Of a DNA stretch of 64,000 nucleotides, positions 1-64,000 are shown piece after piece. The first letter of the stretch is position 1. The number at the start of each line of letters is the position of its first letter. This DNA is from Thauera propionica (GTDB taxonomy: Bacteria > Pseudomonadota > Gammaproteobacteria > Burkholderiales > Rhodocyclaceae), in assembly GCF_002245655.1 (NCBI RefSeq), contig NZ_NOIH01000008.1:1-64000 (forward strand), in the 5' to 3' direction. A program made the translations under genes and the position numbers. Below the pieces are notes generated by a model. It saw nothing but the letters and a program-made list of their open reading frames with translations, was not told the DNA's origin and searched no databases.

Positions 1-426
<426 letters not shown>

Positions 427-431
427 ACCAA

Positions 432-460
432 CCGGCCTCCTCGAAACCCGGGGCGATTCA
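432..460 (+). repeat. Right terminal inverted repeat of the IS3-family element
   Basis: Read on the minus strand, this stretch begins TGAATCGCCCCGGGTTTC, the form of many IS3-family ends, and it lies six bases after the transposase stop. The inner boundary is approximate because the left repeat is not available for comparison. Confidence 0.6.
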
Positions 461-1860
461 GGACGCCTTATCTGACGGGGTACGAGCCGATTCGTAACGG
501 CCAGGGTCAGGTGATCGGCGCGTGGTACGTCGGTTACAAGGTTGACATGGAGCCCGTGCAGAAGGTGGTCGAGGGAAGCCGCATTCTCGACTATGGTTTC
601 GTGGCAGTGATCGATAGCAAGGACAAGATCCGGTTCCGGTCGGGGCATGTCACCGACGATCAAGTTGTTGATTATCTCGCTGACGGCGACAAGTGGGGGG
701 TGACGCGGGCCGGGTTTCCCACATGGGGGTTTTCGGTGGTTGGCGTCTACTCGATCGATGAAGTCGATCGTATCGCGCGCAACAGAATGATCTGGATCAT
801 GGCTGGAGGGGCGGTGGCCTGCCTGCTGCTGATCGTGATGATCAACGTGATGTTGCGGAAGATGGTGCTGGCCCCCCTCGGTGGAGAGCCGGAAGCTGCG
901 GCGGATGCTGCACTCAGGATCGCAGCTGGCGACCTGACCGTGCCGATCAAGACGGCTGAGCGTGACGAGCGCAGCATGATGAGTGCGATGCAACGCATGC
1001 AGGAGGGATTGCGAGGCATGGTGAGCAGCATTCACGAGGGCTCGGCCGCGCTGAGCAGTGCTTCGCGCAATCTGGTGACGATGTCAGACAAGGTGTCGGA
1101 TGGCGTGTCGCAGCAGCACGACGCGACGTCGTCGATCGCGGCCACGCTCGAGGAGATCACGGTCAGCATTCGCCAGGTCTCCGACAGCGCTGGGACTGCG
1201 AGTGGCCTCGCGCGAGATGCGGGGGAACTTGCAGCGCAAGGCAGTGCCGCGGTGAGCGAGACGGTGCAGGACATGCAGTCCAGCGCGGCCTCGGTCAATC
1301 GGTCCGCTGGCCTCGTCGAGCGGATGGACGAAGGCTCCAAGCAGATTACTGCGATCGTCGAAGTGATCAAGGACATTGCCGACCAGACCAATCTGTTGGC
1401 GCTGAATGCGGCGATTGAGGCTGCACGCGCCGGTGAGGCCGGGCGCGGCTTTGCTGTCGTTGCGGATGAAGTGCGCAAGTTGGCGGAGCGGACCGCGACC
1501 TCGACGAGGGAGATCACGGACATGATCACCGAGATCCAGCGCAGTACTTCTGCAGCAATTGGCGGCATCGAGGAGGGGGCGGTGCTGGTGAATGCCAGCG
1601 TAGACAAAGCCGTCACTGCGGGCGAGGGCATGGGTCGCATCAATGAGGCAACGCGCCAGGTCGTTGAAGCCGTGCGTGAGATTTCCGAGGCGCTCGAGTC
1701 GCAGTCCGAGGCCAGCGAATTCATCGCGCGCAATGTCGAGCAGGTGAGTGCAATGAACGAAGTGAACACGACCGCCGTGGGCGAGGTGGTGGCCGATGCG
1801 CGTAGATTGCAGGAACTGGCCGTCCGCCTCGACAGCGTGGTGAGTCGCTTCAAGGTGTGA
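461..1860 (+). pseudogene. Methyl-accepting chemotaxis protein, 5' end removed by IS insertion
   Basis: This is the C-terminal two thirds of a transmembrane chemoreceptor that would signal through CheW/CheA. From 463 the frame reads [16 protein letters not shown] and then [12 protein letters not shown], the middle of a Cache-type periplasmic sensor domain, directly after the IS end. So the first transmembrane helix and most of the sensor are missing. Counting from the GTG at 511, a transmembrane helix lies at about residues 93-115, HAMP at about 116-170, and the conserved signalling hairpin ([20 protein letters not shown]) starts at about 289. The rest is intact to the stop. The GTG at 511 has only a weak upstream AGGG and lies inside the sensor domain, so any product would be a fragment lacking ligand binding. 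Some expression from the IS is possible but not shown. Confidence 0.85.
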
Positions 1861-1962
1861 ACTCCTGCGCTATTCTTGCGCCGCACCGGGGCGGCTGGCT
1901 TGGTGCGGAAGCATGGAGGTCGGGGTTTGGAAGCCGGCTCGGGGCTGGGTGGCGGCTCGGGT

Positions 1963-1968
1963 TATAAT
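1963..1968 (+). promoter_or_regulatory. Candidate -10 element (TATAAT) for purL
   Basis: A perfect TATAAT is followed by TCGCGGC, 62 bases before the purL ATG. No good -35 is visible at 16-18 bp. The same -10 plus CGC-rich discriminator recurs before other genes in this window. Confidence 0.5.
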
Positions 1969-2030
1969 TCGCGGCTAATCATCCGGCCGCAGCGGTGGCC
2001 GCTCGCCCTCAGACCCTGTCTCCGAAGAAC

Positions 2031-5000
2031 ATGACCTCGATCCTCAAGCTGCGCGGCAATGCCGCGCTGTCCGCCTCCCGTCTCGAACGTCTTTCGCGTG
2101 CCGTTGCCGAGGTCCAGCCCAAGCTCAACGCCATCGCGGCCGAGTACTGGTACTTTGTCGAGGTTTCGGCGCCGTTGTCGGCTGACGAACAGGGGCGCCT
2201 GGTCGACCTGATCGACGCGCGGCCTGCCACGGCGACGCTGCCCGTCGGCACGCTGTGTGTTGTGGTGCCGCGCCTGGGCACGATCTCGCCGTGGTCGTCC
2301 AAGGCCACGGACATTGCCCACCAGTGCGGGTTCGACAAGATCGTGCGCGTCGAGCGCGGCATCGCCTACACGATCGATGCACGCGGGGTGGAGGGTAACG
2401 CTGCGCTGCTGCAACTGCTGCACGACCGCATGACGGAGTCGGTGCTCGACACGATCGACGCGGCCGAAGCCCTGTTCCACCACTATGAACCGCAGCCGCT
2501 CACGACCGTAGACATCCTGTCCGGTGGTCGCGCCGCGCTGGAGAAGGCCAACGGCGAACTGGGTCTTGCGCTGTCCGAGGACGAGATCGACTATTTGGTC
2601 GAGAACTTCGGTCGCATGGGACGCAACCCGACCGACGTCGAGCTGATGATGTTCGCGCAGGCCAACTCCGAGCACTGCCGGCACAAGATCTTCAATGCCG
2701 AATGGGTGATCGACGCGCGGCCGATGGAGAAGTCCCTGTTCGGCATGATCAAGGACACCCACAAGGCCCACCCCGAGGGCACGGTGGTGGCCTATTCCGA
2801 CAATGCCTCGGTGATCGAAGGCGCGCGCATCGCCCGCCTGTACCCGGACGCCGACGGCGCCTTCCGCTACCACGACGAGGACACCCACATCCTCGCCAAG
2901 GTCGAGACCCACAACCACCCGACTGCGATCTCGCCTTTCCCTGGCGCCGCGACGGGTGCCGGCGGCGAGATTCGCGACGAGGGGGCGACCGGGCGCGGTT
3001 CGCGTCCCAAGGCCGGACTGGCCGGTTTCACGGTTTCCAACCTGAACATCCCCGATTTCGGCCAGCCTTGGGAGAAGCCCTATGGCAAGCCGGAGCGTAT
3101 CGCTTCCGCACTCGACATCATGATCGAGGGGCCGATCGGTGCGGCCGCATTCAACAACGAGTTCGGCCGTCCGAACCTGGCCGGTTACTTCCGCACCTTC
3201 GAGCAGGAAGTGCAGGGTGAAGTGCGCGGCTACCACAAGCCCATCATGATCGCCGGTGGCCTCGGCAGCATCCAGGCACAGCAGTCCGAGAAGCCGACCT
3301 TCCCGCCGGGCACGCTGCTGATCCAGCTTGGCGGGCCGGGCATGCTGATCGGGCTCGGTGGTGGCGCGGCCTCGTCGATGGCGACTGGCACCAACACCGC
3401 CGACCTCGACTTCGCCTCGGTGCAGCGCGGCAACCCCGAGATCCAGCGTCGCTGCCAGGAAGTCATCGACGCCTGCTGGCAGCAGGGTGACAAGAACCCG
3501 ATCATCGCCATCCACGACGTCGGCGCCGGTGGCCTGTCGAATGCGATGCCGGAGCTGGCCGACCACGCCGGCCTCGGCGCGCATTTCGAGCTGCGCGAGG
3601 TGCACATCGAGGAGCCGGGCATGAGCCCGCGCGAGATCTGGTCGAACGAATCGCAGGAGCGCTACGTGCTCGCGATCGCGCCCGAGAGTCTGCCGATGTT
3701 CCAGGCCTTCTGCGAACGCGAGCGCTGCCCGTTCGCGGTGCTCGGCACCGCTACGGCTGACGGTCACCTCACTGTTTCCGACCGCCACTTCGGCAACAAG
3801 CCGGTGGACATGGACATGAAGGTGCTGCTCGGCAAGCCGCCGAAGATGACGCGCAACGTATCGCGTCGCGCGGTGCACCTGCCGCCCTTCGATACGACCG
3901 ACCTCGATCTGAAGGAAGCGGGCATGCGGGTGTTGCGCATGCCGGCGGTGGCGAGCAAAAGCTTCCTGATCACCATTGGCGACCGCTCGGTCGGCGGCCT
4001 GACCGCGCGCGACCAGTTCGTCGGTCCCTGGCAAGTGCCGGTGGCCGACGTCGCCGTGACCGCGATGAGCTTCCACGGCTACCGCGGCGAAGCCTTCGCC
4101 ATGGGCGAGCGCACGCCGCTGGCCTGCGTCGATGCGCCGGCCTCGGGCCGCATGGCGATCGGCGAGGCGATCACCAACATCGCGGCGGCCGATATCGAAA
4201 AGCTGGGCGACGTGAAGCTGTCCGCCAACTGGATGGCCGCTGCCGGTCATCGTGGTGAGGATGCGAAGCTGTACGACACGGTGAAGGCCGTTTCGGACTT
4301 CTGCGTGACCGCTGGCCTGTCGATTCCTGTCGGCAAGGACTCGCTGTCGATGCGCACCGCGTGGCAGGACGATGGGCAGGACAAGCAGGTCGTTGCCCCG
4401 CTGTCCTTGATCGCCACCGCTTTCGCCCCGGTGCAGGACATCCGCAACACGCTGACGCCGCAACTCCAGTTTCCCGAGGGCGTCGAGACCGAACTGCTGC
4501 TGATCGATCTGGGCAATGGCAAGAATCGGCTCGGCGGCTCGGTCTTTGCACAGGCCTTCAACTCGGTGGGCGAACATGCGCCCGACGTCGATCCGGCGCA
4601 GCTCAAGGCCTTCTTCGAGTCGGTGCAGCAGTTGCGCCGCGACGGCCTGCTGCTGGCCTACCACGATCGTTCGGACGGCGGCCTCTTCGCTGCCGTGTGC
4701 GAGATGGCGTTTGCCGCGAAGTGCGGCCTGTCGTTGGTGCTCGACACAGTCTGCTACGACCCCTACATGAACGACGTCGACGGCCTCGAGAAGAAACCCG
4801 ACACCCTGAAGGGCCGTTTCGGTGACCGGCTGTTTGCCGGCCTGTTCGCCGAAGAACTGGGTGCAGTCATCCAGATCCGGCGTGACGATCGCGCGCGCGT
4901 CACCGAGCTGCTGCGTGCCGCTCAGCTGAGCTACCACTTCATCGGCGAGCCCAACGACAAGGACGAGATCCGCCTGCGTCGCAATGCCAAGCTCGTGTTC

Positions 5001-5966
5001 GGCGCGAGCCGTGTCGAGCTGCTGCAGGCCTGGTCGGAAACCAGCTATCGCATTGCCAAGCTGCGCGACGACCCCGCGTCGGTGCAGGAGGAGTTCGACG
5101 GCCTCGCCGATGCGACCGACCCCGGCCGCTCGGTGTCCCTGAGCTTCGACGTCAAGGACGACGTCGCTGCGCCCTTCATCGCGTCCGGCGTGCGGCCCAA
5201 GGTCGTGGTGCTGCGCGAGCAGGGTGTGAACTCGCAGTTCGAAATGGCGGCGGCTTTCGAGCGCGCCGGTTTCACGCCGGTCGATGTGCACATGTCCGAC
5301 CTTCAGGCCGGCCGTGTCGATCTCGCCGATTTTCACGGCCTGGCGGCTTGCGGTGGATTCTCGTACGGCGACGTGCTCGGCGCAGGGCAGGGCTGGGCGA
5401 AGTCCATCCTGTTCAACAGCCGCCTGCGTGACGAGTTCGAGGCCTTCTTCCGTCGCAGCGACACCTTTGCGCTTGGTGTCTGCAACGGCTGCCAGATGAT
5501 GGCCCACCTCGCGCCGATCATCCCCGGCGCAGAAGCCTGGCCGACCTTCCATCGCAACCGCAGCGAGCAGTTCGAGGCGCGCTTTGCGATGGTGGAAGTG
5601 ACGGACAGCCCGTCCATCCTGCTGCGGGGCATGGCGGGCAGCCGCATACCGATCGTCGTAAGTCACGGCGAGGGCCAGGCGGTGTTCGCGAACGAGCAGG
5701 ATCGCACGAAGGCTCTCCTTGCATTGCGTTATATTGATCACCATGGCATGCCGACCGAGCGTTACCCCCTGAATCCGAACGGTTCGGCTGGCGGCGTGAC
5801 GGGCTTCACGACGGCGGATGGGCGCTTCACGATCATGATGCCCCACCCCGAGCGCACGGCCCGCACCCTGCAGATGTCGTGGGCGCCGCAATGGCTGATC
5901 AAGGAAAGCCCCGATGCCTCGCCGTGGTTGCGCATGTTCCGCAACGCACGCGTGTGGCTGGGTTGA
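2031..5966 (+). CDS. purL: Phosphoribosylformylglycinamidine synthase (FGAM synthase)
   Basis: This cytoplasmic enzyme of de novo purine synthesis uses glutamine and ATP to turn FGAR into FGAM. It is the large single-chain proteobacterial form (1311 residues), with the synthetase core and a C-terminal class-I glutamine amidotransferase in one polypeptide. The amidotransferase nucleophile is C1151 (GVCNGCQM), with H1272 and E1274 in MPHPERTAR. The ATG at 2031 is chosen because it gives the family-typical start MTSILKLRG; an in-frame GTG 36 bases upstream would add 12 unconserved residues. It stands alone, with a candidate promoter at 1963. Confidence 0.97.
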
Positions 5967-6093
5967 GGCAGTACCGAGGGCAGTTCTGAGCGCCGGTGCG
6001 CCTGTTAAGGGCGACCGGCGCGGAATTCCGTTTCCTGCCTCGATCGTGTGGATGATTGCGCGAACCTGACAGGTTCGAACACGGAGTTCCGGA

Positions 6094-7419
6094 TTGCTGA
6101 GCACGATTCCGACGCGGGACCTGAAGATCGGCATGTTCGTCGCGGAGCTAGACCGGCCGTGGCTGGGAACGCCGTTCCTGATTCAGGGCTTCCTCATCGA
6201 GAACGAGGAGCAGATCGTCGCGTTGCAGGCGTGTTGTCGAAGCGTGATGGTCGACCGCAGCCTGTCGATCGGAGATCAGTATCGTGCGCCCGTTGTCGAT
6301 GAGGGAGAGGCGCCGCCGGAGGCGCACACCAGTCCGCGGATCCATCCCGGCGAAATGGAGTGTCGCGCCGAGGCCGAGCGCTTCCTGAAGGTCACGCGCA
6401 GCTTCAAGGGCAGGATCCACACGCGTCGCCATCCAACGGTCCCGCGACTGAGCCCGGTTGACGGCCGCAGCCGGCTCGACTCCGAGCTGCGCTATTCGGC
6501 CCCGATCTTTGACGACGTCTATCGCGCTCTCCGGGAAACACAGCGGGCCATCGAAGCGGGCGGGTCGGTCGACGTCGACCGCGTCGAGGGCCTGGTTGGC
6601 GAGATGGCTGCGGGCGTCGAGCGCAACCCGGACGCCCTAATGTGGCTGACACGCCTCAAGCGCACCGACCAATACACCTACGACCACGCGGTGAACGCCT
6701 CCGTTCATCTGATGGTGTTCGCCCGATTCGTCGGCATGGACGCGAACCTCGTGCGCAAGCTCGGCCTGGCGGGCCTGCTGCAGGACATCGGCAAGGTGCA
6801 GATCGACTATGAGATCCTGGCCAAGGCCGGACCTCTGGACGAGCGCGAGTTCGAGCATGTGCGGGCGCATGTCTCGCATACGCTCGAGATGCTGAACAGG
6901 CGAGACGGCTTCGATCCAGAGGTGCTCAGCATCATCGCGGCACATCACGAGCGTTTCGATGGCACCGGTTATCCGCGGGGCTTGAAGGGGGAGCGCATTG
7001 CGCTTGGCGCGGAGATGGCGGGCCTCGTCGATACCTACTGCGCGATGACGCGCGACCGGGTGTACTGTGCGGCAGTGTCGAGTCAGCGCGCGATGGAAGA
7101 GCTGAACCGCTTGCGCAACACCCGCTTTCGCGACGCATTGGTCGACCAGTTTCTGCAATGCATCGGGCTCTATCCGATCGGCACGCTGGTCGAGCTCAAC
7201 TCCGGCGAGGTTGCCGTGGTGATCCAGCAGAATCAGGTGCGGCGCCTGCAGCCGCGGGTACTCGTGCTGCTGGCACCCGACAAGTCGGTGGAGCGCTTCG
7301 CGCGTACGCTCGACCTGTTGATGTTGCCGCAGACGCCGGCCGGGGAAGCCTACCGTATCCTACGGGCGTTGCCGCCTAATGCGTACGGGATCGATCCGAA
7401 CGATTTTTACCTGGGTTGA
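6094..7419 (+). CDS. DUF3391 + HD-GYP domain protein (c-di-GMP phosphodiesterase family, HD motif altered)
   Basis: Residues 1 to about 120 are a DUF3391 domain (DLKIGMFVAELDRPW); residues about 190-370 are an HD-GYP domain of the family that breaks down cyclic di-GMP. The GYP part is present (HHERFDGTGYP, residues 284-294), but the HD dipeptide reads Q230-D231 (LLQDIGK). One expected histidine metal ligand is therefore replaced by glutamine. The likely start is TTG at 6094, preceded by GGAG at 7 bases spacing. It is followed 4 bases later by an EAL-domain gene, so the two are probably co-transcribed. Whether it still cleaves c-di-GMP, binds it only, or acts as a scaffold cannot be read from the sequence. 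Confidence 0.88.
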   Translation: MLSTIPTRDLKIGMFVAELDRPWLGTPFLIQGFLIENEEQIVALQACCRSVMVDRSLSIGDQYRAPVVDEGEAPPEAHTSPRIHPGEMECRAEAERFLKVTRSFKGRIHTRRHPTVPRLSPVDGRSRLDSELRYSAPIFDDVYRALRETQRAIEAGGSVDVDRVEGLVGEMAAGVERNPDALMWLTRLKRTDQYTYDHAVNASVHLMVFARFVGMDANLVRKLGLAGLLQDIGKVQIDYEILAKAGPLDEREFEHVRAHVSHTLEMLNRRDGFDPEVLSIIAAHHERFDGTGYPRGLKGERIALGAEMAGLVDTYCAMTRDRVYCAAVSSQRAMEELNRLRNTRFRDALVDQFLQCIGLYPIGTLVELNSGEVAVVIQQNQVRRLQPRVLVLLAPDKSVERFARTLDLLMLPQTPAGEAYRILRALPPNAYGIDPNDFYLG

Positions 7420-7423
7420 CGAG

Positions 7424-8770
7424 ATGGAGCATGGAACGCCGCTCGGCCTGCTGTCAGCCCTGACTGAAATCTCGGGGCGGATGGTGAAGGCGCACGCTAG
7501 CGGAACCGGGGTCGGCGTGCTCTGTATCACCCTGCAGCCCGATGCCGCGCTCTGTCGCCTGTCGCTGGAGCACGGCCACAAGCTTGAGGCCGAGGTTGCA
7601 GCGCGCCTGAGGCGTCTGCTGCGCAAGCAAGACATGCTGTTCAGCGGTGAGCGGCGCGAGTGGCTGGTCGTGCTGCCTGGCCTGCCGAGCTCGGCCGTGC
7701 TGACGCTGGCGATGATGAAGATCGGCCAGACCTTCAGCGAGCATCCGGTCGCCCTGGAGGGGCTCGAGATCGAGGTGCCGGTTGTCTGTGGCGCGTCGAT
7801 GGCGCCCGAGCATGGCGAGAACCCGCTGCACCTGGTTCAGTCGGCGCGTATCGCAGCGCTTGTGGCGGCGCAGGCGAACCTTGGTGGGCAGATCTACGAT
7901 CCGGGGATGGAGCAGGTTTCGCCCCGCTTGGCGCAACTGGAGCGCGAACTGCGGGCGTGTTTCGCGGGTGACAACAGGCTCGAACTGCACCTGCAGCCCA
8001 AGGTGCGCCCGCAGGTGGGCAACTGCGATGCCGCAGAGGGGCTGCTTCGCTGGCAACGCATGCCGGGCGATTGGGTGCCCGCGCCGGTCATCATCAGCCT
8101 CATCGACCGCATGGGCATGCGTCATCTCTTCAACCGCTGGCTGTTCCAGAGGGCGGCGCATACGCTCCACCTGCTGCGCGAGGCGAGGGCGGAGATCACC
8201 CTGTCGATCAATTTGTCGGCGTCGGATCTGTACGATGCCGAGGTGCCGGACCTGATCGGCCAGGCGCTGGCAACCTGGGGCATCGAGGCCCGACACCTGT
8301 GCCTCGAGATTACCGAGACCGGCATGATCGAGGAGCGCAACGGCGAGGGGGTGGCGGATGTCTTGCGCCGCCTGCGGGCACAGGGGATCAGCCTTTCGAT
8401 CGACGATTTCGGCACCGGTTTCTCGAGCATGAGCCGCCTCCAGCGGTTGTCGGTCCAGGAGGTCAAGATCGATCGTAGTTTCATCCAGGACATCGTCCGC
8501 TCCGAGAAGGACAGGGAGATTGCGGCATCGATCATCGAACTGTCGCACCGGCTCGCGATCTCGGTCACGGCCGAAGGCGTCGAGGACGAGCCGACCGCGG
8601 CGATCCTGACGGCACTCGGCTGCGATCACCTGCAGGGCTACCTGTTCGCCCGGGCCATGCCGGTTGGCGACTTCGTGGCCTGGCTTGGCCTGCCACGAAG
8701 CGGTAGGACGGTTGCCGTGCCGGGCGCCACTCCTGACGAGGATCAAGTTCAGCACACGACGTTCAGGTAA
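7424..8770 (+). CDS. EAL-domain protein with degenerate N-terminal GGDEF-like region
   Basis: This is a predicted cytoplasmic c-di-GMP phosphodiesterase of 448 residues. The first ~170 residues have the size and pattern of a GGDEF domain but no GGDEF motif. The EAL domain follows: the signature reads E205-G-L (EGLLRW instead of EALLRW), with INLSA, LEITE, D327-D328 in DDFGTGFSS, KIDRSF, AEGVE and LQGYLF present. The catalytic acidic residues and the lysine are thus kept and activity is plausible. The ATG at 7424 lies 4 bases after the HD-GYP stop, which implies translational coupling. Two different c-di-GMP-hydrolase-type domains in one transcript is notable. Confidence 0.88.
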   Translation: MEHGTPLGLLSALTEISGRMVKAHASGTGVGVLCITLQPDAALCRLSLEHGHKLEAEVAARLRRLLRKQDMLFSGERREWLVVLPGLPSSAVLTLAMMKIGQTFSEHPVALEGLEIEVPVVCGASMAPEHGENPLHLVQSARIAALVAAQANLGGQIYDPGMEQVSPRLAQLERELRACFAGDNRLELHLQPKVRPQVGNCDAAEGLLRWQRMPGDWVPAPVIISLIDRMGMRHLFNRWLFQRAAHTLHLLREARAEITLSINLSASDLYDAEVPDLIGQALATWGIEARHLCLEITETGMIEERNGEGVADVLRRLRAQGISLSIDDFGTGFSSMSRLQRLSVQEVKIDRSFIQDIVRSEKDREIAASIIELSHRLAISVTAEGVEDEPTAAILTALGCDHLQGYLFARAMPVGDFVAWLGLPRSGRTVAVPGATPDEDQVQHTTFR

Positions 8771-8773
8771 AAT
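8768..8773 (+). promoter_or_regulatory. Candidate -10 element (TAAAAT) for the copper cluster
   Basis: TAAAAT followed by CCGCCGC overlaps the stop codon of the EAL gene and lies 40 bases before the DUF2946 ATG. It matches the recurring promoter signature of this window. No clear -35 was identified. Confidence 0.35.
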
Positions 8774-8812
8774 CCGCCGCACGTCATTCCCCCTCTTGTG
8801 CCGACGCTGCCC

Positions 8813-9232
8813 ATGCTCCGCTTCCGCAAACGCCTTCACGCCTGGCTCGCGATTTTCGCGATGCTGATCGGTGCGCTGGCGCCGAGCGTGAGTCGCGCGA
8901 TGGCTTCGGGTGAGCAGGCGCTGCTGCTGGACATCTGTTCGGCGAGTGGTGTTCATCAGATTGTCCTGACCGGCGCCGAGGCGGATCTGTACGCCGGTCT
9001 GGGTCTGCCCGGTGCCGGAGACGCTGATGGAGAGTCGTCCGACCTCTCCTTCTCGGCCTGCCCGTATTGCTTCACCCATGCCGGCAGCGTAGGGCTGCCA
9101 GGATTCGAGGCGACGCCCTCGATCACCCTCGCAACCGGGGCGGATCTACTTCCGCCGCTCTTCCTCTCCGCGCCACGTACGCTCTTCGCGTGGTCGCCAT
9201 CCCACCCGCGCGCACCGCCCGCGTTCCTCTGA
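8813..9232 (+). CDS. DUF2946 family protein, exported or membrane-anchored
   Basis: A 139-residue protein with one N-terminal hydrophobic helix (residues about 10-28, after a basic RFRKR head) that may be a signal peptide or anchor. It has the DUF2946 hallmark CPYC-x2-H (C83, C86, H89) and the usual Pro-rich RAPP ending. The function of the family is not established; members often lie beside copper chaperone and TonB receptor genes, as here, so a role in periplasmic copper handling is inferred from the motif and context. The ATG at 8813 is preferred over a GTG 15 bases upstream because it places the basic head right before the hydrophobic core. Confidence 0.75.
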   Translation: MLRFRKRLHAWLAIFAMLIGALAPSVSRAMASGEQALLLDICSASGVHQIVLTGAEADLYAGLGLPGAGDADGESSDLSFSACPYCFTHAGSVGLPGFEATPSITLATGADLLPPLFLSAPRTLFAWSPSHPRAPPAFL

Positions 9233-9351
9233 ACGATCTGCCGGTTCGGGATGTTCCCCCGCACCGAACGGATTCGAATCTGCTCAAGCCGTTCCGCCGT
9301 CAGCCCTGATGGCACACCGACTTTCATCAGTATCGTTCGAGGATTCTCACC

Positions 9352-9816
9352 ATGAAAAAGCTCGCTATCGCCCTTGCCTTCACGCTGGGTTCCCTGCCGG
9401 CATTCGCCGATGTCACCGTGGCCGAAGCCTGGGTGCGTGCCACCGTCCCGCAGCAGAAGGCCACTGGCGCCTTCATGAAGCTCACCTCCGACCGCGATGC
9501 GCGGCTCGTGTCCGCGGCCTCGCCAGTGGCGGGTGTGGTCGAGATCCACGAGATGGTCATGGACGGCAACGTCATGAAGATGAACGCCATTCCGGGCCTT
9601 GATCTGCCTGCGGGCAAGACCATCGAGCTCAAGCCCGGCGGCTACCACGTAATGCTGATGGACTTGAAACAGCAGGTGAAGGATGGCGAGGAAGTGCCGG
9701 TGAGCATCGTTGTCGAGGCCGCCGATGGCGCGCGCGAGACGATCGAACTCAAGGCGCCTGCACGCCCGCTGAACGCCGCGGCGGGCGGTATGCAGATGCA
9801 GCACGGCAAGCACTGA
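9352..9816 (+). CDS. Periplasmic copper chaperone PCu(A)C
   Basis: A small periplasmic cupredoxin-like Cu(I) carrier, known in this family to deliver copper to the CuA or CuB site of terminal oxidases. It has a signal peptide (residues 1-19, cleavage after AFA). The complete metal motif H-x10-M-x21-H-x-M is present as H66, M77, H99 and M101. The C-terminus carries an extra Met/His tail (MQMQHGKH) that could bind further copper. 154 residues is normal. A modest AGGATT precedes the ATG. It lies between a DUF2946 gene and a copper-type TonB receptor, supporting an uptake role. Confidence 0.93.
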   Translation: MKKLAIALAFTLGSLPAFADVTVAEAWVRATVPQQKATGAFMKLTSDRDARLVSAASPVAGVVEIHEMVMDGNVMKMNAIPGLDLPAGKTIELKPGGYHVMLMDLKQQVKDGEEVPVSIVVEAADGARETIELKAPARPLNAAAGGMQMQHGKH

Positions 9817-9897
9817 GCCGTCTCACCTGATCCAGGGGTGATGCGCCGCTAGCGTCGGCCTCATCCCGATTCCCTTCATTCGGATACAGCAGAGTCT

Positions 9898-9940
9898 GCT
9901 GCCGCACGGCAGCGGGACGGGCTTGTCTCGCCCGTGTCCC
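9898..9940 (+). promoter_or_regulatory. Two adjacent stem-loops in the leader of the copper TonB receptor
   Basis: GCTGCC-GCAC-GGCAGC (9898-9913) is immediately followed by a stem of GGGACGGGC (9914-9922) with GCCCGTGTCCC (9930-9940), which has a two-base bulge. They lie 50 bases before the receptor ATG and have no U-tract. They could be a leader regulatory structure or a factor-dependent pause; I recognise no known riboswitch. Confidence 0.35.
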
Positions 9941-9990
9941 GTGATCACCGCGTTGCAGTTTGGCTGTCTCCTGCATTTCGAGAAAAGCAC

Positions 9991-12279
9991 ATGAATTCCA
10001 CTTTCCGACGCCTTCCTGTCGCCGTCGCAGTTTCTCTGGCCTTGCCCTGGCTTGCCCATGCCCAGGAGACAACACTGGGCAAGATCGTCGTTACCGGAAC
10101 GGTTAGCGCTGTGAATCCGGCCGAGGTAACCCCCCGAACCGTTGATGCGCTGAAGCCCGCCACGAGCGACACTGCCACCCTGATGCGGGATGTTCCGGGC
10201 GTGAGCGGCTATGGGGCGGGTGGTGTGTCCAGCCTGCCCGTGATCCGCGGTCTCGCCGACGATCGGATCCGGATAAAGGTCGATGGCATGGACCTGATTG
10301 CGGCCTGTCCCAACCACATGAACCCGGCACTGTCCTATCTCGACCCGTCCAACGTCGGCCTGCTCGAGATTTATCCCGGGGTGTCGCCGGTGAGCGTCGG
10401 CGGCGACAGCATCGCTGGCACGATCGTCGCCGAATCGAAAGCGCCCGTCTTTGCTGAGTCGGGGCAGGGTACCCTGACCAGCGGTGAGATCGGCGCCTTC
10501 TATCGAAGCAACGGCAACGCAAAGGGTGGTAACGTCGCGGCGACATTCTCGACCGAGTCCTTCAGTGTGAGCTACGCTGGTTCGACTGCCGAGAGTGACA
10601 ACTACGATGCGGCGCGCAAGTTCAAGACGCTGGCCGCGACTGGCCGTGCCGGCCACACCTTGCCACTCGACGAGGTCGGATCGACCGCCTACAAGAGCCG
10701 CAATCACGAACTCGGGTTTGCGTTCAAGGGCGGCGACCATCTCGTGGAGGCCAAGCTTGGCCTTCAGGACATCCCCTACGAGTTGTGGCCGAACCAGCGC
10801 ATGGACATGCTCGACAATGACCAGAAGCGTGTCAATCTGCGCTATCAGGGGCAGTTCGACTGGGGGGCGCTTGAGGCGCGCGCATATCGCGAGAAGGTCG
10901 AGCACTTCATGGATTTCGGCGCGGACAAGCGATTCTGGTACGGCAATGGCGCGCCACCGACCGGGTCCGGCGGGCCGGCAGCGCTCAATGGTACGCCTTG
11001 TGCGCCGATCAGCCCGACGTGCGCAGCCGGCATGCCGATGAATACCGAGAGCAAGAACACCGGGCTAGCCCTCAAGGGCGACATCCGGCTATCGGGGGAG
11101 GATCTTCTCAAGATCGGAGCCGAACTCCAGCGCTATCGCCTCGACGACTGGTGGCCTGCGTCAGGGGCTGGCATGTCGCCGAACACGTTCTGGAACATCA
11201 ATGACGGCGAGCGCGACCGCAACGCGCTGTTCGGAGAATGGGAAGGGAAGCTCGGCGCACAGTGGCTGGCAGTTGCCGGTGTTCGTTTTGAGCGCGTCCG
11301 GACTGATGCTGGTCCCGTTCAGGCGTACAACAATGCCGCTGCCCCGGCCACGACGCTCGTGCCCGCGTTCAACAACCGAGACCGAGAGCGCACCGACAAC
11401 AACTGGGATTGGAGTCTGCTCGCCAAGTACACCGTCGACGAGAGCCTCGACGTCGAGTTCGGCCTTGCGCGCAAAGTCCGGTCGCCCAGCCTCTACGAGC
11501 GTTATAGCTGGTACAGCCGCGGCATGGAAATGCTGATGATCAACTGGTTCGGTGATGGCAACGGCTATATCGGCGATGTCGACCTTGAGCCCGAAAAAGC
11601 CCATACGCTGTCGGCAACTTTCGACTGGCATGCCGCCGACCGCAGTTGGGAGCTGAAGGCAACGCCGTACTACTCGCGCGTCAGCGACTACATCGACGCG
11701 GCCCGTTGCCCGACGAGCCTGGGCGGTGCGTGCTCCGCCGCGAATCTGACGGCGACGAACAGCTTCGTGTATCTGCAGTTGGCCAACCAATCGGCCCGTC
11801 TTTACGGGATCGACATTTCGGGACGCATGCCACTGGGACGAAACGCACTTGGCGAGTTCGGGCTCAAGGGCCTGCTGAGCTACACCAATGGCAAGAACCG
11901 GGACACCGGAGATGACCTATACAACATCACGCCGCTCAACGCCAAATTGACGCTCACGCATCAATATCGTGGCTGGGATAACGCACTGGAACTGGTGATG
12001 GTGAAGGCAAAGCGTGACGTTTCCGAGGTCCGGAACGAGGTCGAAACGCCGGGCTACAACCTGATCAACCTGCGCACGAGCTATTCTTGGAAGCAGGTCC
12101 GCGTGGACTTTGGCGTAGAGAACCTGTTCGACAAGTTCTACTATCTGCCGCTGGGTGGGGCCTATCTGGGTCAGGGGACCACGATGACCGCGAACCCGGT
12201 TGGCGCGGTGCCGCGCTGGGGTAATGCCGTGCCGGGAGCGGGTCGCTCGATCTACGCTGGCGTGAACTTCAAGTTCTGA
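9991..12279 (+). CDS. TonB-dependent outer-membrane copper receptor (OprC/NosA-like)
   Basis: An outer-membrane 22-strand barrel with an N-terminal plug, 762 residues with a signal peptide (residues 1-24, LAHA|Q). The plug contains GMDLIAACPNHMNPALSYLD, the hallmark of NosA/OprC copper receptors. C106 and M110 form the CxxxM half and H305-F-M307 the HxM half of the CxxxM/HxM site described for OprC. The chain ends in FKF, the usual barrel terminus. The ATG at 9991 is chosen because it begins the signal peptide; a longer frame adds 19 residues in front of it. The neighbouring PCu(A)C and DUF2946 genes agree with copper acquisition, perhaps for cytochrome oxidases or nitrous-oxide reductase. 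Confidence 0.9.
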   Translation: MNSTFRRLPVAVAVSLALPWLAHAQETTLGKIVVTGTVSAVNPAEVTPRTVDALKPATSDTATLMRDVPGVSGYGAGGVSSLPVIRGLADDRIRIKVDGMDLIAACPNHMNPALSYLDPSNVGLLEIYPGVSPVSVGGDSIAGTIVAESKAPVFAESGQGTLTSGEIGAFYRSNGNAKGGNVAATFSTESFSVSYAGSTAESDNYDAARKFKTLAATGRAGHTLPLDEVGSTAYKSRNHELGFAFKGGDHLVEAKLGLQDIPYELWPNQRMDMLDNDQKRVNLRYQGQFDWGALEARAYREKVEHFMDFGADKRFWYGNGAPPTGSGGPAALNGTPCAPISPTCAAGMPMNTESKNTGLALKGDIRLSGEDLLKIGAELQRYRLDDWWPASGAGMSPNTFWNINDGERDRNALFGEWEGKLGAQWLAVAGVRFERVRTDAGPVQAYNNAAAPATTLVPAFNNRDRERTDNNWDWSLLAKYTVDESLDVEFGLARKVRSPSLYERYSWYSRGMEMLMINWFGDGNGYIGDVDLEPEKAHTLSATFDWHAADRSWELKATPYYSRVSDYIDAARCPTSLGGACSAANLTATNSFVYLQLANQSARLYGIDISGRMPLGRNALGEFGLKGLLSYTNGKNRDTGDDLYNITPLNAKLTLTHQYRGWDNALELVMVKAKRDVSEVRNEVETPGYNLINLRTSYSWKQVRVDFGVENLFDKFYYLPLGGAYLGQGTTMTANPVGAVPRWGNAVPGAGRSIYAGVNFKF

Positions 12280-12300
12280 GCGGTTGCGCCAGACGAAGAA

Positions 12301-12330
12301 AAGCCCCGCCGAATCCGGCGGGGCTTTTTC
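12301..12330. terminator. Bidirectional intrinsic terminator
   Basis: An 11-bp perfect stem (12301-12311 with 12316-12326, loop AATC) is followed by T's on plus; on minus it is followed by TTTTCTTC. It lies between the convergent copper receptor and ETF-QO genes and can end both. Confidence 0.9.
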
Positions 12331-12357
12331 TATCTGCTGCAGCCCTTGTCGGGGCGC

Positions 12358-13995
12358 TTACATGCCCTGGTAGATCGGCCCTTCGCCGCCCTGCGGGACG
12401 ACCCAGTTGATGTTCTGCGTCGGGTCCTTGATGTCGCAGGTCTTGCAGTGCACGCAGTTCTGCGCGTTGATCTGCAGACGCGGGCCGGCCTCTTCGTGCA
12501 CGATCTCGTACACCCCGGCCGGGCAGTAGCGCTGCTCGGGCGCGTCGTAGCGTGCGAGGTTGATCGCGATCGGCGTGCCCGCGTCCTTCAACTGCAGGTG
12601 ACAGGGCTGCTCTTCCTCGTGGTTGGTGTTCGACAGGAACACCGACGAGAGGCGGTCGAAGGTGAGGACGCCGTCGGGCTTCGGGTAGTCGATCTTCGCG
12701 CACTCGGCCGCCGGTTTGAGCGCGGTGTGGTCGGCCGTGTTGTGCAGCGTCCAGGGCACCTTGCCCTTGAACAGCACCTGGTCGATGCCGAAGAGCAGCG
12801 AGCCGACGTACAGGCCCTTCTTCATGTAGGGCTTGAAGTTGCGCGTCTTGTGCAGTTCGGCATACAGCCACGATTCGCGGAAGGCCGCCGGGTAGGCGGT
12901 CAGGGCGTCGCGCTGGCGCTGCTGCTCGAGCGCCTCGAAGGCGGCCTCGGCCGCGAGCATGCCCGACTTGATCGCGGCGTGGCTGCCCTTGATGCGTGCG
13001 GCGTTGAGGAATCCGGCGTCGTCGCCGATCAGGCCGCCGCCCGGGAAGATCAGCCGCGGCAGGCTCTGCAGGCCGCCGGCGGCAATCGCGCGCGCGCCGT
13101 AGGCCAGGCGCTTGCCGCCGTCGAGATACTTGCGGATCTCGGGGTGGGTCTTGTAGCGCTGCATCTCCTCGAAGGGCGACAGATGCGGGTTGCTGTAGTT
13201 GAGCCCGACCACGTAGCCCACCGCCACCAGGTTGTCCTCGAGGTGATAGACGAAGCCGCCGCCATAGGTGGCGTTGTCCATCGGCCAGCCGGCGGTGTGC
13301 ACCACCAGGCCCGGGCGATGGTTCTCGGGCTTGACCTCCCACAGCTCCTTGATGCCGATGCCGTAGGTCTGCGGGTCGGCGCCGTCGCGCAGCTTGTACT
13401 GGGCCTCAAGCTGCTTGCCCAGGTGGCCACGACAGCCTTCGGCGAACAGCGTGTACTTGGCGTGCAGTTCCATGCCCGGCTGGTGGTGCGGGCCCGGCGT
13501 GCCGTCGCGGTTCAGGCCCATGTCGCCGGTGGCGACGCCCTTCACCGCGCCGGCCTCGTCGAACAGGATCTCGGCCCCGGCAAAGCCCGGATAGACCTCC
13601 ACGCCCAGCGCCTCGGCCTGCTCGCCGAGCCACTTCACGACGTTGCCCAGGCGTACGATGTAGTTGCCGTGGTTCACGAAGCAGTCCGGCAGCAGGCCGT
13701 TGGGGGCCTGGCGCGCGCCGGTCTCGGTCAGGAACAGCACCTTGTCCTCGGTCACCGCGGTCTTGAGCGGAGCGCCCTGTTCCTTCCAGTCGGGGATCAG
13801 CTCGGTGAGCGCCTTCGGGTCCATCACCGCGCCCGACAGGATGTGGGCACCGATCTCGGCCGCCTTCTCGATCAGGCACACCGAGATCTCCTGGCCCTTT
13901 TCGGCAGCCAGCTGCTTCAAGCGGATCGCCGCCGACAGCCCCGCGGGGCCGCCGCCGACGATCAGCACGTCGAATTCCATCGATTCGCGTTCCAT
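12358..13995 (-). CDS. Electron transfer flavoprotein-ubiquinone oxidoreductase (ETF-QO)
   Basis: A membrane-associated FAD and 4Fe-4S protein that passes electrons from ETF, reduced by acyl-CoA and related dehydrogenases, to ubiquinone. The 545-residue chain is full length. It opens with a dinucleotide-binding motif (DVLIVGGGPAG) and has four cluster cysteines near the C-terminus: C491 (YCPAGVYE) and C514, C517, C520 (CVHCKTC). The ATG at 13995 has AGGAGA just upstream; an inner Met five residues later is possible. It is divergent from a thioesterase/acetoacetyl-CoA ligase operon, with a palindrome between, suggesting shared control of acyl-CoA metabolism. Confidence 0.95.
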   Translation of the reverse strand: MERESMEFDVLIVGGGPAGLSAAIRLKQLAAEKGQEISVCLIEKAAEIGAHILSGAVMDPKALTELIPDWKEQGAPLKTAVTEDKVLFLTETGARQAPNGLLPDCFVNHGNYIVRLGNVVKWLGEQAEALGVEVYPGFAGAEILFDEAGAVKGVATGDMGLNRDGTPGPHHQPGMELHAKYTLFAEGCRGHLGKQLEAQYKLRDGADPQTYGIGIKELWEVKPENHRPGLVVHTAGWPMDNATYGGGFVYHLEDNLVAVGYVVGLNYSNPHLSPFEEMQRYKTHPEIRKYLDGGKRLAYGARAIAAGGLQSLPRLIFPGGGLIGDDAGFLNAARIKGSHAAIKSGMLAAEAAFEALEQQRQRDALTAYPAAFRESWLYAELHKTRNFKPYMKKGLYVGSLLFGIDQVLFKGKVPWTLHNTADHTALKPAAECAKIDYPKPDGVLTFDRLSSVFLSNTNHEEEQPCHLQLKDAGTPIAINLARYDAPEQRYCPAGVYEIVHEEAGPRLQINAQNCVHCKTCDIKDPTQNINWVVPQGGEGPIYQGM

Positions 13996-14088
13996 CCTGT
14001 TCTCCTGTTCCCGACGGTGTGATTCTTTGTTAGAGCCTTAGAATGGCTCAGTTTAAACGGTCGCGGGCCTCCGGCGCCGGCCGTGCAC

Positions 14089-14108
14089 AACATACGGGTG
14101 CGTATGTT
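14089..14108. promoter_or_regulatory. Perfect palindrome between divergent genes, candidate operator
   Basis: AACATACG-GGTG-CGTATGTT is an 8-bp perfect inverted repeat with a 4-bp centre in the 150-bp gap between ETF-QO (minus) and the thioesterase (plus), 38 bases before the latter's ATG. Size and symmetry suit a TetR-type dimer. The regulator is not in the window. Confidence 0.5.
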
Positions 14109-14145
14109 ACATTAGCCCGCCAAACAAACAATAGGAGACAAGCGC

Positions 14146-14565
14146 ATGAAAGAAGGGGCAAAACTCATCCACACCACGCGCATGGCGGTGCGCTGGGGCG
14201 ACATGGACGCCTACGGCCACGTCAACAACACGGTGTACTTCCGCTACTTCGAGCAGGCCCGCTGCGAATGGCTCGAGCAGATGGGCTTCCGCGTCAGCCC
14301 GGAAGAGCCGACCGGGCCGGTGATCATCAATGCCAGCTGCACCTTCCTGTCCCCGGTGAATTATCCTGCGACCGTCGTGATCAAGATGTACGCGGGTGAG
14401 CCCGGGCGCACGAGCGTGATGACGTGGTACGAGCTGTTCGTCGAGGGCGATGACAAGCTCTATGCCGAAGGAGCGGCGAAGACGGTATGGATGGACATGC
14501 GTTCGGGCAAGTCGGCGCCATTGCCCGATGCCGTTCGCGCGCTGTTCGACAACGCGGCCGGCTGA
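14146..14565 (+). CDS. Acyl-CoA thioesterase, 4HBT hotdog family (YbgC-like)
   Basis: A small cytoplasmic thioesterase (139 residues) hydrolysing acyl-CoA esters. The active-site segment VRWGDMDAYGHVNN carries the catalytic Asp of the 4-hydroxybenzoyl-CoA thioesterase-type fold, and FRYFEQARCEWL is the expected following helix. AGGAGA lies 9 bases before the ATG. The acyl specificity cannot be told. Placed ahead of acetoacetyl-CoA ligase and opposite ETF-QO, it probably helps recycle CoA in acyl-CoA or ketone-body metabolism. Confidence 0.85.
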   Translation: MKEGAKLIHTTRMAVRWGDMDAYGHVNNTVYFRYFEQARCEWLEQMGFRVSPEEPTGPVIINASCTFLSPVNYPATVVIKMYAGEPGRTSVMTWYELFVEGDDKLYAEGAAKTVWMDMRSGKSAPLPDAVRALFDNAAG

Positions 14566-14646
14566 GCCGGTCGTCGCGGGCAATAACAACAAGACTGCAG
14601 CCCCGCATCCACATACAGAACCTTCGATTGATGGTGAGGAGACATC

Positions 14647-16635
14647 GTGAATCTTTCTGATAACGCGCCTTTGTGGGCGCCTTCCGCCGAGCGAATCGCC
14701 TCGGCCAACGTCACCGCCTTCCGCCTGGCGGCGGAGCAGCGCTGGGGCGTCGCGCTGCCCGACTACGACGCGCTGTATGCCTGGTCGGTGGCGCACCCCG
14801 AGCAGTTCTGGGTGAGCGTGTGGGAGGGCGATGGCATGCGCGACGGCGTCATCGGTACGCGCGGCGATCGCGTGCTGGTCGATGGCGACAGGATGCCGGG
14901 AGCGAAGTGGTTCCCGGACGCGCGGCTCAACTTCGCGCAGAACCTGCTGCGCTCGCGCGATGCGTCCGACGCGGTTGTGTTCTGGGGCGAGGACCGGGTC
15001 AAGAACCGCATGAGCCACGGCGAGCTGTATCGAGCCGTTGCCCACTTCGCCGCGGCGCTCAAGGAGCAGGGCGTGGTCGCCGGCGATCGCGTGGCCGCGT
15101 ACATGCCCAACATGCCCGAGACGCTCGTTGCCATGCTGGCGGCGGCGAGCCTCGGCGCCATCTTCACCTCGGCTTCGCCGGATTTCGGCGTGCAGGGCGT
15201 GCTCGACCGCTTCGGCCAGACCGAGCCCAAGGTGCTGGTGGCCTGCGATGGTTACTACTACGGTGGCAAGACCATCGACGTCCTCGACAAGCTCGGCGAG
15301 ATCGTCGGCCAGCTGCCCTCGGTCAAGCGCGTGGTCGTCGTGCCCTATGTGCATCAGGCGCACGACCTGTCGCACGTGCCGCATGCCCGCCTGTATGCCG
15401 ATTTCGTCAAGCCCTTCGCTCACATCGACGACATCGCGTTCGCGCAGCTGCCCTTCGACCATCCGCTCTACATCATGTACTCGTCGGGCACCACCGGCGT
15501 GCCCAAGTGCATCGTGCATTGCGCCGGTGGCGCGCTGCTGCAGCACCTGAAAGAGCACCGCCTGCATGGCGACGTGAAGCCGGGCGACCGCGTCTATTAC
15601 TTCACCACCTGCGGTTGGATGATGTGGAACTGGCTGGTGTCGGGGCTGGCCGCCGGCGCCACGCTGCTGCTCTACGACGGCTCGCCCTTTGCCGGCGACA
15701 ACCACATCATCTTCGACTACGCGGACGCCGAAGGCATGACCCACTTCGGCACCTCGGCCAAGTTCATCGACGCCTGCGCCAAGTTCGGCCTCAGGCCGCG
15801 CGAGACGCACAAGCTCAGCTCCGTGCGCGCGATGATGAGCACCGGGAGCCCGCTGGTGTCCGAAGGTTTCGACTACGTCTATCGCGACATCAAGGCCGAC
15901 CTGCAGTTGTCGTCCATCTCGGGTGGCACCGACATCATCTCCTGCTTCGTGCTCGGCAGCCCGGTGCTGCCGGTTTGGCGCGGCGAAATCCAGTGCCGCG
16001 GCCTGGGGATGGCGGTGGACGTATGGGACGACGATGGCCGTCCGGTGCGCGGCGAGAAGGGCGAGTTGGTGTGCACCAAGCCCTTCCCGGTGATGCCGAT
16101 CGGCTTCTGGAACGATACCGACGGCAGCAAGTACCACGCCGCCTACTTCGAGCGCTTCGACAACGTCTGGTGTCATGGCGACTTCTGCGAGATCACCGCG
16201 CATGGCGGGCTGGTCATCTACGGCCGCTCGGACGCCACGCTCAACCCGGGCGGGGTACGCATCGGCACCGCCGAGATCTACCGCCAGGTCGAGAAACTGC
16301 ACGAAGTGGTCGAGAGCCTGGTGATCGGCCAGGACTGGCCGCCGCAGAACCCGAATGACGTGCGCGTGGTCCTGTTCGTGAAACTGCGCGAAGGGCTGAG
16401 CCTCGACGACGATCTGGTCAAGCGGATCAGGCAGACCATCCGTGACAACACTACGCCGCGCCACGTGCCGGCCAAGGTGCTGCAGGTGGCCGACATTCCG
16501 CGCACCAAGAGCGGCAAGATCGTCGAACTGGCGGTGCGCAACGTGGTGCACGGCCGCCCGGTGAAGAACCAGGAGGCGCTGGCCAACCCCGAGGCGCTGG
16601 CGCATTTCCGCGACCGCGCCGAACTGGCGGACTGA
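14647..16635 (+). CDS. Acetoacetyl-CoA synthetase (acetoacetate-CoA ligase)
   Basis: An ATP-dependent ligase activating acetoacetate (or a close 3-oxo acid) to its CoA ester, so that ketone bodies or PHB-derived acetoacetate can be used. It is an ANL-superfamily enzyme of 662 residues, the length typical of acetoacetate-CoA ligases. It has the P-loop [10 protein letters not shown] (from Y278), GGTDI, the [16 protein letters not shown] hinge region, and the C-terminal catalytic lysine K624 in RTKSGK, a possible acetylation switch. It starts with GTG at 14647 after a strong GGTGAGGAGA site. It follows the thioesterase by 81 bases and is followed 10 bases later by an isochorismatase-like gene, so the three are probably one operon. 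Confidence 0.93.
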
Positions 16636-16645
16636 GGAGGACACC

Positions 16646-17188
16646 ATGTTGATGAACCGTGACAACTCGGTGCTGCTGATCGTCGATGTGCAGGCGAAGC
16701 TCGCGCCCTTCATCCACGACAACGAGAAAGTGTCTGCCAACTGCGCGTGGCTGGCGCAGGTGGCGGCGCGCGTCGGCGTGCCGGTCGTCGTGACCGAGCA
16801 TTTCCCCGAGAAGATCGGCGGCACGCTGGATTCGGTGCGTGCGGTCACGCCGGACGCGCGCTACGTCGGCAAGCAGTGCTTCTCGGCGCAGGCGGATGGT
16901 TGCCTGAAGGGTACCGAGGTCGAGCGCCGTCCGCAGGTTATCGTGTGCGGTACCGAGGCGCATGTGTGCGTGCAGCAGACCGCGCTCGATCTGCGCTGGG
17001 CGGGCAAGCAGGTGTTTGTCGTCGCTGACGCTTCGGGCTCGCGCGACCCCGCCAATCGTGACCTGGCTTTCGAACGCATGCGTGGCCACGGCATCGAGAT
17101 CGTGTCGCGCGAGATGGTGGCCTTCGAGTGGCTGCAGCGCGGCGGGACGGACCTGTTCCGCGAGGTGAATCGCGACTTCATCCGTTAG
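16646..17188 (+). CDS. Isochorismatase-family cysteine hydrolase
   Basis: A 180-residue alpha/beta hydrolase of the isochorismatase superfamily, whose members cleave amides or vinyl ethers. The Asp-Lys-Cys triad is visible: D14 (LLIVDVQ), K76 (VGKQCF) and C108 (EAHVCVQQTA). The start has GAGGAGG in front and lies 10 bases after the acetoacetyl-CoA ligase stop. The substrate is unknown. It resembles the YcaC-type group rather than true isochorismatases, having no aryl-carrier domain. Confidence 0.85.
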   Translation: MLMNRDNSVLLIVDVQAKLAPFIHDNEKVSANCAWLAQVAARVGVPVVVTEHFPEKIGGTLDSVRAVTPDARYVGKQCFSAQADGCLKGTEVERRPQVIVCGTEAHVCVQQTALDLRWAGKQVFVVADASGSRDPANRDLAFERMRGHGIEIVSREMVAFEWLQRGGTDLFREVNRDFIR

Positions 17189-17211
17189 CCGGAAGCGTCG
17201 TCAATCTGCAT

Positions 17212-17247
17212 CGCGGGGCCGGGCGTTTGTCCGGCTCCGCGTTTTTT
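17212..17247 (+). terminator. Intrinsic terminator after the acetoacetyl-CoA ligase operon
   Basis: CGCGGGGCCGG (17212-17222) pairs with CCGGCTCCGCG (17231-17241), with one G-U, and six T's follow. In the 211 bases from here to gdhB I see no convincing promoter. Confidence 0.85.
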
Positions 17248-17459
17248 GCTCATGCGATACCGATCCGCGTGGCGGCGGCGCAAGGTGGGTAGTGATGCCG
17301 GGCTGCGCCACCTAGGGAAAACGTGGGTTCCGTTATTGCGCCTGTGCGCCTAGCCTTGAATCTTGTTCCACGGCGACGCGACATGGGTTTTCCGACACGC
17401 CGACCGTCGGAGTGTGCCGTGCGCCTTGCCGTGTCCTGATCAACTGCAGGGGGGGCGAG

Positions 17460-20400
17460 ATGGAGAAAAGGGAACAGAACCGGCTGGCCGTGCAGGTCGA
17501 TGCGGTGGTCGAGCAGATCGCTGCGCGTTTGTCTGCGGACGAAGCCAGGGCCGTCGCCGAGTTTGCGGTGCGCTTCCTTGCGCAGGTCGATCCGGACGAC
17601 CTCGAACTGCTGTCGGTGGCCGATCTCTACGGCGCGGTTCTGAGCCAGTGGCACTTCATCGCCCGCCGCAGCGCGGCCAGTGCGGTGCGCGTGTTCAACC
17701 CCAGGCTCGACGAAAACGGCTGGGAATGCGCGCACACGGTGATCGAGATCGTCGGCGACGACATGCCTTTCCTCGTCGACTCCGTGACGATGGAGGTCAA
17801 CCGCCAGGGGCTGATGCTGCACCTGATCATTCATCCGGTGCTGAAGCTGGTCCGCGACGGCGATGGACGCTTGCTGCGCATGGCCGACACGGCCGATGGA
17901 GACGCGCGTCATGAGTCGGTGATGCACCTGCAGGTCGACCGCCGCACCGATCCGGCCGACCTGCACGCGCTGCAGCAGGGGCTTGAGCACGTGCTGTCGG
18001 ACGTGCGCGCGGCGGTGTCGGACTGGCCCGCGATGCGGGAACGCGTGCAGGCCGTCGTGGCCGCGCTCGATTCGGTGCCGGCGACGATCGACGCCGCGGA
18101 AACCGCCGAGGCGCGTGATTTCCTGCAATGGCTGGCGGCGGACAACTTCGTGCTGCTCGGTGCCCGCGACTACCAGCTGGTGGCTTGCGAGGAGGGCGAC
18201 GAGCTGCGCATCGTGCCCGGTTCCGGGCTCGGACTGCTGCGGGGCGAAGGGGAGGATGGGCAGTCGCGTTCCTTCGCGGCGCTGCCCCCGCAACTCAAGG
18301 CCCGGGCCCATCTGCCCGGCGTGCTGACGGTCACCAAGTCCAATACGCGCTCCACGGTGCATCGGCCGGGCTATCTCGACTTCCTCGGTATCAAGACCTT
18401 CGATGCGGAGGGCCGCGTTACCGGAGAGCGCCGGGTCATCGGCCTGCTGGCCTCCACCGCCTATGGCACGCCGCCGATGCAGATTCCCCTGCTGCGCAGC
18501 AAGGTCGCCGCGGTGATCGAGCGTGCCGGTTTCCTGCCCGGCGGGCATGCGGCCAAGACCTTGCTCACGATCCTCGAGCGCTATCCGCGCGACGAGCTGT
18601 TCCAGATCACCACCGACGAACTTTTCACCCAGGCGATGGGCATCCTTCGGCTGGGCGAACGTCTGCGCACCCGGCTGTTCGTGCGCTGCGATCCCTTTGC
18701 CCGTTTCGTCTCCTGCCTGATCTACGTCCCGCGCGAGCACTACAACACCGACCAGCGCAAGCGCATGCAGGCGGTGCTGATGGAGGCGTTCGACGGTGCG
18801 GCTTCGGAGTTCGACGTGCAGTTCTCCGACTCGGCGCTGGCCCGCATCCTGATCATCGTGCGTACGCGGGACTCGGTGATTCCGCCCTTCGACGTCAGGG
18901 AGCTGGAACAGCGCCTGATCCGCGCCGCGCGGCGCTGGGAAGACGACCTGCAGCAGATCCTGGTCGAGCAATGTGGCGAGGAACGCGGCCTTGCCCTGCT
19001 GCGCCGTTACGGCAGCGGCTTTCCGGCCGGCTACCGCGAGGATTACCCGGCGCGCATGGCCGTATTCGACATCGAGCAGATGGAGGCGCTTTCGGGGGCG
19101 GACGACCTCGGCATGAACCTCTATCGCCCGCTCGAGGCGCCCGCCGGGCGGCTCAACTTCCGCATCTATCGCCTCGGCTCGCCGGTGCCGCTGTCGCAGA
19201 GCCTGCCGATGCTCGAGCGCATGGGCGTCAGGGTGATCGACGAGCATCCTTCGGACATCGTGCGCCAGGATGGCAGCGTGGTGTGGCTGCATGACTTCGG
19301 ACTGGCTTTTGCCGGTGCCGAAACGCTGAACATCCACGACATCCGGCCGCTGTTCCACGACACCTTCCGCCGCGTATGGCGCGGCGAGGTCGAGAATGAC
19401 GACTTCAACCGCCTGGTGCTGCTCGCCGGCCTGTCGTGGCGCGAGACCAGCGTGTTGCGCGCGTACGCTAAACATATGCGTCAGGCCGCCTTCACCTTCA
19501 GCCAGACCTACATGGAACAGACACTGGCGAGTTACCCTCAGCTTGCACGCCAGTTGTACGCGCTGTTCCGCACGCGCTTCGATCCGGCGCTCGAGGCTGG
19601 CCGCGAGGTGCACTGCGTCGAGCTGACGGCCGCGATCGAGGCCGGGCTCAACAGCGTCGCGAACCTGGACGAGGACCGTATCCTGCGCCAGTTCCTGGCG
19701 ATGATTCAGGCTACGCTGCGCACCAATGCCTTCCAGCGTGCGGCCGATGGCTCGCCCAAGCCCTGGCTGTCGTTCAAGCTTGCGCCGTCGCGCATCCCGA
19801 ACCTGCCGCAGCCGCTGCCGATGTTCGAGATCTTCGTCTATTCGCCGCGCATCGAGGGTGTGCACTTGCGCGGCGGAAAGGTGGCGCGCGGCGGCTTGCG
19901 CTGGTCCGATCGCATGGAGGATTTCCGCACCGAGGTGCTGGGGCTGGTGAAGGCACAGATCGTCAAGAACGCCGTGATCGTGCCGGTCGGTTCCAAAGGC
20001 GGTTTCGTGGTCAAGAACCCGCCGCTCGAGGGCGGGCGCGAGGCCCTGCTGGCCGAGGGCGTGGCGTGCTACCAGACCTTCCTGCGCGGCCTGCTGGACC
20101 TGACCGATAACCTGGTGCAGGGCCGGGTCGTGCCGCCGCCCGAGGTCGTGCGCCACGACGAGGATGATCCCTATCTGGTGGTGGCCGCGGACAAGGGCAC
20201 GGCGACCTTCTCGGACTACGCGAACGCGATTTCGGCCGAGTACGGTTTCTGGCTGGGCGACGCCTTCGCCTCGGGCGGTTCGGTGGGCTACGACCACAAG
20301 AAGATGGGCATTACCGCGCGCGGCGCGTGGGAGGCGGTCAAGCGTCACTTCCGTGAAATCGGCACGGACATCCAGAGCGAGCCCTTCACCGTCGCCGGTG

Positions 20401-22277
20401 TTGGAGACATGTCGGGCGACGTGTTCGGCAACGGCATGCTGCTGTCCCGGCAGATCCGTCTGGTGGCGGCCTTCGACCACCGACACGTCTTCATCGACCC
20501 CGACCCCGATCCGGCACGGTCATGGCAAGAGCGTGCGCGACTCTTCGCGCTGCCACGCTCGAGCTGGGACGACTACGACAGGACGCTGATCTCCGAAGGG
20601 GGCGGTGTGTGGCCGCGCAGCGCCAAGTCGATCCCGCTGTCCCCGCAGGTGCGCGCGCTGCTCGAGATCGAGGCCGAGGCGCTGGCGCCGGCCGAGCTGA
20701 TCCGCGCCATCCTCACCGCGCCGGTCGATCTGCTCTACAACGGCGGCATCGGTACCTACATCAAGGCCGCCGTCGAGGCCGATGCCGCGGTGGGTGACAG
20801 GGCCAACGACGCGGTGCGGGTCAACGGCGGTGCGTTGCGCTGCAAAGTGCTGGGCGAGGGGGGCAACCTCGGTGCTACCCAGCTCGGCCGTATCGAGTTC
20901 GCGCTCAAGGGCGGGCGCGTCAACACCGACGCCATCGACAACTCAGGGGGCGTCGATTGCTCGGATCACGAGGTCAACATCAAGATCCTGCTCAACGGCG
21001 TGGTGGCTGAAGGGGAACTGACGCTGAAGCAGCGCAACCAGCTGCTGGCCGACATGACGGACGAGGTGGCGGCCCTGGTGCTGCGCGACAACTATGCACA
21101 GACGCAGATTCTGTCAGTGACGCGCTCGCGCGGTGTCGCGCTGCTCGACGAGCAGGCGGAGTTCATGCGGCGCCTGAGCCATGCGGGACGGCTCAATCGC
21201 AAGCTCGAGTTCCTGCCGCGGGACGAGGAACTGGCCGAGCGCAAGGCGGCGCGCATCGGCCTGACCAACCCGGAGCTGGCAGTGCTGCTGGCCTACAGCA
21301 AGATCGAGCTCTACGACGAGGTGCTGGCGTCGGACGTACCGGAGGATCCCTACCTCCGCACCGCGCTCGAGCGTTACTTCCCGGCGCAGCTGCGCGATCG
21401 CTTCGCGGCGCAGATCGGCCAGCATCCGCTGCGGCGCGAGATCATCTCCACCCATGTCATCAACAGCATGATCAACCGCGTCGGCCCGACCTTCGTCAGC
21501 CGCCTCAAGGCCGAACTGGGTGTGCCGGCGCCCGACGTTGTGCGGGCCTACATGGCGACGCGCGAGGTCTTCGGCCTGGTCGAGATCTGGCGCGCGATCG
21601 AGGCGTTGGACAACCAGGTGGACAACGCCGTGCAGATCGAGCTGATCGCCGAATGCGATCGCCTGGTGCAGCGCGGTACGCTGTGGTTCCTGCGTCATCC
21701 CGAGTGGCTGGGCGACCTGCAGGGCACGCTGGCGCACTTCTCGCCCGGGGTGGCCACGCTGGCGTCGGGCCTGGCGGATTTCGTCGCGCTAGCCTATCGC
21801 ACCGAGCTCGACGAGGCAGTGGCGCGGCGGGTGGAGCAGGGCGTGCCGCAGGCGCTCGCCGGGCGCGTGGCGGCGCTGGACGAGTTGTATTCGGCGCTCG
21901 ATCTGGTCGAGGTGGCGGTGGAGACGCAGCGGGCCGAGACCCTGGCGGCGCGGGTGTATTTCGGTCTCGGCGGAGAACTCGAGCTGCACTGGCTGGGGCG
22001 ACAGGTGTCCGCGCTGCCGGCGGATACCCGCTGGCAGGTGCTGGCCAGGGGCGCGCTGCGGGGCGACCTGTCGGGGCTGGCGCGCACGCTCACCGCCAAC
22101 GCCTTGTCGCTGTCGCCGCAGGACGATGACGCGGCGACGGTGCTGTCGGCCTGGCTGGCGCGCCAGTCGGTCCGGCTCGAACGCTACCGCCAGTTGCTCG
22201 CTGATGTCCGTATGGCCCAGACGATCGATATGGCGATGGTTTCGGTCCTGCTGCGCGAGTTGCGCGGTATGGGCTGA
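17460..22277 (+). CDS. gdhB: NAD-specific glutamate dehydrogenase, large (about 180 kDa) type
   Basis: This catalyses oxidative deamination of glutamate to 2-oxoglutarate, a mainly catabolic role. At 1605 residues it belongs to the giant bacterial NAD-GDH class: long N-terminal ACT-like regulatory regions (about residues 1-700), a central catalytic domain and a long C-terminal region. The catalytic segment VPVGSKGGFVVKNPP contains K846, and GVGDMSGDVFGNG is the NAD-domain signature. The ATG at 17460 lies right behind AGGGGGGCGAG; an upstream in-frame GTG at 17412 would add 16 unlikely residues. It is monocistronic. This class is known for allosteric control, e.g. by aspartate or arginine in some species. 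Confidence 0.96.
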   Translation: MEKREQNRLAVQVDAVVEQIAARLSADEARAVAEFAVRFLAQVDPDDLELLSVADLYGAVLSQWHFIARRSAASAVRVFNPRLDENGWECAHTVIEIVGDDMPFLVDSVTMEVNRQGLMLHLIIHPVLKLVRDGDGRLLRMADTADGDARHESVMHLQVDRRTDPADLHALQQGLEHVLSDVRAAVSDWPAMRERVQAVVAALDSVPATIDAAETAEARDFLQWLAADNFVLLGARDYQLVACEEGDELRIVPGSGLGLLRGEGEDGQSRSFAALPPQLKARAHLPGVLTVTKSNTRSTVHRPGYLDFLGIKTFDAEGRVTGERRVIGLLASTAYGTPPMQIPLLRSKVAAVIERAGFLPGGHAAKTLLTILERYPRDELFQITTDELFTQAMGILRLGERLRTRLFVRCDPFARFVSCLIYVPREHYNTDQRKRMQAVLMEAFDGAASEFDVQFSDSALARILIIVRTRDSVIPPFDVRELEQRLIRAARRWEDDLQQILVEQCGEERGLALLRRYGSGFPAGYREDYPARMAVFDIEQMEALSGADDLGMNLYRPLEAPAGRLNFRIYRLGSPVPLSQSLPMLERMGVRVIDEHPSDIVRQDGSVVWLHDFGLAFAGAETLNIHDIRPLFHDTFRRVWRGEVENDDFNRLVLLAGLSWRETSVLRAYAKHMRQAAFTFSQTYMEQTLASYPQLARQLYALFRTRFDPALEAGREVHCVELTAAIEAGLNSVANLDEDRILRQFLAMIQATLRTNAFQRAADGSPKPWLSFKLAPSRIPNLPQPLPMFEIFVYSPRIEGVHLRGGKVARGGLRWSDRMEDFRTEVLGLVKAQIVKNAVIVPVGSKGGFVVKNPPLEGGREALLAEGVACYQTFLRGLLDLTDNLVQGRVVPPPEVVRHDEDDPYLVVAADKGTATFSDYANAISAEYGFWLGDAFASGGSVGYDHKKMGITARGAWEAVKRHFREIGTDIQSEPFTVAGVGDMSGDVFGNGMLLSRQIRLVAAFDHRHVFIDPDPDPARSWQERARLFALPRSSWDDYDRTLISEGGGVWPRSAKSIPLSPQVRALLEIEAEALAPAELIRAILTAPVDLLYNGGIGTYIKAAVEADAAVGDRANDAVRVNGGALRCKVLGEGGNLGATQLGRIEFALKGGRVNTDAIDNSGGVDCSDHEVNIKILLNGVVAEGELTLKQRNQLLADMTDEVAALVLRDNYAQTQILSVTRSRGVALLDEQAEFMRRLSHAGRLNRKLEFLPRDEELAERKAARIGLTNPELAVLLAYSKIELYDEVLASDVPEDPYLRTALERYFPAQLRDRFAAQIGQHPLRREIISTHVINSMINRVGPTFVSRLKAELGVPAPDVVRAYMATREVFGLVEIWRAIEALDNQVDNAVQIELIAECDRLVQRGTLWFLRHPEWLGDLQGTLAHFSPGVATLASGLADFVALAYRTELDEAVARRVEQGVPQALAGRVAALDELYSALDLVEVAVETQRAETLAARVYFGLGGELELHWLGRQVSALPADTRWQVLARGALRGDLSGLARTLTANALSLSPQDDDAATVLSAWLARQSVRLERYRQLLADVRMAQTIDMAMVSVLLRELRGMG

Positions 22278-22348
22278 ATCCGGCTCCGTCTGCCGTCCCG
22301 GGGGCGCGCCTGCAGCGGGCGCCTTCCGGGTAGCCCGATCGTCGCCTG

Positions 22349-24041
<1,693 letters not shown>

Positions 24042-24052
24042 AGGAGCGAAGC

Positions 24053-26211
<2,159 letters not shown>

Positions 26212-26244
26212 ACGCGTTTCTGACCTGAGCTGAAGCACGTGCGA

Positions 26245-26270
26245 GGCCGGCGGGCAATCCGCCGGCCTTT
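26245..26270 (+). terminator. Hairpin between eno and ftsB, probable terminator
   Basis: GGCCGGCGG (26245-26253) pairs perfectly with CCGCCGGCC (26259-26267) and is followed by TTTGT. The U-tract is short, so part of the transcription may continue into ftsB. Confidence 0.65.
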
Positions 26271-26299
26271 GTCGTGCATGCGCCTACTGTTTACCGACC

Positions 26300-26572
26300 A
26301 TGCGCTGGCCTATCCTGATCCTTCTCGCACTCGTCGTGCTGCTGCAGTACCCGCTCTGGGTGGGTAAGGGCGGCTGGTTGCGCGTTTGGGAAGTCGATCG
26401 ACAACTGCATGAACAGCGCGCCGAGAACCTGCGTCTGGAGCAGCGCAACGCCGGCCTCGAGGCGGAAGTGCGCGATCTCAAGTCGGGCAACGAGGCGATC
26501 GAGGAGCGGGCGCGCTTCGAGCTTGGTCTGACGCGGCCGGACGAGATCTACGTGCAGGTGCCGCAGAAGTAA
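26300..26572 (+). CDS. ftsB: Cell division protein FtsB
   Basis: A small bitopic divisome protein bridging FtsL and FtsQ in the inner membrane. Its 90 residues comprise one transmembrane helix (about residues 4-22, starting MRWPILILLALVVLLQY), a coiled coil (about 28-70) rich in heptad Leu/Glu, and the family's ARFELGLTRPDEIYVQV ending. It follows eno, as in many proteobacteria. Confidence 0.93.
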   Translation: MRWPILILLALVVLLQYPLWVGKGGWLRVWEVDRQLHEQRAENLRLEQRNAGLEAEVRDLKSGNEAIEERARFELGLTRPDEIYVQVPQK

Positions 26573-26619
26573 GGGGGGCGAATTCATCGCCCCGGAACGG
26601 GCTGGCGTTCCGGCCCCGC

Positions 26620-27195
26620 TCAGCTCGATGCGACGAGGGTGCGCGCGCCGTCGATACGCGGAGCGAAGTAGCTGTTGTCCAGCCTTTCCACACGCACGCT
26701 GCCCCGCGTGGAGGGAGCATGCACGAAGCGCCCATCACCGATGTAGATGCCCATGTGCGAATGGCGGCGTTTCATGGTGTTGAAGAACACCAGGTCGCCG
26801 GGCTGCAGCTGGCTGAGCTGTATCGGCCGCGTGCGATCCGCGATCTGCGCGGCATTGTGCGGCAGACGCTTGCCGCTTATGTTCTCCACGATCCACGCCA
26901 CCATGCCGCTGCAATCCAGGCCGGCCTCGGGGTTGCGACCGCCGAAGCGATAGCCGGTGTCGAGCAGGCCGAGTGCGAAGAGCACCATTTCGCGGGCGTG
27001 CGACTCGTCTTCGAGCGAGAAGTAGGTTGTTCCGCCACGCGACGGCGTGACCGGGGGTTCGGCAACCGGACGCGCAATGGGGGCGGGGGTCGAGCTGCAG
27101 CCAGCCAGCACGGCAATCGACAGCGCCAGCGCGGCAAGGACCGCGGGGCGCGTATGCGGCGCCGGGGCGTCGGGGGATCGCGGCAAGGTACTCAT
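26620..27195 (-). CDS. NlpC/P60 family lipoprotein, probable peptidoglycan endopeptidase
   Basis: A probable murein endopeptidase at the outer membrane (Spr/NlpC-like). It has 191 residues: a lipoprotein signal with lipobox VLAG-C33, a Pro-rich linker, and an NlpC/P60 domain with catalytic C95 (LDCSGMV), H147 (HSHMGIYIG) and H159 (FVHAPS). The N-terminus is somewhat long before the hydrophobic segment, so a later start is possible. It is convergent with ftsB and lies 92 bases downstream of the SIMPL-domain gene on the same strand. Confidence 0.88.
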   Translation of the reverse strand: MSTLPRSPDAPAPHTRPAVLAALALSIAVLAGCSSTPAPIARPVAEPPVTPSRGGTTYFSLEDESHAREMVLFALGLLDTGYRFGGRNPEAGLDCSGMVAWIVENISGKRLPHNAAQIADRTRPIQLSQLQPGDLVFFNTMKRRHSHMGIYIGDGRFVHAPSTRGSVRVERLDNSYFAPRIDGARTLVASS

Positions 27196-27287
27196 GCGCG
27201 CAAAGATAGTTCAGCGTTGCGCGAGCGTCCACCCTTCATTCGCACCGATCCGCGGCATATGTCACCCCGCAGGCTTGTGCCGCAGCC

Positions 27288-28022
27288 TCAGTCCAGCAGT
27301 TCGATGCGTCCGCTGATGCTCACGCCGACCTCGCTTTCACCGCCTTCCAGTGGTGCCGCGGCCTCGGCCATCATGGCCGACGCCGCTTTCATCCGCACTG
27401 GCATCGGCGGCTGGTAGCCCTGGGCGCCGATGGACAGGTGGGCAATCCGATAGCGCTTGCCGAGCGTTCCTGCGATGAGGCCGGCGCGCTGCTCGAAATT
27501 GCGGATCGCGATCACCGTCGCCTCTTCCTCGGCCTTCTGCCGGGTTTCCGGTGCGGGCTGCATCGCCACGTGCGACAGCGCAAGGTTCTCCTGCAACTTG
27601 CCGATCAACTCGGACAGGGCGGGCAGGTCACGGCTTTCGATGCGGATCTCCGAGCGCATCCGCCACGATTCGATCCGCCCCTGACCCTCCTTGCCATACA
27701 CCGGCCAGGTCGACACGCCACCGGATTGCGCCTTGACGCTGGCGAAGCCGCGCGCCAGCTCGAGCGCCTTGCCGATGCGCTTGTTGATGTCGTTGGCGAG
27801 CGCGGCGGCATCGCGGCCACTGCTTTCGGCGTAAAGGGTGGCAACGCCGAGATCGTTGGGCGCGGGCAGGCGCGCCTCGGTGGAAAAGTCGATCGTGGGG
27901 CGTTCTGACGTCGCGGGCGTGTCGGGCGTGGCGGCCTGGGCCGGCATGACGGTGACGGCAGCGGCCAGGCCGGAAGCAAATGCGGTGTTGAGTGCGGTAC
28001 GACGCCAGAATCGAAGTGACAT
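27288..28022 (-). CDS. SIMPL-domain (DUF541) periplasmic protein
   Basis: A 244-residue exported protein with a signal peptide ending about residue 30 (MPAQA|A) and a SIMPL/DUF541 domain covering most of the mature part (ARLPAPNDLGVATLYAES near its start). The family function is poorly defined: E. coli YggE affects oxidative stress, while other members are surface or signalling proteins. The ATG at 28022 has AGGAG in front and starts the signal peptide; the frame is open for 75 codons upstream but without protein-like content. Confidence 0.85.
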   Translation of the reverse strand: MSLRFWRRTALNTAFASGLAAAVTVMPAQAATPDTPATSERPTIDFSTEARLPAPNDLGVATLYAESSGRDAAALANDINKRIGKALELARGFASVKAQSGGVSTWPVYGKEGQGRIESWRMRSEIRIESRDLPALSELIGKLQENLALSHVAMQPAPETRQKAEEEATVIAIRNFEQRAGLIAGTLGKRYRIAHLSIGAQGYQPPMPVRMKAASAMMAEAAAPLEGGESEVGVSISGRIELLD

Positions 28023-28246
28023 GCGAGGGCTCCTGGGATTGCGAGGGGCTGCAGGCAAGACTCGCCTGCGTTGCGTTGTTTCCGGTTCGAGATATACCGC
28101 AGTTCGGGTCCGGCCGGGCGCATCGGCTGTAAGCGCGGATTGCGGCCCGATGGCGGCCCCGCGCGTCGGGAGCCACCGGTTCCCGTGCGCACGATTGACC
28201 GCACTGCGAGTCCGCGGCATGCTGACGAGCTTTTTCCGGCCGTGCA

Positions 28247-29173
28247 ATGAGTCCCCGTCTATTCGGCGCCGCGTGCGTTGCCCTTTCCGCTACCGCGTTT
28301 GGCTCGATGGCGATCTTCGCCCGCTATGCATACGCTGGCGGCGCGGAAGTGATAGCGGTGCTGTTCCTGCGTTTTGGGATTGCCGCCTTGCTAATGACGG
28401 CCTTCATGCTGGTAATGCGCCGGCGTTGGCCGCGCGGGCGTAACCTGGTGCTGCTGCTCGCCATGGGCGGCGTGCTCTATGTCGGTCAGTCGATGAGCTT
28501 CTTCTCGGCGCTCAATCACGCCTCGGCCGGGCTCGTGGCCTTGCTGCTCTACCTCCACCCTTTCATCGTGACGGTGCTTGGGGCACTGTTTCTCGGTCAA
28601 CCGCTGGGGCTCGGCAGGATTGTCGCGGTTCTGGCGGCCTTGCTCGGCACGGCGCTCACGCTGGGCGGCGGGCTGGCAGGCGAGGCGGCAGGCGTGATGC
28701 TGGGCGTGGCTGCCGCGTTGATCTACTCGGTGTATATCCTCGTTGGCAGCCGTGTGCTGGCGCAGGAGGACCCGCTCGCAGCCGCGACGGTGGTCATGAT
28801 CGGGGCGGCGGCGGTGTTTGCCGCTCTCGTGCTGTCAAAGCAGCCCGCCTTTCCGGCGAGTGTGTCTGCATGGACGGCGATCTTCGCGATCGCGGTCATC
28901 TGCACTGTTGTGGCGATGCTCGGTCTTTTCGTCGGTATCCGAAACCTGGGTGGGGCTGACGCATCCACCTTGTCCACGCTCGAGCCCGTCGTCACGATCG
29001 CCCTGGCGGCGTTCTTCCTCAACGAGCCCTTTTCGCTGCTGCAGATCGTCGGCGGCGCCATCATCCTGGGTGCCGTCGTCTGGCTCACGCGCGCCGGTGC
29101 GCGCGGGACCGCTCAGGCGGACGTCTTGCCGAGCACGGTCGCGGGGTCGACGGCGCGCAGCTCGGTGGAGTAG
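28247..29173 (+). CDS. EamA-family (DMT superfamily) transporter
   Basis: An inner-membrane permease of 308 residues with about ten predicted transmembrane helices arranged as two EamA repeats; the second carries the conserved [19 protein letters not shown] segment. The substrate is unknown; family members export amino acids, sugars or metabolites. The last 61 bases overlap the convergent gamma-carbonic anhydrase gene, so its hydrophilic C-terminal tail is encoded antisense to that gene. The 224-base gap upstream shows nothing I can name. Confidence 0.85.
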
Positions 29174-29667
29174 AGGCGGGCATTGTCCACGTAGTGGCTC
29201 GCGTTCCACTTCAGATGCTCGATCTCGGCATCGGACAGTTCGCGGATCACGCGACCGGGGGAGCCGACCACCAGCGAGCGGTCCGGAATCACCTTCCCCT
29301 CCGGGATCAGCGCGTTGGCGCCGATGATGCAGTTCTTGCCGATCACGGCCTTGTTGAGGATGACCGCATTGATGCCGATGAGGCTGCCATCGCCGATGGT
29401 GCAGCCGTGCAGCATCGCCATGTGGCCCACCGTCACGTGCTTGCCGATCGTCAGCGGAACGCCCTTGTCGTTATGCAGCACCGATCCGTCCTGGATGTTG
29501 GTGCCGTCGCCGATGGTGATCGGGTCGTTGTCGCCGCGGATCACGACGTTGTACCAGATGCTGACGTCGCTGCCGGCGTCGACCGCGCCGATGACCGTCG
29601 CGTTGTGCGCGACCCAGGACCCTTCGCCGAAGCGCGGCGTGCGATCGCCCAGGGCGTAGATGCTCAT
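29113..29667 (-). CDS. Gamma-carbonic anhydrase family protein (YrdA/PaaY-like)
   Basis: A left-handed beta-helix trimer protein of 184 residues built of hexapeptide repeats (e.g. [19 protein letters not shown]). The three zinc-site histidines are present: H65 (SVLHND), H82 and H87. Members may have carbonic anhydrase or thioesterase activity; the true role is usually unproven. Its 3' end overlaps the convergent EamA gene by 61 bases, and it is divergent from rlmJ. Confidence 0.9.
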
Positions 29668-29813
29668 GCTTGTTCTCGCTGTCTATGCGTGCCGGCGCGA
29701 GCCGGCTTTCGGGGGGCGCATCATAGCAAGTGCGAACCGTGGTGCAAACCGCGGCAGGTGCGGCGATGTGGCTGATCTGACGAAGGATTTGGCGCAGGGC
29801 CCGAGGGCGGTGC

Positions 29814-29819
29814 TAGCAT
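29814..29819 (+). promoter_or_regulatory. Candidate extended -10 (TGCTAGCAT) for rlmJ
   Basis: TGC precedes TAGCAT, and TCGGGCCGC follows, ending 23 bases before the rlmJ ATG. A weak TTGGCG lies 19 bp upstream. Confidence 0.4.
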
Positions 29820-29842
29820 TCGGGCCGCAACCGGAAAAACCC

Positions 29843-30688
29843 ATGCTCAGCTATCGTCACGCCTTCCATGCCGGCAATCATGCCGACGTCCTGAAACACG
29901 CCGTCCTGCTCGAACTGCTGTCCTATTTCAATCGCAAGGACAAACCCTGGCATTACATCGACACCCACGCCGGTGGCGGCTGTTATGCACTCGACAGCGA
30001 GCAGGCGGGCAAGACCGCAGAATACGTGGACGGCATTGCCCGGCTGTGGGACCGCGACGACCTGCCCGAGCCGCTTGCCGCCTACCGTGCGGCCGTTGCG
30101 CAGTTCAACCCGCATGGCCGCTTGTTGTTCTACCCCGGATCGCCCGCGCTGGCGATGACCGCAGCGCGCGCGCAGGACCGCCTGCGCCTGTTCGAACTGC
30201 ACCCGGTCGACTTCGAGTCGCTCGAGCGCACCTTTGCCAGCGAGACAGAGCGTGTGCAGTGCCGCAAGGCCGATGGCTTCGCGGCGCTCAAGAGCCTGCT
30301 GCCGCCGCCGTCGCGGCGCGCCGTGGTCCTGATCGACCCGCCTTACGAACTCAAGGAAGACTACCGGCGCGTGGTCGATTGCCTGAAGGACGCGCTGCGC
30401 CGTTTCCCGACCGGCACCTATGCCGTGTGGTACCCGCTGTTGGCGCGCCCCGAGGCGCGCGCGCTGCCGGCCCGACTCGCAGAAATCGGTGCCGACAGTT
30501 GGCTGGATGTGCGCCTCGCGGTGCGCCAGCCGCCGCGCGACGGCTTCGGCATGTTCGGCAGTGGCATGTTCATCGTCAATCCGCCTTGGGTGCTGCCGGA
30601 ACGGCTCGAGGCGATGATGTCCTGGCTGGTGGAGACGCTGGGCGTCGACGAGGCGGCTGGCTTCGACTTGGAGCACCACATCGAATGA
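29843..30688 (+). CDS. rlmJ: 23S rRNA (adenine-2030-N6)-methyltransferase
   Basis: This SAM-dependent enzyme methylates A2030 of 23S rRNA. It has 281 residues, beginning with the family hallmark MLSYRHAFHAGNHADVLKH; the catalytic DPPY is D165-Y168 (VLIDPPYEL). The start at 29843 is fixed by that N-terminus; the frame is open further upstream but without conserved content. The stop overlaps the ATG of the MazG-like gene (ATGA). Confidence 0.95.
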   Translation: MLSYRHAFHAGNHADVLKHAVLLELLSYFNRKDKPWHYIDTHAGGGCYALDSEQAGKTAEYVDGIARLWDRDDLPEPLAAYRAAVAQFNPHGRLLFYPGSPALAMTAARAQDRLRLFELHPVDFESLERTFASETERVQCRKADGFAALKSLLPPPSRRAVVLIDPPYELKEDYRRVVDCLKDALRRFPTGTYAVWYPLLARPEARALPARLAEIGADSWLDVRLAVRQPPRDGFGMFGSGMFIVNPPWVLPERLEAMMSWLVETLGVDEAAGFDLEHHIE

Positions 30689-31050
30689 ACCAGCCAAGGC
30701 AGCCCGACACGCTCGACGTCTTGCGCGATGCCTTGCGGGGCTTTGCCGCCGAGCGCGACTGGGAGCAGTTCCACACGCCCAAGAACCTTGCCATGGCGTT
30801 GTCCGGCGAGGCGGGCGAAGTGATCGAGCATTTCCAGTGGCTGACGGCCGAGCAGTCCGCAGACCTCGCCCCTGAAGTCCGCGATGCCGTGGCGCTGGAG
30901 CTGGCGGACGTGCTGCTGTATCTCGTCCGACTGGCTGATGTGCTGGACGTCGATCTTGTCGCCGCGGCGCAGCGCAAGCTGTTGATCAATGCCGAGCGCT
31001 ACCCGGTGGACCGCGCCCGTGGCCGATCCGACAAGTACGACCGTCTCTGA
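30685..31050 (+). CDS. MazG-like nucleotide pyrophosphohydrolase
   Basis: A 121-residue all-alpha NTP pyrophosphatase of the MazG superfamily, expected to hydrolyse non-canonical or excess (d)NTPs to the monophosphate. The metal-binding motif is visible as E42, E45 (SGEAGEVIEHFQW) and E72, D75 (LELADVLLYL). It overlaps rlmJ by four bases, so translation is coupled. The next 140 bases before the permease contain a small palindrome (GCTGCG-A-CGCAGC) and no clear promoter. Confidence 0.88.
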   Translation: MNQPRQPDTLDVLRDALRGFAAERDWEQFHTPKNLAMALSGEAGEVIEHFQWLTAEQSADLAPEVRDAVALELADVLLYLVRLADVLDVDLVAAAQRKLLINAERYPVDRARGRSDKYDRL

Positions 31051-31190
31051 TCGCTCTGTGGGGCTGCATGGATGGTGTTGCACCAATGCTGCGACGCAGC
31101 GCAAGTTCGGGCGAACCGTGCATCAAGCCGATTGGGGGCGCGTCAATTTTCTGAAACAATAGCGCCTTTGTATCTTTCGGGACACTTGAC

Positions 31191-32771
31191 GTGGACCTGC
31201 AGCACATCAGCGAAATCGAACGTGCAACGCATCACGGTCGGGGTGAAATGCTTCGCCTCGGCGTCGGCCTTCTCTTCATTGTCGGCGTGATGTTCTACGC
31301 CGCCATGCGCGGCAGCGGCGAGGGCGGGATGATCCTCGTCATGGCGGCGATGGTCGGCGGCTACATGGCCATGAACATCGGCGCCAACGACGTTGCCAAC
31401 AACGTTGGTCCGGCGGTGGGTTCCAAGGCGCTTAGCCTGGCGGGGGCGCTGGTCATCGCTGCGGTGTTCGAGGCCGCGGGCGCGCTGATCGCCGGTGGCG
31501 AGGTGGTGGGCACTATCCGCAACGGCATCATCAATCCCGACCTGATCCCCGACTCCGACACCTTTGTGTGGATCATGCTGGCGGCGCTGCTGGCCGGTGC
31601 GTTGTGGCTCAACATCGCCACCGCGGTCGGTGCGCCGGTATCGACGACGCACTCTATTGTCGGTGCCGTGCTCGGCGCCGGCATGGCGGCGGCGGGACCC
31701 GCCATCGTGGATTGGGCGACCATGGCCGGCATCGCGGCCAGCTGGGTCGTTTCTCCGGTGCTCGGCGGCGTGATTGCCGCGGCCTTCCTCTATCTCGTCA
31801 AGCGCAGCATCACCTACCAGGCCGATATGGCTGCGGCTGCGCGCAAGATGGTGCCGCTGCTGGTGGCGCTGATGGCCTGGACCTTCGGTACCTACCTGAT
31901 CCTGAAGGGTCTGAACCGCGTGTGGAAAGTCGGTTTCGGGTCGGCGGTGCTGTACGGCCTGGTGGCTGCCGTGGTGGTCTATCTGCTGGTGAGGCGCGCA
32001 GTGAGCGCGCGCGGCACCCTGCTGGCGAACACGAAGCAGAGCGTCAATCGCCTGTTCACCGTGCCGCTGATCTTCGCCGCGGCGCTGCTGAGCTTTGCCC
32101 ACGGTTCGAACGATGTCGCAAATGCGGTTGGACCGCTGGCAGCCATTGTCGATGTGGTGACCCATGCCGGCGTGGTGAACAAGTCGGCGCCCATCCCGAC
32201 CTGGGTCATGATGGTCGGCGCGCTTGGCATTTCGCTCGGCCTGGCGCTGTTCGGACCCAAGGTGATCCGCACCGTGGGTTCGGAGATCACCGAACTCGAC
32301 CAGATGCGTGCCTATTGCATCGCGATGGCGGCCACGCTGACGGTGATCGTCGCGAGCCAGTTCGGCCTGCCGGTCAGTTCGACGCACATCGCGGTAGGTG
32401 GCGTATTTGGCGTCGGCTTCCTGCGTGAGTACCTGAAGAGCAACTACGACCGCATGGTGGCCGAGATCAAGGCCCATCATCCGGAAGGCGACCTTGCTGC
32501 GATCGAGGCCTTCATCGCACGCTTCGAGAAGGCCTCGATCGACGAGAAGGGCGAGATGCTGCGCGACCTGAAGGAGCGCTCCAAGAAGGCCGAGGACCCC
32601 GCGCATTTCTCCAAGACCGAGCGCAAGGGCCTGCGCAAGGTGTATCGCCGCGAACTGGTGAAGCGCTCTCAGCTGATGCGGATCGCTGCAGCGTGGGTCA
32701 TCACCGTGCCGGCCTCCGCACTGATGGCGGCGATGCTGTTCTTTACCATCCGCGGCATGATGCTGCCCTGA
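31191..32771 (+). CDS. PiT-family inorganic phosphate (or sulfate) permease
   Basis: An inner-membrane cation-coupled anion permease of 526 residues with about 11-12 predicted helices. The two PiT signature repeats are present, GANDVANNVGPAVGS near the N-terminus and GSNDVANAVGPLAA in the second half, each with a downstream STTHS or SSTHI motif. A hydrophilic stretch (residues about 415-490) separates the last helices. The family includes CysP-type sulfate transporters, so phosphate is likely but not certain. It starts with GTG at 31191. Confidence 0.9.
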   Translation: MDLQHISEIERATHHGRGEMLRLGVGLLFIVGVMFYAAMRGSGEGGMILVMAAMVGGYMAMNIGANDVANNVGPAVGSKALSLAGALVIAAVFEAAGALIAGGEVVGTIRNGIINPDLIPDSDTFVWIMLAALLAGALWLNIATAVGAPVSTTHSIVGAVLGAGMAAAGPAIVDWATMAGIAASWVVSPVLGGVIAAAFLYLVKRSITYQADMAAAARKMVPLLVALMAWTFGTYLILKGLNRVWKVGFGSAVLYGLVAAVVVYLLVRRAVSARGTLLANTKQSVNRLFTVPLIFAAALLSFAHGSNDVANAVGPLAAIVDVVTHAGVVNKSAPIPTWVMMVGALGISLGLALFGPKVIRTVGSEITELDQMRAYCIAMAATLTVIVASQFGLPVSSTHIAVGGVFGVGFLREYLKSNYDRMVAEIKAHHPEGDLAAIEAFIARFEKASIDEKGEMLRDLKERSKKAEDPAHFSKTERKGLRKVYRRELVKRSQLMRIAAAWVITVPASALMAAMLFFTIRGMMLP

Positions 32772-32786
32772 ACGTCGGTATTTCCG

Positions 32787-33116
32787 ATGACCTTCGTCGA
32801 ACTGCTTACGGTGCTGGTGCTCGGCGGCATCGTCTGGTTCTGGTTCGACAGCCTGAAGGCGCGCGAGGCAGGCCTGGAGGCGGCGCGGCGCGCCTGTCAG
32901 CGTGAAGGGCTGCAGTTTCTCGATGAGACGGTGGTTGGCCACGGCATTAAGCTGGCGCGTGATGAGCGGGGGCACATGGTGCTGCGCCGTGGATTCGACT
33001 TCGAGTACTCGCTGACGGGCAACGACCGCTACCGCGGCGCGGTGGTGATCGAGGGGCGTGAGGTGGTGCTCGTGGATCTTGCCGAGCACAGGGCGCGGGT
33101 CGTCAGCCTGTTCTGA
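32787..33116 (+). CDS. DUF3301 family protein, membrane-anchored
   Basis: A 109-residue protein with one N-terminal transmembrane helix (about residues 3-19, ELLTVLVLGGIVWFWF) and a small mainly beta domain (FDFEYSLTGNDRYRG) typical of DUF3301. The function is unknown. It follows the permease by 15 bases and is probably co-transcribed. Confidence 0.82.
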   Translation: MTFVELLTVLVLGGIVWFWFDSLKAREAGLEAARRACQREGLQFLDETVVGHGIKLARDERGHMVLRRGFDFEYSLTGNDRYRGAVVIEGREVVLVDLAEHRARVVSLF

Positions 33117-33117
33117 A

Positions 33118-33137
33118 CGCCGGTCGCTTCACCGGCG
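33118..33137. terminator. Hairpin between convergent genes
   Basis: CGCCGGT (33118-33124) pairs with ACCGGCG (33131-33137) between the DUF3301 gene and folE. It has no U-tract, so termination is only suggested. Confidence 0.35.
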
Positions 33138-33152
33138 GCGCGGCTTGCGGCC

Positions 33153-33782
33153 TCAACCCGAGATGGCGCGCAGGAATTCGTTGCGGGCCTGTGCGGAGCG
33201 TTCGAATTCACCGCTGAAAGCCTGCGTCACGACACGCTCGTCGCCGCGCCTGTCCTCACCCAGCAGCAGGCACAGCTGTTCCGCCTCGATGATGCAGGCC
33301 GCGCCGGCGGCCTTGCCGTGCTGCATCAGCGCGTCGGCGATGTCCCGCGTCATCCATTCCTGGTAGGTGAAGCGGTGGCCGATCGCATCGACCAGCCGCG
33401 CGATGCGACCGAAGCCGTGCAAGCGTCCGCCTGGCAGGTAGGCGACGTGCGCCACACCGCGGAAGGGCACCAGGTGGTGCGGGCAGACCCCGTGCACCGC
33501 GATGCCGCGCACCACGACCATGTCGCGGCGCTCGTCCTCGAAGCCGTCTCCGAGCACCTCGGCGGGGTCGAGGTCGTAGCCGCCCAGCAGGCGCTTCTGC
33601 CACAATTCGCGTACGCGTTGCGCGGTGCGGCCCGTGTGCGAGGTGTCCGCGTCGACGCCGCAGGCGCGCAGCAGGTCGCCAATGGCGCGCTCGAAGGCCG
33701 GGGCGTCGAAGCTGCCCGTGCGGGCGATGCCGACGCTGCGCGGGTGGGGCAGGGCGGAGTGATCGTGGTCGTGTCTGGACAT
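33153..33782 (-). CDS. folE: GTP cyclohydrolase I
   Basis: The first enzyme of the folate/pterin pathway, converting GTP to dihydroneopterin triphosphate. It has 209 residues. The zinc ligands C100 and H103 (GVCPHHLVPF) and C171 (AEQLCLLL) have the 71-residue spacing of the E. coli enzyme (C110/C181). The segment around the ligands is divergent (CPHH instead of CEHH, LCLLLGEDRRG instead of LCMTMRG), so it may be a paralogue of the main folE. The ATG at 33782 is chosen; nine extra upstream codons are open. The N-terminus has a His-rich HDHDH stretch. Confidence 0.87.
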   Translation of the reverse strand: MSRHDHDHSALPHPRSVGIARTGSFDAPAFERAIGDLLRACGVDADTSHTGRTAQRVRELWQKRLLGGYDLDPAEVLGDGFEDERRDMVVVRGIAVHGVCPHHLVPFRGVAHVAYLPGGRLHGFGRIARLVDAIGHRFTYQEWMTRDIADALMQHGKAAGAACIIEAEQLCLLLGEDRRGDERVVTQAFSGEFERSAQARNEFLRAISG

Positions 33783-33864
33783 GGCGCTGCTCCACGCGCG
33801 TCGGCGCAAACGGGGACGACATGATACGCGGATCGTGCGGCCGCGGTCCGAAACGGCGGAGATC

Positions 33865-34461
33865 TCAGGCGATGAAGACGGGGTCCGAGAACACCAGCGT
33901 GCCGTCCTTGCGCATCATCAGATTGTTCGCGTTCAGGATGTCGGGCAGCACGTGGTACTCCTCGACGAAGTCCGACAAGGCCTTGAGCGCCTGCTGCATG
34001 CTTTCGGTCATCGCCAGCGGATTGACCGTCATGTGATACAGGGCGATGCGCCCCATGTCCATGCCCAGGCGACTCCAATGCTCGCACGCCGACCAATAGG
34101 TATCGATCAGGCGCAGCGCGAGGTCTGAGGCGGGCGAATCCTGGTCGAGCGGATACAGCTTCTCCATCTCGATCAGGTGCAGCGGATAGCCGGAAATGGC
34201 ACGGCCGACGACGCCGTGGTCGGCGAAGATGACCGGGAAGTGCTCGCCGCACGGACGATCGTCGGCGGTATAGAGGAAGTAGTCGGCGGGCGAACTGACG
34301 ATCTTGTAGACCCGTTCGCCGTCGCCCTTGTCGAGCACGATCGAATACTCGCCGCGGCCGATCTCCGGCTTGCCGTCGAGCAGCGGATGCGCCGGCACCG
34401 GGTCCGGCAGCAGCACGCCGCCACGACCAATGCGGGCGCGTGCTGCAGCGAGGTCGATCAT
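33865..34461 (-). CDS. Small protein-kinase-like protein of unknown function
   Basis: I do not recognise the family, but the 198-residue chain carries the order of a protein-kinase-like fold. There is a glycine loop G35-R-G-E-Y-S (EIGRGEYSIVL), a lysine in VYKI (K53), a hinge-like LIEMEKLYPL (about 96-105), a catalytic-loop-like D174 with N179 (PDILNANNLM), and D193 in SDPV where DFG would be. D-to-N and D-to-D distances (5 and 19) match kinases. The C-lobe is very small. It lies between folE and fabI on the same strand, 19 bases from fabI's stop. Substrate and activity are unknown; it could also be a pseudokinase or small-molecule kinase. Confidence 0.7.
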   Translation of the reverse strand: MIDLAAARARIGRGGVLLPDPVPAHPLLDGKPEIGRGEYSIVLDKGDGERVYKIVSSPADYFLYTADDRPCGEHFPVIFADHGVVGRAISGYPLHLIEMEKLYPLDQDSPASDLALRLIDTYWSACEHWSRLGMDMGRIALYHMTVNPLAMTESMQQALKALSDFVEEYHVLPDILNANNLMMRKDGTLVFSDPVFIA

Positions 34462-34480
34462 GGGCTCCCCTCCCTTGTGC

Positions 34481-35260
34481 TTACGCCATGATGTTATAGC
34501 CGGCGTCGACGAAATGCACCCCGCCGGTCACCAGGCGGCCGGCGTCGGACACCAGAAAGGCGGTCAGCGCGCCGATGTCTTCCGGCGTCACCAGCGCATG
34601 CATCGGCGAACGCTCGACGGCGGCGGCCATCAGGCCGTCGAAGCCGGCGATGCCGGAGGCTGCGCGGGTCATCAGCGGGCCGGGCGACACGGCATTCACG
34701 CGGATGCCCTTGGCGCCGAGTTCGGCCGCCATGTAGCGGGTCGCCGCCTCGAGGGCGGCCTTGCACAGGCCCATCACGCCGTAGTTGGGGATGACCTTTT
34801 CCGAGCCGAGGTAGGTCATCGTCACCAGCGCGCCGCCGCCGGCCTTCTCCAGCAGCGGTTCGGCCTTCTTGGCGAGGCGAACGAAGGAATGGGTCGACAC
34901 GTCCATCGCCAGCGCGAAGCCGTCGGCCGAGGTGTCCACAACGCGGCCATGCAGGTCGTCGCGCTTGGCGAAAGCCATGCTGTGCACCGCGAAGTCGAGC
35001 TTGCCGTAGCGCGCATCGATCTCCGCGAAGGCGGCATCCATGGTTTCCTGCTTGGTCACGTCGAGCAGGAACACGTCCTCGACGCCAAGACGGTGGATGA
35101 CCGGCTCGATGAAGGCGCGGGTCTTCTCGTTCTGGTAGGTGATGATCAGCTTGGCGCCTGCTTGCGCGCAGGCCTCCGCGACGCCGGTGGAAATCGACTT
35201 CTCGTTGGCGATGCCCGTGACGAGCCCGACCTTGCCCTGCAGATTGACGATGGGATTCAT
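34481..35260 (-). CDS. fabI: Enoyl-[acyl-carrier-protein] reductase (NADH)
   Basis: The last reductive step of type II fatty-acid elongation and the target of triclosan. A 259-residue short-chain dehydrogenase: the cofactor segment is GLVTGIANEKSIS near the N-terminus, and the catalytic region TYLGSEKVIPNYGVMGLCK has the Y-x6-Y / Y-x6-K arrangement of FabI. The ATG at 35260 gives the typical start MNPIVNLQGK and has GAGG upstream; the frame stays open far upstream but that part is antisense to the next gene. A good promoter lies just upstream. Confidence 0.95.
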   Translation of the reverse strand: MNPIVNLQGKVGLVTGIANEKSISTGVAEACAQAGAKLIITYQNEKTRAFIEPVIHRLGVEDVFLLDVTKQETMDAAFAEIDARYGKLDFAVHSMAFAKRDDLHGRVVDTSADGFALAMDVSTHSFVRLAKKAEPLLEKAGGGALVTMTYLGSEKVIPNYGVMGLCKAALEAATRYMAAELGAKGIRVNAVSPGPLMTRAASGIAGFDGLMAAAVERSPMHALVTPEDIGALTAFLVSDAGRLVTGGVHFVDAGYNIMA

Positions 35261-35304
35261 GTTTTCAGTCCTCGCAATAAAGGGGTTTTTGTGCGTTGCG
35301 CAAA

Positions 35305-35332
35305 ACTGTATCAGAGCATCGGGCGATGACAA
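35305..35332 (-). promoter_or_regulatory. Candidate sigma-70 promoter for fabI
   Basis: On the minus strand TTGTCA (35332-35327), a 16-bp spacer and TACAGT (35310-35305) end 44 bases before the fabI ATG. Confidence 0.55.
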
Positions 35333-35397
35333 TCTTTCGCATTTTTCGTGACGAAACCGACAGGTGCCGATGGGATCGATTGGAGTATATTCTGCAT

Positions 35398-35420
35398 TGC
35401 AGCATTCACGAACTGCTGCA
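35398..35420. repeat. Inverted repeat upstream of the HAD-SAK gene
   Basis: TGCAGCA (35398-35404) and TGCTGCA (35414-35420) are perfect inverted arms around 9 bases, just after a TATATT (35386-35391) that could be a -10, and 30 bases before the ATG at 35450. It may be an operator or an mRNA hairpin. Confidence 0.35.
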
Positions 35421-35449
35421 TCACGCCAATTTGGCATTGAGAGTGCAAC

Positions 35450-35959
35450 ATGACACGCAACGCATACATCTTCATGGACTTCGACGGCGTCACCCATCCC
35501 TGGGGCGAGGTCGAGGATTTTCGCTGCCTGCCGCTCATCGAGGCGGTCGTGCGCGAATTCGAAGAGGCGCGCGTGGTGATCGCGTCCGACTGGCGCATGC
35601 TGTTCTCGATGCAGAAGCTCGTGGCGCGGTTCTCCGAGGACATCCGTCCGCGCATCGTCGGCGCCACGCCGCATGTGTTGCCCAAGCACGGCGCGGAACT
35701 GCACGGTTTGCGCGAACGCGAGGCGATGCTGTGGCTCGCCCAGCACGAAGCGGACCATCGCAATGCAGCCTGGTGCGCTCTGGATGATGCGCCGGGTAAC
35801 TGGATGACCCGTTCGCGCCTGTTGCTGACCGATTTCAAGCGCGGTTTCACCGATGAGGACGCGAGCGCGCTGCGGCGTCTGCTTCAGGATTTCCGCGACG
35901 GTCGCGAGCACCGCATCGAGTCCGACTCACCGTCGCTGTGGGCGCGCAGCATTGCCTGA
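35450..35959 (+). CDS. HAD-like protein of the Swiss-Army-Knife RNA-repair HAD type
   Basis: A 169-residue HAD-fold protein. Motif I is D10-F-D12-G (FMDFDGVTHPW), motif II is S46 in VVIASDWRM, and the acidic motif is D112-D113 in ALDDAPGNW. This pattern fits the HAD_SAK family, described by comparative genomics as a phosphatase-like domain found in RNA-repair systems and also as stand-alone proteins. Here no ligase or kinase partner is adjacent, so the role (RNA-end or small-molecule phosphatase) is open. It is divergent from fabI. Confidence 0.7.
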   Translation: MTRNAYIFMDFDGVTHPWGEVEDFRCLPLIEAVVREFEEARVVIASDWRMLFSMQKLVARFSEDIRPRIVGATPHVLPKHGAELHGLREREAMLWLAQHEADHRNAAWCALDDAPGNWMTRSRLLLTDFKRGFTDEDASALRRLLQDFRDGREHRIESDSPSLWARSIA

Positions 35960-36042
35960 GCCCTGCGGCCGCGTCGCGGCCGATTGCCTAGCCCGGTGAC
36001 GCTGTGCACAATGGGCGCCCTTTCCCCGATACGGCTGCCCTC

Positions 36043-36813
36043 ATGACTGCGACCGACTCCGTCCTCGCTCCCGATCCGCTTGCCGCCTGCGTTGATGCGC
36101 AGACGCAGCGCCAGGCCGCTCATCTGGCCCAGGAGGCGTTTGCACGCGTGTTCCGGCTCAGCGTAGGCGAGACTGACGAGATCCGCCTGCGCGGCGTGGA
36201 GCAACTGCGCCGCGAGTTGGGCGACTGGGCGGAGGCAGACGCTGGCGACGAGGCGCGGGCGTTGCGCCTTGCCTTGCTGCTGACCGGCATGGACCAGTGG
36301 GGGCTGGCGTGGAGTCAGGCCTTCGAGCTGGTCGCGATCCCGGGCCTGACCGAGCTGATCGGCTCGCTGCGTACCGGCCTGGACGAGGCGGGCGAGGCGC
36401 GCTTCCTGCAGCAGTTCGAGGCCATTGGCCGTGCTGAGGAGAACGCCATCGACTTCAAGGTCGAGCTGCGACGCGGCATCCATCTGGCTCTGTGGCATTC
36501 GTCGATCGCCACGCAGGATCGCGACGAGGCCCTGCGGCTCGCGACCCAGCTCGGCAGCCGATTGCTGGGCCTGCTGCGCGAGATGCCGGTCGCCGGCTGG
36601 CGCCTGGTGGCCGATGCGCTCGCCTTCATACAGATCCGCTGCCTGGCCGACGGCCTCGCCGCCGAAGGGATTGGCCAGGAGGCAACGCAGGCGCTGCTGG
36701 CTGCCTTGGCACGCGAGCTGCCGGCGGCGCAGCGCGACCTGGTGATGGCCCATGCGGCACGTGCCGTGATCGCCTGGCAGCAGGCCAACCGTCCGCCCGA
36801 GCAGGTGCACTGA
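36043..36813 (+). CDS. Uncharacterised all-helical protein, coupled to yaeQ
   Basis: I do not recognise this 256-residue protein. It is Ala/Leu/Glu/Arg-rich, predicted almost entirely helical, with no signal peptide, transmembrane segment or cysteine cluster. The ATG at 36043 is chosen over an upstream ATG 39 bases earlier because the added residues look random. Its TGA overlaps the ATG of the next gene (TGATG), so it is translated together with the YaeQ-like protein. An ACAATGGGCGCC stretch at about 36008 resembles the window's recurring promoter signature. Confidence 0.7.
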   Translation: MTATDSVLAPDPLAACVDAQTQRQAAHLAQEAFARVFRLSVGETDEIRLRGVEQLRRELGDWAEADAGDEARALRLALLLTGMDQWGLAWSQAFELVAIPGLTELIGSLRTGLDEAGEARFLQQFEAIGRAEENAIDFKVELRRGIHLALWHSSIATQDRDEALRLATQLGSRLLGLLREMPVAGWRLVADALAFIQIRCLADGLAAEGIGQEATQALLAALARELPAAQRDLVMAHAARAVIAWQQANRPPEQVH

Positions 36814-37361
36814 TGGCGCTGAAGGCGACGATCTTCAAGGCCGACATCCAGATCGCGGACATGGATCGCGGCCACTATGCCGACTACAGCCTGACGCTCG
36901 CACGTCATCCGTCCGAGACGGACGAACGCATGATGGTGCGCCTGCTGGCTTTTGCGCTGTTTGCCGATCCCGCGCTGGCGTTCGGCAAGGGGCTGTGCGT
37001 CGATGACGAGCCCGACCTGTGGCAGAAGGACCTGACCGGCGCCATCGAGCGCTGGATAGACGTCGGCCAACCCGACGAGAAGTGGGTGCGCAAGGCGTGT
37101 GGCCGGGCGGCAGAAGTTGTCGTGCTGACCTACGGTCGGGCGCTCGAGGTGTGGTGGGCGGGCGTGCGCGACAAGCTTTCGCGCCAGCCGACGCTGAAGG
37201 TGATCGAGATCTCGCGCGAGGTGAGCAGCGAACTGGCGAAGCTGGCCGAACGCACGATGCGCCTGCAGTTCAGCATCCAGGACGGCCACGTGTGGGTGAC
37301 CAACGGCCGCGACACGGTGCAGATCGAGCCGCGCAGCCTGCTCGGCGCCGACCGCGTCTAG
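36813..37361 (+). CDS. yaeQ: YaeQ family protein
   Basis: A 182-residue protein with the YaeQ hallmark start MALKATIFKADIQIADMDRGHY and the conserved PDEKWVRKACGRA segment. Structures of the family show a PD-(D/E)XK nuclease-like fold; E. coli YaeQ was found as a suppressor of RfaH loss, but the biochemical role is unsettled. Its start overlaps the stop of the preceding uncharacterised gene by one base. It is convergent with the alpha/beta hydrolase at 37377. Confidence 0.9.
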   Translation: MALKATIFKADIQIADMDRGHYADYSLTLARHPSETDERMMVRLLAFALFADPALAFGKGLCVDDEPDLWQKDLTGAIERWIDVGQPDEKWVRKACGRAAEVVVLTYGRALEVWWAGVRDKLSRQPTLKVIEISREVSSELAKLAERTMRLQFSIQDGHVWVTNGRDTVQIEPRSLLGADRV

Positions 37362-37376
37362 CGTCCGGCGCGCCAG

Positions 37377-38258
37377 TCAGTCCGTAGCCAGCAGGAAGGC
37401 TGAAATGGCCCTGGCTGCGCGATCCGGATCTTCCTGCATGAAGCAGTGCCCACCCGGCAACACCTCGCGGCGTGCGACGGGACTGCTGCGCGTCCAGCGC
37501 TCCACTGCGCGGGCGGCGAAGGGGTAGGTGTCCTCGCCGCGCAACACAAGCGTCGGCGTGCTGATGCGGGCCAGCGATGTCCACAGCCGGCGCGGATACG
37601 AGCCGAAGATCTCCGCTTCGCGCGACGGGCGGCATTTCAGTTCGACACCGCCGCCCGGATGATCGCGCAGCGCGTGCTGCACATAGGCCTGCAGCGCGTC
37701 CTCGCGCCAGCCCTTGAACATGCCGCGGTTGCGCAGGCCGCTGGCCGCTTCCTCTCTGTTGTTCCAGTGGTGCCGGCGGCTGCGGGCGCGCTGGGCCAGG
37801 GCGTTGCGCGAGAGAAGACCAGCCACATCCGACAGCGCCATCAGTCCGATCATGGCGGGCGGGAACAGTACCGGGTCGAGCAGCACCGCGCGGGCGAAGC
37901 TTCCCCGCGAGCGCGCGAGCATCAGGGTGGTGAGGACCGAGCCGAAGCTGTGGCCGACGGCATGGACCTCGACGGCACCGAAGCGCGGCTGATGCGCCTG
38001 CCAGGCTTCGAGCGCGAACTCGGCGCACGCGTTCCAGCCCGGGAAGCGACCGCCGTGGTCGCTGTCGCCGTGGCCCAACACATCCGACAGGAAGAGGTCG
38101 AAGTGTTCGGACAGGCGCGCGAGCATCGGTGCATACGTCAGGCTGCAGTAGCCGTTGCCGTGCAGGAAGTGGATGACGGGACGCCCGGACGGCGGCGAGT
38201 GCTGGCCGCGCAGCGTGTGTCCGTTGGCGAGGCGGTGGGACCAGGGCAACAGTTGCAT
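37377..38258 (-). CDS. Alpha/beta hydrolase
   Basis: A 293-residue alpha/beta hydrolase-fold protein with oxyanion strand FLHGNGY, nucleophile S104 (GHSFGS) and a C-terminal catalytic His in PGGHCFMQEDP. The substrate is unknown. It begins 28 bases after the stop of the large GGDEF/EAL gene on the same strand and may be the last gene of that operon, or have its own start signal. Confidence 0.85.
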   Translation of the reverse strand: MQLLPWSHRLANGHTLRGQHSPPSGRPVIHFLHGNGYCSLTYAPMLARLSEHFDLFLSDVLGHGDSDHGGRFPGWNACAEFALEAWQAHQPRFGAVEVHAVGHSFGSVLTTLMLARSRGSFARAVLLDPVLFPPAMIGLMALSDVAGLLSRNALAQRARSRRHHWNNREEAASGLRNRGMFKGWREDALQAYVQHALRDHPGGGVELKCRPSREAEIFGSYPRRLWTSLARISTPTLVLRGEDTYPFAARAVERWTRSSPVARREVLPGGHCFMQEDPDRAARAISAFLLATD

Positions 38259-38286
38259 TCGATTCGGAATCCCGTTGGGGAAGGGG

Positions 38287-41200
38287 TCAACCGCGGCCCG
38301 CAGCCCCGTCGTCGGTCGCGCTGTACCAGGCGATCCAGCCGGGGATGTGGGCTGCGGGCATCGGCCGCGCGATGCCGTAGCCCTGACCCAGCCGGCAGCC
38401 GATCTCGATCAGTGCCTGCGCATGATCCGTGGTCTCGACGCCTTCCGCAATGACGCGGCGGTCGAAGGCTTGGGCCAGATGGACGACACTCAGCACGATC
38501 GCCCGGTCGTCGGCGTCGGAAAGCATGTCGCGTACGAAGCTGCGGTCGATCTTCAGCAGGTCGACAGGCAGGCGGCGGAAGTAGGCGAGCGAGGCGTATC
38601 CGGTGCCGAAATCGTCGAGGGCGAGTTGCACGCCCAGCGCACGGCAGGCCGTCAGCACCTCGAGCGCGGCATTCATGTCGGTGATCGCGGTCGACTCGAC
38701 GATCTCTAGTTCGAGCCGGTCGGGCGTGATGTCCGGATGTTCGTCGAGCATCGCCTTGAGGTCGGCGACAAAGTTCGCCTTGAGCAGGTGGCGCGCGCTG
38801 ATATTGACCGCGACCGGCAGGTCGAGGCCTGCCGCACGCCAGCTTGCCACTTGTTCCAGTGCGGTGCGGATGACCCATTCGCCCAGGGCGATCTCGAGTT
38901 CGTTGCCTTCGAGGGCGGGCAGGAAGTCGGCGGGTGGGCGGAGTCCTTCTTCGGGGTGGTTCCAGCGTAAGAGTGCTTCCGCGCCCACTGGCCGGCGCTC
39001 GAGCATGTCGACCTTGGGCTGGAAGTGAAGCACGAACTCGCCCTGCTCGAGCGCCTGCGCCAGCCGCCGCAGCAGCTCCTGCTTCTGGCGCAGCGAGGCC
39101 TCGACGCTGGCGTCGAACACCTGTACGCAGTTGCGCCCGCGCTGCTTGGCGAGGTACATCGCCTGGTCCGCATGGCGAAGCAGGGTATCGGCGTCGACCG
39201 GGTCCTCCGGGTACAGCGCGACGCCGATACTGGCCGATACGGCCACGCTGTCGTCCCGTAACTGGACGGGCTGGCTGACGGCTTCGAGGATGCGGTCGAA
39301 GACGCCGTGGCTCTCGAGGTCGCCGAGCAGGAGTACGAACTCGTCGCCACCGAGGCGCGCAACGGTGTCGACCGAGCGCAGCATGGACTGCAGGCGGTCG
39401 ACGATCTCGACCAGCAACTGGTCGCCCGCCTCATGGCCGTACTGGTCGTTGATCGGCTTGAAGCCGTCGAGGTCGAGCAGGCACACCGCCAGCGGCTTGC
39501 GGCTGCGATCGGCATGCGCGATCGCCTGCCGCAGCCTGTCCTCGAGCAGGCGGCGGTTGGGCACGCCGGTCAGCGGGTCGAAGTGGGCGATGCGGTCAAG
39601 CTCCTCGGCGTGTGCCTTCAGGCGGCTGATATCCGAAAACACCGCGACGTGGTGGATCAGCCGGCCGTTGCTGTCGAGGACGCGGGTAATGGACAGCGAC
39701 TCCGCGAAAAGCTCGCCGTTCTTGCGGCGGTTCCAGACTTCTCCGCGCCAGTGGTCGGTGGTCTGGAGGCTGCGCCACAGCTGCGCATAGAACTCACGCG
39801 ACTGCCGGCCCGAGCTGAGGATGGAGGGGTTCTGCCCCAGCACGTCCTCGCGCGCGTAGCCGGTGATGCGGGTGAAGGACGGATTGACGTCGACGATGCA
39901 GTTATCGGCATCCGTGATCAGGATGGCCTCGTAGCTGTTCTGGAACACGCTGGCAGACAGACGCAGTGCGTCCTCGGCCAGCTTGCGCTCGGTGATGTCC
40001 TCGTGCGTGCCGGCCATCAGCAGCGGCGAGCCGTCGCGCGCGCTGGTGATGACGCTGCCGCAGGCATGGATCCATACCCAGTGTCCGTCCTTGTGCCGCA
40101 TCCTGAGATCGTGGCGGAGACCCGGCAGTTCGCCAGCAAAATGGGCTTTCAGCTTGCGCTCGATGGCAATCTGGTCGTCAGAGTGCGCAAGCCTGCGCCA
40201 GGTCTCGAATGTGATCGGCGCCAGCTCCTCGGGTGCGTAGCCGAGCATTTCCGCCCAGCGCCGGTTGACCTGGAGTTCACCGGTCGGAACTGTCCACTCC
40301 CAGGTGCCGACCTGCGTGGCGGCAATCACGTTGTCCAGGCGTTCGCGTTCGAGCTTCATCGCCACCGCAAGATGCCGGGCCTGGCGGTTGGAACGGTCGA
40401 GCTGGCGGTTACGCCGGGCCAGCCCGAGAGCGAGCATGAGGATGATGGCGCCGGTCCCGAGCAGCGAGATGACGACCGGCTGATAGCGGTCGAGCACGTC
40501 CCGCCAGGTGAACTCGGGCACCTGATCGAACGGGGGGGCACGCAGGCTGCGCATTGCCGATTCGACCGGGCCATAGTCCGCCGGGATGGCAAAGCCATGG
40601 ATGCCGGCGGCGATGGCCGCCGGATCGTCCGCCTCTAGGCTGAGCAATCGGGCTGCGATGAGTCGCGCTGTTTCGCTATTGACCTGCGGCAGCGCGACCA
40701 GCGGCCACTCCGGGTACAGGCGGGTGGAGAGGGCGTACGGAAAGCCGGGCAGGGTCTGGCGGTTCAGGATGCGTAGCTGAGCGATCTCGGTGCGCCCCTC
40801 GCGCGCAAGATCCTCCAGCACGCCGGTGCGGACGAAGCCGGCGTCCACCTCGCCCTTGAGCACGGCATCGACGATGCGATCATGCAGTTGGGCGCTCGAT
40901 TCGAACCGGATGCGGCCGAGATCGAGTCCGGCATCGACGATTTCGTATGCCTGCGACACGAAGCCTCCGAGGTAGCTCGGGGCCGGGGTTGCGACGCGTT
41001 TGCCGTATAGATCGCGCAGCTGGGTGATGTCGGCGCGATCTTCGCGCACGATCATCACGCCGCCGATGGCCGGCACGATGTGGCCCTGTTCCGCGCGGAC
41101 CAGAGTGGCGAGCGCACCGGACAGCAGGTTGCCGGAGCGCAGGTTGATGTAGTGCGCCGGGTTTGTGAAAACGAAATCGAGTTCGTGGCGCTGCAGCGCG

Positions 41201-41409
41201 CTCTCCATCTCGGCCGGGTTCAGCACCCGCAGCCGAACCTCGTGGCCGGGCACGGCCTGCGTGAGGTAGTCGGCAAGGGGCTGCCAGGTGCGTTGCATCA
41301 CGTCCTTGGGACGGTAGCTCAGCACCCCCAGCGTGAGGATCTCCGCCGCCCATGCCGGTGCGGGCAGGAGCAATGCGATCAGCAGCAGGAGCAGCCAGCG
41401 CCGTATCAT
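38287..41409 (-). CDS. Membrane sensor: PhnD-like binding domain + PAS + PAS + GGDEF + EAL
   Basis: A 1040-residue c-di-GMP enzyme with an extracytoplasmic ligand-binding head. In order: signal peptide (1-21, PAWA|AE); PhnD/phosphonate-type substrate-binding domain (about 25-280); transmembrane helix (about 313-333); two PAS domains (about 360-480 and 485-605, the first followed by a PAC-like GTHEDITERK); GGDEF with an intact motif at 687-691 (ARLGGDEF); and EAL with an intact motif at 811-813 (EALLRW), NISARHL, LEIVES, DDFGTGYASL and AEGVE. Both output domains thus look catalytic. Its ATG overlaps the stop of the upstream binding-lipoprotein gene (ATGA), so the two are made together. The ligand is unknown; phosphonate-like or other oxyanions are only a family-level guess. 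Confidence 0.93.
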   Translation of the reverse strand: MIRRWLLLLLIALLLPAPAWAAEILTLGVLSYRPKDVMQRTWQPLADYLTQAVPGHEVRLRVLNPAEMESALQRHELDFVFTNPAHYINLRSGNLLSGALATLVRAEQGHIVPAIGGVMIVREDRADITQLRDLYGKRVATPAPSYLGGFVSQAYEIVDAGLDLGRIRFESSAQLHDRIVDAVLKGEVDAGFVRTGVLEDLAREGRTEIAQLRILNRQTLPGFPYALSTRLYPEWPLVALPQVNSETARLIAARLLSLEADDPAAIAAGIHGFAIPADYGPVESAMRSLRAPPFDQVPEFTWRDVLDRYQPVVISLLGTGAIILMLALGLARRNRQLDRSNRQARHLAVAMKLERERLDNVIAATQVGTWEWTVPTGELQVNRRWAEMLGYAPEELAPITFETWRRLAHSDDQIAIERKLKAHFAGELPGLRHDLRMRHKDGHWVWIHACGSVITSARDGSPLLMAGTHEDITERKLAEDALRLSASVFQNSYEAILITDADNCIVDVNPSFTRITGYAREDVLGQNPSILSSGRQSREFYAQLWRSLQTTDHWRGEVWNRRKNGELFAESLSITRVLDSNGRLIHHVAVFSDISRLKAHAEELDRIAHFDPLTGVPNRRLLEDRLRQAIAHADRSRKPLAVCLLDLDGFKPINDQYGHEAGDQLLVEIVDRLQSMLRSVDTVARLGGDEFVLLLGDLESHGVFDRILEAVSQPVQLRDDSVAVSASIGVALYPEDPVDADTLLRHADQAMYLAKQRGRNCVQVFDASVEASLRQKQELLRRLAQALEQGEFVLHFQPKVDMLERRPVGAEALLRWNHPEEGLRPPADFLPALEGNELEIALGEWVIRTALEQVASWRAAGLDLPVAVNISARHLLKANFVADLKAMLDEHPDITPDRLELEIVESTAITDMNAALEVLTACRALGVQLALDDFGTGYASLAYFRRLPVDLLKIDRSFVRDMLSDADDRAIVLSVVHLAQAFDRRVIAEGVETTDHAQALIEIGCRLGQGYGIARPMPAAHIPGWIAWYSATDDGAAGRG

Positions 41410-42386
41410 GGCCGCACTCCGCTCGGCAGGAAGCGGGGCGTTGCGAGTTCGGCGAGCGAGGCAGGGCCGCGCAGCTGTCCGGCCTGCAGCAGGACGTCGG
41501 ACACCCGGCGTGCGGCATCAAGCAGACGTGAATCGCGCGGGTCGAGATAGCTGCGGTTGGCGTCGATGCCGGGCAGGGATAGGCCGCGATAGAGGCCCAT
41601 GACGGCTTGCCCGGGCAAGCCGAGGTGGCGGGCGAGACGGAAGGCGGTGTCGCCCGGGTTGCGCTGCAGGGCGTGCAGGCCGCGGAAATGGACGGCGATG
41701 AGGTGAGCGATCGCCTTGCGGTGAGCTTCCAGCCAGCCCTGATTCACGGCCAGCACGTCGAAGATGGTGTCGGGGATTCGGCGACTGTCGAACAGGATGT
41801 GGGCATCCTGTGCCAGCAGCGCACTGGTCACCGGCTCGTAGGTGATCAGGGCGTCGATGGTGCCGCGCTGCCAGGCCTCGAGGTGCTGGTCCACCCGCAG
41901 TGGCACGCGGACCACTTCATCGGCCTCAAGGCCGGCATGCCGAAGAAGATGCGCCAGTATGACCCCGCCGAGTGCTCCCTCCTCGACGCCGATGCGCACG
42001 CCGCGCAGGTCGGTGAGCGAGGAGATGGCCGGGCGCGCAAGCACCACGTCCGCGCCGACCGAGACGTCGAATACCAGCACGATCGTCAGCGGAAGGCCTT
42101 GGTCGCGCGCGCGCAGCACTTCGTCAAGGGTGAGGGCAGCGGCGACCACCTCATGGCGGGCGAGCGCCTCCAGTGAGGCGGTGGCGGAGCGTGTCTCGAC
42201 AAGCTGTACCCGGCTGGTGTCAAGCCAACCTTCGTCACGGGCGAGGAACATGAACGCGTAGCCTGGCCATACATGGCTTGCCACTGTCATTGGTCGCGCC
42301 GGTGCGCATCCGCCCAGCGTACCCATGCTGCCCAGCATGAGGCCCGCCGCGATGTTGCGCAGCAAGCTACGCCGGGAATGCATCAT
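41406..42386 (-). CDS. ABC-type substrate-binding lipoprotein (NMT1/SsuA-like), no transporter partners
   Basis: A 326-residue periplasmic binding protein. It has a twin-arginine-like motif (SRRSLLR, residues 4-10) and a lipobox ending at C27 (TLGGC), suggesting a Tat-exported lipoprotein. The mature part has the NMT1/ThiY/SsuA-type fold (HVWPGYAFMFLARDEGWL near the start, then LRGVRIGVEEGALGG, and LITYEPVTSALL). No permease or ATPase gene is adjacent; instead the stop overlaps the start of a GGDEF/EAL sensor by 4 bases. So it more likely presents a ligand to that sensor than feeds a transporter. The ligand is unknown; the family includes nitrate/sulfonate and pyrimidine-precursor binders. 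Confidence 0.88.
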   Translation of the reverse strand: MMHSRRSLLRNIAAGLMLGSMGTLGGCAPARPMTVASHVWPGYAFMFLARDEGWLDTSRVQLVETRSATASLEALARHEVVAAALTLDEVLRARDQGLPLTIVLVFDVSVGADVVLARPAISSLTDLRGVRIGVEEGALGGVILAHLLRHAGLEADEVVRVPLRVDQHLEAWQRGTIDALITYEPVTSALLAQDAHILFDSRRIPDTIFDVLAVNQGWLEAHRKAIAHLIAVHFRGLHALQRNPGDTAFRLARHLGLPGQAVMGLYRGLSLPGIDANRSYLDPRDSRLLDAARRVSDVLLQAGQLRGPASLAELATPRFLPSGVRP

Positions 42387-42432
42387 CGACTGCGAGTGTC
42401 CGTTTCAGAAAGGTGCGAAGGATACGATGCTT

Positions 42433-42478
42433 CGCCATCGCGCCGCCGTGATCGAGTTGTCACGCCGGCGCGATGGCG
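42433..42478. repeat. Long near-perfect inverted repeat between deaD and the binding-lipoprotein gene
   Basis: Arms of 19 bp (42433-42451 and 42460-42478) pair with a single C:C mismatch around an 8-base loop. No U-tract follows on either strand, so it is not a classic terminator. It lies 9 bases from the deaD stop and 47 bases before the lipoprotein ATG; it may stabilise the deaD 3' end or be an operator for the sensor operon. Confidence 0.75.
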
Positions 42479-42487
42479 GGCATGTTG

Positions 42488-44533
42488 TCAGTCCTCGCGG
42501 CGCTTGCGCGGTTTGCCCGCGGAGTAGGGGGCGTTGGCCGGCCGCGAGAACGACTTGTGATGCGCACCGGAGTCCGGTCGTGTGTCGCGGCGCGGCGCCG
42601 GGTGCTCGTCCTTGCGCGGCGCGCCGGCCGGGCGCTTGCCGTCCCGCTCCCAGTTCCCACGCGGCTTGTCGCTGCGCGGGAACTTGTCGCTGCGCTCTGC
42701 GCCGGGCTGCTTGTTCCAGCCGCCTTCGCGGCGCTCGCCCGTGAAGCCTTCGTCACGCGGCGGGCGGCGGCGTTCGGGCGTGGCGGCGGCCTCGGCTGCG
42801 CTCAGGGCGCGGATGTTCAGCGCCATCTGCCGCACGCGCGTGCGCTTGAGGATGCCCATCAGATCCTCGGGCAGGTTGGCCGGCAGCTCCACCGTCGAGA
42901 AGTCGTCGAACAGGTGGATCTGGCCGATGAACTTGCCCTCGATCCCGCCTTCGTTGGCAATGGCGCCGACGATCTCCTTCGGGCTCGCGCCCTGGTTGCG
43001 GCCGACCTCGATGCGATAGCGCACCAACGCGCCGTCGGCGAACGAGCGGCGGCGGGCGAGAATCTCGTCGCGGTTGGGGCGCGGCGTGCGCTCGCGCGGC
43101 GCGCCGGTGGTGAAATGCTCCTCGCGCGGGGCGCGGCCGCCGCTGCCGGGCTCGGCAGTCGCCAGATCCCAGCCGCGGCCGGACTGCTCGATCTGCAGCG
43201 GACGTTCGCGCTGGGCAATCAGGGTCAGTGCGGCAGCGACTTCGTGGATGTCGAGTTCGTTCTCCTCGACCAGGTCGTTGACGACACCCATGAAGAAACC
43301 GAGGTCCTCGCTGCCGATGGCATCGACCACCTGGCGCTTGAACTGCGCCACGCGCAGGTTGGTCACTTCCTCGCTGCTCGGCAGTGCGATCGGGGTGATC
43401 GGCTGGCGGGTGGCACGCTCGATCATCTTCAGCATGCGCGTCTCGCGCGGCGCGACGAAGAGGATCGCCACGCCTTCGCGGCCCGCGCGGCCGGTGCGGC
43501 CGATGCGGTGCACGTAGGCTTCGGTGTCGTAGGGGATGTCGTAGTTGATGACGTGCGAAACGCGCGGCACGTCGATGCCGCGTGCAGCGACGTCGGTGGC
43601 GATGACGATGTCGAGCGTACCGTTCTTGAGCTGCTCGATCACTCGCTCGCGCAAGCCCTGGGTCATGTCGCCATTGAGGGCGGCGGCGGCGTAACCGCGC
43701 GCGGCGAGCTTGTCGGCGAGCTCCTCGGTGGCAATCTTGGTGCGCACGAAGACGATGGCGGCGTCGAAGCTTTCCTCGGCATCGAGGATGCGGGTGAGCG
43801 CATCGAGCTTGTCCACTCCGCGCACCAGCCAGTAGCGCTGGCTGATCTTGGCTACGGTCGAGGTGGTGGCGCGGATCTTGATCTCCTCCGGCTCGCGGAG
43901 GTGGCGGCGGGCAACGTCGCGGATGACGTTCGGCATCGTGGCCGAGAACAGCGCGGTCTGGCGTTCGGCCGGCGTGTGCTCGAGGATCCACTCGACGTCG
44001 TCGATGAAGCCCATGCGCAGCATTTCGTCGGCCTCGTCGAGCACGATGGCCTTGAGCGCGTCGAGTCTGAGGCTCTCGCGTTCGAGGTGGTCCATGACCC
44101 GGCCCGGGGTGCCGACGATGACTTGGGCGCCGCGTGACAGCTGGCGCAACTGCACGACCATGCTCTGACCGCCGTAGATCGGCAGCACGTGGAAGTTCTT
44201 CAGGTGGTGGGCGTACTTGGCGAAGGCCTCGGCGACCTGGATGGCCAACTCGCGCGTGGGGGTGAGCACCAGGACTTGCGGGCGGGTGTCGGAAAGATCC
44301 AGGCGCGCCAGCATGGGCAGCGCAAAGGCAGCCGTCTTGCCGGTGCCGGTCTGGGCCTCGCCGAGGATGTCGCGGCCCGCCAGCAGCTGCGGAATACAGG
44401 CGGCCTGGATGGGCGACGGCGTTTCATAGCCGACTTCGGCAAGCGCAGTAAGGAGGGGCGTGGGCAGGTCGAGGTCGGCGAAGCGCAGGGCAGCCTCGGG
44501 GCTGGCGGGTTCGGTGCGGGCAGAGTCGGTCAT
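42488..44533 (-). CDS. deaD: DEAD-box ATP-dependent RNA helicase DeaD/CsdA-type
   Basis: An RNA helicase for ribosome assembly and mRNA remodelling, especially in the cold. It has 681 residues: Q motif region (YETPSPIQAACIP), Walker A AQTGTGKT (60-67), PTRELA, TPGR, DEAD at 165-168, SAT, and HRIGRTGR in the second RecA domain. A DbpA-type RNA-binding domain follows (about 480-555, YRIEVGRNQGASPKEIVGAI), then an Arg/Gly/Pro-rich basic tail (about 570-681). The ATG at 44533 is preferred over a start 17 codons upstream. It lies downstream of cspA but behind two terminators. Confidence 0.94.
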   Translation of the reverse strand: MTDSARTEPASPEAALRFADLDLPTPLLTALAEVGYETPSPIQAACIPQLLAGRDILGEAQTGTGKTAAFALPMLARLDLSDTRPQVLVLTPTRELAIQVAEAFAKYAHHLKNFHVLPIYGGQSMVVQLRQLSRGAQVIVGTPGRVMDHLERESLRLDALKAIVLDEADEMLRMGFIDDVEWILEHTPAERQTALFSATMPNVIRDVARRHLREPEEIKIRATTSTVAKISQRYWLVRGVDKLDALTRILDAEESFDAAIVFVRTKIATEELADKLAARGYAAAALNGDMTQGLRERVIEQLKNGTLDIVIATDVAARGIDVPRVSHVINYDIPYDTEAYVHRIGRTGRAGREGVAILFVAPRETRMLKMIERATRQPITPIALPSSEEVTNLRVAQFKRQVVDAIGSEDLGFFMGVVNDLVEENELDIHEVAAALTLIAQRERPLQIEQSGRGWDLATAEPGSGGRAPREEHFTTGAPRERTPRPNRDEILARRRSFADGALVRYRIEVGRNQGASPKEIVGAIANEGGIEGKFIGQIHLFDDFSTVELPANLPEDLMGILKRTRVRQMALNIRALSAAEAAATPERRRPPRDEGFTGERREGGWNKQPGAERSDKFPRSDKPRGNWERDGKRPAGAPRKDEHPAPRRDTRPDSGAHHKSFSRPANAPYSAGKPRKRRED

Positions 44534-44611
44534 GGCAGTCGGGCCTTGGTGGCGGCGATGTGCAGCAGCGCTGCGAAGTCGCAATTATCGGCGATTCCGG
44601 CGCGGCAAACG

Positions 44612-44632
44612 AAAAAAGCGGCTCGTGGCCGC
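44612..44632 (-). terminator. Second terminator between cspA and deaD
   Basis: Read on minus, GCGGC-CACGA-GCCGC is followed by six T's (44617-44612). It is a short but typical intrinsic terminator. Confidence 0.65.
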
Positions 44633-44680
44633 GGCGGGGCGAATCGGGCTGGCTGCATCGGCGGCGGGCGCCGGAAAAGC

Positions 44681-44704
44681 AAAAACGCGGCGCAAGGCCG
44701 CGTT
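44681..44704 (-). terminator. Intrinsic terminator of cspA
   Basis: Read on minus, AACGCGGC-CTTGC-GCCGCGTT ends in TTT, 37 bases after the cspA stop. Confidence 0.85.
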
Positions 44705-44741
44705 TCGGATGAATCGATGGACGTCGGAGACGTCGGATCGA

Positions 44742-44951
44742 TTACAGCGGGCGGATGTTGGCCGCCTGCAGGCCCTTCGGGCCGGTCTTGACTTCGAATT
44801 CGACGCGCTGGTTTTCGGCCAGGCTCTTGAAGCCCTTGCTCTGGATTTCAGAGAAGTGGGCGAACAGGTCGTCGCCGCCGTTTTCCGGGGTGATGAAGCC
44901 GAAGCCCTTGGCGTCGTTGAACCACTTGACGGTACCGGTTTGAGTGCTCAT
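44742..44951 (-). CDS. cspA: Cold-shock protein, CspA family
   Basis: A 69-residue-class OB-fold RNA/DNA chaperone (69 codons with stop) that melts mRNA structure. RNP1 is KGFGFI and RNP2 is LFAHFSEI (LFVHFS-like); the start [13 protein letters not shown] is standard. The ATG at 44951 is chosen because the frame upstream lacks conservation. A long AT-richer region precedes it (see 44952-45272), as usual for cold-shock genes. It could equally be a constitutive CspD/CspE-type paralogue; the sequence alone does not tell which. Confidence 0.94.
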
Positions 44952-45111
44952 TTGCGTTCCATATAAAAAATGACTGGGCTTGCGCCCCAAAATGCAGGAA
45001 CGATCAAGAAACGTAATCCAGAGGAATCAGACCGGCACGCGCTCTTGTAGAACACGCTGGGTTACCACCAGAACAACCACTGCTTGAATCGACTGCGAGC
45101 CGCACAATACA

Positions 45112-45152
45112 CGGTTTCCAGGGCATGGGGAATTTATTTCGCGTGGAAACCG
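45112..45152. repeat. 9-bp inverted repeat in the cspA upstream region
   Basis: CGGTTTCCA (45112-45120) and TGGAAACCG (45144-45152) are perfect inverted arms 23 bases apart, next to an A7 run. Their distance fits a repressor or activator binding as a dimer over about two helical turns of spacer. Confidence 0.5.
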
Positions 45153-45237
45153 CAAAAAAACATTTCCGTGGCGTCGAGCCAGGGAAGCCGTCCCGATCGA
45201 GCGTGGGGTTCCACATCGCAATTTGCCGCGAGGGTGG

Positions 45238-45243
45238 AATAAT
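45238..45243 (+). promoter_or_regulatory. Candidate -10 (AATAAT) for ylqF
   Basis: AATAAT followed directly by GCGCGCT, 29 bases before the ylqF ATG, matching the window's recurring promoter signature. There is no clear -35. Confidence 0.4.
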
Positions 45244-45272
45244 GCGCGCTGTTCCAACGTGGTGAATCCAGC

Positions 45273-46193
45273 ATGCCCATACAGTGGTTTCCCGGTCACA
45301 TGGCCTCGGCGCGCAAGAAGGCAGCCGATGCGATGGCGGCCATCGATGTCGTCATCGAGGTGACCGATGCCCGCCTGCCCGAGGCGAGCAGCAATCCGAT
45401 GATTGGCGAGTTGCGGCGCTTCCGTAACCGCCCCTGCCTGAAGCTGCTGAACAAGGCCGATCTGGCCGATCCGGCTGCGACGCAGGCGTGGATGGACTTC
45501 TACAACCGCCAGCCGGGCGTGAAGGCGGTGGCGATCTCGGCGAAGAACCCGTCCGACGCGGCGCGCGTGCCGGCGCTCTGTCGTCAGCTCGCGCCGCACC
45601 GGGATGACGGCACGAAGCCCTTGCGGATGATGATCATGGGCATTCCCAACGTCGGTAAATCGACGCTGATGAATGCCTTGCTCAAGCGCAAGGTGGCCAA
45701 GGTGGGTGACGAGCCAGCGGTGACCAAACACCAGCAGACACTCGACCTCGGGCCGGGCATGACGCTGACCGATACCCCCGGCATGATGTGGCCCAAGATC
45801 GACTACGATTCGGACGGCTACATGCTGGCGGCGAGCCATGCGATCGGTCGCAACGCGGTGATCGACGAGGAGGTCGCGACTTTCCTGGGCGGCATCCTGC
45901 TCGAGCGCTATCCGGCCTTGATCGCGGCGCGCTACCGGATCGATCCGGCCCAGCTCGATGGGCCTGCGCTGCTCGAGGCGGTGGGGCGTCGGCGTGGCTG
46001 CCTCGTCAAGGGCGGCGGGCTGGATCTGGAGAAGGCGGCGCTGATCCTGCTGCAGGACTACCGCGACGGCGTGCTCGGTCGCATCAGCCTTGAGACCCCC
46101 GAATCGCGGGCGCGCATGATCGCGGTCGCAGATGCTGCGCGCGCCGAGGCGTCGGCAGGCGACCAGGCCAGCCCGGACGACGGCGAGGAGTAA
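45273..46193 (+). CDS. ylqF: Ribosome biogenesis GTPase YlqF/RbgA
   Basis: A circularly permuted GTPase that helps late 50S subunit assembly. It has 306 residues with motifs in permuted order: G4 NKAD (60-63), G5 SAK (89-91), G1 GIPNVGKS (123-130) and G3 DTPG (167-170), with the start MPIQWFPGHMASARK typical of the family. The C-terminal tail is acidic. It is convergent with a small Cys-containing gene; a 20-base near-palindrome (46201-46220) lies between. Confidence 0.93.
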   Translation: MPIQWFPGHMASARKKAADAMAAIDVVIEVTDARLPEASSNPMIGELRRFRNRPCLKLLNKADLADPAATQAWMDFYNRQPGVKAVAISAKNPSDAARVPALCRQLAPHRDDGTKPLRMMIMGIPNVGKSTLMNALLKRKVAKVGDEPAVTKHQQTLDLGPGMTLTDTPGMMWPKIDYDSDGYMLAASHAIGRNAVIDEEVATFLGGILLERYPALIAARYRIDPAQLDGPALLEAVGRRRGCLVKGGGLDLEKAALILLQDYRDGVLGRISLETPESRARMIAVADAARAEASAGDQASPDDGEE

Positions 46194-46217
46194 GGGACGT
46201 TAGCGCCGGGGCCGACG

Positions 46218-46433
46218 CTAGGCCTCGGCGACGATCGCAACCCAGCGCAGCCATTGGCCGCAGGCGTTGCGCGGCCCGCGCAGCGAACCGTGCCATGGAC
46301 CTTCGTTGCAGGTGCCGCGGCTGTTTTCCGGGTCGAGCCGCACATTCTGCCCGTCCGCTTCGAGTACGCGCCAGCCACCCCAGCGGTTGCAGGTAGGGCA
46401 GCGGCGGAGTTCGGCGATCAGCGGTGCGGTCAT
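46218..46433 (-). CDS. Small hypothetical protein with CPxC motif
   Basis: A 71-residue frame reading CPTCNRWGGWRVLE near the N-terminus, with two more cysteines (GTC and NAC) later, so a small zinc-ribbon-like fold is conceivable. I do not recognise it. Trp-rich, protein-like composition and the compact fit between neighbours favour a real gene, but no Shine-Dalgarno sequence precedes the ATG at 46433. Confidence 0.5.
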   Translation of the reverse strand: MTAPLIAELRRCPTCNRWGGWRVLEADGQNVRLDPENSRGTCNEGPWHGSLRGPRNACGQWLRWVAIVAEA

Positions 46434-46539
46434 TGGGTTGGCAAGGGGCGGCAGCGGGGCTCGCCGGCAATCATAGTGGTTCGCCGGTGCCGGTGCAGCC
46501 AGGCTGTGGTGGGAGGCGGGGCGACCGCCGGCGCTTTGT

Positions 46540-46545
46540 TATGAT
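46540..46545 (+). promoter_or_regulatory. Candidate -10 (TATGAT) abutting the start of the hydrolase gene
   Basis: TATGAT ends only six bases before the ATG at 46552, so a transcript from it would start at or next to the start codon. The -35 region is poor. Confidence 0.35.
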
Positions 46546-46551
46546 TCGGCG

Positions 46552-47433
46552 ATGAAGAATTCCCGCTCCCGTTTCCTCGACATCCGCGGCCAGCGCCTGC
46601 ATCTGCGCGAATGGGGCGTTAAGGGCGCTCCTCGGCTCTATGTGCTGCATGGCTGGATGGATGCGTCAGCCTCGTTCCAGTTCATCGTCGATGCGCTCAG
46701 GCATGACTGGCATGTGATCGCGCCCGACTGGCGCGGCTTCGGTCAGAGCGCCTGGTGCGGCGGCGACAGCTACTGGTTTCCAGACTATTTCGCCGACCTC
46801 GATGCCATCCTGCGCGTAGTCGAGGGCGAGGACGAGGCGCCGGTGCGCCTTGTGGGCCACAGTATGGGCGGCAACGTCGCGCTGATGTACGCGGGCATCC
46901 GGCCTGCGCGGGTCCGTGGTGTCGTCGCGCTCGATGCCTTCGGCCTGCCGGACCGTCCTGCGGCCGAGGCGCCGGGGCGGTACCAGAAATGGCTGCTTGA
47001 GCTGACGGAAGTCCCGCGACCGCGGGTGTATCCCGACCACGCCGCGCTGGCGGCGCGCCTGCAGCAGGATAATTCGCGTCTTTCGCCTGAGCGGGCGCTG
47101 TGGCTGGCCCGCGAACTGGCACAGGCCGACGGCGAGGGCTTTCGCATCGCGGGCGACCCCGCCCATCGCCGGGTTAATCCGATCCTGTATCGACGCGCCG
47201 AGGCGGAAGCCTGCTGGCGGCGGGTCACCGCGCCGGTGCTGGCACTGGAGCCCGAGGGCGACCGGCTTCGCGAGCGCTTCGGTGTCAGCGACGAGGACCA
47301 TGCCGCGGCCTTCGCCTGCTTCGGAACCATCGATGTGCGCACCGTCGCTGCGGCAGGTCACAACCTGCACCACGATCAGCCCGAGGTGCTCGCCGGAATC
47401 ATCGAGACCTTCTTCCTGTCCGAGCACGTATGA
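46552..47433 (+). CDS. Alpha/beta hydrolase
   Basis: A 293-residue alpha/beta hydrolase with VLHGWMDAS (oxyanion region), nucleophile S104 (GHSMGGN) and a C-terminal AAGHNLHHDQP carrying the catalytic His. The substrate is unknown; it resembles serine hydrolases of the MhpC type. No Shine-Dalgarno sequence is visible and the -10 is nearly at the ATG, so it may be leaderless. Its stop overlaps the ATG of the PHP gene (ATGA), so the two are translated together. Confidence 0.87.
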   Translation: MKNSRSRFLDIRGQRLHLREWGVKGAPRLYVLHGWMDASASFQFIVDALRHDWHVIAPDWRGFGQSAWCGGDSYWFPDYFADLDAILRVVEGEDEAPVRLVGHSMGGNVALMYAGIRPARVRGVVALDAFGLPDRPAAEAPGRYQKWLLELTEVPRPRVYPDHAALAARLQQDNSRLSPERALWLARELAQADGEGFRIAGDPAHRRVNPILYRRAEAEACWRRVTAPVLALEPEGDRLRERFGVSDEDHAAAFACFGTIDVRTVAAAGHNLHHDQPEVLAGIIETFFLSEHV

Positions 47434-48308
47434 CGACTCCGCTTTCGATCGCGCACGATCCTGCCGCCCTGCATGCGATGAATGCCGACCTGCATTGCCA
47501 TTCCACCGTTTCCGATGGCTGGCTGGAGCCGGTCGAGGTGGTTCGACGCGCCAAGGCGAACGGGGTCGATCTGCTTGCATTGACCGACCATGACGAGCTC
47601 GGCGGACTGGCGCTCGCGGCTGCGGCCGCTGCGGAATCGGGCATCGGTTTCGTGCCGGGCGTCGAGATCTCGGTGTCATTCGCCGGCGAGACCATCCACA
47701 TCGTCGGGCTCGGCATCGATCCCGGCAACCCGGGTCTCATCGCCGGGCTGCTGCAGGTGAGGGCGGGACGTGACGCGCGGGCGCGGCGCATGAGTGAGGC
47801 GCTGGCCGCGGTCGGCATTGCCGGCGCGCTCGAAGGAGCGCATCGTTTCGCGCGCAACCCGGCGCTCGTCAGCCGCGCGCATTTTGCCCGTCACCTCGTC
47901 GCCAGTGGCGTGATGCCCGACGTCAGAACGGTGTTCGACCATTACCTGGTGCGCGGCAAACCTGGCTTCGTCGAGCACGAATGGGCGTCGCTGGAAGACG
48001 CGGTGGGCTGGATTGTCGGCGCCGGCGGCATTGCGGTGGTCGCGCATCCGGCGCGCTATCGCCTGTCGGCGGCGGACATGACCCGCTTGCTCGACCGTTT
48101 CGCCGCCGCGGGTGGCGAGGCCATCGAGGTGGTGTCGGGCGCCCACACCGACGACGAGATGCGCCGCTTCGCCACCGTGGCCCGCCAGCGCGGGCTGCTC
48201 GCGTCGCGCGCGTCGGATTTCCACGGCGAGAAGGAAAGCCCGGTCGACCTCGGTCGCTGCAATCCCTTGCCCTCCGACCTCATTCCCGTGTGGTCGCGCC
48301 TGATCTGA
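47430..48308 (+). CDS. PHP-domain phosphoesterase (YciV/RNase AM family)
   Basis: A 292-residue PHP-fold metal phosphoesterase. Metal-ligand motifs are D20-L-H22-C-H24-S, TDHDE, PGVEIS, AHPARY and SDFHG. E. coli YciV (RNase AM) trims 5' ends of rRNA and degrades short RNAs or 3',5'-bisphosphates; the same role is likely. It is coupled to the upstream hydrolase (ATGA overlap) and followed 18 bases later by yciO, the same yciV-yciO pairing as in E. coli. Confidence 0.9.
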   Translation: MTTPLSIAHDPAALHAMNADLHCHSTVSDGWLEPVEVVRRAKANGVDLLALTDHDELGGLALAAAAAAESGIGFVPGVEISVSFAGETIHIVGLGIDPGNPGLIAGLLQVRAGRDARARRMSEALAAVGIAGALEGAHRFARNPALVSRAHFARHLVASGVMPDVRTVFDHYLVRGKPGFVEHEWASLEDAVGWIVGAGGIAVVAHPARYRLSAADMTRLLDRFAAAGGEAIEVVSGAHTDDEMRRFATVARQRGLLASRASDFHGEKESPVDLGRCNPLPSDLIPVWSRLI

Positions 48309-48326
48309 GAAAACAAGACAAGAACC

Positions 48327-48959
48327 ATGGCCCAGTATTTTTCCCTTCATCCCGAGCAACCCCAGGCGCGTCTCATCCGCCAAGCCGCGGAGATCATCCG
48401 TGGTGGCGGCCTCGTCGTGCTACCGACCGACTCCGCCTACGCGCTCGTGTGCGCCGTTGGCGATGCGAGCCAGCTCGAGCGCATCCGCAAGATCCGCGGC
48501 GTCGACGATCGCCATCACTTCACGCTGATGTGCCGCGACCTGTCCGAGATCGCGACCTATGCGCGGGTCGACAACAGCCAGTACCGGCTGCTGAAGGCGA
48601 CCACGCCAGGTCCCTACACCTTCATCCTGGAGGGTACGAAGGAGTTGCCGCGGCGCGTGCTGCATCCCAAGCGCAAGACGATCGGCCTGCGCATTCCCGA
48701 GCATGCCGTAGTATCGGCGCTGCTGGCCGAACTTGACGGCCCGCTGCTTACTTCCACGTTGCTGTTGCCGGGCGAAGACCTGCCGCTGACCGACCCGGAC
48801 GAGATCCGGGAGCGGCTCGAGAAGCAGGTGGATCTCGTGATCGAGGCCGGCTACTGCGGCCCGGAAGCAACCACCGTCATTGATCTAACGTCAGGCTCGC
48901 CGCAACTCGTGCGGGCAGGGCGCGGCGCGCTCGAACCCTTCGGCCTCGAGGCCGACTGA
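48327..48959 (+). CDS. yciO: YciO, Sua5/YrdC-family protein
   Basis: A 210-residue protein of the YrdC/Sua5 superfamily (threonylcarbamoyl-AMP synthase fold). GGLVVLPTDSAYAL is the N-terminal signature, followed by KIRGVDDRHHFTLMC and PGPYTFIL; the length and the lack of a Sua5 C-terminal domain match YciO rather than the essential TsaC/Sua5. YciO has weak or no t6A activity in E. coli. It is in the same operon as the PHP gene. Confidence 0.9.
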   Translation: MAQYFSLHPEQPQARLIRQAAEIIRGGGLVVLPTDSAYALVCAVGDASQLERIRKIRGVDDRHHFTLMCRDLSEIATYARVDNSQYRLLKATTPGPYTFILEGTKELPRRVLHPKRKTIGLRIPEHAVVSALLAELDGPLLTSTLLLPGEDLPLTDPDEIRERLEKQVDLVIEAGYCGPEATTVIDLTSGSPQLVRAGRGALEPFGLEAD

Positions 48960-48977
48960 GGGCGGGAAGCGCTCTGC

Positions 48978-48983
48978 TAGAAT
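48978..48983 (+). promoter_or_regulatory. Candidate -10 (TAGAAT) for the M50-scpAB-rluB operon
   Basis: TAGAAT followed by GCGCGCTTTCCCGC, 24 bases before the next ATG. The downstream box is shared almost word for word with the pyrG promoter region (GCGCTTTCCCGC). Confidence 0.4.
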
Positions 48984-49007
48984 GCGCGCTTTCCCGCTGA
49001 CGTTCCC

Positions 49008-49667
49008 ATGGACTCACTGATCTCGACGCTGGCAATCTGGGCCTTGCCGGTGTTGCTAGCCATCACGCTGCACGAGGCGGCGCACGGCTATGTCGCCCGG
49101 CACTTCGGCGACCCGACGGCCGACCTCGCGGGCCGGATCACGCTCAATCCGCTGCGCCACATCGACCCGGTCGGCACCGTACTGGTGCCCGCCGGCATTC
49201 TGGCACTCAGCACGCTGTTCGGCGGGGGCGGGATCCTGTTCGGTTGGGCGAAGCCGGTGCCGGTCAATTTCGGTCGTCTGCGCAATCCCAAGGCCGACAT
49301 GCTTTGGGTGGCGGCGGCCGGTCCGGCCACCAACCTCGCGATGGCGATTGGTTGGGCGATTCTGTTCCGGATCGCCATTGCGGGCGAGCCGGGCGCGTAT
49401 ACCCTGCCAATGATGAAGATGGCCGACGCCGGCATGCAGATCAATGCGGTGCTGATGGTGCTCAACCTACTGCCGATTCCTCCGCTCGATGGCGGGCGGA
49501 TCGCCGTCAGCCTGCTGCCACATCGGCTGGCATGGAGCTTCGCACGCCTCGAGCCCTACGGCTTCCCGATCCTGCTTGTGCTGTTGTTCACCGGCGTGCT
49601 CGGCACGATCCTGTGGCCGCTGATCGCGGGTTTCCGCTTTCTGCTGGGCGCGCTGATCGGCATCTGA
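49008..49667 (+). CDS. Site-2-protease-like M50 membrane metalloprotease
   Basis: A small intramembrane zinc-protease homologue of 219 residues with about five helices. The zinc motif is H22-E-A-A-H26 (TLHEAAHGY), and the second motif NLLPIPPLDGGRI carries the Asp ligand. There is no PDZ domain, as in the short FpvI/YwhC-type group. The substrate is unknown. It lies 13 bases before scpA; the M50-scpA-scpB-rluB order is common in betaproteobacteria. Confidence 0.9.
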   Translation: MDSLISTLAIWALPVLLAITLHEAAHGYVARHFGDPTADLAGRITLNPLRHIDPVGTVLVPAGILALSTLFGGGGILFGWAKPVPVNFGRLRNPKADMLWVAAAGPATNLAMAIGWAILFRIAIAGEPGAYTLPMMKMADAGMQINAVLMVLNLLPIPPLDGGRIAVSLLPHRLAWSFARLEPYGFPILLVLLFTGVLGTILWPLIAGFRFLLGALIGI

Positions 49668-49680
49668 AGCCCGTGCGTCC

Positions 49681-50511
49681 ATGAACCTGCCGCTTGACCT
49701 GGCGCCGGTCGACGCGCCCGATGTGCTCGAACAGGTGGCGCGCATCTACGGCGAGCCCCTGCTCGAACTGCCGAAAGACCTGTATATTCCGCCCGACGCG
49801 CTGCAGGTGTTTCTCGAGGCCTTCGAGGGGCCGCTGGATCTGCTGCTGTATCTGATCCGCAAGGCCAACCTGGACGTGCTGGACATTCCGATGGCGCCGC
49901 TGACGGCGCAGTATCTGGAGTACGTCGAGGCGATGCGTGCGACGAACCTGGAGCTCGCTGCCGAATACCTGCTGATGGCGGCGATGCTGCTCGAGATCAA
50001 GTCGCGCATGTTGCTGCCGCGGCCGCCGCGCGAAAGCGCGGAAGAAGAGGATCCGCGGGCCGAGCTGGTGCGCCGCCTGATGGAATACGAACGCATGAAA
50101 CTCGCCGCGGCGCGGCTGGACATGCTGCCGCGGGCCGAGCGGGATTTCGAATGGGTCGGGGTGTTCGTTGCCGAGAAGGTGGTCGAACGCCAGCCCGAGG
50201 TCAGTCTGCACGACCTGCAGCTGGCCTGGTTGCGGATCATGAAGAAGGCCCGCCTCACCCAGCATCACCGTGTCGGGCGGGAGCAGCTTTCGGTGCGCGA
50301 GCACATGAGCGCCATCCTGCGCAAGCTGGGCGATGGTGCATTCGTCGTGTTCGACACCCTGTTCGACGTGAAGCTCGGCGCGCCGGGGCTCGTGGTGAGC
50401 TTTCTTGCGGTACTGGAGCTGGTGAAGGAAAAGCTGGTCGAGGTGAGCCAGAACGAGGCGTTTTCGCCCATTTACGTCAAGTTGGCCGATGCATCCCGCG
50501 ACGACGCCTGA
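49681..50511 (+). CDS. scpA: Segregation and condensation protein A
   Basis: The kleisin subunit of the SMC-ScpAB condensin, linking SMC heads during chromosome compaction. It has 276 residues; the N-terminal kleisin helix region is [21 protein letters not shown], preceded by about 45 extra residues that are common in proteobacterial versions. A winged-helix C-terminus is expected. Its end overlaps scpB by 23 bases. Confidence 0.95.
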
Positions 50512-51088
50512 AGCCTGGTTGCGCATCATCGAGGCGGCGCTGCTGGCGGCGCCGGCACCTCTGCCGGTGTCCGAACTGCGCCGTCTGTTCGAGGACGATC
50601 CGGGGCCCGATCTCGTGCGCAAGTTGCTGGAGGAGCTGCGCGCCGAGTGGTTTGCTGCGGGACGGGGCGTCGAGCTCGTTCAGCTGGCGACCGGCTGGCG
50701 CTTCCAGACCCGGCCCGAATATCAGGTCTATCTGGACCGGCTGAAAGAAGAAAAGCCGCCGCGCTATTCGCGGGCGGTGATGGAAACACTGGCGATCATT
50801 GCCTATCGGCAACCCGTCACGCGCGGCGACATCGAGGAGGTGCGCGGCGTGGCGGTGTCGCCCAACATATTGAAGACGCTTGAATCGCGCGGCTGGATCG
50901 ACGTCGTCGGTCACCGCGACACGCCGGGTCGCCCGGCGCTTTTCGCCACCACTCGGCGCTTTCTCGATGACATGGGTCTGCGCAGCCTCACCGAGCTGCC
51001 TGCGCTGACCGAGATCGAAAAAATCATGGACCTTGTCGATGCCTCGCAAACCGAACAGCCCGTTCCGGCCCCCACAGAAGAAGTCTGA
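50489..51088 (+). CDS. scpB: Segregation and condensation protein B
   Basis: The kleisin-associated winged-helix partner of ScpA. It has 199 residues with the conserved core [21 protein letters not shown] and [14 protein letters not shown]. It overlaps scpA (23 bases) and rluB (50 bases), so the three are tightly coupled. No SMC gene is in the window. Confidence 0.95.
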
Positions 51089-52181
51089 AGCGATCGAGAT
51101 TCTCGACCGCCCTGCACGTCCGCCGCGCGGAGGTCGCGAGAGCGCGCGCGACGAGGACGCCCAGCCGCAGGATCCGAATGCGCACCTGAATGCCGATCCG
51201 CGCGCGCCCCGATCCCCGCGTGGTGGGCGCGGCGGCAGTCGCCAGGGCGGCGATGCGTCCCGTCGCGAGGATGCGCATCTTTCCGCACTCGGGCAGGTCG
51301 AGCGCGGTGAGCGGACGCCACGCGGGCGGCCACAGGGGCAGGCAAAGGGGCGCAACAATGCGCCGACCACGCTGACCGAGCCCGAGCGGCTGCAGAAGGT
51401 GCTGGCGCAGGCCGGTGTCGCCTCGCGGCGTGAGATCGAAGAATGGGTGGTTGCCGGCCGCATCTCGGTGAATGGCCTGCCGGCCTCCCTTGGCCAGAAA
51501 ATCGGGCCGGGCGACCGCGTCAAGGTCAATGGCAAGCTGATCCCGCTGCGCTTCACCCAGCGCTCGCCGCGTGTGCTGATCTATCACAAGCCCGAGGGCG
51601 AGATCGTCTCGCGTGACGATCCGGAAGGGCGTCCGACGGTCTTCGAGCGCCTGCCGGTGCTGCGCAAGGGGCGCTGGCTGGCGGTCGGTCGCCTCGATTT
51701 CAATACGTCCGGCCTGCTGCTGTTCACCAATGACGGCGACCTGGCGAACAAGCTGATGCATCCCCGCTATGAGCTCGAGCGCGAATACGCGGTGCGCCTG
51801 CTGGGTGAGCTGACAGAGGAGCAGGCGAAGTCGCTGACCGAAGGCATCCAACTCGAGGATGGCCCGGCAAAGTTCAACACCCTGCGCGACGAAGGGGGTG
51901 AGGGCGCCAATCACTGGTATCGCGTGACCATCTCCGAGGGGCGCAACCGGGAGGTGCGGCGCATGTTCGAAGCCGTCGGCCTGACGGTGAGTCGCCTGAT
52001 GCGGGTGCGCTACGGCGCGGTGGAGCTGCCGGCGCGCCTCAAGCGCGGCATGTGGATGGAGATGCCTGAGGCGGATGCCTGCAAGCTGGCAGGGGTCGCC
52101 GCTCCGCAGCGCCAGGGGCAGGACGAAAAGCGCGCCAAGCGCCCGCCCAAGATGCACCGCACCACGCCGTCGTCGCGCTGA
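51039..52181 (+). CDS. rluB: 23S rRNA pseudouridine-2605 synthase
   Basis: This isomerises U2605 of 23S rRNA. It has 380 residues: an N-terminal basic, low-complexity extension of about 100 residues (Arg/Gly/Pro-rich), an S4 RNA-binding domain ([20 protein letters not shown]), the RsuA-type catalytic domain with D220 in [13 protein letters not shown], and a basic tail. The ATG at 51039 is preferred over a TTG six bases upstream; both lie inside scpB. RsuA/RluB/RluE/RluF are similar, but the S4 domain plus tails and the scpB linkage favour RluB. Confidence 0.92.
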
Positions 52182-52212
52182 CCTTCTCCGGCGACGCCAA
52201 TGAGCGTGATAC

Positions 52213-52249
52213 GCCAGGCAAGCTGCTGCGCTGCAGCAGTTTGCCTGGC
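52213..52249 (+). terminator. Terminator-like hairpin after rluB
   Basis: A 17-bp stem (52213-52229 with 52233-52249, one G-U, loop GCT) is followed by TGTCTGTTTT. Its right arm overlaps the presumed -35 of the next promoter. Confidence 0.75.
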
Positions 52250-52270
52250 TGTCTGTTTTGCAGCTATAAT
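52241..52270 (+). promoter_or_regulatory. Candidate sigma-70 promoter for rimP-nusA-infB
   Basis: TTGCCT (52241-52246), 18-bp spacer, perfect TATAAT (52265-52270), then TCCGCGGC. The leader to rimP would be about 165 bases. Confidence 0.65.
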
Positions 52271-52380
52271 TCCGCGGCTTTGATGGATGGCTTGGTTCTG
52301 ACGGCGCCCTACAGGTGCGTCAGGCGCGTCCGTCATTCGGTTGTGACCAGCGGCGTGTTCCCGGCAGGAACAATTGTTTG

Positions 52381-52402
52381 ATGGGCGTTAGGCCCATTTT
52401 TT
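52381..52402 (+). promoter_or_regulatory. Attenuator-like hairpin in the rimP-nusA leader
   Basis: ATGGGC (52381-52386) pairs with GCCCAT (52392-52397) and runs into six T's, 40 bases before the rimP ATG. A hairpin GTTCC-CGGCA-GGAAC lies just upstream (52357-52371), and a larger imperfect stem at about 52299-52322. It looks like a Rho-independent terminator placed between promoter and first gene. Confidence 0.6.
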
Positions 52403-52441
52403 ATTTGTGCGCGACGATTTCGCGCGTGGTGGAAGAAAGGC

Positions 52442-52876
52442 ATGCGAGCAGGAATCGAGAATCTGATCGAACAGGTGGTGACCGGCCTCGGCTACGAGCT
52501 CGTCGACATCGAGTTCTCGCCGCGCGGGCGTCTGCTGCGCGTGTTTCTCGACATCGAGCGCGGCATCACGGTCGATGACTGCGCGACGGTGAGCAACCAG
52601 CTGCAGCGCGTATTCGAGGTCGAGAACATCGATTACGACCGCCTCGAGGTGTCGTCGCCGGGTCTCGATCGTCCGCTCAAGAAACTCGCCGATTTCGAGC
52701 GTTTCGCAGGCGAGGAAGTGCAGATCCGGTTGTCGCTGCCGGTCAACAATCAACGTAATTTTGCGGGTGTGCTCGGTGGTGTGCGCGATGGCGCCGTGGT
52801 GATCACGACCGAGAAGGGCGAGCAGCTGCTGCCCTTCGAGGACATCGAGAAGGCACGCCTTGTCCCCAAATTCTGA
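52442..52876 (+). CDS. rimP: Ribosome maturation factor RimP
   Basis: A 30S assembly factor needed for efficient small-subunit maturation. It has 144 residues with LGYELVDIEFSPRGRLLRVF and the conserved YDRLEVSSPGLDRPLKK. GAAAGG lies 6 bases before the ATG. It is the first gene of the rimP-nusA-infB-rbfA-truB operon. Unlike in E. coli, no initiator tRNA gene precedes it. Confidence 0.95.
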   Translation: MRAGIENLIEQVVTGLGYELVDIEFSPRGRLLRVFLDIERGITVDDCATVSNQLQRVFEVENIDYDRLEVSSPGLDRPLKKLADFERFAGEEVQIRLSLPVNNQRNFAGVLGGVRDGAVVITTEKGEQLLPFEDIEKARLVPKF

Positions 52877-52903
52877 GACTGTGGATGTGGAGGTTTTCCT
52901 GAG

Positions 52904-54379
52904 ATGAGCCGCGAGATCCTGCTGCTTGTTGATGCACTGGCGCGTGAGAAGAACGTCGCCAAGGACATCGTTTTCGCCGCGCTTGAGTCCGCGCTGGCCT
53001 CCGCGACCAAAAAGCGCATTCATGACGACGCCGACGTGGTCGTGTCCATCGATCGCGACACGGGCGATCACACCTCGTGCCGGCGCTGGATCGTCATGCC
53101 CGACGAGGAAGTCACCAACGATGAAGCCGAGATGGGCATCATCGATGCGCGTGACATCAATCCCGACATCCAGCTCGGCGAGTACATCACCGAGGAGCTC
53201 GAGCCGATCGATTTCGGTCGTATCGGCGCGCAGGCGGCCAAGCAGGTCATCCTGCAGAAGATCCGCGATGCGGAGCGCGAACAGGTGCTCAACGACTTCC
53301 TCGAACGCAAGGAATTCCTGGTCTCGGGTTCGATCAAGCGCATGGAGCGCGGTAACGCGATCATCGAGGTCGGCCGCATGGAAGCGGTCCTGCCGCGCGA
53401 CCAGCAGATCCCGCGCGAGAATCTGCGCGTCGGCGATCGCGTCAAGGCCTTCCTGCTGCGCATCGACCGCGGCGCCCGCGGTCCGCAGCTGATCCTGTCG
53501 CGCACCGCGCCCGAGTTCCTGATGAAGCTGTTCGAGCTCGAAGTTCCGGAGATCGAGGACGGTCTGCTCGAGATCAAGGCCTGCGCCCGTGATCCGGGTC
53601 TGCGCGCGAAGATTGCGGTCAAGTCCAACGATCCGCGCATCGATCCGATCGGCACCTGCGTGGGTCTGCGCGGTTCGCGCGTGACCGCGGTCCGCAACGA
53701 GATCGGCGGCGAGCAGATCGACATCATCGTGTGGGCGGCTGATCCGGCCCAGTTCGTCGTCGCCGCCCTGCAGCCGGCCGAAGTCGTGTCGATCGTCGTG
53801 GATGAGGAAGCCCACGCGATGGACGTCGTGGTCGACGAGAACAACCTTGCCATCGCCATCGGCCGTAACGGCCAGAACGTCAAGCTCGCGTCCGAGTTGA
53901 CGGGCTGGACCATCAACCTGATGAGTGAGCAGGAGTCGGCCGAGAAGACCGCGCAGGAGCAGCAGGGGCTGCGCGCGCTGTTCATGGAAAAGCTGGATGT
54001 CGACGAGGAAATCGCCGACATCCTGATCGAGGAGGGCTTCTCCTCCCTGGAAGAAATCGCCTACGTTCCTTTGGCCGAGATGCTCGAAATCGAGGCCTTC
54101 GACGAGGAAACGGTCAACGAACTGCGCAATCGTGCGCGGAACGTACTGCTGACCGAGGCGATCGTGACCGAAGAGCAGCTGGAGAATGTCTCCGACGACC
54201 TGCTCAATCTCGACGGCATGGAGAAGTCGCTTGCCGCCAAACTGGCCCAACAGGGTATCCGTACCCGCGACGACCTGGCCGACCTTGCGGTCGACGAGCT
54301 GGTCGAAATGGCCGGGATCGACGAAGAAAGAGCCAAGGCGCTGATTTCCGTTGCGCGCGCCCATTGGTTCGAAGAATGA
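52904..54379 (+). CDS. nusA: Transcription termination/antitermination factor NusA
   Basis: An RNA-polymerase-bound elongation factor controlling pausing, termination and antitermination. It has 491 residues: N-terminal domain (1 to about 130, starting [15 protein letters not shown]), S1 domain (about 135-200), two KH domains (about 205-345, VGLRGSRV and [14 protein letters not shown]), and two C-terminal acidic helix-hairpin-helix repeats as in E. coli. GGAGG precedes the ATG by 10 bases. It may control its own operon through the leader hairpin. Confidence 0.97.
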
Positions 54380-54392
54380 TGGGAGGGCAGTA

Positions 54393-57218
54393 ATGGAAAA
54401 CATGAGCGTGACCCAGTTTGCCGGCGAACTGAAGATGCCGGCCGCGGTACTGCTCGAGCAGTTGAAGCGTGCCGGTGTGGAAAAGACCGGTCCGACGGAC
54501 CTGCTGACCGAACAGGACAAGGCCCGACTGCTGGAATACCTGCGTCGAGCCCATGGCGACACCGAGCCGAAGGGCAAGATCACCCTGACGCGCAAGCAGA
54601 CGACCGAGATCCGCGCGACCGATTCGACCGGACGCGCCCGCACGGTGCAGGTCGAGGTGCGCAAGAAGCGCACGTTCGTCAAGCGTGACGAACTCGTGGC
54701 CGACCAGCCCGTCCCGGAAGTTGCCGAACTGGCAGAAGAGCCGGTGGCGGAAGTCGTCGAGCCGGTAGTTGCGCCGGAGCCGGTTGCGCCTGCCGTGCCC
54801 GAACCGGTTGCCGAAACGCCAGCGCCCGAGCCCGAGCCGGCGCCCGCTCCGGTGGTGGAGGAGCCGACCCCGGCGCCCGAACCCGTCGCCGAAGTCCCGG
54901 CCGAGCCGGAGCTTGCCGCGCCCGCCGCTGTAACCGAGCCGAAGGAGGCGAAGCCGAAGACGACCACCACGCTGGTTCGTTCCAAGCCGCTGTCCATCAG
55001 CGAGATCCTGAGCGACGAAGAAATCGCCGCGCGCAAGCGTGACGAAGAGCGCCAGCGCGCCCTCAAGGAGCGTCAGGCTGCGGACCTGCGTGCCCGCCAG
55101 GAGCGCGAAGCAGCAGCCCGCGCGGCGGCCGAAGCGCGCAAGGTCGAGGAAGAGTCCCGCCTTCGCGCCGAGCAGCAGAAGAAGGAAGAGGCCGCCAAGC
55201 CTGCCGCAGCCAAGCCGGGCAGCGGTACGCTGCACCGTCCGGCCAAGGCCGACGACAAGGGCGGCAGCAAGGATGCCAAGCGTGGCGCCGGCGCGCCGGC
55301 ACGCGAGACCGATGGCGCCAAGCGCCGCGGCGGCCTGAAGACCCGCGGTGAGGTGGGCGCTACCACCGGCAGCAACTGGCGTGGTGCAGGCAAGGGCGGC
55401 GGTCGCCACGGCCGTCACCAGCAGGACGACCGCTCGAACTTCCAGGCGCCGAGCGAGCCGATCGTGCGCGAAGTGCACGTGCCGGAAACCATCACCGTGG
55501 CCGATCTCGCCCACAAGATGGCGGTGAAGGCGACCGAAGTGATCAAGGCCCTGATGAAGATGGGTTCGATGGTCACGATCAACCAGGTGCTGGACCAGGA
55601 CACGGCGATGATCATCGTCGAGGAAATGGGCCACACCGCGATGGCGGCGAAGCTGGACGATCCGGATGCCTTCCTGGATGAGCACGACGAGCACAAGGAT
55701 GTCGAAGTCCTGCCGCGCGCGCCGGTCGTTACCGTCATGGGTCACGTTGACCACGGCAAGACCTCGCTACTTGACTACATCCGTCGCGCCAAGGTCGCTT
55801 CGGGTGAGTTCGGCGGCATTACGCAGCACATCGGCGCATACCACGTCGAGACTTCGCGTGGCATGGTGACCTTCCTCGACACCCCGGGTCACGAAGCCTT
55901 TACGGCGATGCGTGCGCGTGGTGCGAAGGCGACCGACATCGTCATCCTGGTGGTGGCGGCGGACGACGGCGTCATGCCGCAGACGCGCGAGGCGATCCAC
56001 CATGCCAAGGCGGCCGGTGTGCCGCTGGTGGTGGCGATCAACAAGATCGACAAGCCCGAAGCCAACCCCGACCGCGTCAAGCAGGAACTGATCGCCGAGA
56101 GCGTCATTCCGGAAGAGTACGGTGGCGACGTCATGTTCGTGCCGGTGTCCGCCAAGAAGGGTACGGGCGTCGACGAACTGCTCGAAGCCATCCTGCTGCA
56201 GGCCGAGGTACTGGAACTGACCGCGCCGGTCGATGCGCCGGCCAAGGGTCTGATCATCGAAGCCCGTCTCGACAAGGGCCGCGGCCCGGTGGCCTCGCTG
56301 CTGGTTCAGTCGGGTACGCTGCGCAAGGGCGACGTGCTGCTGGCGGGTGCCACGTTCGGCCGCATCCGCGCGATGCTGGACGAGAACGGCAAGCAGATCG
56401 ACGAAGCCGGTCCTTCGATCCCGGTCGAGATTCTCGGCCTGTCGGACGTGCCGTCCGCGGGTGACGAGGCGATCGCGCTGGCCGACGAGAAGAAGGCGCG
56501 TGAAATTGCCCTGTTCCGTCAGGGTAAGTTCCGCGACGTCAAGCTCGCCAAGCAGCAGGCCGCCAAGCTCGAGACACTGATGGAGCAGATGGCCGAGGGC
56601 GAGGTCAAGAGCCTGCCCCTCATCATCAAGGCCGACGTGCAGGGTTCACAGGAAGCGCTGGTGCAGTCGCTGCAGAAACTCTCCACCGAGGAAGTGCGCG
56701 TCAATGTCATCCACGCTGCGGTCGGCGCGATCTCCGAATCGGACGTCAACCTGGCGCAGGCTTCGGGGGCCGTCATACTCGGCTTCAACACCCGCGCCGA
56801 TGCCGGTGCGCGCAAGCTGGCCGAGACCTTCGGTGTCGATATCCGCTACTACAATATCATCTACGATGCAGTGGATGAGGTGAAGGCGGCGCTGTCGGGC
56901 ATGCTCGCACCCGAGAAGCGCGAGGAGGTCATCGGCCTGGTCGAGATCCGTCAGGTGTTCACGATCTCGAAGGTGGGCTCGATCGCGGGTTGCTACGTGC
57001 TGGAAGGCGTGGTTAAGCGTGGTTCGCATGTCCGCCTGCTGCGCAACCACACGGTGCTGTGGACGGGCGAACTCGAGTCGCTCAAGCGCTTCAAGGATGA
57101 CGTCAAGGAAGTCAAGTTCGGTTACGAGTGCGGCCTGCAGCTCAAGAACTACAACGACATCCAGGAAGGCGACCAGCTCGAGGTGTTCGAGATCAAGGAA
57201 GTGGCGAGGACGCTGTAA
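54393..57218 (+). CDS. infB: Translation initiation factor IF-2
   Basis: A GTPase that places fMet-tRNA on the 30S subunit. It has 941 residues: an IF2_N domain (1 to about 55), a long Pro/Ala/Glu-rich linker and charged helical region (about 100-300), a second IF2_N-like domain, G domain with G1 at 450-457 (GHVDHGKT), DTPGHE and NKID, then domains II-IV. The ATG at 54393 follows GGGAGG. Internal in-frame starts that could give short isoforms were not judged. Confidence 0.97.
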
Positions 57219-57221
57219 GCC

Positions 57222-57647
57222 ATGCCCAAGGAGTATTCGCGCAGCCAGCGCGTGGTGGAGCAGATCCGCCGCGAGCTGGCGGAACTGATCCGGCTTGAGG
57301 TGAAAGATCCTCGAGTCGGTTTCATCACGCTCACCGATGTCGAGATCACGCCCGACTACGCTCACGCCAAGGTGTTCTTCACCTCGATGACGGGCGAGGC
57401 TGACGTGCCCGAGATCCAGCAGGGCCTGCGCCGCGCGAGCGGCTTCCTGCGCCGCGAGCTCGGCCGTCGGATTCGGATCCATACGATTCCGGAACTTCAC
57501 TTCCACTACGATCGCTCGGTCGAGGAGGGCTCGCGCCTTTCCCGGCTGATCGACGACGTGGTGCGCGAGGATGAGGCCCGTCACCAGGACGAAGCCGGCG
57601 AAACGGACCCCAAGTCGGCCGACGATGACGGAAGCGCAAAGTCCTGA
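57222..57647 (+). CDS. rbfA: Ribosome-binding factor A
   Basis: A KH-fold 30S maturation factor linked to 16S 5'-end processing and cold adaptation. It has 141 residues: MPKEYSRSQRVVEQIRRELA start, EVKDPRVGFITLTDVEITPD, and IPELHFHYDRSVEEG. The ATG lies 3 bases after infB. Its 3' end overlaps truB by 23 bases and its acidic C-terminal tail is encoded there. Confidence 0.95.
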   Translation: MPKEYSRSQRVVEQIRRELAELIRLEVKDPRVGFITLTDVEITPDYAHAKVFFTSMTGEADVPEIQQGLRRASGFLRRELGRRIRIHTIPELHFHYDRSVEEGSRLSRLIDDVVREDEARHQDEAGETDPKSADDDGSAKS

Positions 57648-58602
57648 AGCAGCGGCGCGTCCGCGCCGGCCGAAGCAGCCGCAACGCAAGATTATCCGTC
57701 GCATCGTCGACGGCGTGCTGCTGCTCGACAAGCCGCAAGGCATGAGTTCCAACGGTGCGCTGCAGGCGGCGCGGCGTCTGCTCAATGCCGCAAAGGCCGG
57801 CCATACCGGCACGCTGGACCCGATGGCGAGCGGCCTGTTGCCGCTGACCTTCGGCGAGGCCACCAAGTTTTCGCAGATGCTGCTCGACGCCGACAAGACC
57901 TACGAGGCCGTCGTGCAACTGGGTGTCGAGACCGACAGCGGTGATGCCGAGGGCTCAGTGGTGGCGACCCACCCGGTTGCCGTCGATCTGGCGCAACTCG
58001 AAGCCGTGCTTGCGCGTTTCCGTGGCGAGATCGAGCAGGTGCCGCCGATGTATTCGGCGCTCAAGCGCAACGGTAAGGCGCTGTATGAATACGCCCGTGC
58101 CGGCATCGAGGTCGAGCGGGAGGCGCGTCGGGTCACGATCCATGCGCTCGATCTGCTCGACTTCGGGGCCGATCGCTTCACCATTCGGGTTGCGTGCAGC
58201 AAGGGCACCTACATACGCAGCCTGGCGATGGATATTGGCGCGGCCCTGGGCTGCGGTGCGCATCTGTGTGCCTTGCGCCGCACGCACATCGGGCCGTTCG
58301 ACGTGACCGACGCAGTTTCGTTGGGCGCACTTGAAGCGTGTGCGGCCGAAGCACGTGACGGCCTGCTGGCTTCGGCCGACGCGCTGGTCGCGGTGTATCC
58401 CGAGCTGCGACTTGATGGAGAGCAGGCCCGCGGTCTGCTGCAGGGAAGGGTTTTGCCGCTGGGGCGAGCTGGTGCCGAAGGCTTGGTGCGGGTCTACGGG
58501 CCTAAGGGTTTCCTCGGTCTCGGGCAGTGGCAGGATGGGGGCAAGCTGGTCGCACGCCGGCTGATTGCCACCGATGGCGGGGCGTTCGACGCATCCGCAT
58601 GA
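57625..58602 (+). CDS. truB: tRNA pseudouridine-55 synthase
   Basis: This makes pseudouridine 55 in the T-loop of tRNAs. It has 325 residues: LLLDKPQGMSSN, catalytic D65 in HTGTLDPMASGLLP, and KTYEAVVQLG, plus a C-terminal PUA-like domain. A basic N-terminal extension (about 20 residues) precedes the core. The ATG at 57625 lies within rbfA; the open frame extends further upstream but only as rbfA antiframe. Confidence 0.95.
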   Translation: MTEAQSPEAAARPRRPKQPQRKIIRRIVDGVLLLDKPQGMSSNGALQAARRLLNAAKAGHTGTLDPMASGLLPLTFGEATKFSQMLLDADKTYEAVVQLGVETDSGDAEGSVVATHPVAVDLAQLEAVLARFRGEIEQVPPMYSALKRNGKALYEYARAGIEVEREARRVTIHALDLLDFGADRFTIRVACSKGTYIRSLAMDIGAALGCGAHLCALRRTHIGPFDVTDAVSLGALEACAAEARDGLLASADALVAVYPELRLDGEQARGLLQGRVLPLGRAGAEGLVRVYGPKGFLGLGQWQDGGKLVARRLIATDGGAFDASA

Positions 58603-58608
58603 TAACGA

Positions 58609-58638
58609 TTGAGTTTTTGGTGCGGCTTTGGGTATAAT
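58609..58638 (+). promoter_or_regulatory. Candidate sigma-70 promoter for rpsO
   Basis: TTGAGT (58609-58614), 18-bp spacer, perfect TATAAT (58633-58638), then CCGCCGC. The leader would be about 37 bases. Confidence 0.7.
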
Positions 58639-58680
58639 CCGCCGCTTCTGATTGGCAGAAAAACACGAGTAAAGACACAC

Positions 58681-58950
58681 ATGGCTCTTGATACCGCATC
58701 CAAGTCGAAGATCGTCTCCGACTTCCAGCGCGCCCAGGGCGACACCGGTTCGCCGGAAGTCCAGGTTGCGCTCCTGACCGCCCGCATCAACGGGCTCGCT
58801 CCTCACTTCAAGGCCCACGGCAAGGATCACCACTCCCGCCGCGGTCTGCTGAAGATGGTCAGCCAGCGCCGCAAGCTGCTGGACTACCTGAAGGGCCGCA
58901 ACGCCGACAGCTATCGCAATCTGATCGAGCGTCTGGGCCTGCGCAAGTAA
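58681..58950 (+). CDS. rpsO: 30S ribosomal protein S15
   Basis: A primary 16S-binding protein of the platform. It has 89 residues with the conserved [18 protein letters not shown] and [21 protein letters not shown]. The ATG at 58681 gives the exact family start; a longer frame is open but runs through the promoter. As usual it precedes pnp. Confidence 0.98.
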
Positions 58951-59000
58951 TTGCGTCCGTGACCAGCCCGACAGCGCCGATCAGGGCGAAGTAAGCCATC

Positions 59001-59036
59001 AAAGCCGGTGCGTGCCCCTGCGGCACCGCCGGCTTT
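59001..59036 (+). promoter_or_regulatory. Intergenic hairpin between rpsO and pnp
   Basis: AAAGCCGG (59001-59008) pairs with CCGGCTTT (59029-59036) around a GC-rich loop that can itself pair. There is no U-tract, so it may be a weak terminator or an RNase-processing hairpin of the kind that autoregulates pnp in E. coli. Confidence 0.5.
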
Positions 59037-59149
59037 GTGCCGTCTAAGGCCGTGCTTGCGTCGGGTTCGTCTTCCGGCGGAAGCGGATCGCTCGATCCGC
59101 AGGCCGCGCGCAGTTGTGGTTCGCTGCATTCATTGTTAAAGGAATCCCC

Positions 59150-61249
59150 TTGCTGAACGCAATCAAGAAAACTTTCGCCTATGGCGCCCATACCGTCACG
59201 CTCGAAACCGGCGAAGTTGCTCGTCAGGCTGGCGGTGCCGTCATCGTGAACATGGACGAGACCGTGGTGCTGGCCACCGTGGTCGCCGCCAAGGAAGCGC
59301 GCCCGGGACAGGACTTCTTCCCGCTCACCGTCGATTACGTCGAGAAGTTCTACGCCGCCGGCCGCATTCCCGGCGGTTTCTTCAAGCGCGAAGGCCGTCC
59401 TTCCGAGAAGGAAATCCTCACCTCGCGCCTGATCGATCGCCCGATTCGCCCGCTGTTCCCCGAAGGCTTCATGAACGAAGTCCAGGTGATCGTGACGGTG
59501 CTGTCGCTGAACCCCGAGGTCGATGCCGACATCCCGGCGATGATCGGCGCCTCGGCTGCGCTCGCCATCTCCGGCATCCCGTTCGACGGCCCGATCGGCG
59601 CAGCGCGCGTCGGTTATGCCGGCGGCCAGTACATCCTCAACCCCACGGCCACCGAACTGCAGACCAGCCAGATGAACCTGGTGGTTGCCGGCACCCAGGC
59701 AGCGGTGCTGATGGTCGAGTCCGAAGCGCAGGAACTGTCCGAGCAGGTCATGCTGGGCGCCGTCGTGTTCGGTCACGAGCAGATGCAGACCGCCATCAAG
59801 GCCATCAACGAGCTGGTCGAAGTCGCCGGCAAGCCCGAATGGGACTGGCAGGCACCGGCAGCCAACGAGGCGCTGATCGCCAAGGTCACCGAGCTGGCCA
59901 AGGCCGAGATGGAAGAGGCCTTCCGCATCACCAGCAAGCAGGAACGTTCGACCCGTCTGGGCGAGATCCGCAAGCGTGTGATGGCCGCGCTGACCGAAGG
60001 CGTGGAAAACCCGCCGTCGGCGACCGAAGTGAAGGACATCTTCTTCAACATCGAGTCGGGCATCGTCCGTAGCCGTATCCTCAACGGCGAACCGCGCATC
60101 GACGGCCGCGACACCCGCACCGTGCGTCCGATCACGATCCGCACCGGTGTGCTGCCGCGTACCCACGGTTCCGCGCTGTTCACCCGTGGCGAAACCCAGG
60201 CGCTGGTCGTGGCCACGCTGGGTACCGGCCGCGACGAGCAGATCATCGACGCCATCGCCGGCGAGTACAAGGAGCGCTTCCTGCTCCACTACAACTTCCC
60301 GCCGTTCTGCACTGGCGAGACCGGCCGTTTCGGCGTGACCAAGCGCCGCGAAGTGGGCCACGGCCGTCTGGCCAAGCGTTCGCTGGTGGCCGTGCTGCCG
60401 AAGGCCGAGGACTTCTCCTACACCGTGCGCGTGGTGTCCGAGATCACCGAGTCCAACGGTTCGTCGTCGATGGCTTCCGTTTGCGGCGGTTCGCTGGCCA
60501 TGATGGATGCGGGCGTTCCGCTCAAGGACCACGTCGCCGGCATCGCGATGGGCCTGATCAAGGACGGCAACCGTTTTGCCGTGCTGACCGACATCCTGGG
60601 CGACGAGGATCACCTCGGCGACATGGACTTCAAGGTCGCCGGCACCGAGAACGGTGTGACCGGCCTGCAGATGGACATCAAGATCCAGGGCATCACCAAG
60701 GACATCATGCAGGCTGCGCTGGAGCAGGCCAAGGCCGGCCGTCTGCACATCCTCGGCATCATGAAGCAGTCGCTGGGTGAGTCGCGTGGCGAGGTGTCCG
60801 AGTACGCGCCGCGCATGATCAACATCAAGATCAACCCCGAGAAGATCCGCGACGTGATCGGCAAGGGCGGTGCGGTGATCCGCGCGCTGCAGGAAGAGAC
60901 CGGCACCGTGATCGAGATCGAGGACGACGGCCAGATCACAATCTCGTCGGTCAGCGCCGAAGGTGCCCAGGCCGCGAAGGCCAAGATCGAGGCGATCACC
61001 GCCGAGGTCGAGGTTGGCAAGATCTACGAAGGCACCGTCATCCGCCTGTTGGACTTCGGTGCCATCGTCAACATCATGCCGGGCCGCGATGGCTTGCTGC
61101 ACGTGTCCCAGATCGCCAACGAGCGCGTCAATAACGTGGCCGACTACGTGAAGGAAGGCCAGGTCGTGCGCGTCAAGGTGCTCGAGACCGATGAGCGCGG
61201 CAAGATCCGCCTGAGCATGAAGGCGCTGCTGGGCGAAAACGCCGGCTGA
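59150..61249 (+). CDS. pnp: Polyribonucleotide nucleotidyltransferase (PNPase)
   Basis: A phosphorolytic 3'-5' exoribonuclease of the degradosome. It has 699 residues: two RNase PH domains (about 1-230 and 320-550) joined by a helical linker, KH domain ([20 protein letters not shown]) and S1 domain ([20 protein letters not shown]). The probable start is TTG at 59150, giving [12 protein letters not shown], with AAAGGAA 7 bases upstream; a TTG further upstream adds 12 unconserved residues. Non-ATG starts of pnp are not rare. Confidence 0.95.
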
Positions 61250-61291
61250 GTGCAATGCGAGGGGTGGCGGTAAGGGCACCCCGCGCTGAAA

Positions 61292-61322
61292 AAATGGGAC
61301 GCCACGGCGTCCCATTTATTTT
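61292..61322 (+). terminator. Intrinsic terminator of pnp
   Basis: An 11-bp perfect stem (61292-61302 with 61307-61317, loop CACG) followed by ATTTTG. Confidence 0.85.
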
Positions 61323-61376
61323 GTCTCAGCCTGACGGAACCCGGGGTGTGTGCGTGTCGCGACCCGGGAAAAAGGC

Positions 61377-61403
61377 AAAAAAAAGGACGCCGCAGCGTCC
61401 TTT
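61377..61403 (-). terminator. Intrinsic terminator of dksA
   Basis: Read on minus, AAAGGACGC-TGCG-GCGTCCTTT runs into a run of T's (down to 61377), 20 bases after the dksA stop. Confidence 0.88.
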
Positions 61404-61423
61404 CCGCGTATTGCACCGTCCGC

Positions 61424-61849
61424 TTACTTCGCGACCTGGCGCTCGCGCATTTCTTCCAGCGTCTTGCAGTCGATGCACATGGTGGCGGTCGGGCGCGCTT
61501 CCAGGCGCTTCAGACCGATTTCCACGCCACAGCTGTCGCAGTAGCCGTACTCGCCGGCCTCGATGCGGCCCAGGGCTTCATCGATCTTCTTGATCAGCTT
61601 GCGCTCGCGATCGCGGTTGCGCAGTTCCAGCGCGATGTCCGATTCCTGGCTGGCGCGGTCGTTCGGGTCGGCAAACACCGTGGCCTCGTCCTGCATCGTG
61701 TGCACGGTACGCTCGATGTCATCCATCAGCTCGCTCTTGAGCGTGCTGAGGATCTCGCGGAAGTGGGCCATCTGCTTCTCGCTCATGTATTCCTCGCCAG
61801 CGGCGGGAACGTAGGGCGGGAATTGCTTGTGCAGGGTATCGTCAGCCAT
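61424..61849 (-). CDS. dksA: RNA polymerase-binding transcription factor DksA
   Basis: A secondary-channel factor that works with ppGpp to repress rRNA-type promoters and activate others. It has 141 residues: a coiled coil with the tip D61-x2-D64-x-A66 (DPNDRASQE, equal to D71/D74/A76 in E. coli) and a four-cysteine zinc finger C104, C107, C125, C128. GGAAG precedes the ATG. It is relevant that several promoters in this window have GC-rich discriminators. Confidence 0.97.
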   Translation of the reverse strand: MADDTLHKQFPPYVPAAGEEYMSEKQMAHFREILSTLKSELMDDIERTVHTMQDEATVFADPNDRASQESDIALELRNRDRERKLIKKIDEALGRIEAGEYGYCDSCGVEIGLKRLEARPTATMCIDCKTLEEMRERQVAK

Positions 61850-61888
61850 GAATCAACTTCCGTAGGTTGGTGAATGGGTAGAGGCGAC

Positions 61889-61917
61889 TTAATAGCAGAA
61901 TCGGCTTGATGCGGCAA
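61889..61917 (-). promoter_or_regulatory. Candidate sigma-70 promoter for dksA
   Basis: On minus, TTGCCG (61917-61912), 17-bp spacer and TATTAA (61894-61889), giving a leader of about 33 bases. Confidence 0.6.
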
Positions 61918-62026
61918 GCCGACGGGCATGAACGGTGCAAGTCCGGCGCCGTCCGCGCGCCAGGCGGGCATCCTGCCCGCGCCCGTGCGAGAATCGCGCC
62001 CCCGTTCATCCGCCCGGAGCCCTCCG

Positions 62027-63034
62027 ATGCCTGTCTCCCAGCACACCGTCACGCAGCTCATTGTCCATCGCCTCGTCAAGGAGGCGGAAAGGCCGGCATC
62101 CCTCATCTGCCGACCGGTCAACTGCACGCTGGATGCGGTGGCCGTGCGTCTGGTCGAGCGGCTCTGCGGGCAGTACGAGTCGCGTTCCGCGAAGGGCTTC
62201 GGACGCTTCGAGGAGGACGAGGAGGTCTTCCCGCTCGCACGCTGGCTGCGTGCTCTTGTGAGCGAGCAGGGGCTCGACTTTGCGGGCTTCTCGCAGCAGG
62301 TCGCGCAGCACCTGCAGGCGATCGCGGACGAGGAGGAACTGGAGCAGGGCGGCCTGGTCGTCGTGGCGCGCATCGACGAGGGCGGTGCCGACTGCCTGTG
62401 GATCGCGCTGGTCGCCGAGGAGGCCGGGATCTCGGTCAGCGGCGGGCTCGACGTGAGCGACTGCCTGCATGTCGATTTCGCCGGGCTGCAGGCGGCGGGT
62501 CGGATCGATCTCGATGGTTGGCGACGGGGGGACGAGCGCTACATCGGTTTCCTGCGCGGACGCGGTAAGGGCGGAGCCTTCTTCAAGCGTTTCCTCGGCT
62601 GCAGCGATGTGGTCGTCGCCTTGCAGGAGACGAAGAAGCTGGTCGCTACGCTGAGTCACTTTGCCGACCAGCAGCAGCTCGAGCCTACACGGCGCGACAG
62701 CCTGCTCGAGCGCGCCCACGGCTATCTGGACACGCTGGGCGAGAACGGCGAGCCGGTGAGTTTCGAGGAGTTGGCGCGGGAGGTGTATCCGGAGCAGCCG
62801 GCGCGACTCGGTTCGGCCCTCAATGCGCCCGAGGCGCGCCTGGCGAGTGGGTTCGTGCCCAACCGGCGCGCGATCAGGCCGCTGGTGCGCTTCAGTGCCA
62901 GCGGCGAGCAATGGAAGGTGGAGTTCGATCGCAGCAGCCTGCATTCGGGCGCGGTGCACTACGATCCGGCGACCGACACGCTGGTCCTGTCGGGCGTGCC
63001 CGACTACCTGAAGCGCATGCTCGAGGAAGGCTGA
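62027..63034 (+). CDS. ndpA: Nucleoid-associated protein NdpA/YejK family
   Basis: A 335-residue cytoplasmic protein of the 37-kDa nucleoid-associated family, found on the chromosome in E. coli but of unclear function. It has the family pattern: a N-terminal VTQLIVHRLVKE, FARWL-like repeats, the RGDERYIGFLRGRGKGG segment, and a C-terminal LVRFSASGEQWKVEFDRS. The ATG at 62027 is chosen; the upstream 33 codons lie over the dksA control region and look unlike protein. It is divergent from dksA. Confidence 0.88.
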   Translation: MPVSQHTVTQLIVHRLVKEAERPASLICRPVNCTLDAVAVRLVERLCGQYESRSAKGFGRFEEDEEVFPLARWLRALVSEQGLDFAGFSQQVAQHLQAIADEEELEQGGLVVVARIDEGGADCLWIALVAEEAGISVSGGLDVSDCLHVDFAGLQAAGRIDLDGWRRGDERYIGFLRGRGKGGAFFKRFLGCSDVVVALQETKKLVATLSHFADQQQLEPTRRDSLLERAHGYLDTLGENGEPVSFEELAREVYPEQPARLGSALNAPEARLASGFVPNRRAIRPLVRFSASGEQWKVEFDRSSLHSGAVHYDPATDTLVLSGVPDYLKRMLEEG

Positions 63035-63072
63035 TCCTCACGCGGCGGGCCAAAGTGCCCGCACAAAAGAAA

Positions 63073-63098
63073 AGCCCGAGCGCTTGCGGGCCCGGGCT
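63073..63098 (-). terminator. Probable terminator of the porin gene
   Basis: Read on minus, an AGCCCG/CGGGCT-based stem (63098-63093 with 63078-63073) is followed by TTTTCTTTTGTG. The rest of 63099-63244 shows no gene. Confidence 0.6.
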
Positions 63099-63244
63099 AA
63101 ATCCACACCAAAGGAGGAAGTGGAGGAGACGGTTCGAATCATAATGCAGGGATTGCTGCGTTGCAACAATTCAACCTGCAAAATTTTTCTATCGGGCTAT
63201 TTGCTTGAGCTGGGGCGGATTCGACGGTGTGCGAACCTCTTCGA

Positions 63245-64000
63245 TCAGAACACGAAATCCATGGTGACGCTGAAGACGGTCATGTCGCCGTCCCAGTCTG
63301 GCGTTTCGCCACGATAGGGGAAGATCGACTCGGGCTTGCCGTCGATGCGGTCGATCTGGCCCTTGAGCGCGATTCGCGGTGCGACGTCCCAGCGCACGCC
63401 CAGCGCAACGGTATTCTGGTGCGCGTAGAAATTGCTGGTGATGAGGTCGATCAGCGGACGGGCGCCGGACGGGATCGGCGACCTGATGTCGGGCGCGGAC
63501 GAGCGGATCTGGGAATAGCCGAGGTAGGGTGTGACCGATCCGATACGGTAGGCGCCGATGACGTAGGCCGAGCGGGTGTCACGATAGAACTCGCTGTCAT
63601 GGACGACACGGTTCGCCATGGCCTGGATTTCCAGCGGGCCGTCCTCGTAGGCGATGCCGATCGCGTCATAACGCGTCTTGCGTCCTTTCACCTTCAGTTC
63701 GGGCGCGATGGCGAAGGCATTCGCGCCCACCAGTTCGACGATCGGAATCTCATGCTCGAAGCGGACCTGCGTCGTGCCCAGGCGCAGTTGCCAGGGGCCG
63801 ACCGTGTAGTCGAGATAGCCGCCACGGATGTCCGAACCACGCAGGTCCCAGGTCAGCGAGTCCTTCATCGAGGTCTTCTCGGCCGCCTGGCCGGCGAACA
63901 GCTTGGCTTCGAGCAGGCCGTTTCCGAGCGGGAAGGTGCCGGTGACATCGACGCCGTCGAAGTAGGAGAAGATCAGCTGGCCGTAGAAGTCCTGCGGCGG
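63245..64000 (-). CDS. Outer-membrane porin-like protein, C-terminal part (5' end outside window)
   Basis: The minus frame is open from the window edge to the stop at 63245, giving 251 residues. It has alternating amphipathic strands (FYGQLIFSYFDGVDV, IQAMANRVVH, YVIGAYRIGSVTPYLGYS) and ends VTMDFVF with the terminal Phe used by the BAM complex, so it is the C-terminal half of a beta-barrel porin. The substrate is not evident. An internal ATG at 63868 is not a start. Confidence 0.8.
   Translation of the reverse strand, partial: PPQDFYGQLIFSYFDGVDVTGTFPLGNGLLEAKLFAGQAAEKTSMKDSLTWDLRGSDIRGGYLDYTVGPWQLRLGTTQVRFEHEIPIVELVGANAFAIAPELKVKGRKTRYDAIGIAYEDGPLEIQAMANRVVHDSEFYRDTRSAYVIGAYRIGSVTPYLGYSQIRSSAPDIRSPIPSGARPLIDLITSNFYAHQNTVALGVRWDVAPRIALKGQIDRIDGKPESIFPYRGETPDWDGDMTVFSVTMDFVF

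Follow-up and report, generated by a model that had tools for sequence, protein, structure and literature searches.

That free binding proteins can control membrane receptors is accepted, and the known instances have been described mostly case by case. NspS, for example, is a polyamine-binding, PotD-like protein. In the accounts drawn on here, from Vibrio cholerae and Sinorhizobium, it is the free periplasmic partner that controls MbaA, a membrane c-di-GMP enzyme. The passages of PMC5908839 that deal with AioX and ArrX present them as PhnD-fold free partners of a membrane kinase, encoded with it in one gene cluster. A PhnD-like periplasmic head may also be fused to the signalling protein itself, as the portion of PMC5408782 on the TtrS and ThsS histidine kinases indicates. 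Binding-protein genes adjoin those of the sensor kinases AgtS and AruS of Pseudomonas aeruginosa in the part of PMC11113362 that treats them, and the same text cautions that such adjacency need not imply a functional link.

The Thauera locus analysed here resembles NspS-MbaA, the precedent named in an earlier note on this DNA, in that a binding-protein gene adjoins a membrane GGDEF-EAL gene in an operon without a transporter; the likeness would be one of working. It differs in that its free protein is a lipoprotein of the SsuA/TauA fold and not PotD-like, in that the sensor's own head has a binding-protein fold, and in that outputs across the lipoprotein-sensor pairs include histidine kinases. 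AioX and ArrX are close in fold to the Thauera sensor head, but those systems free the PhnD-fold protein, whereas Thauera fuses it to a GGDEF-EAL sensor and frees an SsuA-type protein. Unlike TtrS and ThsS, the Thauera sensor lacks kinase domains (HisKA, HATPase), its output being GGDEF-EAL and its partner a free lipoprotein; it matches the NCBIfam TtrS model over residues 22-351, with 128 of the 750 bits required. The proteins adjoining AgtS and AruS come from another binding-protein family than the lipoprotein does. The binding proteins of guanidine-I riboswitch ABC importers are its transport-type relatives, but they lie in ABC operons.

Our reading, to which we give a probability of roughly three in four, is that the lipoprotein acts in the periplasm as a ligand-binding co-receptor, its partner being the sensor whose gene follows directly. 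The gene overlap, the conserved pairing, the absence of Ssu-type operons, the bilobal folds and the co-divergence of lipoprotein and head all argue for it. Lipoprotein and sensor-fused head most likely form a two-part receptor front end, the signalling output of which has been swapped repeatedly. The pair represents a variant of SBP-controlled receptors that is widespread and of which no description was found in the literature searched, and a family in which free and fused binding proteins are co-inherited while the output is swapped could reveal which part of such receptors is portable.

The two genes and their products

Coordinates are those of the window, that is, the whole 64-kb stretch of DNA that was analysed.

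Table 1. Features of the Thauera locus and genomes with a lipoprotein-less sensor
Feature	Coordinates	Strand	Size or basis
Lipoprotein ORF (NMT1, SsuA/TauA-fold; free binding protein)	41406-42386	(-)	326 aa
Signal peptide, twin-arginine-like n-region SRRSLL and lipobox-like Cys27	42306-42386	(-)	Translation
Four bases (ATGA) shared by the lipoprotein and sensor genes, stop with start	41406-41409	(-)	Sequence
Membrane sensor PhnD-PAS-PAS-GGDEF-EAL	38287-41409	(-)	1040 aa; Pfam and motifs
Periplasmic PhnD/PtxB-fold head, residues 22-300	40510-41346	(-)	Pfam Phosphonate-bd 4.3e-44
Helices 302-324 with hydrophobic, probable transmembrane segment	40438-40506	(-)	AlphaFold2 secondary structure
First PAS (PAS_3)	40003-40275	(-)	Pfam
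Second PAS (PAS_9)	39625-39930	(-)	Pfam
GGDEF domain with intact GGDEF motif and RxxD I-site	39130-39588	(-)	Pfam 2.3e-48, motifs
EAL domain, EALLRW, DDFGTG, KID, AEGVE intact	38362-39069	(-)	Pfam 7.4e-74, motifs
Alpha/beta hydrolase, neighbour outside the pair	37377-38258	(-)	Pfam Abhydrolase_6 3.2e-17
Lipoprotein-less Thauera: G012, G011, G025, G020, G004, G008, G007, G024, G003, G005, G027, G023, G019, G010			

The 4-base overlap of the lipoprotein and sensor genes claimed earlier is real, and a gap of 28 bases separates the sensor gene from that of the hydrolase. A promoter/terminator scan found no promoter-like site and one terminator-like site, which is no excess over shuffles. The lipoprotein belongs to Pfam NMT1 (1.9e-16) and matches six NCBIfam families, each below its cut-off (SsuA_fam, the top one, at 92 of the 163.5 bits needed; taurine_ABC_bnd at 46 of 304; ABC_peri_uca at 46 of 334); its family neighbours are TauA and SsuA, and a search of its own genome at E 1e-3 found a single gene of the family. 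It has the NMT1/SsuA fold of an SsuA/TauA-type importer component, with no permease or ATPase match in its operon. Lipoprotein and sensor head are both modelled by AlphaFold2 with high confidence (mean pLDDT 94.4 and 95.4) as bilobal binding-protein folds, for which the closest structures are TauA (6ssy; Foldseek E 3.4e-22) and PtxB (5o37; Foldseek E 2.2e-18), respectively. The sensor does carry, as had been proposed, a second and different binding fold as its periplasmic head (Phosphonate-bd versus the NMT1 lipoprotein) and intact GGDEF and EAL motifs, with an RxxD I-site in addition; the GGDEF, RxxD, EALLRW, DDFGTG, KID and AEGVE motifs we take to be the catalytic motifs of its output domains. 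The hydrophobic segment within helices 302-324 probably crosses the membrane, to judge from the sequence.

The proposed Tat-type lipoprotein signal is borne out as far as the motifs go: the twin-arginine-like n-region and the lipobox-like Cys are both present, of 82 relatives in the alignment, 77 keep the Cys and 58 have an RR-x-hydrophobic-hydrophobic motif ahead of it, which is suggestive of Tat export, short of proof. In E. coli, the Lol rule is that the residue after the lipidated Cys governs inner- versus outer-membrane destination. That residue is Ala in the window lipoprotein, and it is Asp in 6 of 53 PhnD-paired and 2 of 23 otherwise-paired lipoproteins, so that by the E. coli rule most would be outer-membrane proteins on a short tether, a siting that would make it harder for them to dock at the inner membrane.

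Co-inheritance of lipoprotein and sensor

The gene order is beyond chance: among 103 distinct loci with lipoprotein homologues of at least 190 bits, 100 have a membrane sensor gene following directly on the same strand, and not one of the 103 lies in an Ssu-type ABC operon. In a further, class-wide sample the sensor is next in 25 of 26 new loci, with 18 other heads versus 7 PhnD heads. The pair is thus not adjacent only here, and the lipoprotein can be called what the earlier note took it for, a dedicated sensor-coupled orphan binding protein. Such pairs were found in Beta-, Gamma- and Delta-proteobacterial and in Magnetococcales contigs, with near-zero spacing in Geobacter, Halomonas, Methylotenera and Thauera, genera that are only distantly related. 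The next gene starts exactly at -4 in 66 of the 100 sensor-coupled loci versus 3 of 35 ABC-operon loci (the script favours the start nearest -4), and no farther off than +20 in 98 of the 100. Among homologues below 150 bits, 35 of 71 loci are ABC operons, defined by a same-strand downstream ATPase together with a permease match, and a sensor comes next in two. The 104 rows of at least 190 bits form one group in the lipoprotein tree (SH-aLRT 97), which leaves out the 12 ABC-operon rows sampled; L079, L087 and L094 make up a clade of stand-alone lipoproteins. A single protein used as query found no relative in the contig scan, and the alignment-based repeat kept 80 of 221. Conserved adjacency is a sign of co-inheritance, not of contact.

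The 100 sensor neighbours comprise 75 with a PhnD head, 24 with another head and one kinase, the PhnD share being biased in the contig-scan set, for which the peptide patterns were derived from PhnD-paired lipoproteins. The partner is a membrane sensor, as claimed, but c-di-GMP enzymes are not obligatory, since histidine kinases make up 25 of the 75 partners with a PhnD head; the PhnD head is itself dispensable for pairing, a different head occurring in 24 of the 103 loci. The profile for these other heads ('ALT') was built from six rows that it later counts and spans HAMP and PAS stretches. L049, L048, L225 and L226 match it weakly (30-42 bits), and L048 is a HAMP-kinase by Pfam; HAMP is present in all seven of the other-head sensors checked with Pfam, in one of them under the Pfam cut-off.

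On a tree of 67 PhnD pairs the output type (kinase, GGDEF or GGDEF-EAL) has changed at least 13 times, a minimum count, and lipoprotein and PhnD head have been kept together through these changes. Across 44 loci the divergence of lipoprotein and head is correlated with r 0.82, as against 0.56 for head and GGDEF and 0.51 for lipoprotein and GGDEF, the control domain being the shorter one; the bootstrapped difference between the first two correlations runs from 0.12 to 0.39 (2.5-97.5%). Because outputs are swapped and the head tracks the lipoprotein better than it tracks its own GGDEF domain, lipoprotein and PhnD head look, from their sequences, like an exchangeable input module.

Proposed mechanism, rival explanations and candidate ligand

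As a co-receptor, the ligand-loaded (or ligand-free) lipoprotein would dock on the PhnD head of the sensor dimer and shift the transmembrane helices, and the two PAS domains would relay the change to the balance of c-di-GMP synthesis by GGDEF and breakdown by EAL. The PhnD head may also be able to work alone, perhaps with its own ligand, so that the lipoprotein would add or change an input and not be the sole one.

An orphan transport part that feeds a distant ABC permease, with sensor adjacency reflecting co-regulated uptake and signalling, might also be expected to have the fold of the TauA/SsuA importer binding proteins, to have remote homologues in ABC operons (the 35 of 71 loci) and to be found beside cys transporter genes, as some of the pairs are. 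We nevertheless hold it to be very improbable, given that Ssu-type ABC operons are absent among the close homologues, that lipoprotein divergence tracks the PhnD head, and that two (L303, L304) of the four places with weak permease matches in its own genome adjoin an apparent binding protein of their own. The claim that no ABC genes lie nearby is good for the window, where home-made profiles (E 1e-4) for Ssu, guanidine and Cys-type ATPases and for Ssu and guanidine-type permeases found no match in 64 kb, but it does not hold everywhere, since an ABC ATPase is matched within 4.5 kb in 10 of the 103 loci. Sulfate-transport cys genes adjoin pairs in Thauera and Marinospirillum, and in Thauera a complete set of convergent cys transporter genes is among these matches (cysTWA in L042, with a cysB-type gene as well). 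It is also improbable that the real receptor is the PhnD head, with the lipoprotein accessory or residual, the sensor working the same without it and the pair kept mostly by linkage. What speaks for this is that 14 other Thauera genomes have the orthologous sensor in the same place with no lipoprotein match beside it (the upstream view being limited by a contig end in G019 and partly in G020 and G024), and that only 10 of 30 fetched PhnD-headed loci have the lipoprotein upstream, three of the other 20 having little upstream sequence. The sensor, then, does not need the lipoprotein everywhere, and the fixed partner of the earlier note is conserved in adjacency but not indispensable. Mere linkage sits badly, however, with the persistence of near-zero-spacing pairs from Geobacter to Thauera. 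In 73 paired heads, moreover, 57 positions are conserved at a level of at least 85%; at these, 11 of 13 lipoprotein-less Thauera orthologues have 9-15 breaks, compared with 4 and 3 in the two held-out paired heads, although those 11 are one lineage and L258 and L290 have only 2 and 4. Thauera provides an experiment of nature, in that the sensor at this locus comes both with the lipoprotein and without it.

Rather doubtful is a special case of the co-receptor explanation in which the sensor responds to two ligands, a cation reported by the lipoprotein and an anion bound separately by the head. Residues W40 and D113 of the lipoprotein are invariant and E89 and E135 nearly so, and paired heads retain R194 in 69 of 75 and His176 in 49 of 75; but the head has Gly148 at the second pocket serine position of PtxB (HMMER alignment, as read), its first pocket position is Ser in just 43 of the 75 (Tyr in the window), and a degenerate head acting purely as a dock fits equally. 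The glycine is the reason for which the two-ligand integration suggested earlier needs amending.

ABC-type relatives of the lipoprotein under guanidine-I riboswitch control share W40, D113, E135 and an acidic residue at 89. The riboswitch accompanies 16 of 28 relatives of 120-150 bits, none of nine at 150-190 bits and none of four that score lower; it was not found in window positions 32000-47000, in the lipoprotein's own genome or in the 10 pair loci scanned. These riboswitch-linked relatives and the shared acidic pocket suggest a cationic ligand: a small cation is the most likely, if weakly supported, candidate, and guanidine itself is no more than a lead. A sulfonate or taurine ligand, considered because of the fold and the adjoining cys genes, is disfavoured, the acidic residues at 89, 113 and 135 not all being kept in TauA and SsuA (HMMER alignments). 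The ligand lends itself to identification: the pocket shows strong conservation, and the kind of cargo is known for some of the transport-type relatives. The most specific proposal, 'clam-on-clam', would have the SsuA-fold lipoprotein sense a guanidinium/amine-type cation and dock on the PhnD-fold head, in a cassette exchangeable among diguanylate cyclases, bifunctional cyclase-phosphodiesterases and histidine kinases. It is unlikely as a whole; if true, it would be a periplasmic sensor for compounds the sensing of which is, to our knowledge, known only inside the cell, by riboswitches.

The hydrolase had been thought either to process the ligand or to be unrelated. As a ligand-processing partner it was rejected: it is present in only one of the 103 homologous pair loci (L039; E 1e-10), and six Thauera loci that lack the lipoprotein (L279, L282, L285, L286, L287 and L293) have it next to the sensor, so that it belongs to the Thauera locus and not to the pair.

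The lipoprotein gene and its sensor

The positions that an earlier note gave for the lipoprotein, sensor and hydrolase genes were borne out. The lipoprotein stop and the sensor start share the bases ATGA, and the sensor runs from an N-terminal hydrophobic segment through a PhnD-fold head, a second hydrophobic helix and two PAS domains to a GGDEF domain with an I-site and an EAL domain with the usual motifs. AlphaFold2 models of the lipoprotein (mean pLDDT 94.4) and the head (mean pLDDT 95.4) have TauA (6ssy) and PtxB (5o37), respectively, as their closest structures; PhnD, ArrX and AioX are also among the 50 matches listed for the head model. Profile scans found no match to an ABC ATPase or Ssu-type permease in the window. 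The window also holds another GGDEF-EAL stretch and, upstream of the DEAD-box helicase gene, a cspA-type thermoregulator RNA (RF01766, 83.4 bits) that recurs in L039, one of the loci compared.

Coordinates of features in the window and in compared loci (L-numbers)
Feature	Record	Position	Strand
Alpha/beta hydrolase gene	window	37377-38258	-
Sensor gene	window	38287-41409	-
Lipoprotein gene	window	41406-42386	-
cspA-type thermoregulator RNA	window	44677-45093	-
Other GGDEF-EAL stretch	window	7451-8665	+
cspA-type thermoregulator RNA	L039	5295-5711
Two tandem remote lipoprotein-kinase pairs	L056	4399-10960
PAS and sigma-54 activator gene	L062	4561-5901
PAS and sigma-54 activator gene	L077	4553-5929
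PAS and sigma-54 activator gene	L071	2736-4052	-
Two divergent guanidine-I riboswitches	L233	7211-7895

The note suggested that the orphan lipoprotein is a fixed partner of the sensor, an idea to be given up if homologues regularly sat in ABC operons or if the adjacency were unique; neither was found for its close homologues. Loci came from the first relatives (19), from named contigs (the best 80 of 221 relatives) and from an order survey (80, hand-picked as part of its list); a profile of ten close lipoprotein homologues, A1, run against 399 genomes of the order, matched at E <= 1e-15 in 97. There were 192 matches above 40 bits, 184 once identical ones were dropped, the window itself being excluded. 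At 190 bits or more, a membrane sensor is the next same-strand gene in 100 of 103 loci, and none of the 103 holds an ABC operon, defined as a downstream same-strand ATPase gene plus a permease match. The permease profile, which covers the Ssu and guanidine kinds only, matched in none of these 103 loci; 10 of them have an ATPase match no more than 4.5 kb away. Seventy-five of the 100 sensors are PhnD-headed, 24 have another head and the last, L222, is a kinase in which no head was recognised. The PhnD-headed outputs are kinase (25), GGDEF (27, of which 4 are truncated where the contig ends), GGDEF-EAL (18) and cut or other (5). The three exceptions (L079, L087, L094) are stand-alone lipoproteins of the Methylomicrobium group. 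An ABC ATPase gene lies 0.2-0.9 kb upstream of each, with no permease seen; checked in L079, its best match is tungstate WtpC, below cut-off.

Between 150 and 190 bits, such a sensor follows in 1 of 10 loci and a GGDEF protein in a further one, L171; between 40 and 150 bits there is a sensor in 2 of 71 and an ABC operon in 35 of 71. Each tandem pair of L056 has a -4 overlap. The pair is present in the same-genus genomes G006, G023, G027 and G015. Class-wide, 44 of 369 genomes matched at E <= 1e-60; 30 of 51 matches were given as loci, leaving 26 new ones after the window and three already seen were dropped. A sensor comes next in 25 of the 26 (L329 is the exception). Seven of these sensors have a PhnD head (one lies in a broken reading frame, and in another the head is matched weakly); the remaining 18 have another head. 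Flanks of ~1.5 kb held no permease match; upstream ATPase matches occur in L306 and L334.

Since our home-made profile of the other head also matches parts of PhnD sensors, that head was counted only where a PhnD match was absent, and the rows that match it most weakly are uncertain. In a Pfam check of seven sensors lacking a PhnD head, no domain preceded HAMP, which in L135 fell below cut-off; PAS domains above cut-off followed it in six.

No description of the lipoprotein-sensor pair was found in searches of an open-access subset of the literature. The principle of receptor control by binding proteins is not new, since PMC9602780 presents it as general and widespread and cites diguanylate cyclase cases. 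PMC11113362 cautions that gene proximity does not necessarily mean functional relationship.

Common history and probable losses

A midpoint-rooted lipoprotein tree (quick IQ-TREE, 128 rows) gathers all 104 rows that score 190 bits or more into one supported group (97); outside it fall the sampled ABC-operon relatives, and also sensor-paired L051 and both lipoproteins of L056. On this tree head type, divided into 5 groups, requires 9 changes altogether; output type requires no fewer than 13 among the 67 PhnD pairs. Log-identity distances over the 44 loci having lipoprotein, head and GGDEF correlate at 0.82 for lipoprotein and head, 0.56 for head and GGDEF and 0.51 for lipoprotein and GGDEF (distant pairs alone: 0.72, 0.40 and 0.30), head and GGDEF being parts of the same polypeptide and the lipoprotein separately encoded. 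Over 74 loci the lipoprotein-head correlation is 0.79; 1000 permutations peak at 0.16. These sequence distances argue that lipoprotein and head have a closer common history than head and output.

In Thauera the gene order at this locus is deaD, lipoprotein, sensor, hydrolase, yaeQ, with lipoprotein and hydrolase not in every genome. Of the genomes examined, G000 and G017 alone carry the lipoprotein at this site; 14 others have the orthologous sensor without a lipoprotein match (L279-L290, L293 and L294, the last with its head matched in part). All 14 loci retain yaeQ, and deaD is not seen in L282, L286 and L293, where contigs end. Whole-genome searches at E 1e-3 found no family member in G012, G011, G025, G020, G004 (86% complete), G008, G007, G024 and G019 (77% complete). 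At another place, G005, G027, G010 and G023 have a lipoprotein-PhnD pair and G003 a lipoprotein-kinase pair. A tree of 75 paired and 26 unpaired heads shows 6 changes, and sets the two paired Thauera-locus heads beside that of lipoprotein-less G012, inside a wider background of paired heads. Losses of the lipoprotein at this locus would be the simplest reading, although support for the branches concerned is weak (82-86) and a regain is possible. The genome of the window itself encodes a lipoprotein-less paralogue, PhnD-PAS-PAS-GGDEF (C23, L058), and one more PhnD-headed protein (C4, L295). The core of the earlier proposal passes its own test; its scope, the dependence of the sensor on its partner and a ligand-processing role for the hydrolase call for revision.

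Ligand and gene neighbours

W40, G42, S109, G111 and D113 of the lipoprotein are identical in all rows compared (79 PhnD-paired or stand-alone, 28 paired with the other head, 12 ABC, 9 other). E135 occurs in 79/79, 24/28, 12/12 and 3/9 of these groups, and in 127 of the 128 rows Glu or Asp occupies position 89. The pocket is held with moderate confidence to be cationic; a guanidine-like ligand is suggested with low confidence. ABC relatives L052 and L053 have type III glutamine synthetase, the former also UAAP1, the latter a creatininase-family gene. A guanidine-I riboswitch stands at 16 of 41 family genes in 34 loci scanned, 50-182 bases upstream of the profile-match start; all 16 genes belong to the 120-150-bit class (16/28), and 10 of 14 scanned genes of ABC operons have one, L053 not being among these. 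ABC transporters under such riboswitches import guanidine, according to PMC12186494. No such riboswitch was found in 10 pair loci scanned or in window 32000-47000. The two riboswitches of L233 are ~430 bases apart. A binding-protein group at 150-190 bits (L169, L170, L172-L177) has no ABC match, and no guanidine riboswitch at the gene.

Flagellar, HD-GYP and cys neighbours of the pair vary by lineage. It lies directly behind flagellar genes in six Methylotenera-type loci (L072, with FlgE confirmed, L082, L083, L092, L099, L105); a gene reading as HD-GYP adjoins it in 11 loci; and its neighbours in Thauera and Marinospirillum are convergent cys sulfate-transport genes. Confirmed among these are CysA in L042, L077 and L062, CysW in L042 and L077, and CysT together with a CysB-family regulator in L042. 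The sigma-54 activators encoded upstream of pairs in two Marinospirillum records and one Dechloromonas record have a common Cys-containing motif. A gene reading as a Na/phosphate symporter adjoins the pair in eight loci, seven of them Marinobacter (L120, L125, L126, L130, L133, L134, L136, L076).
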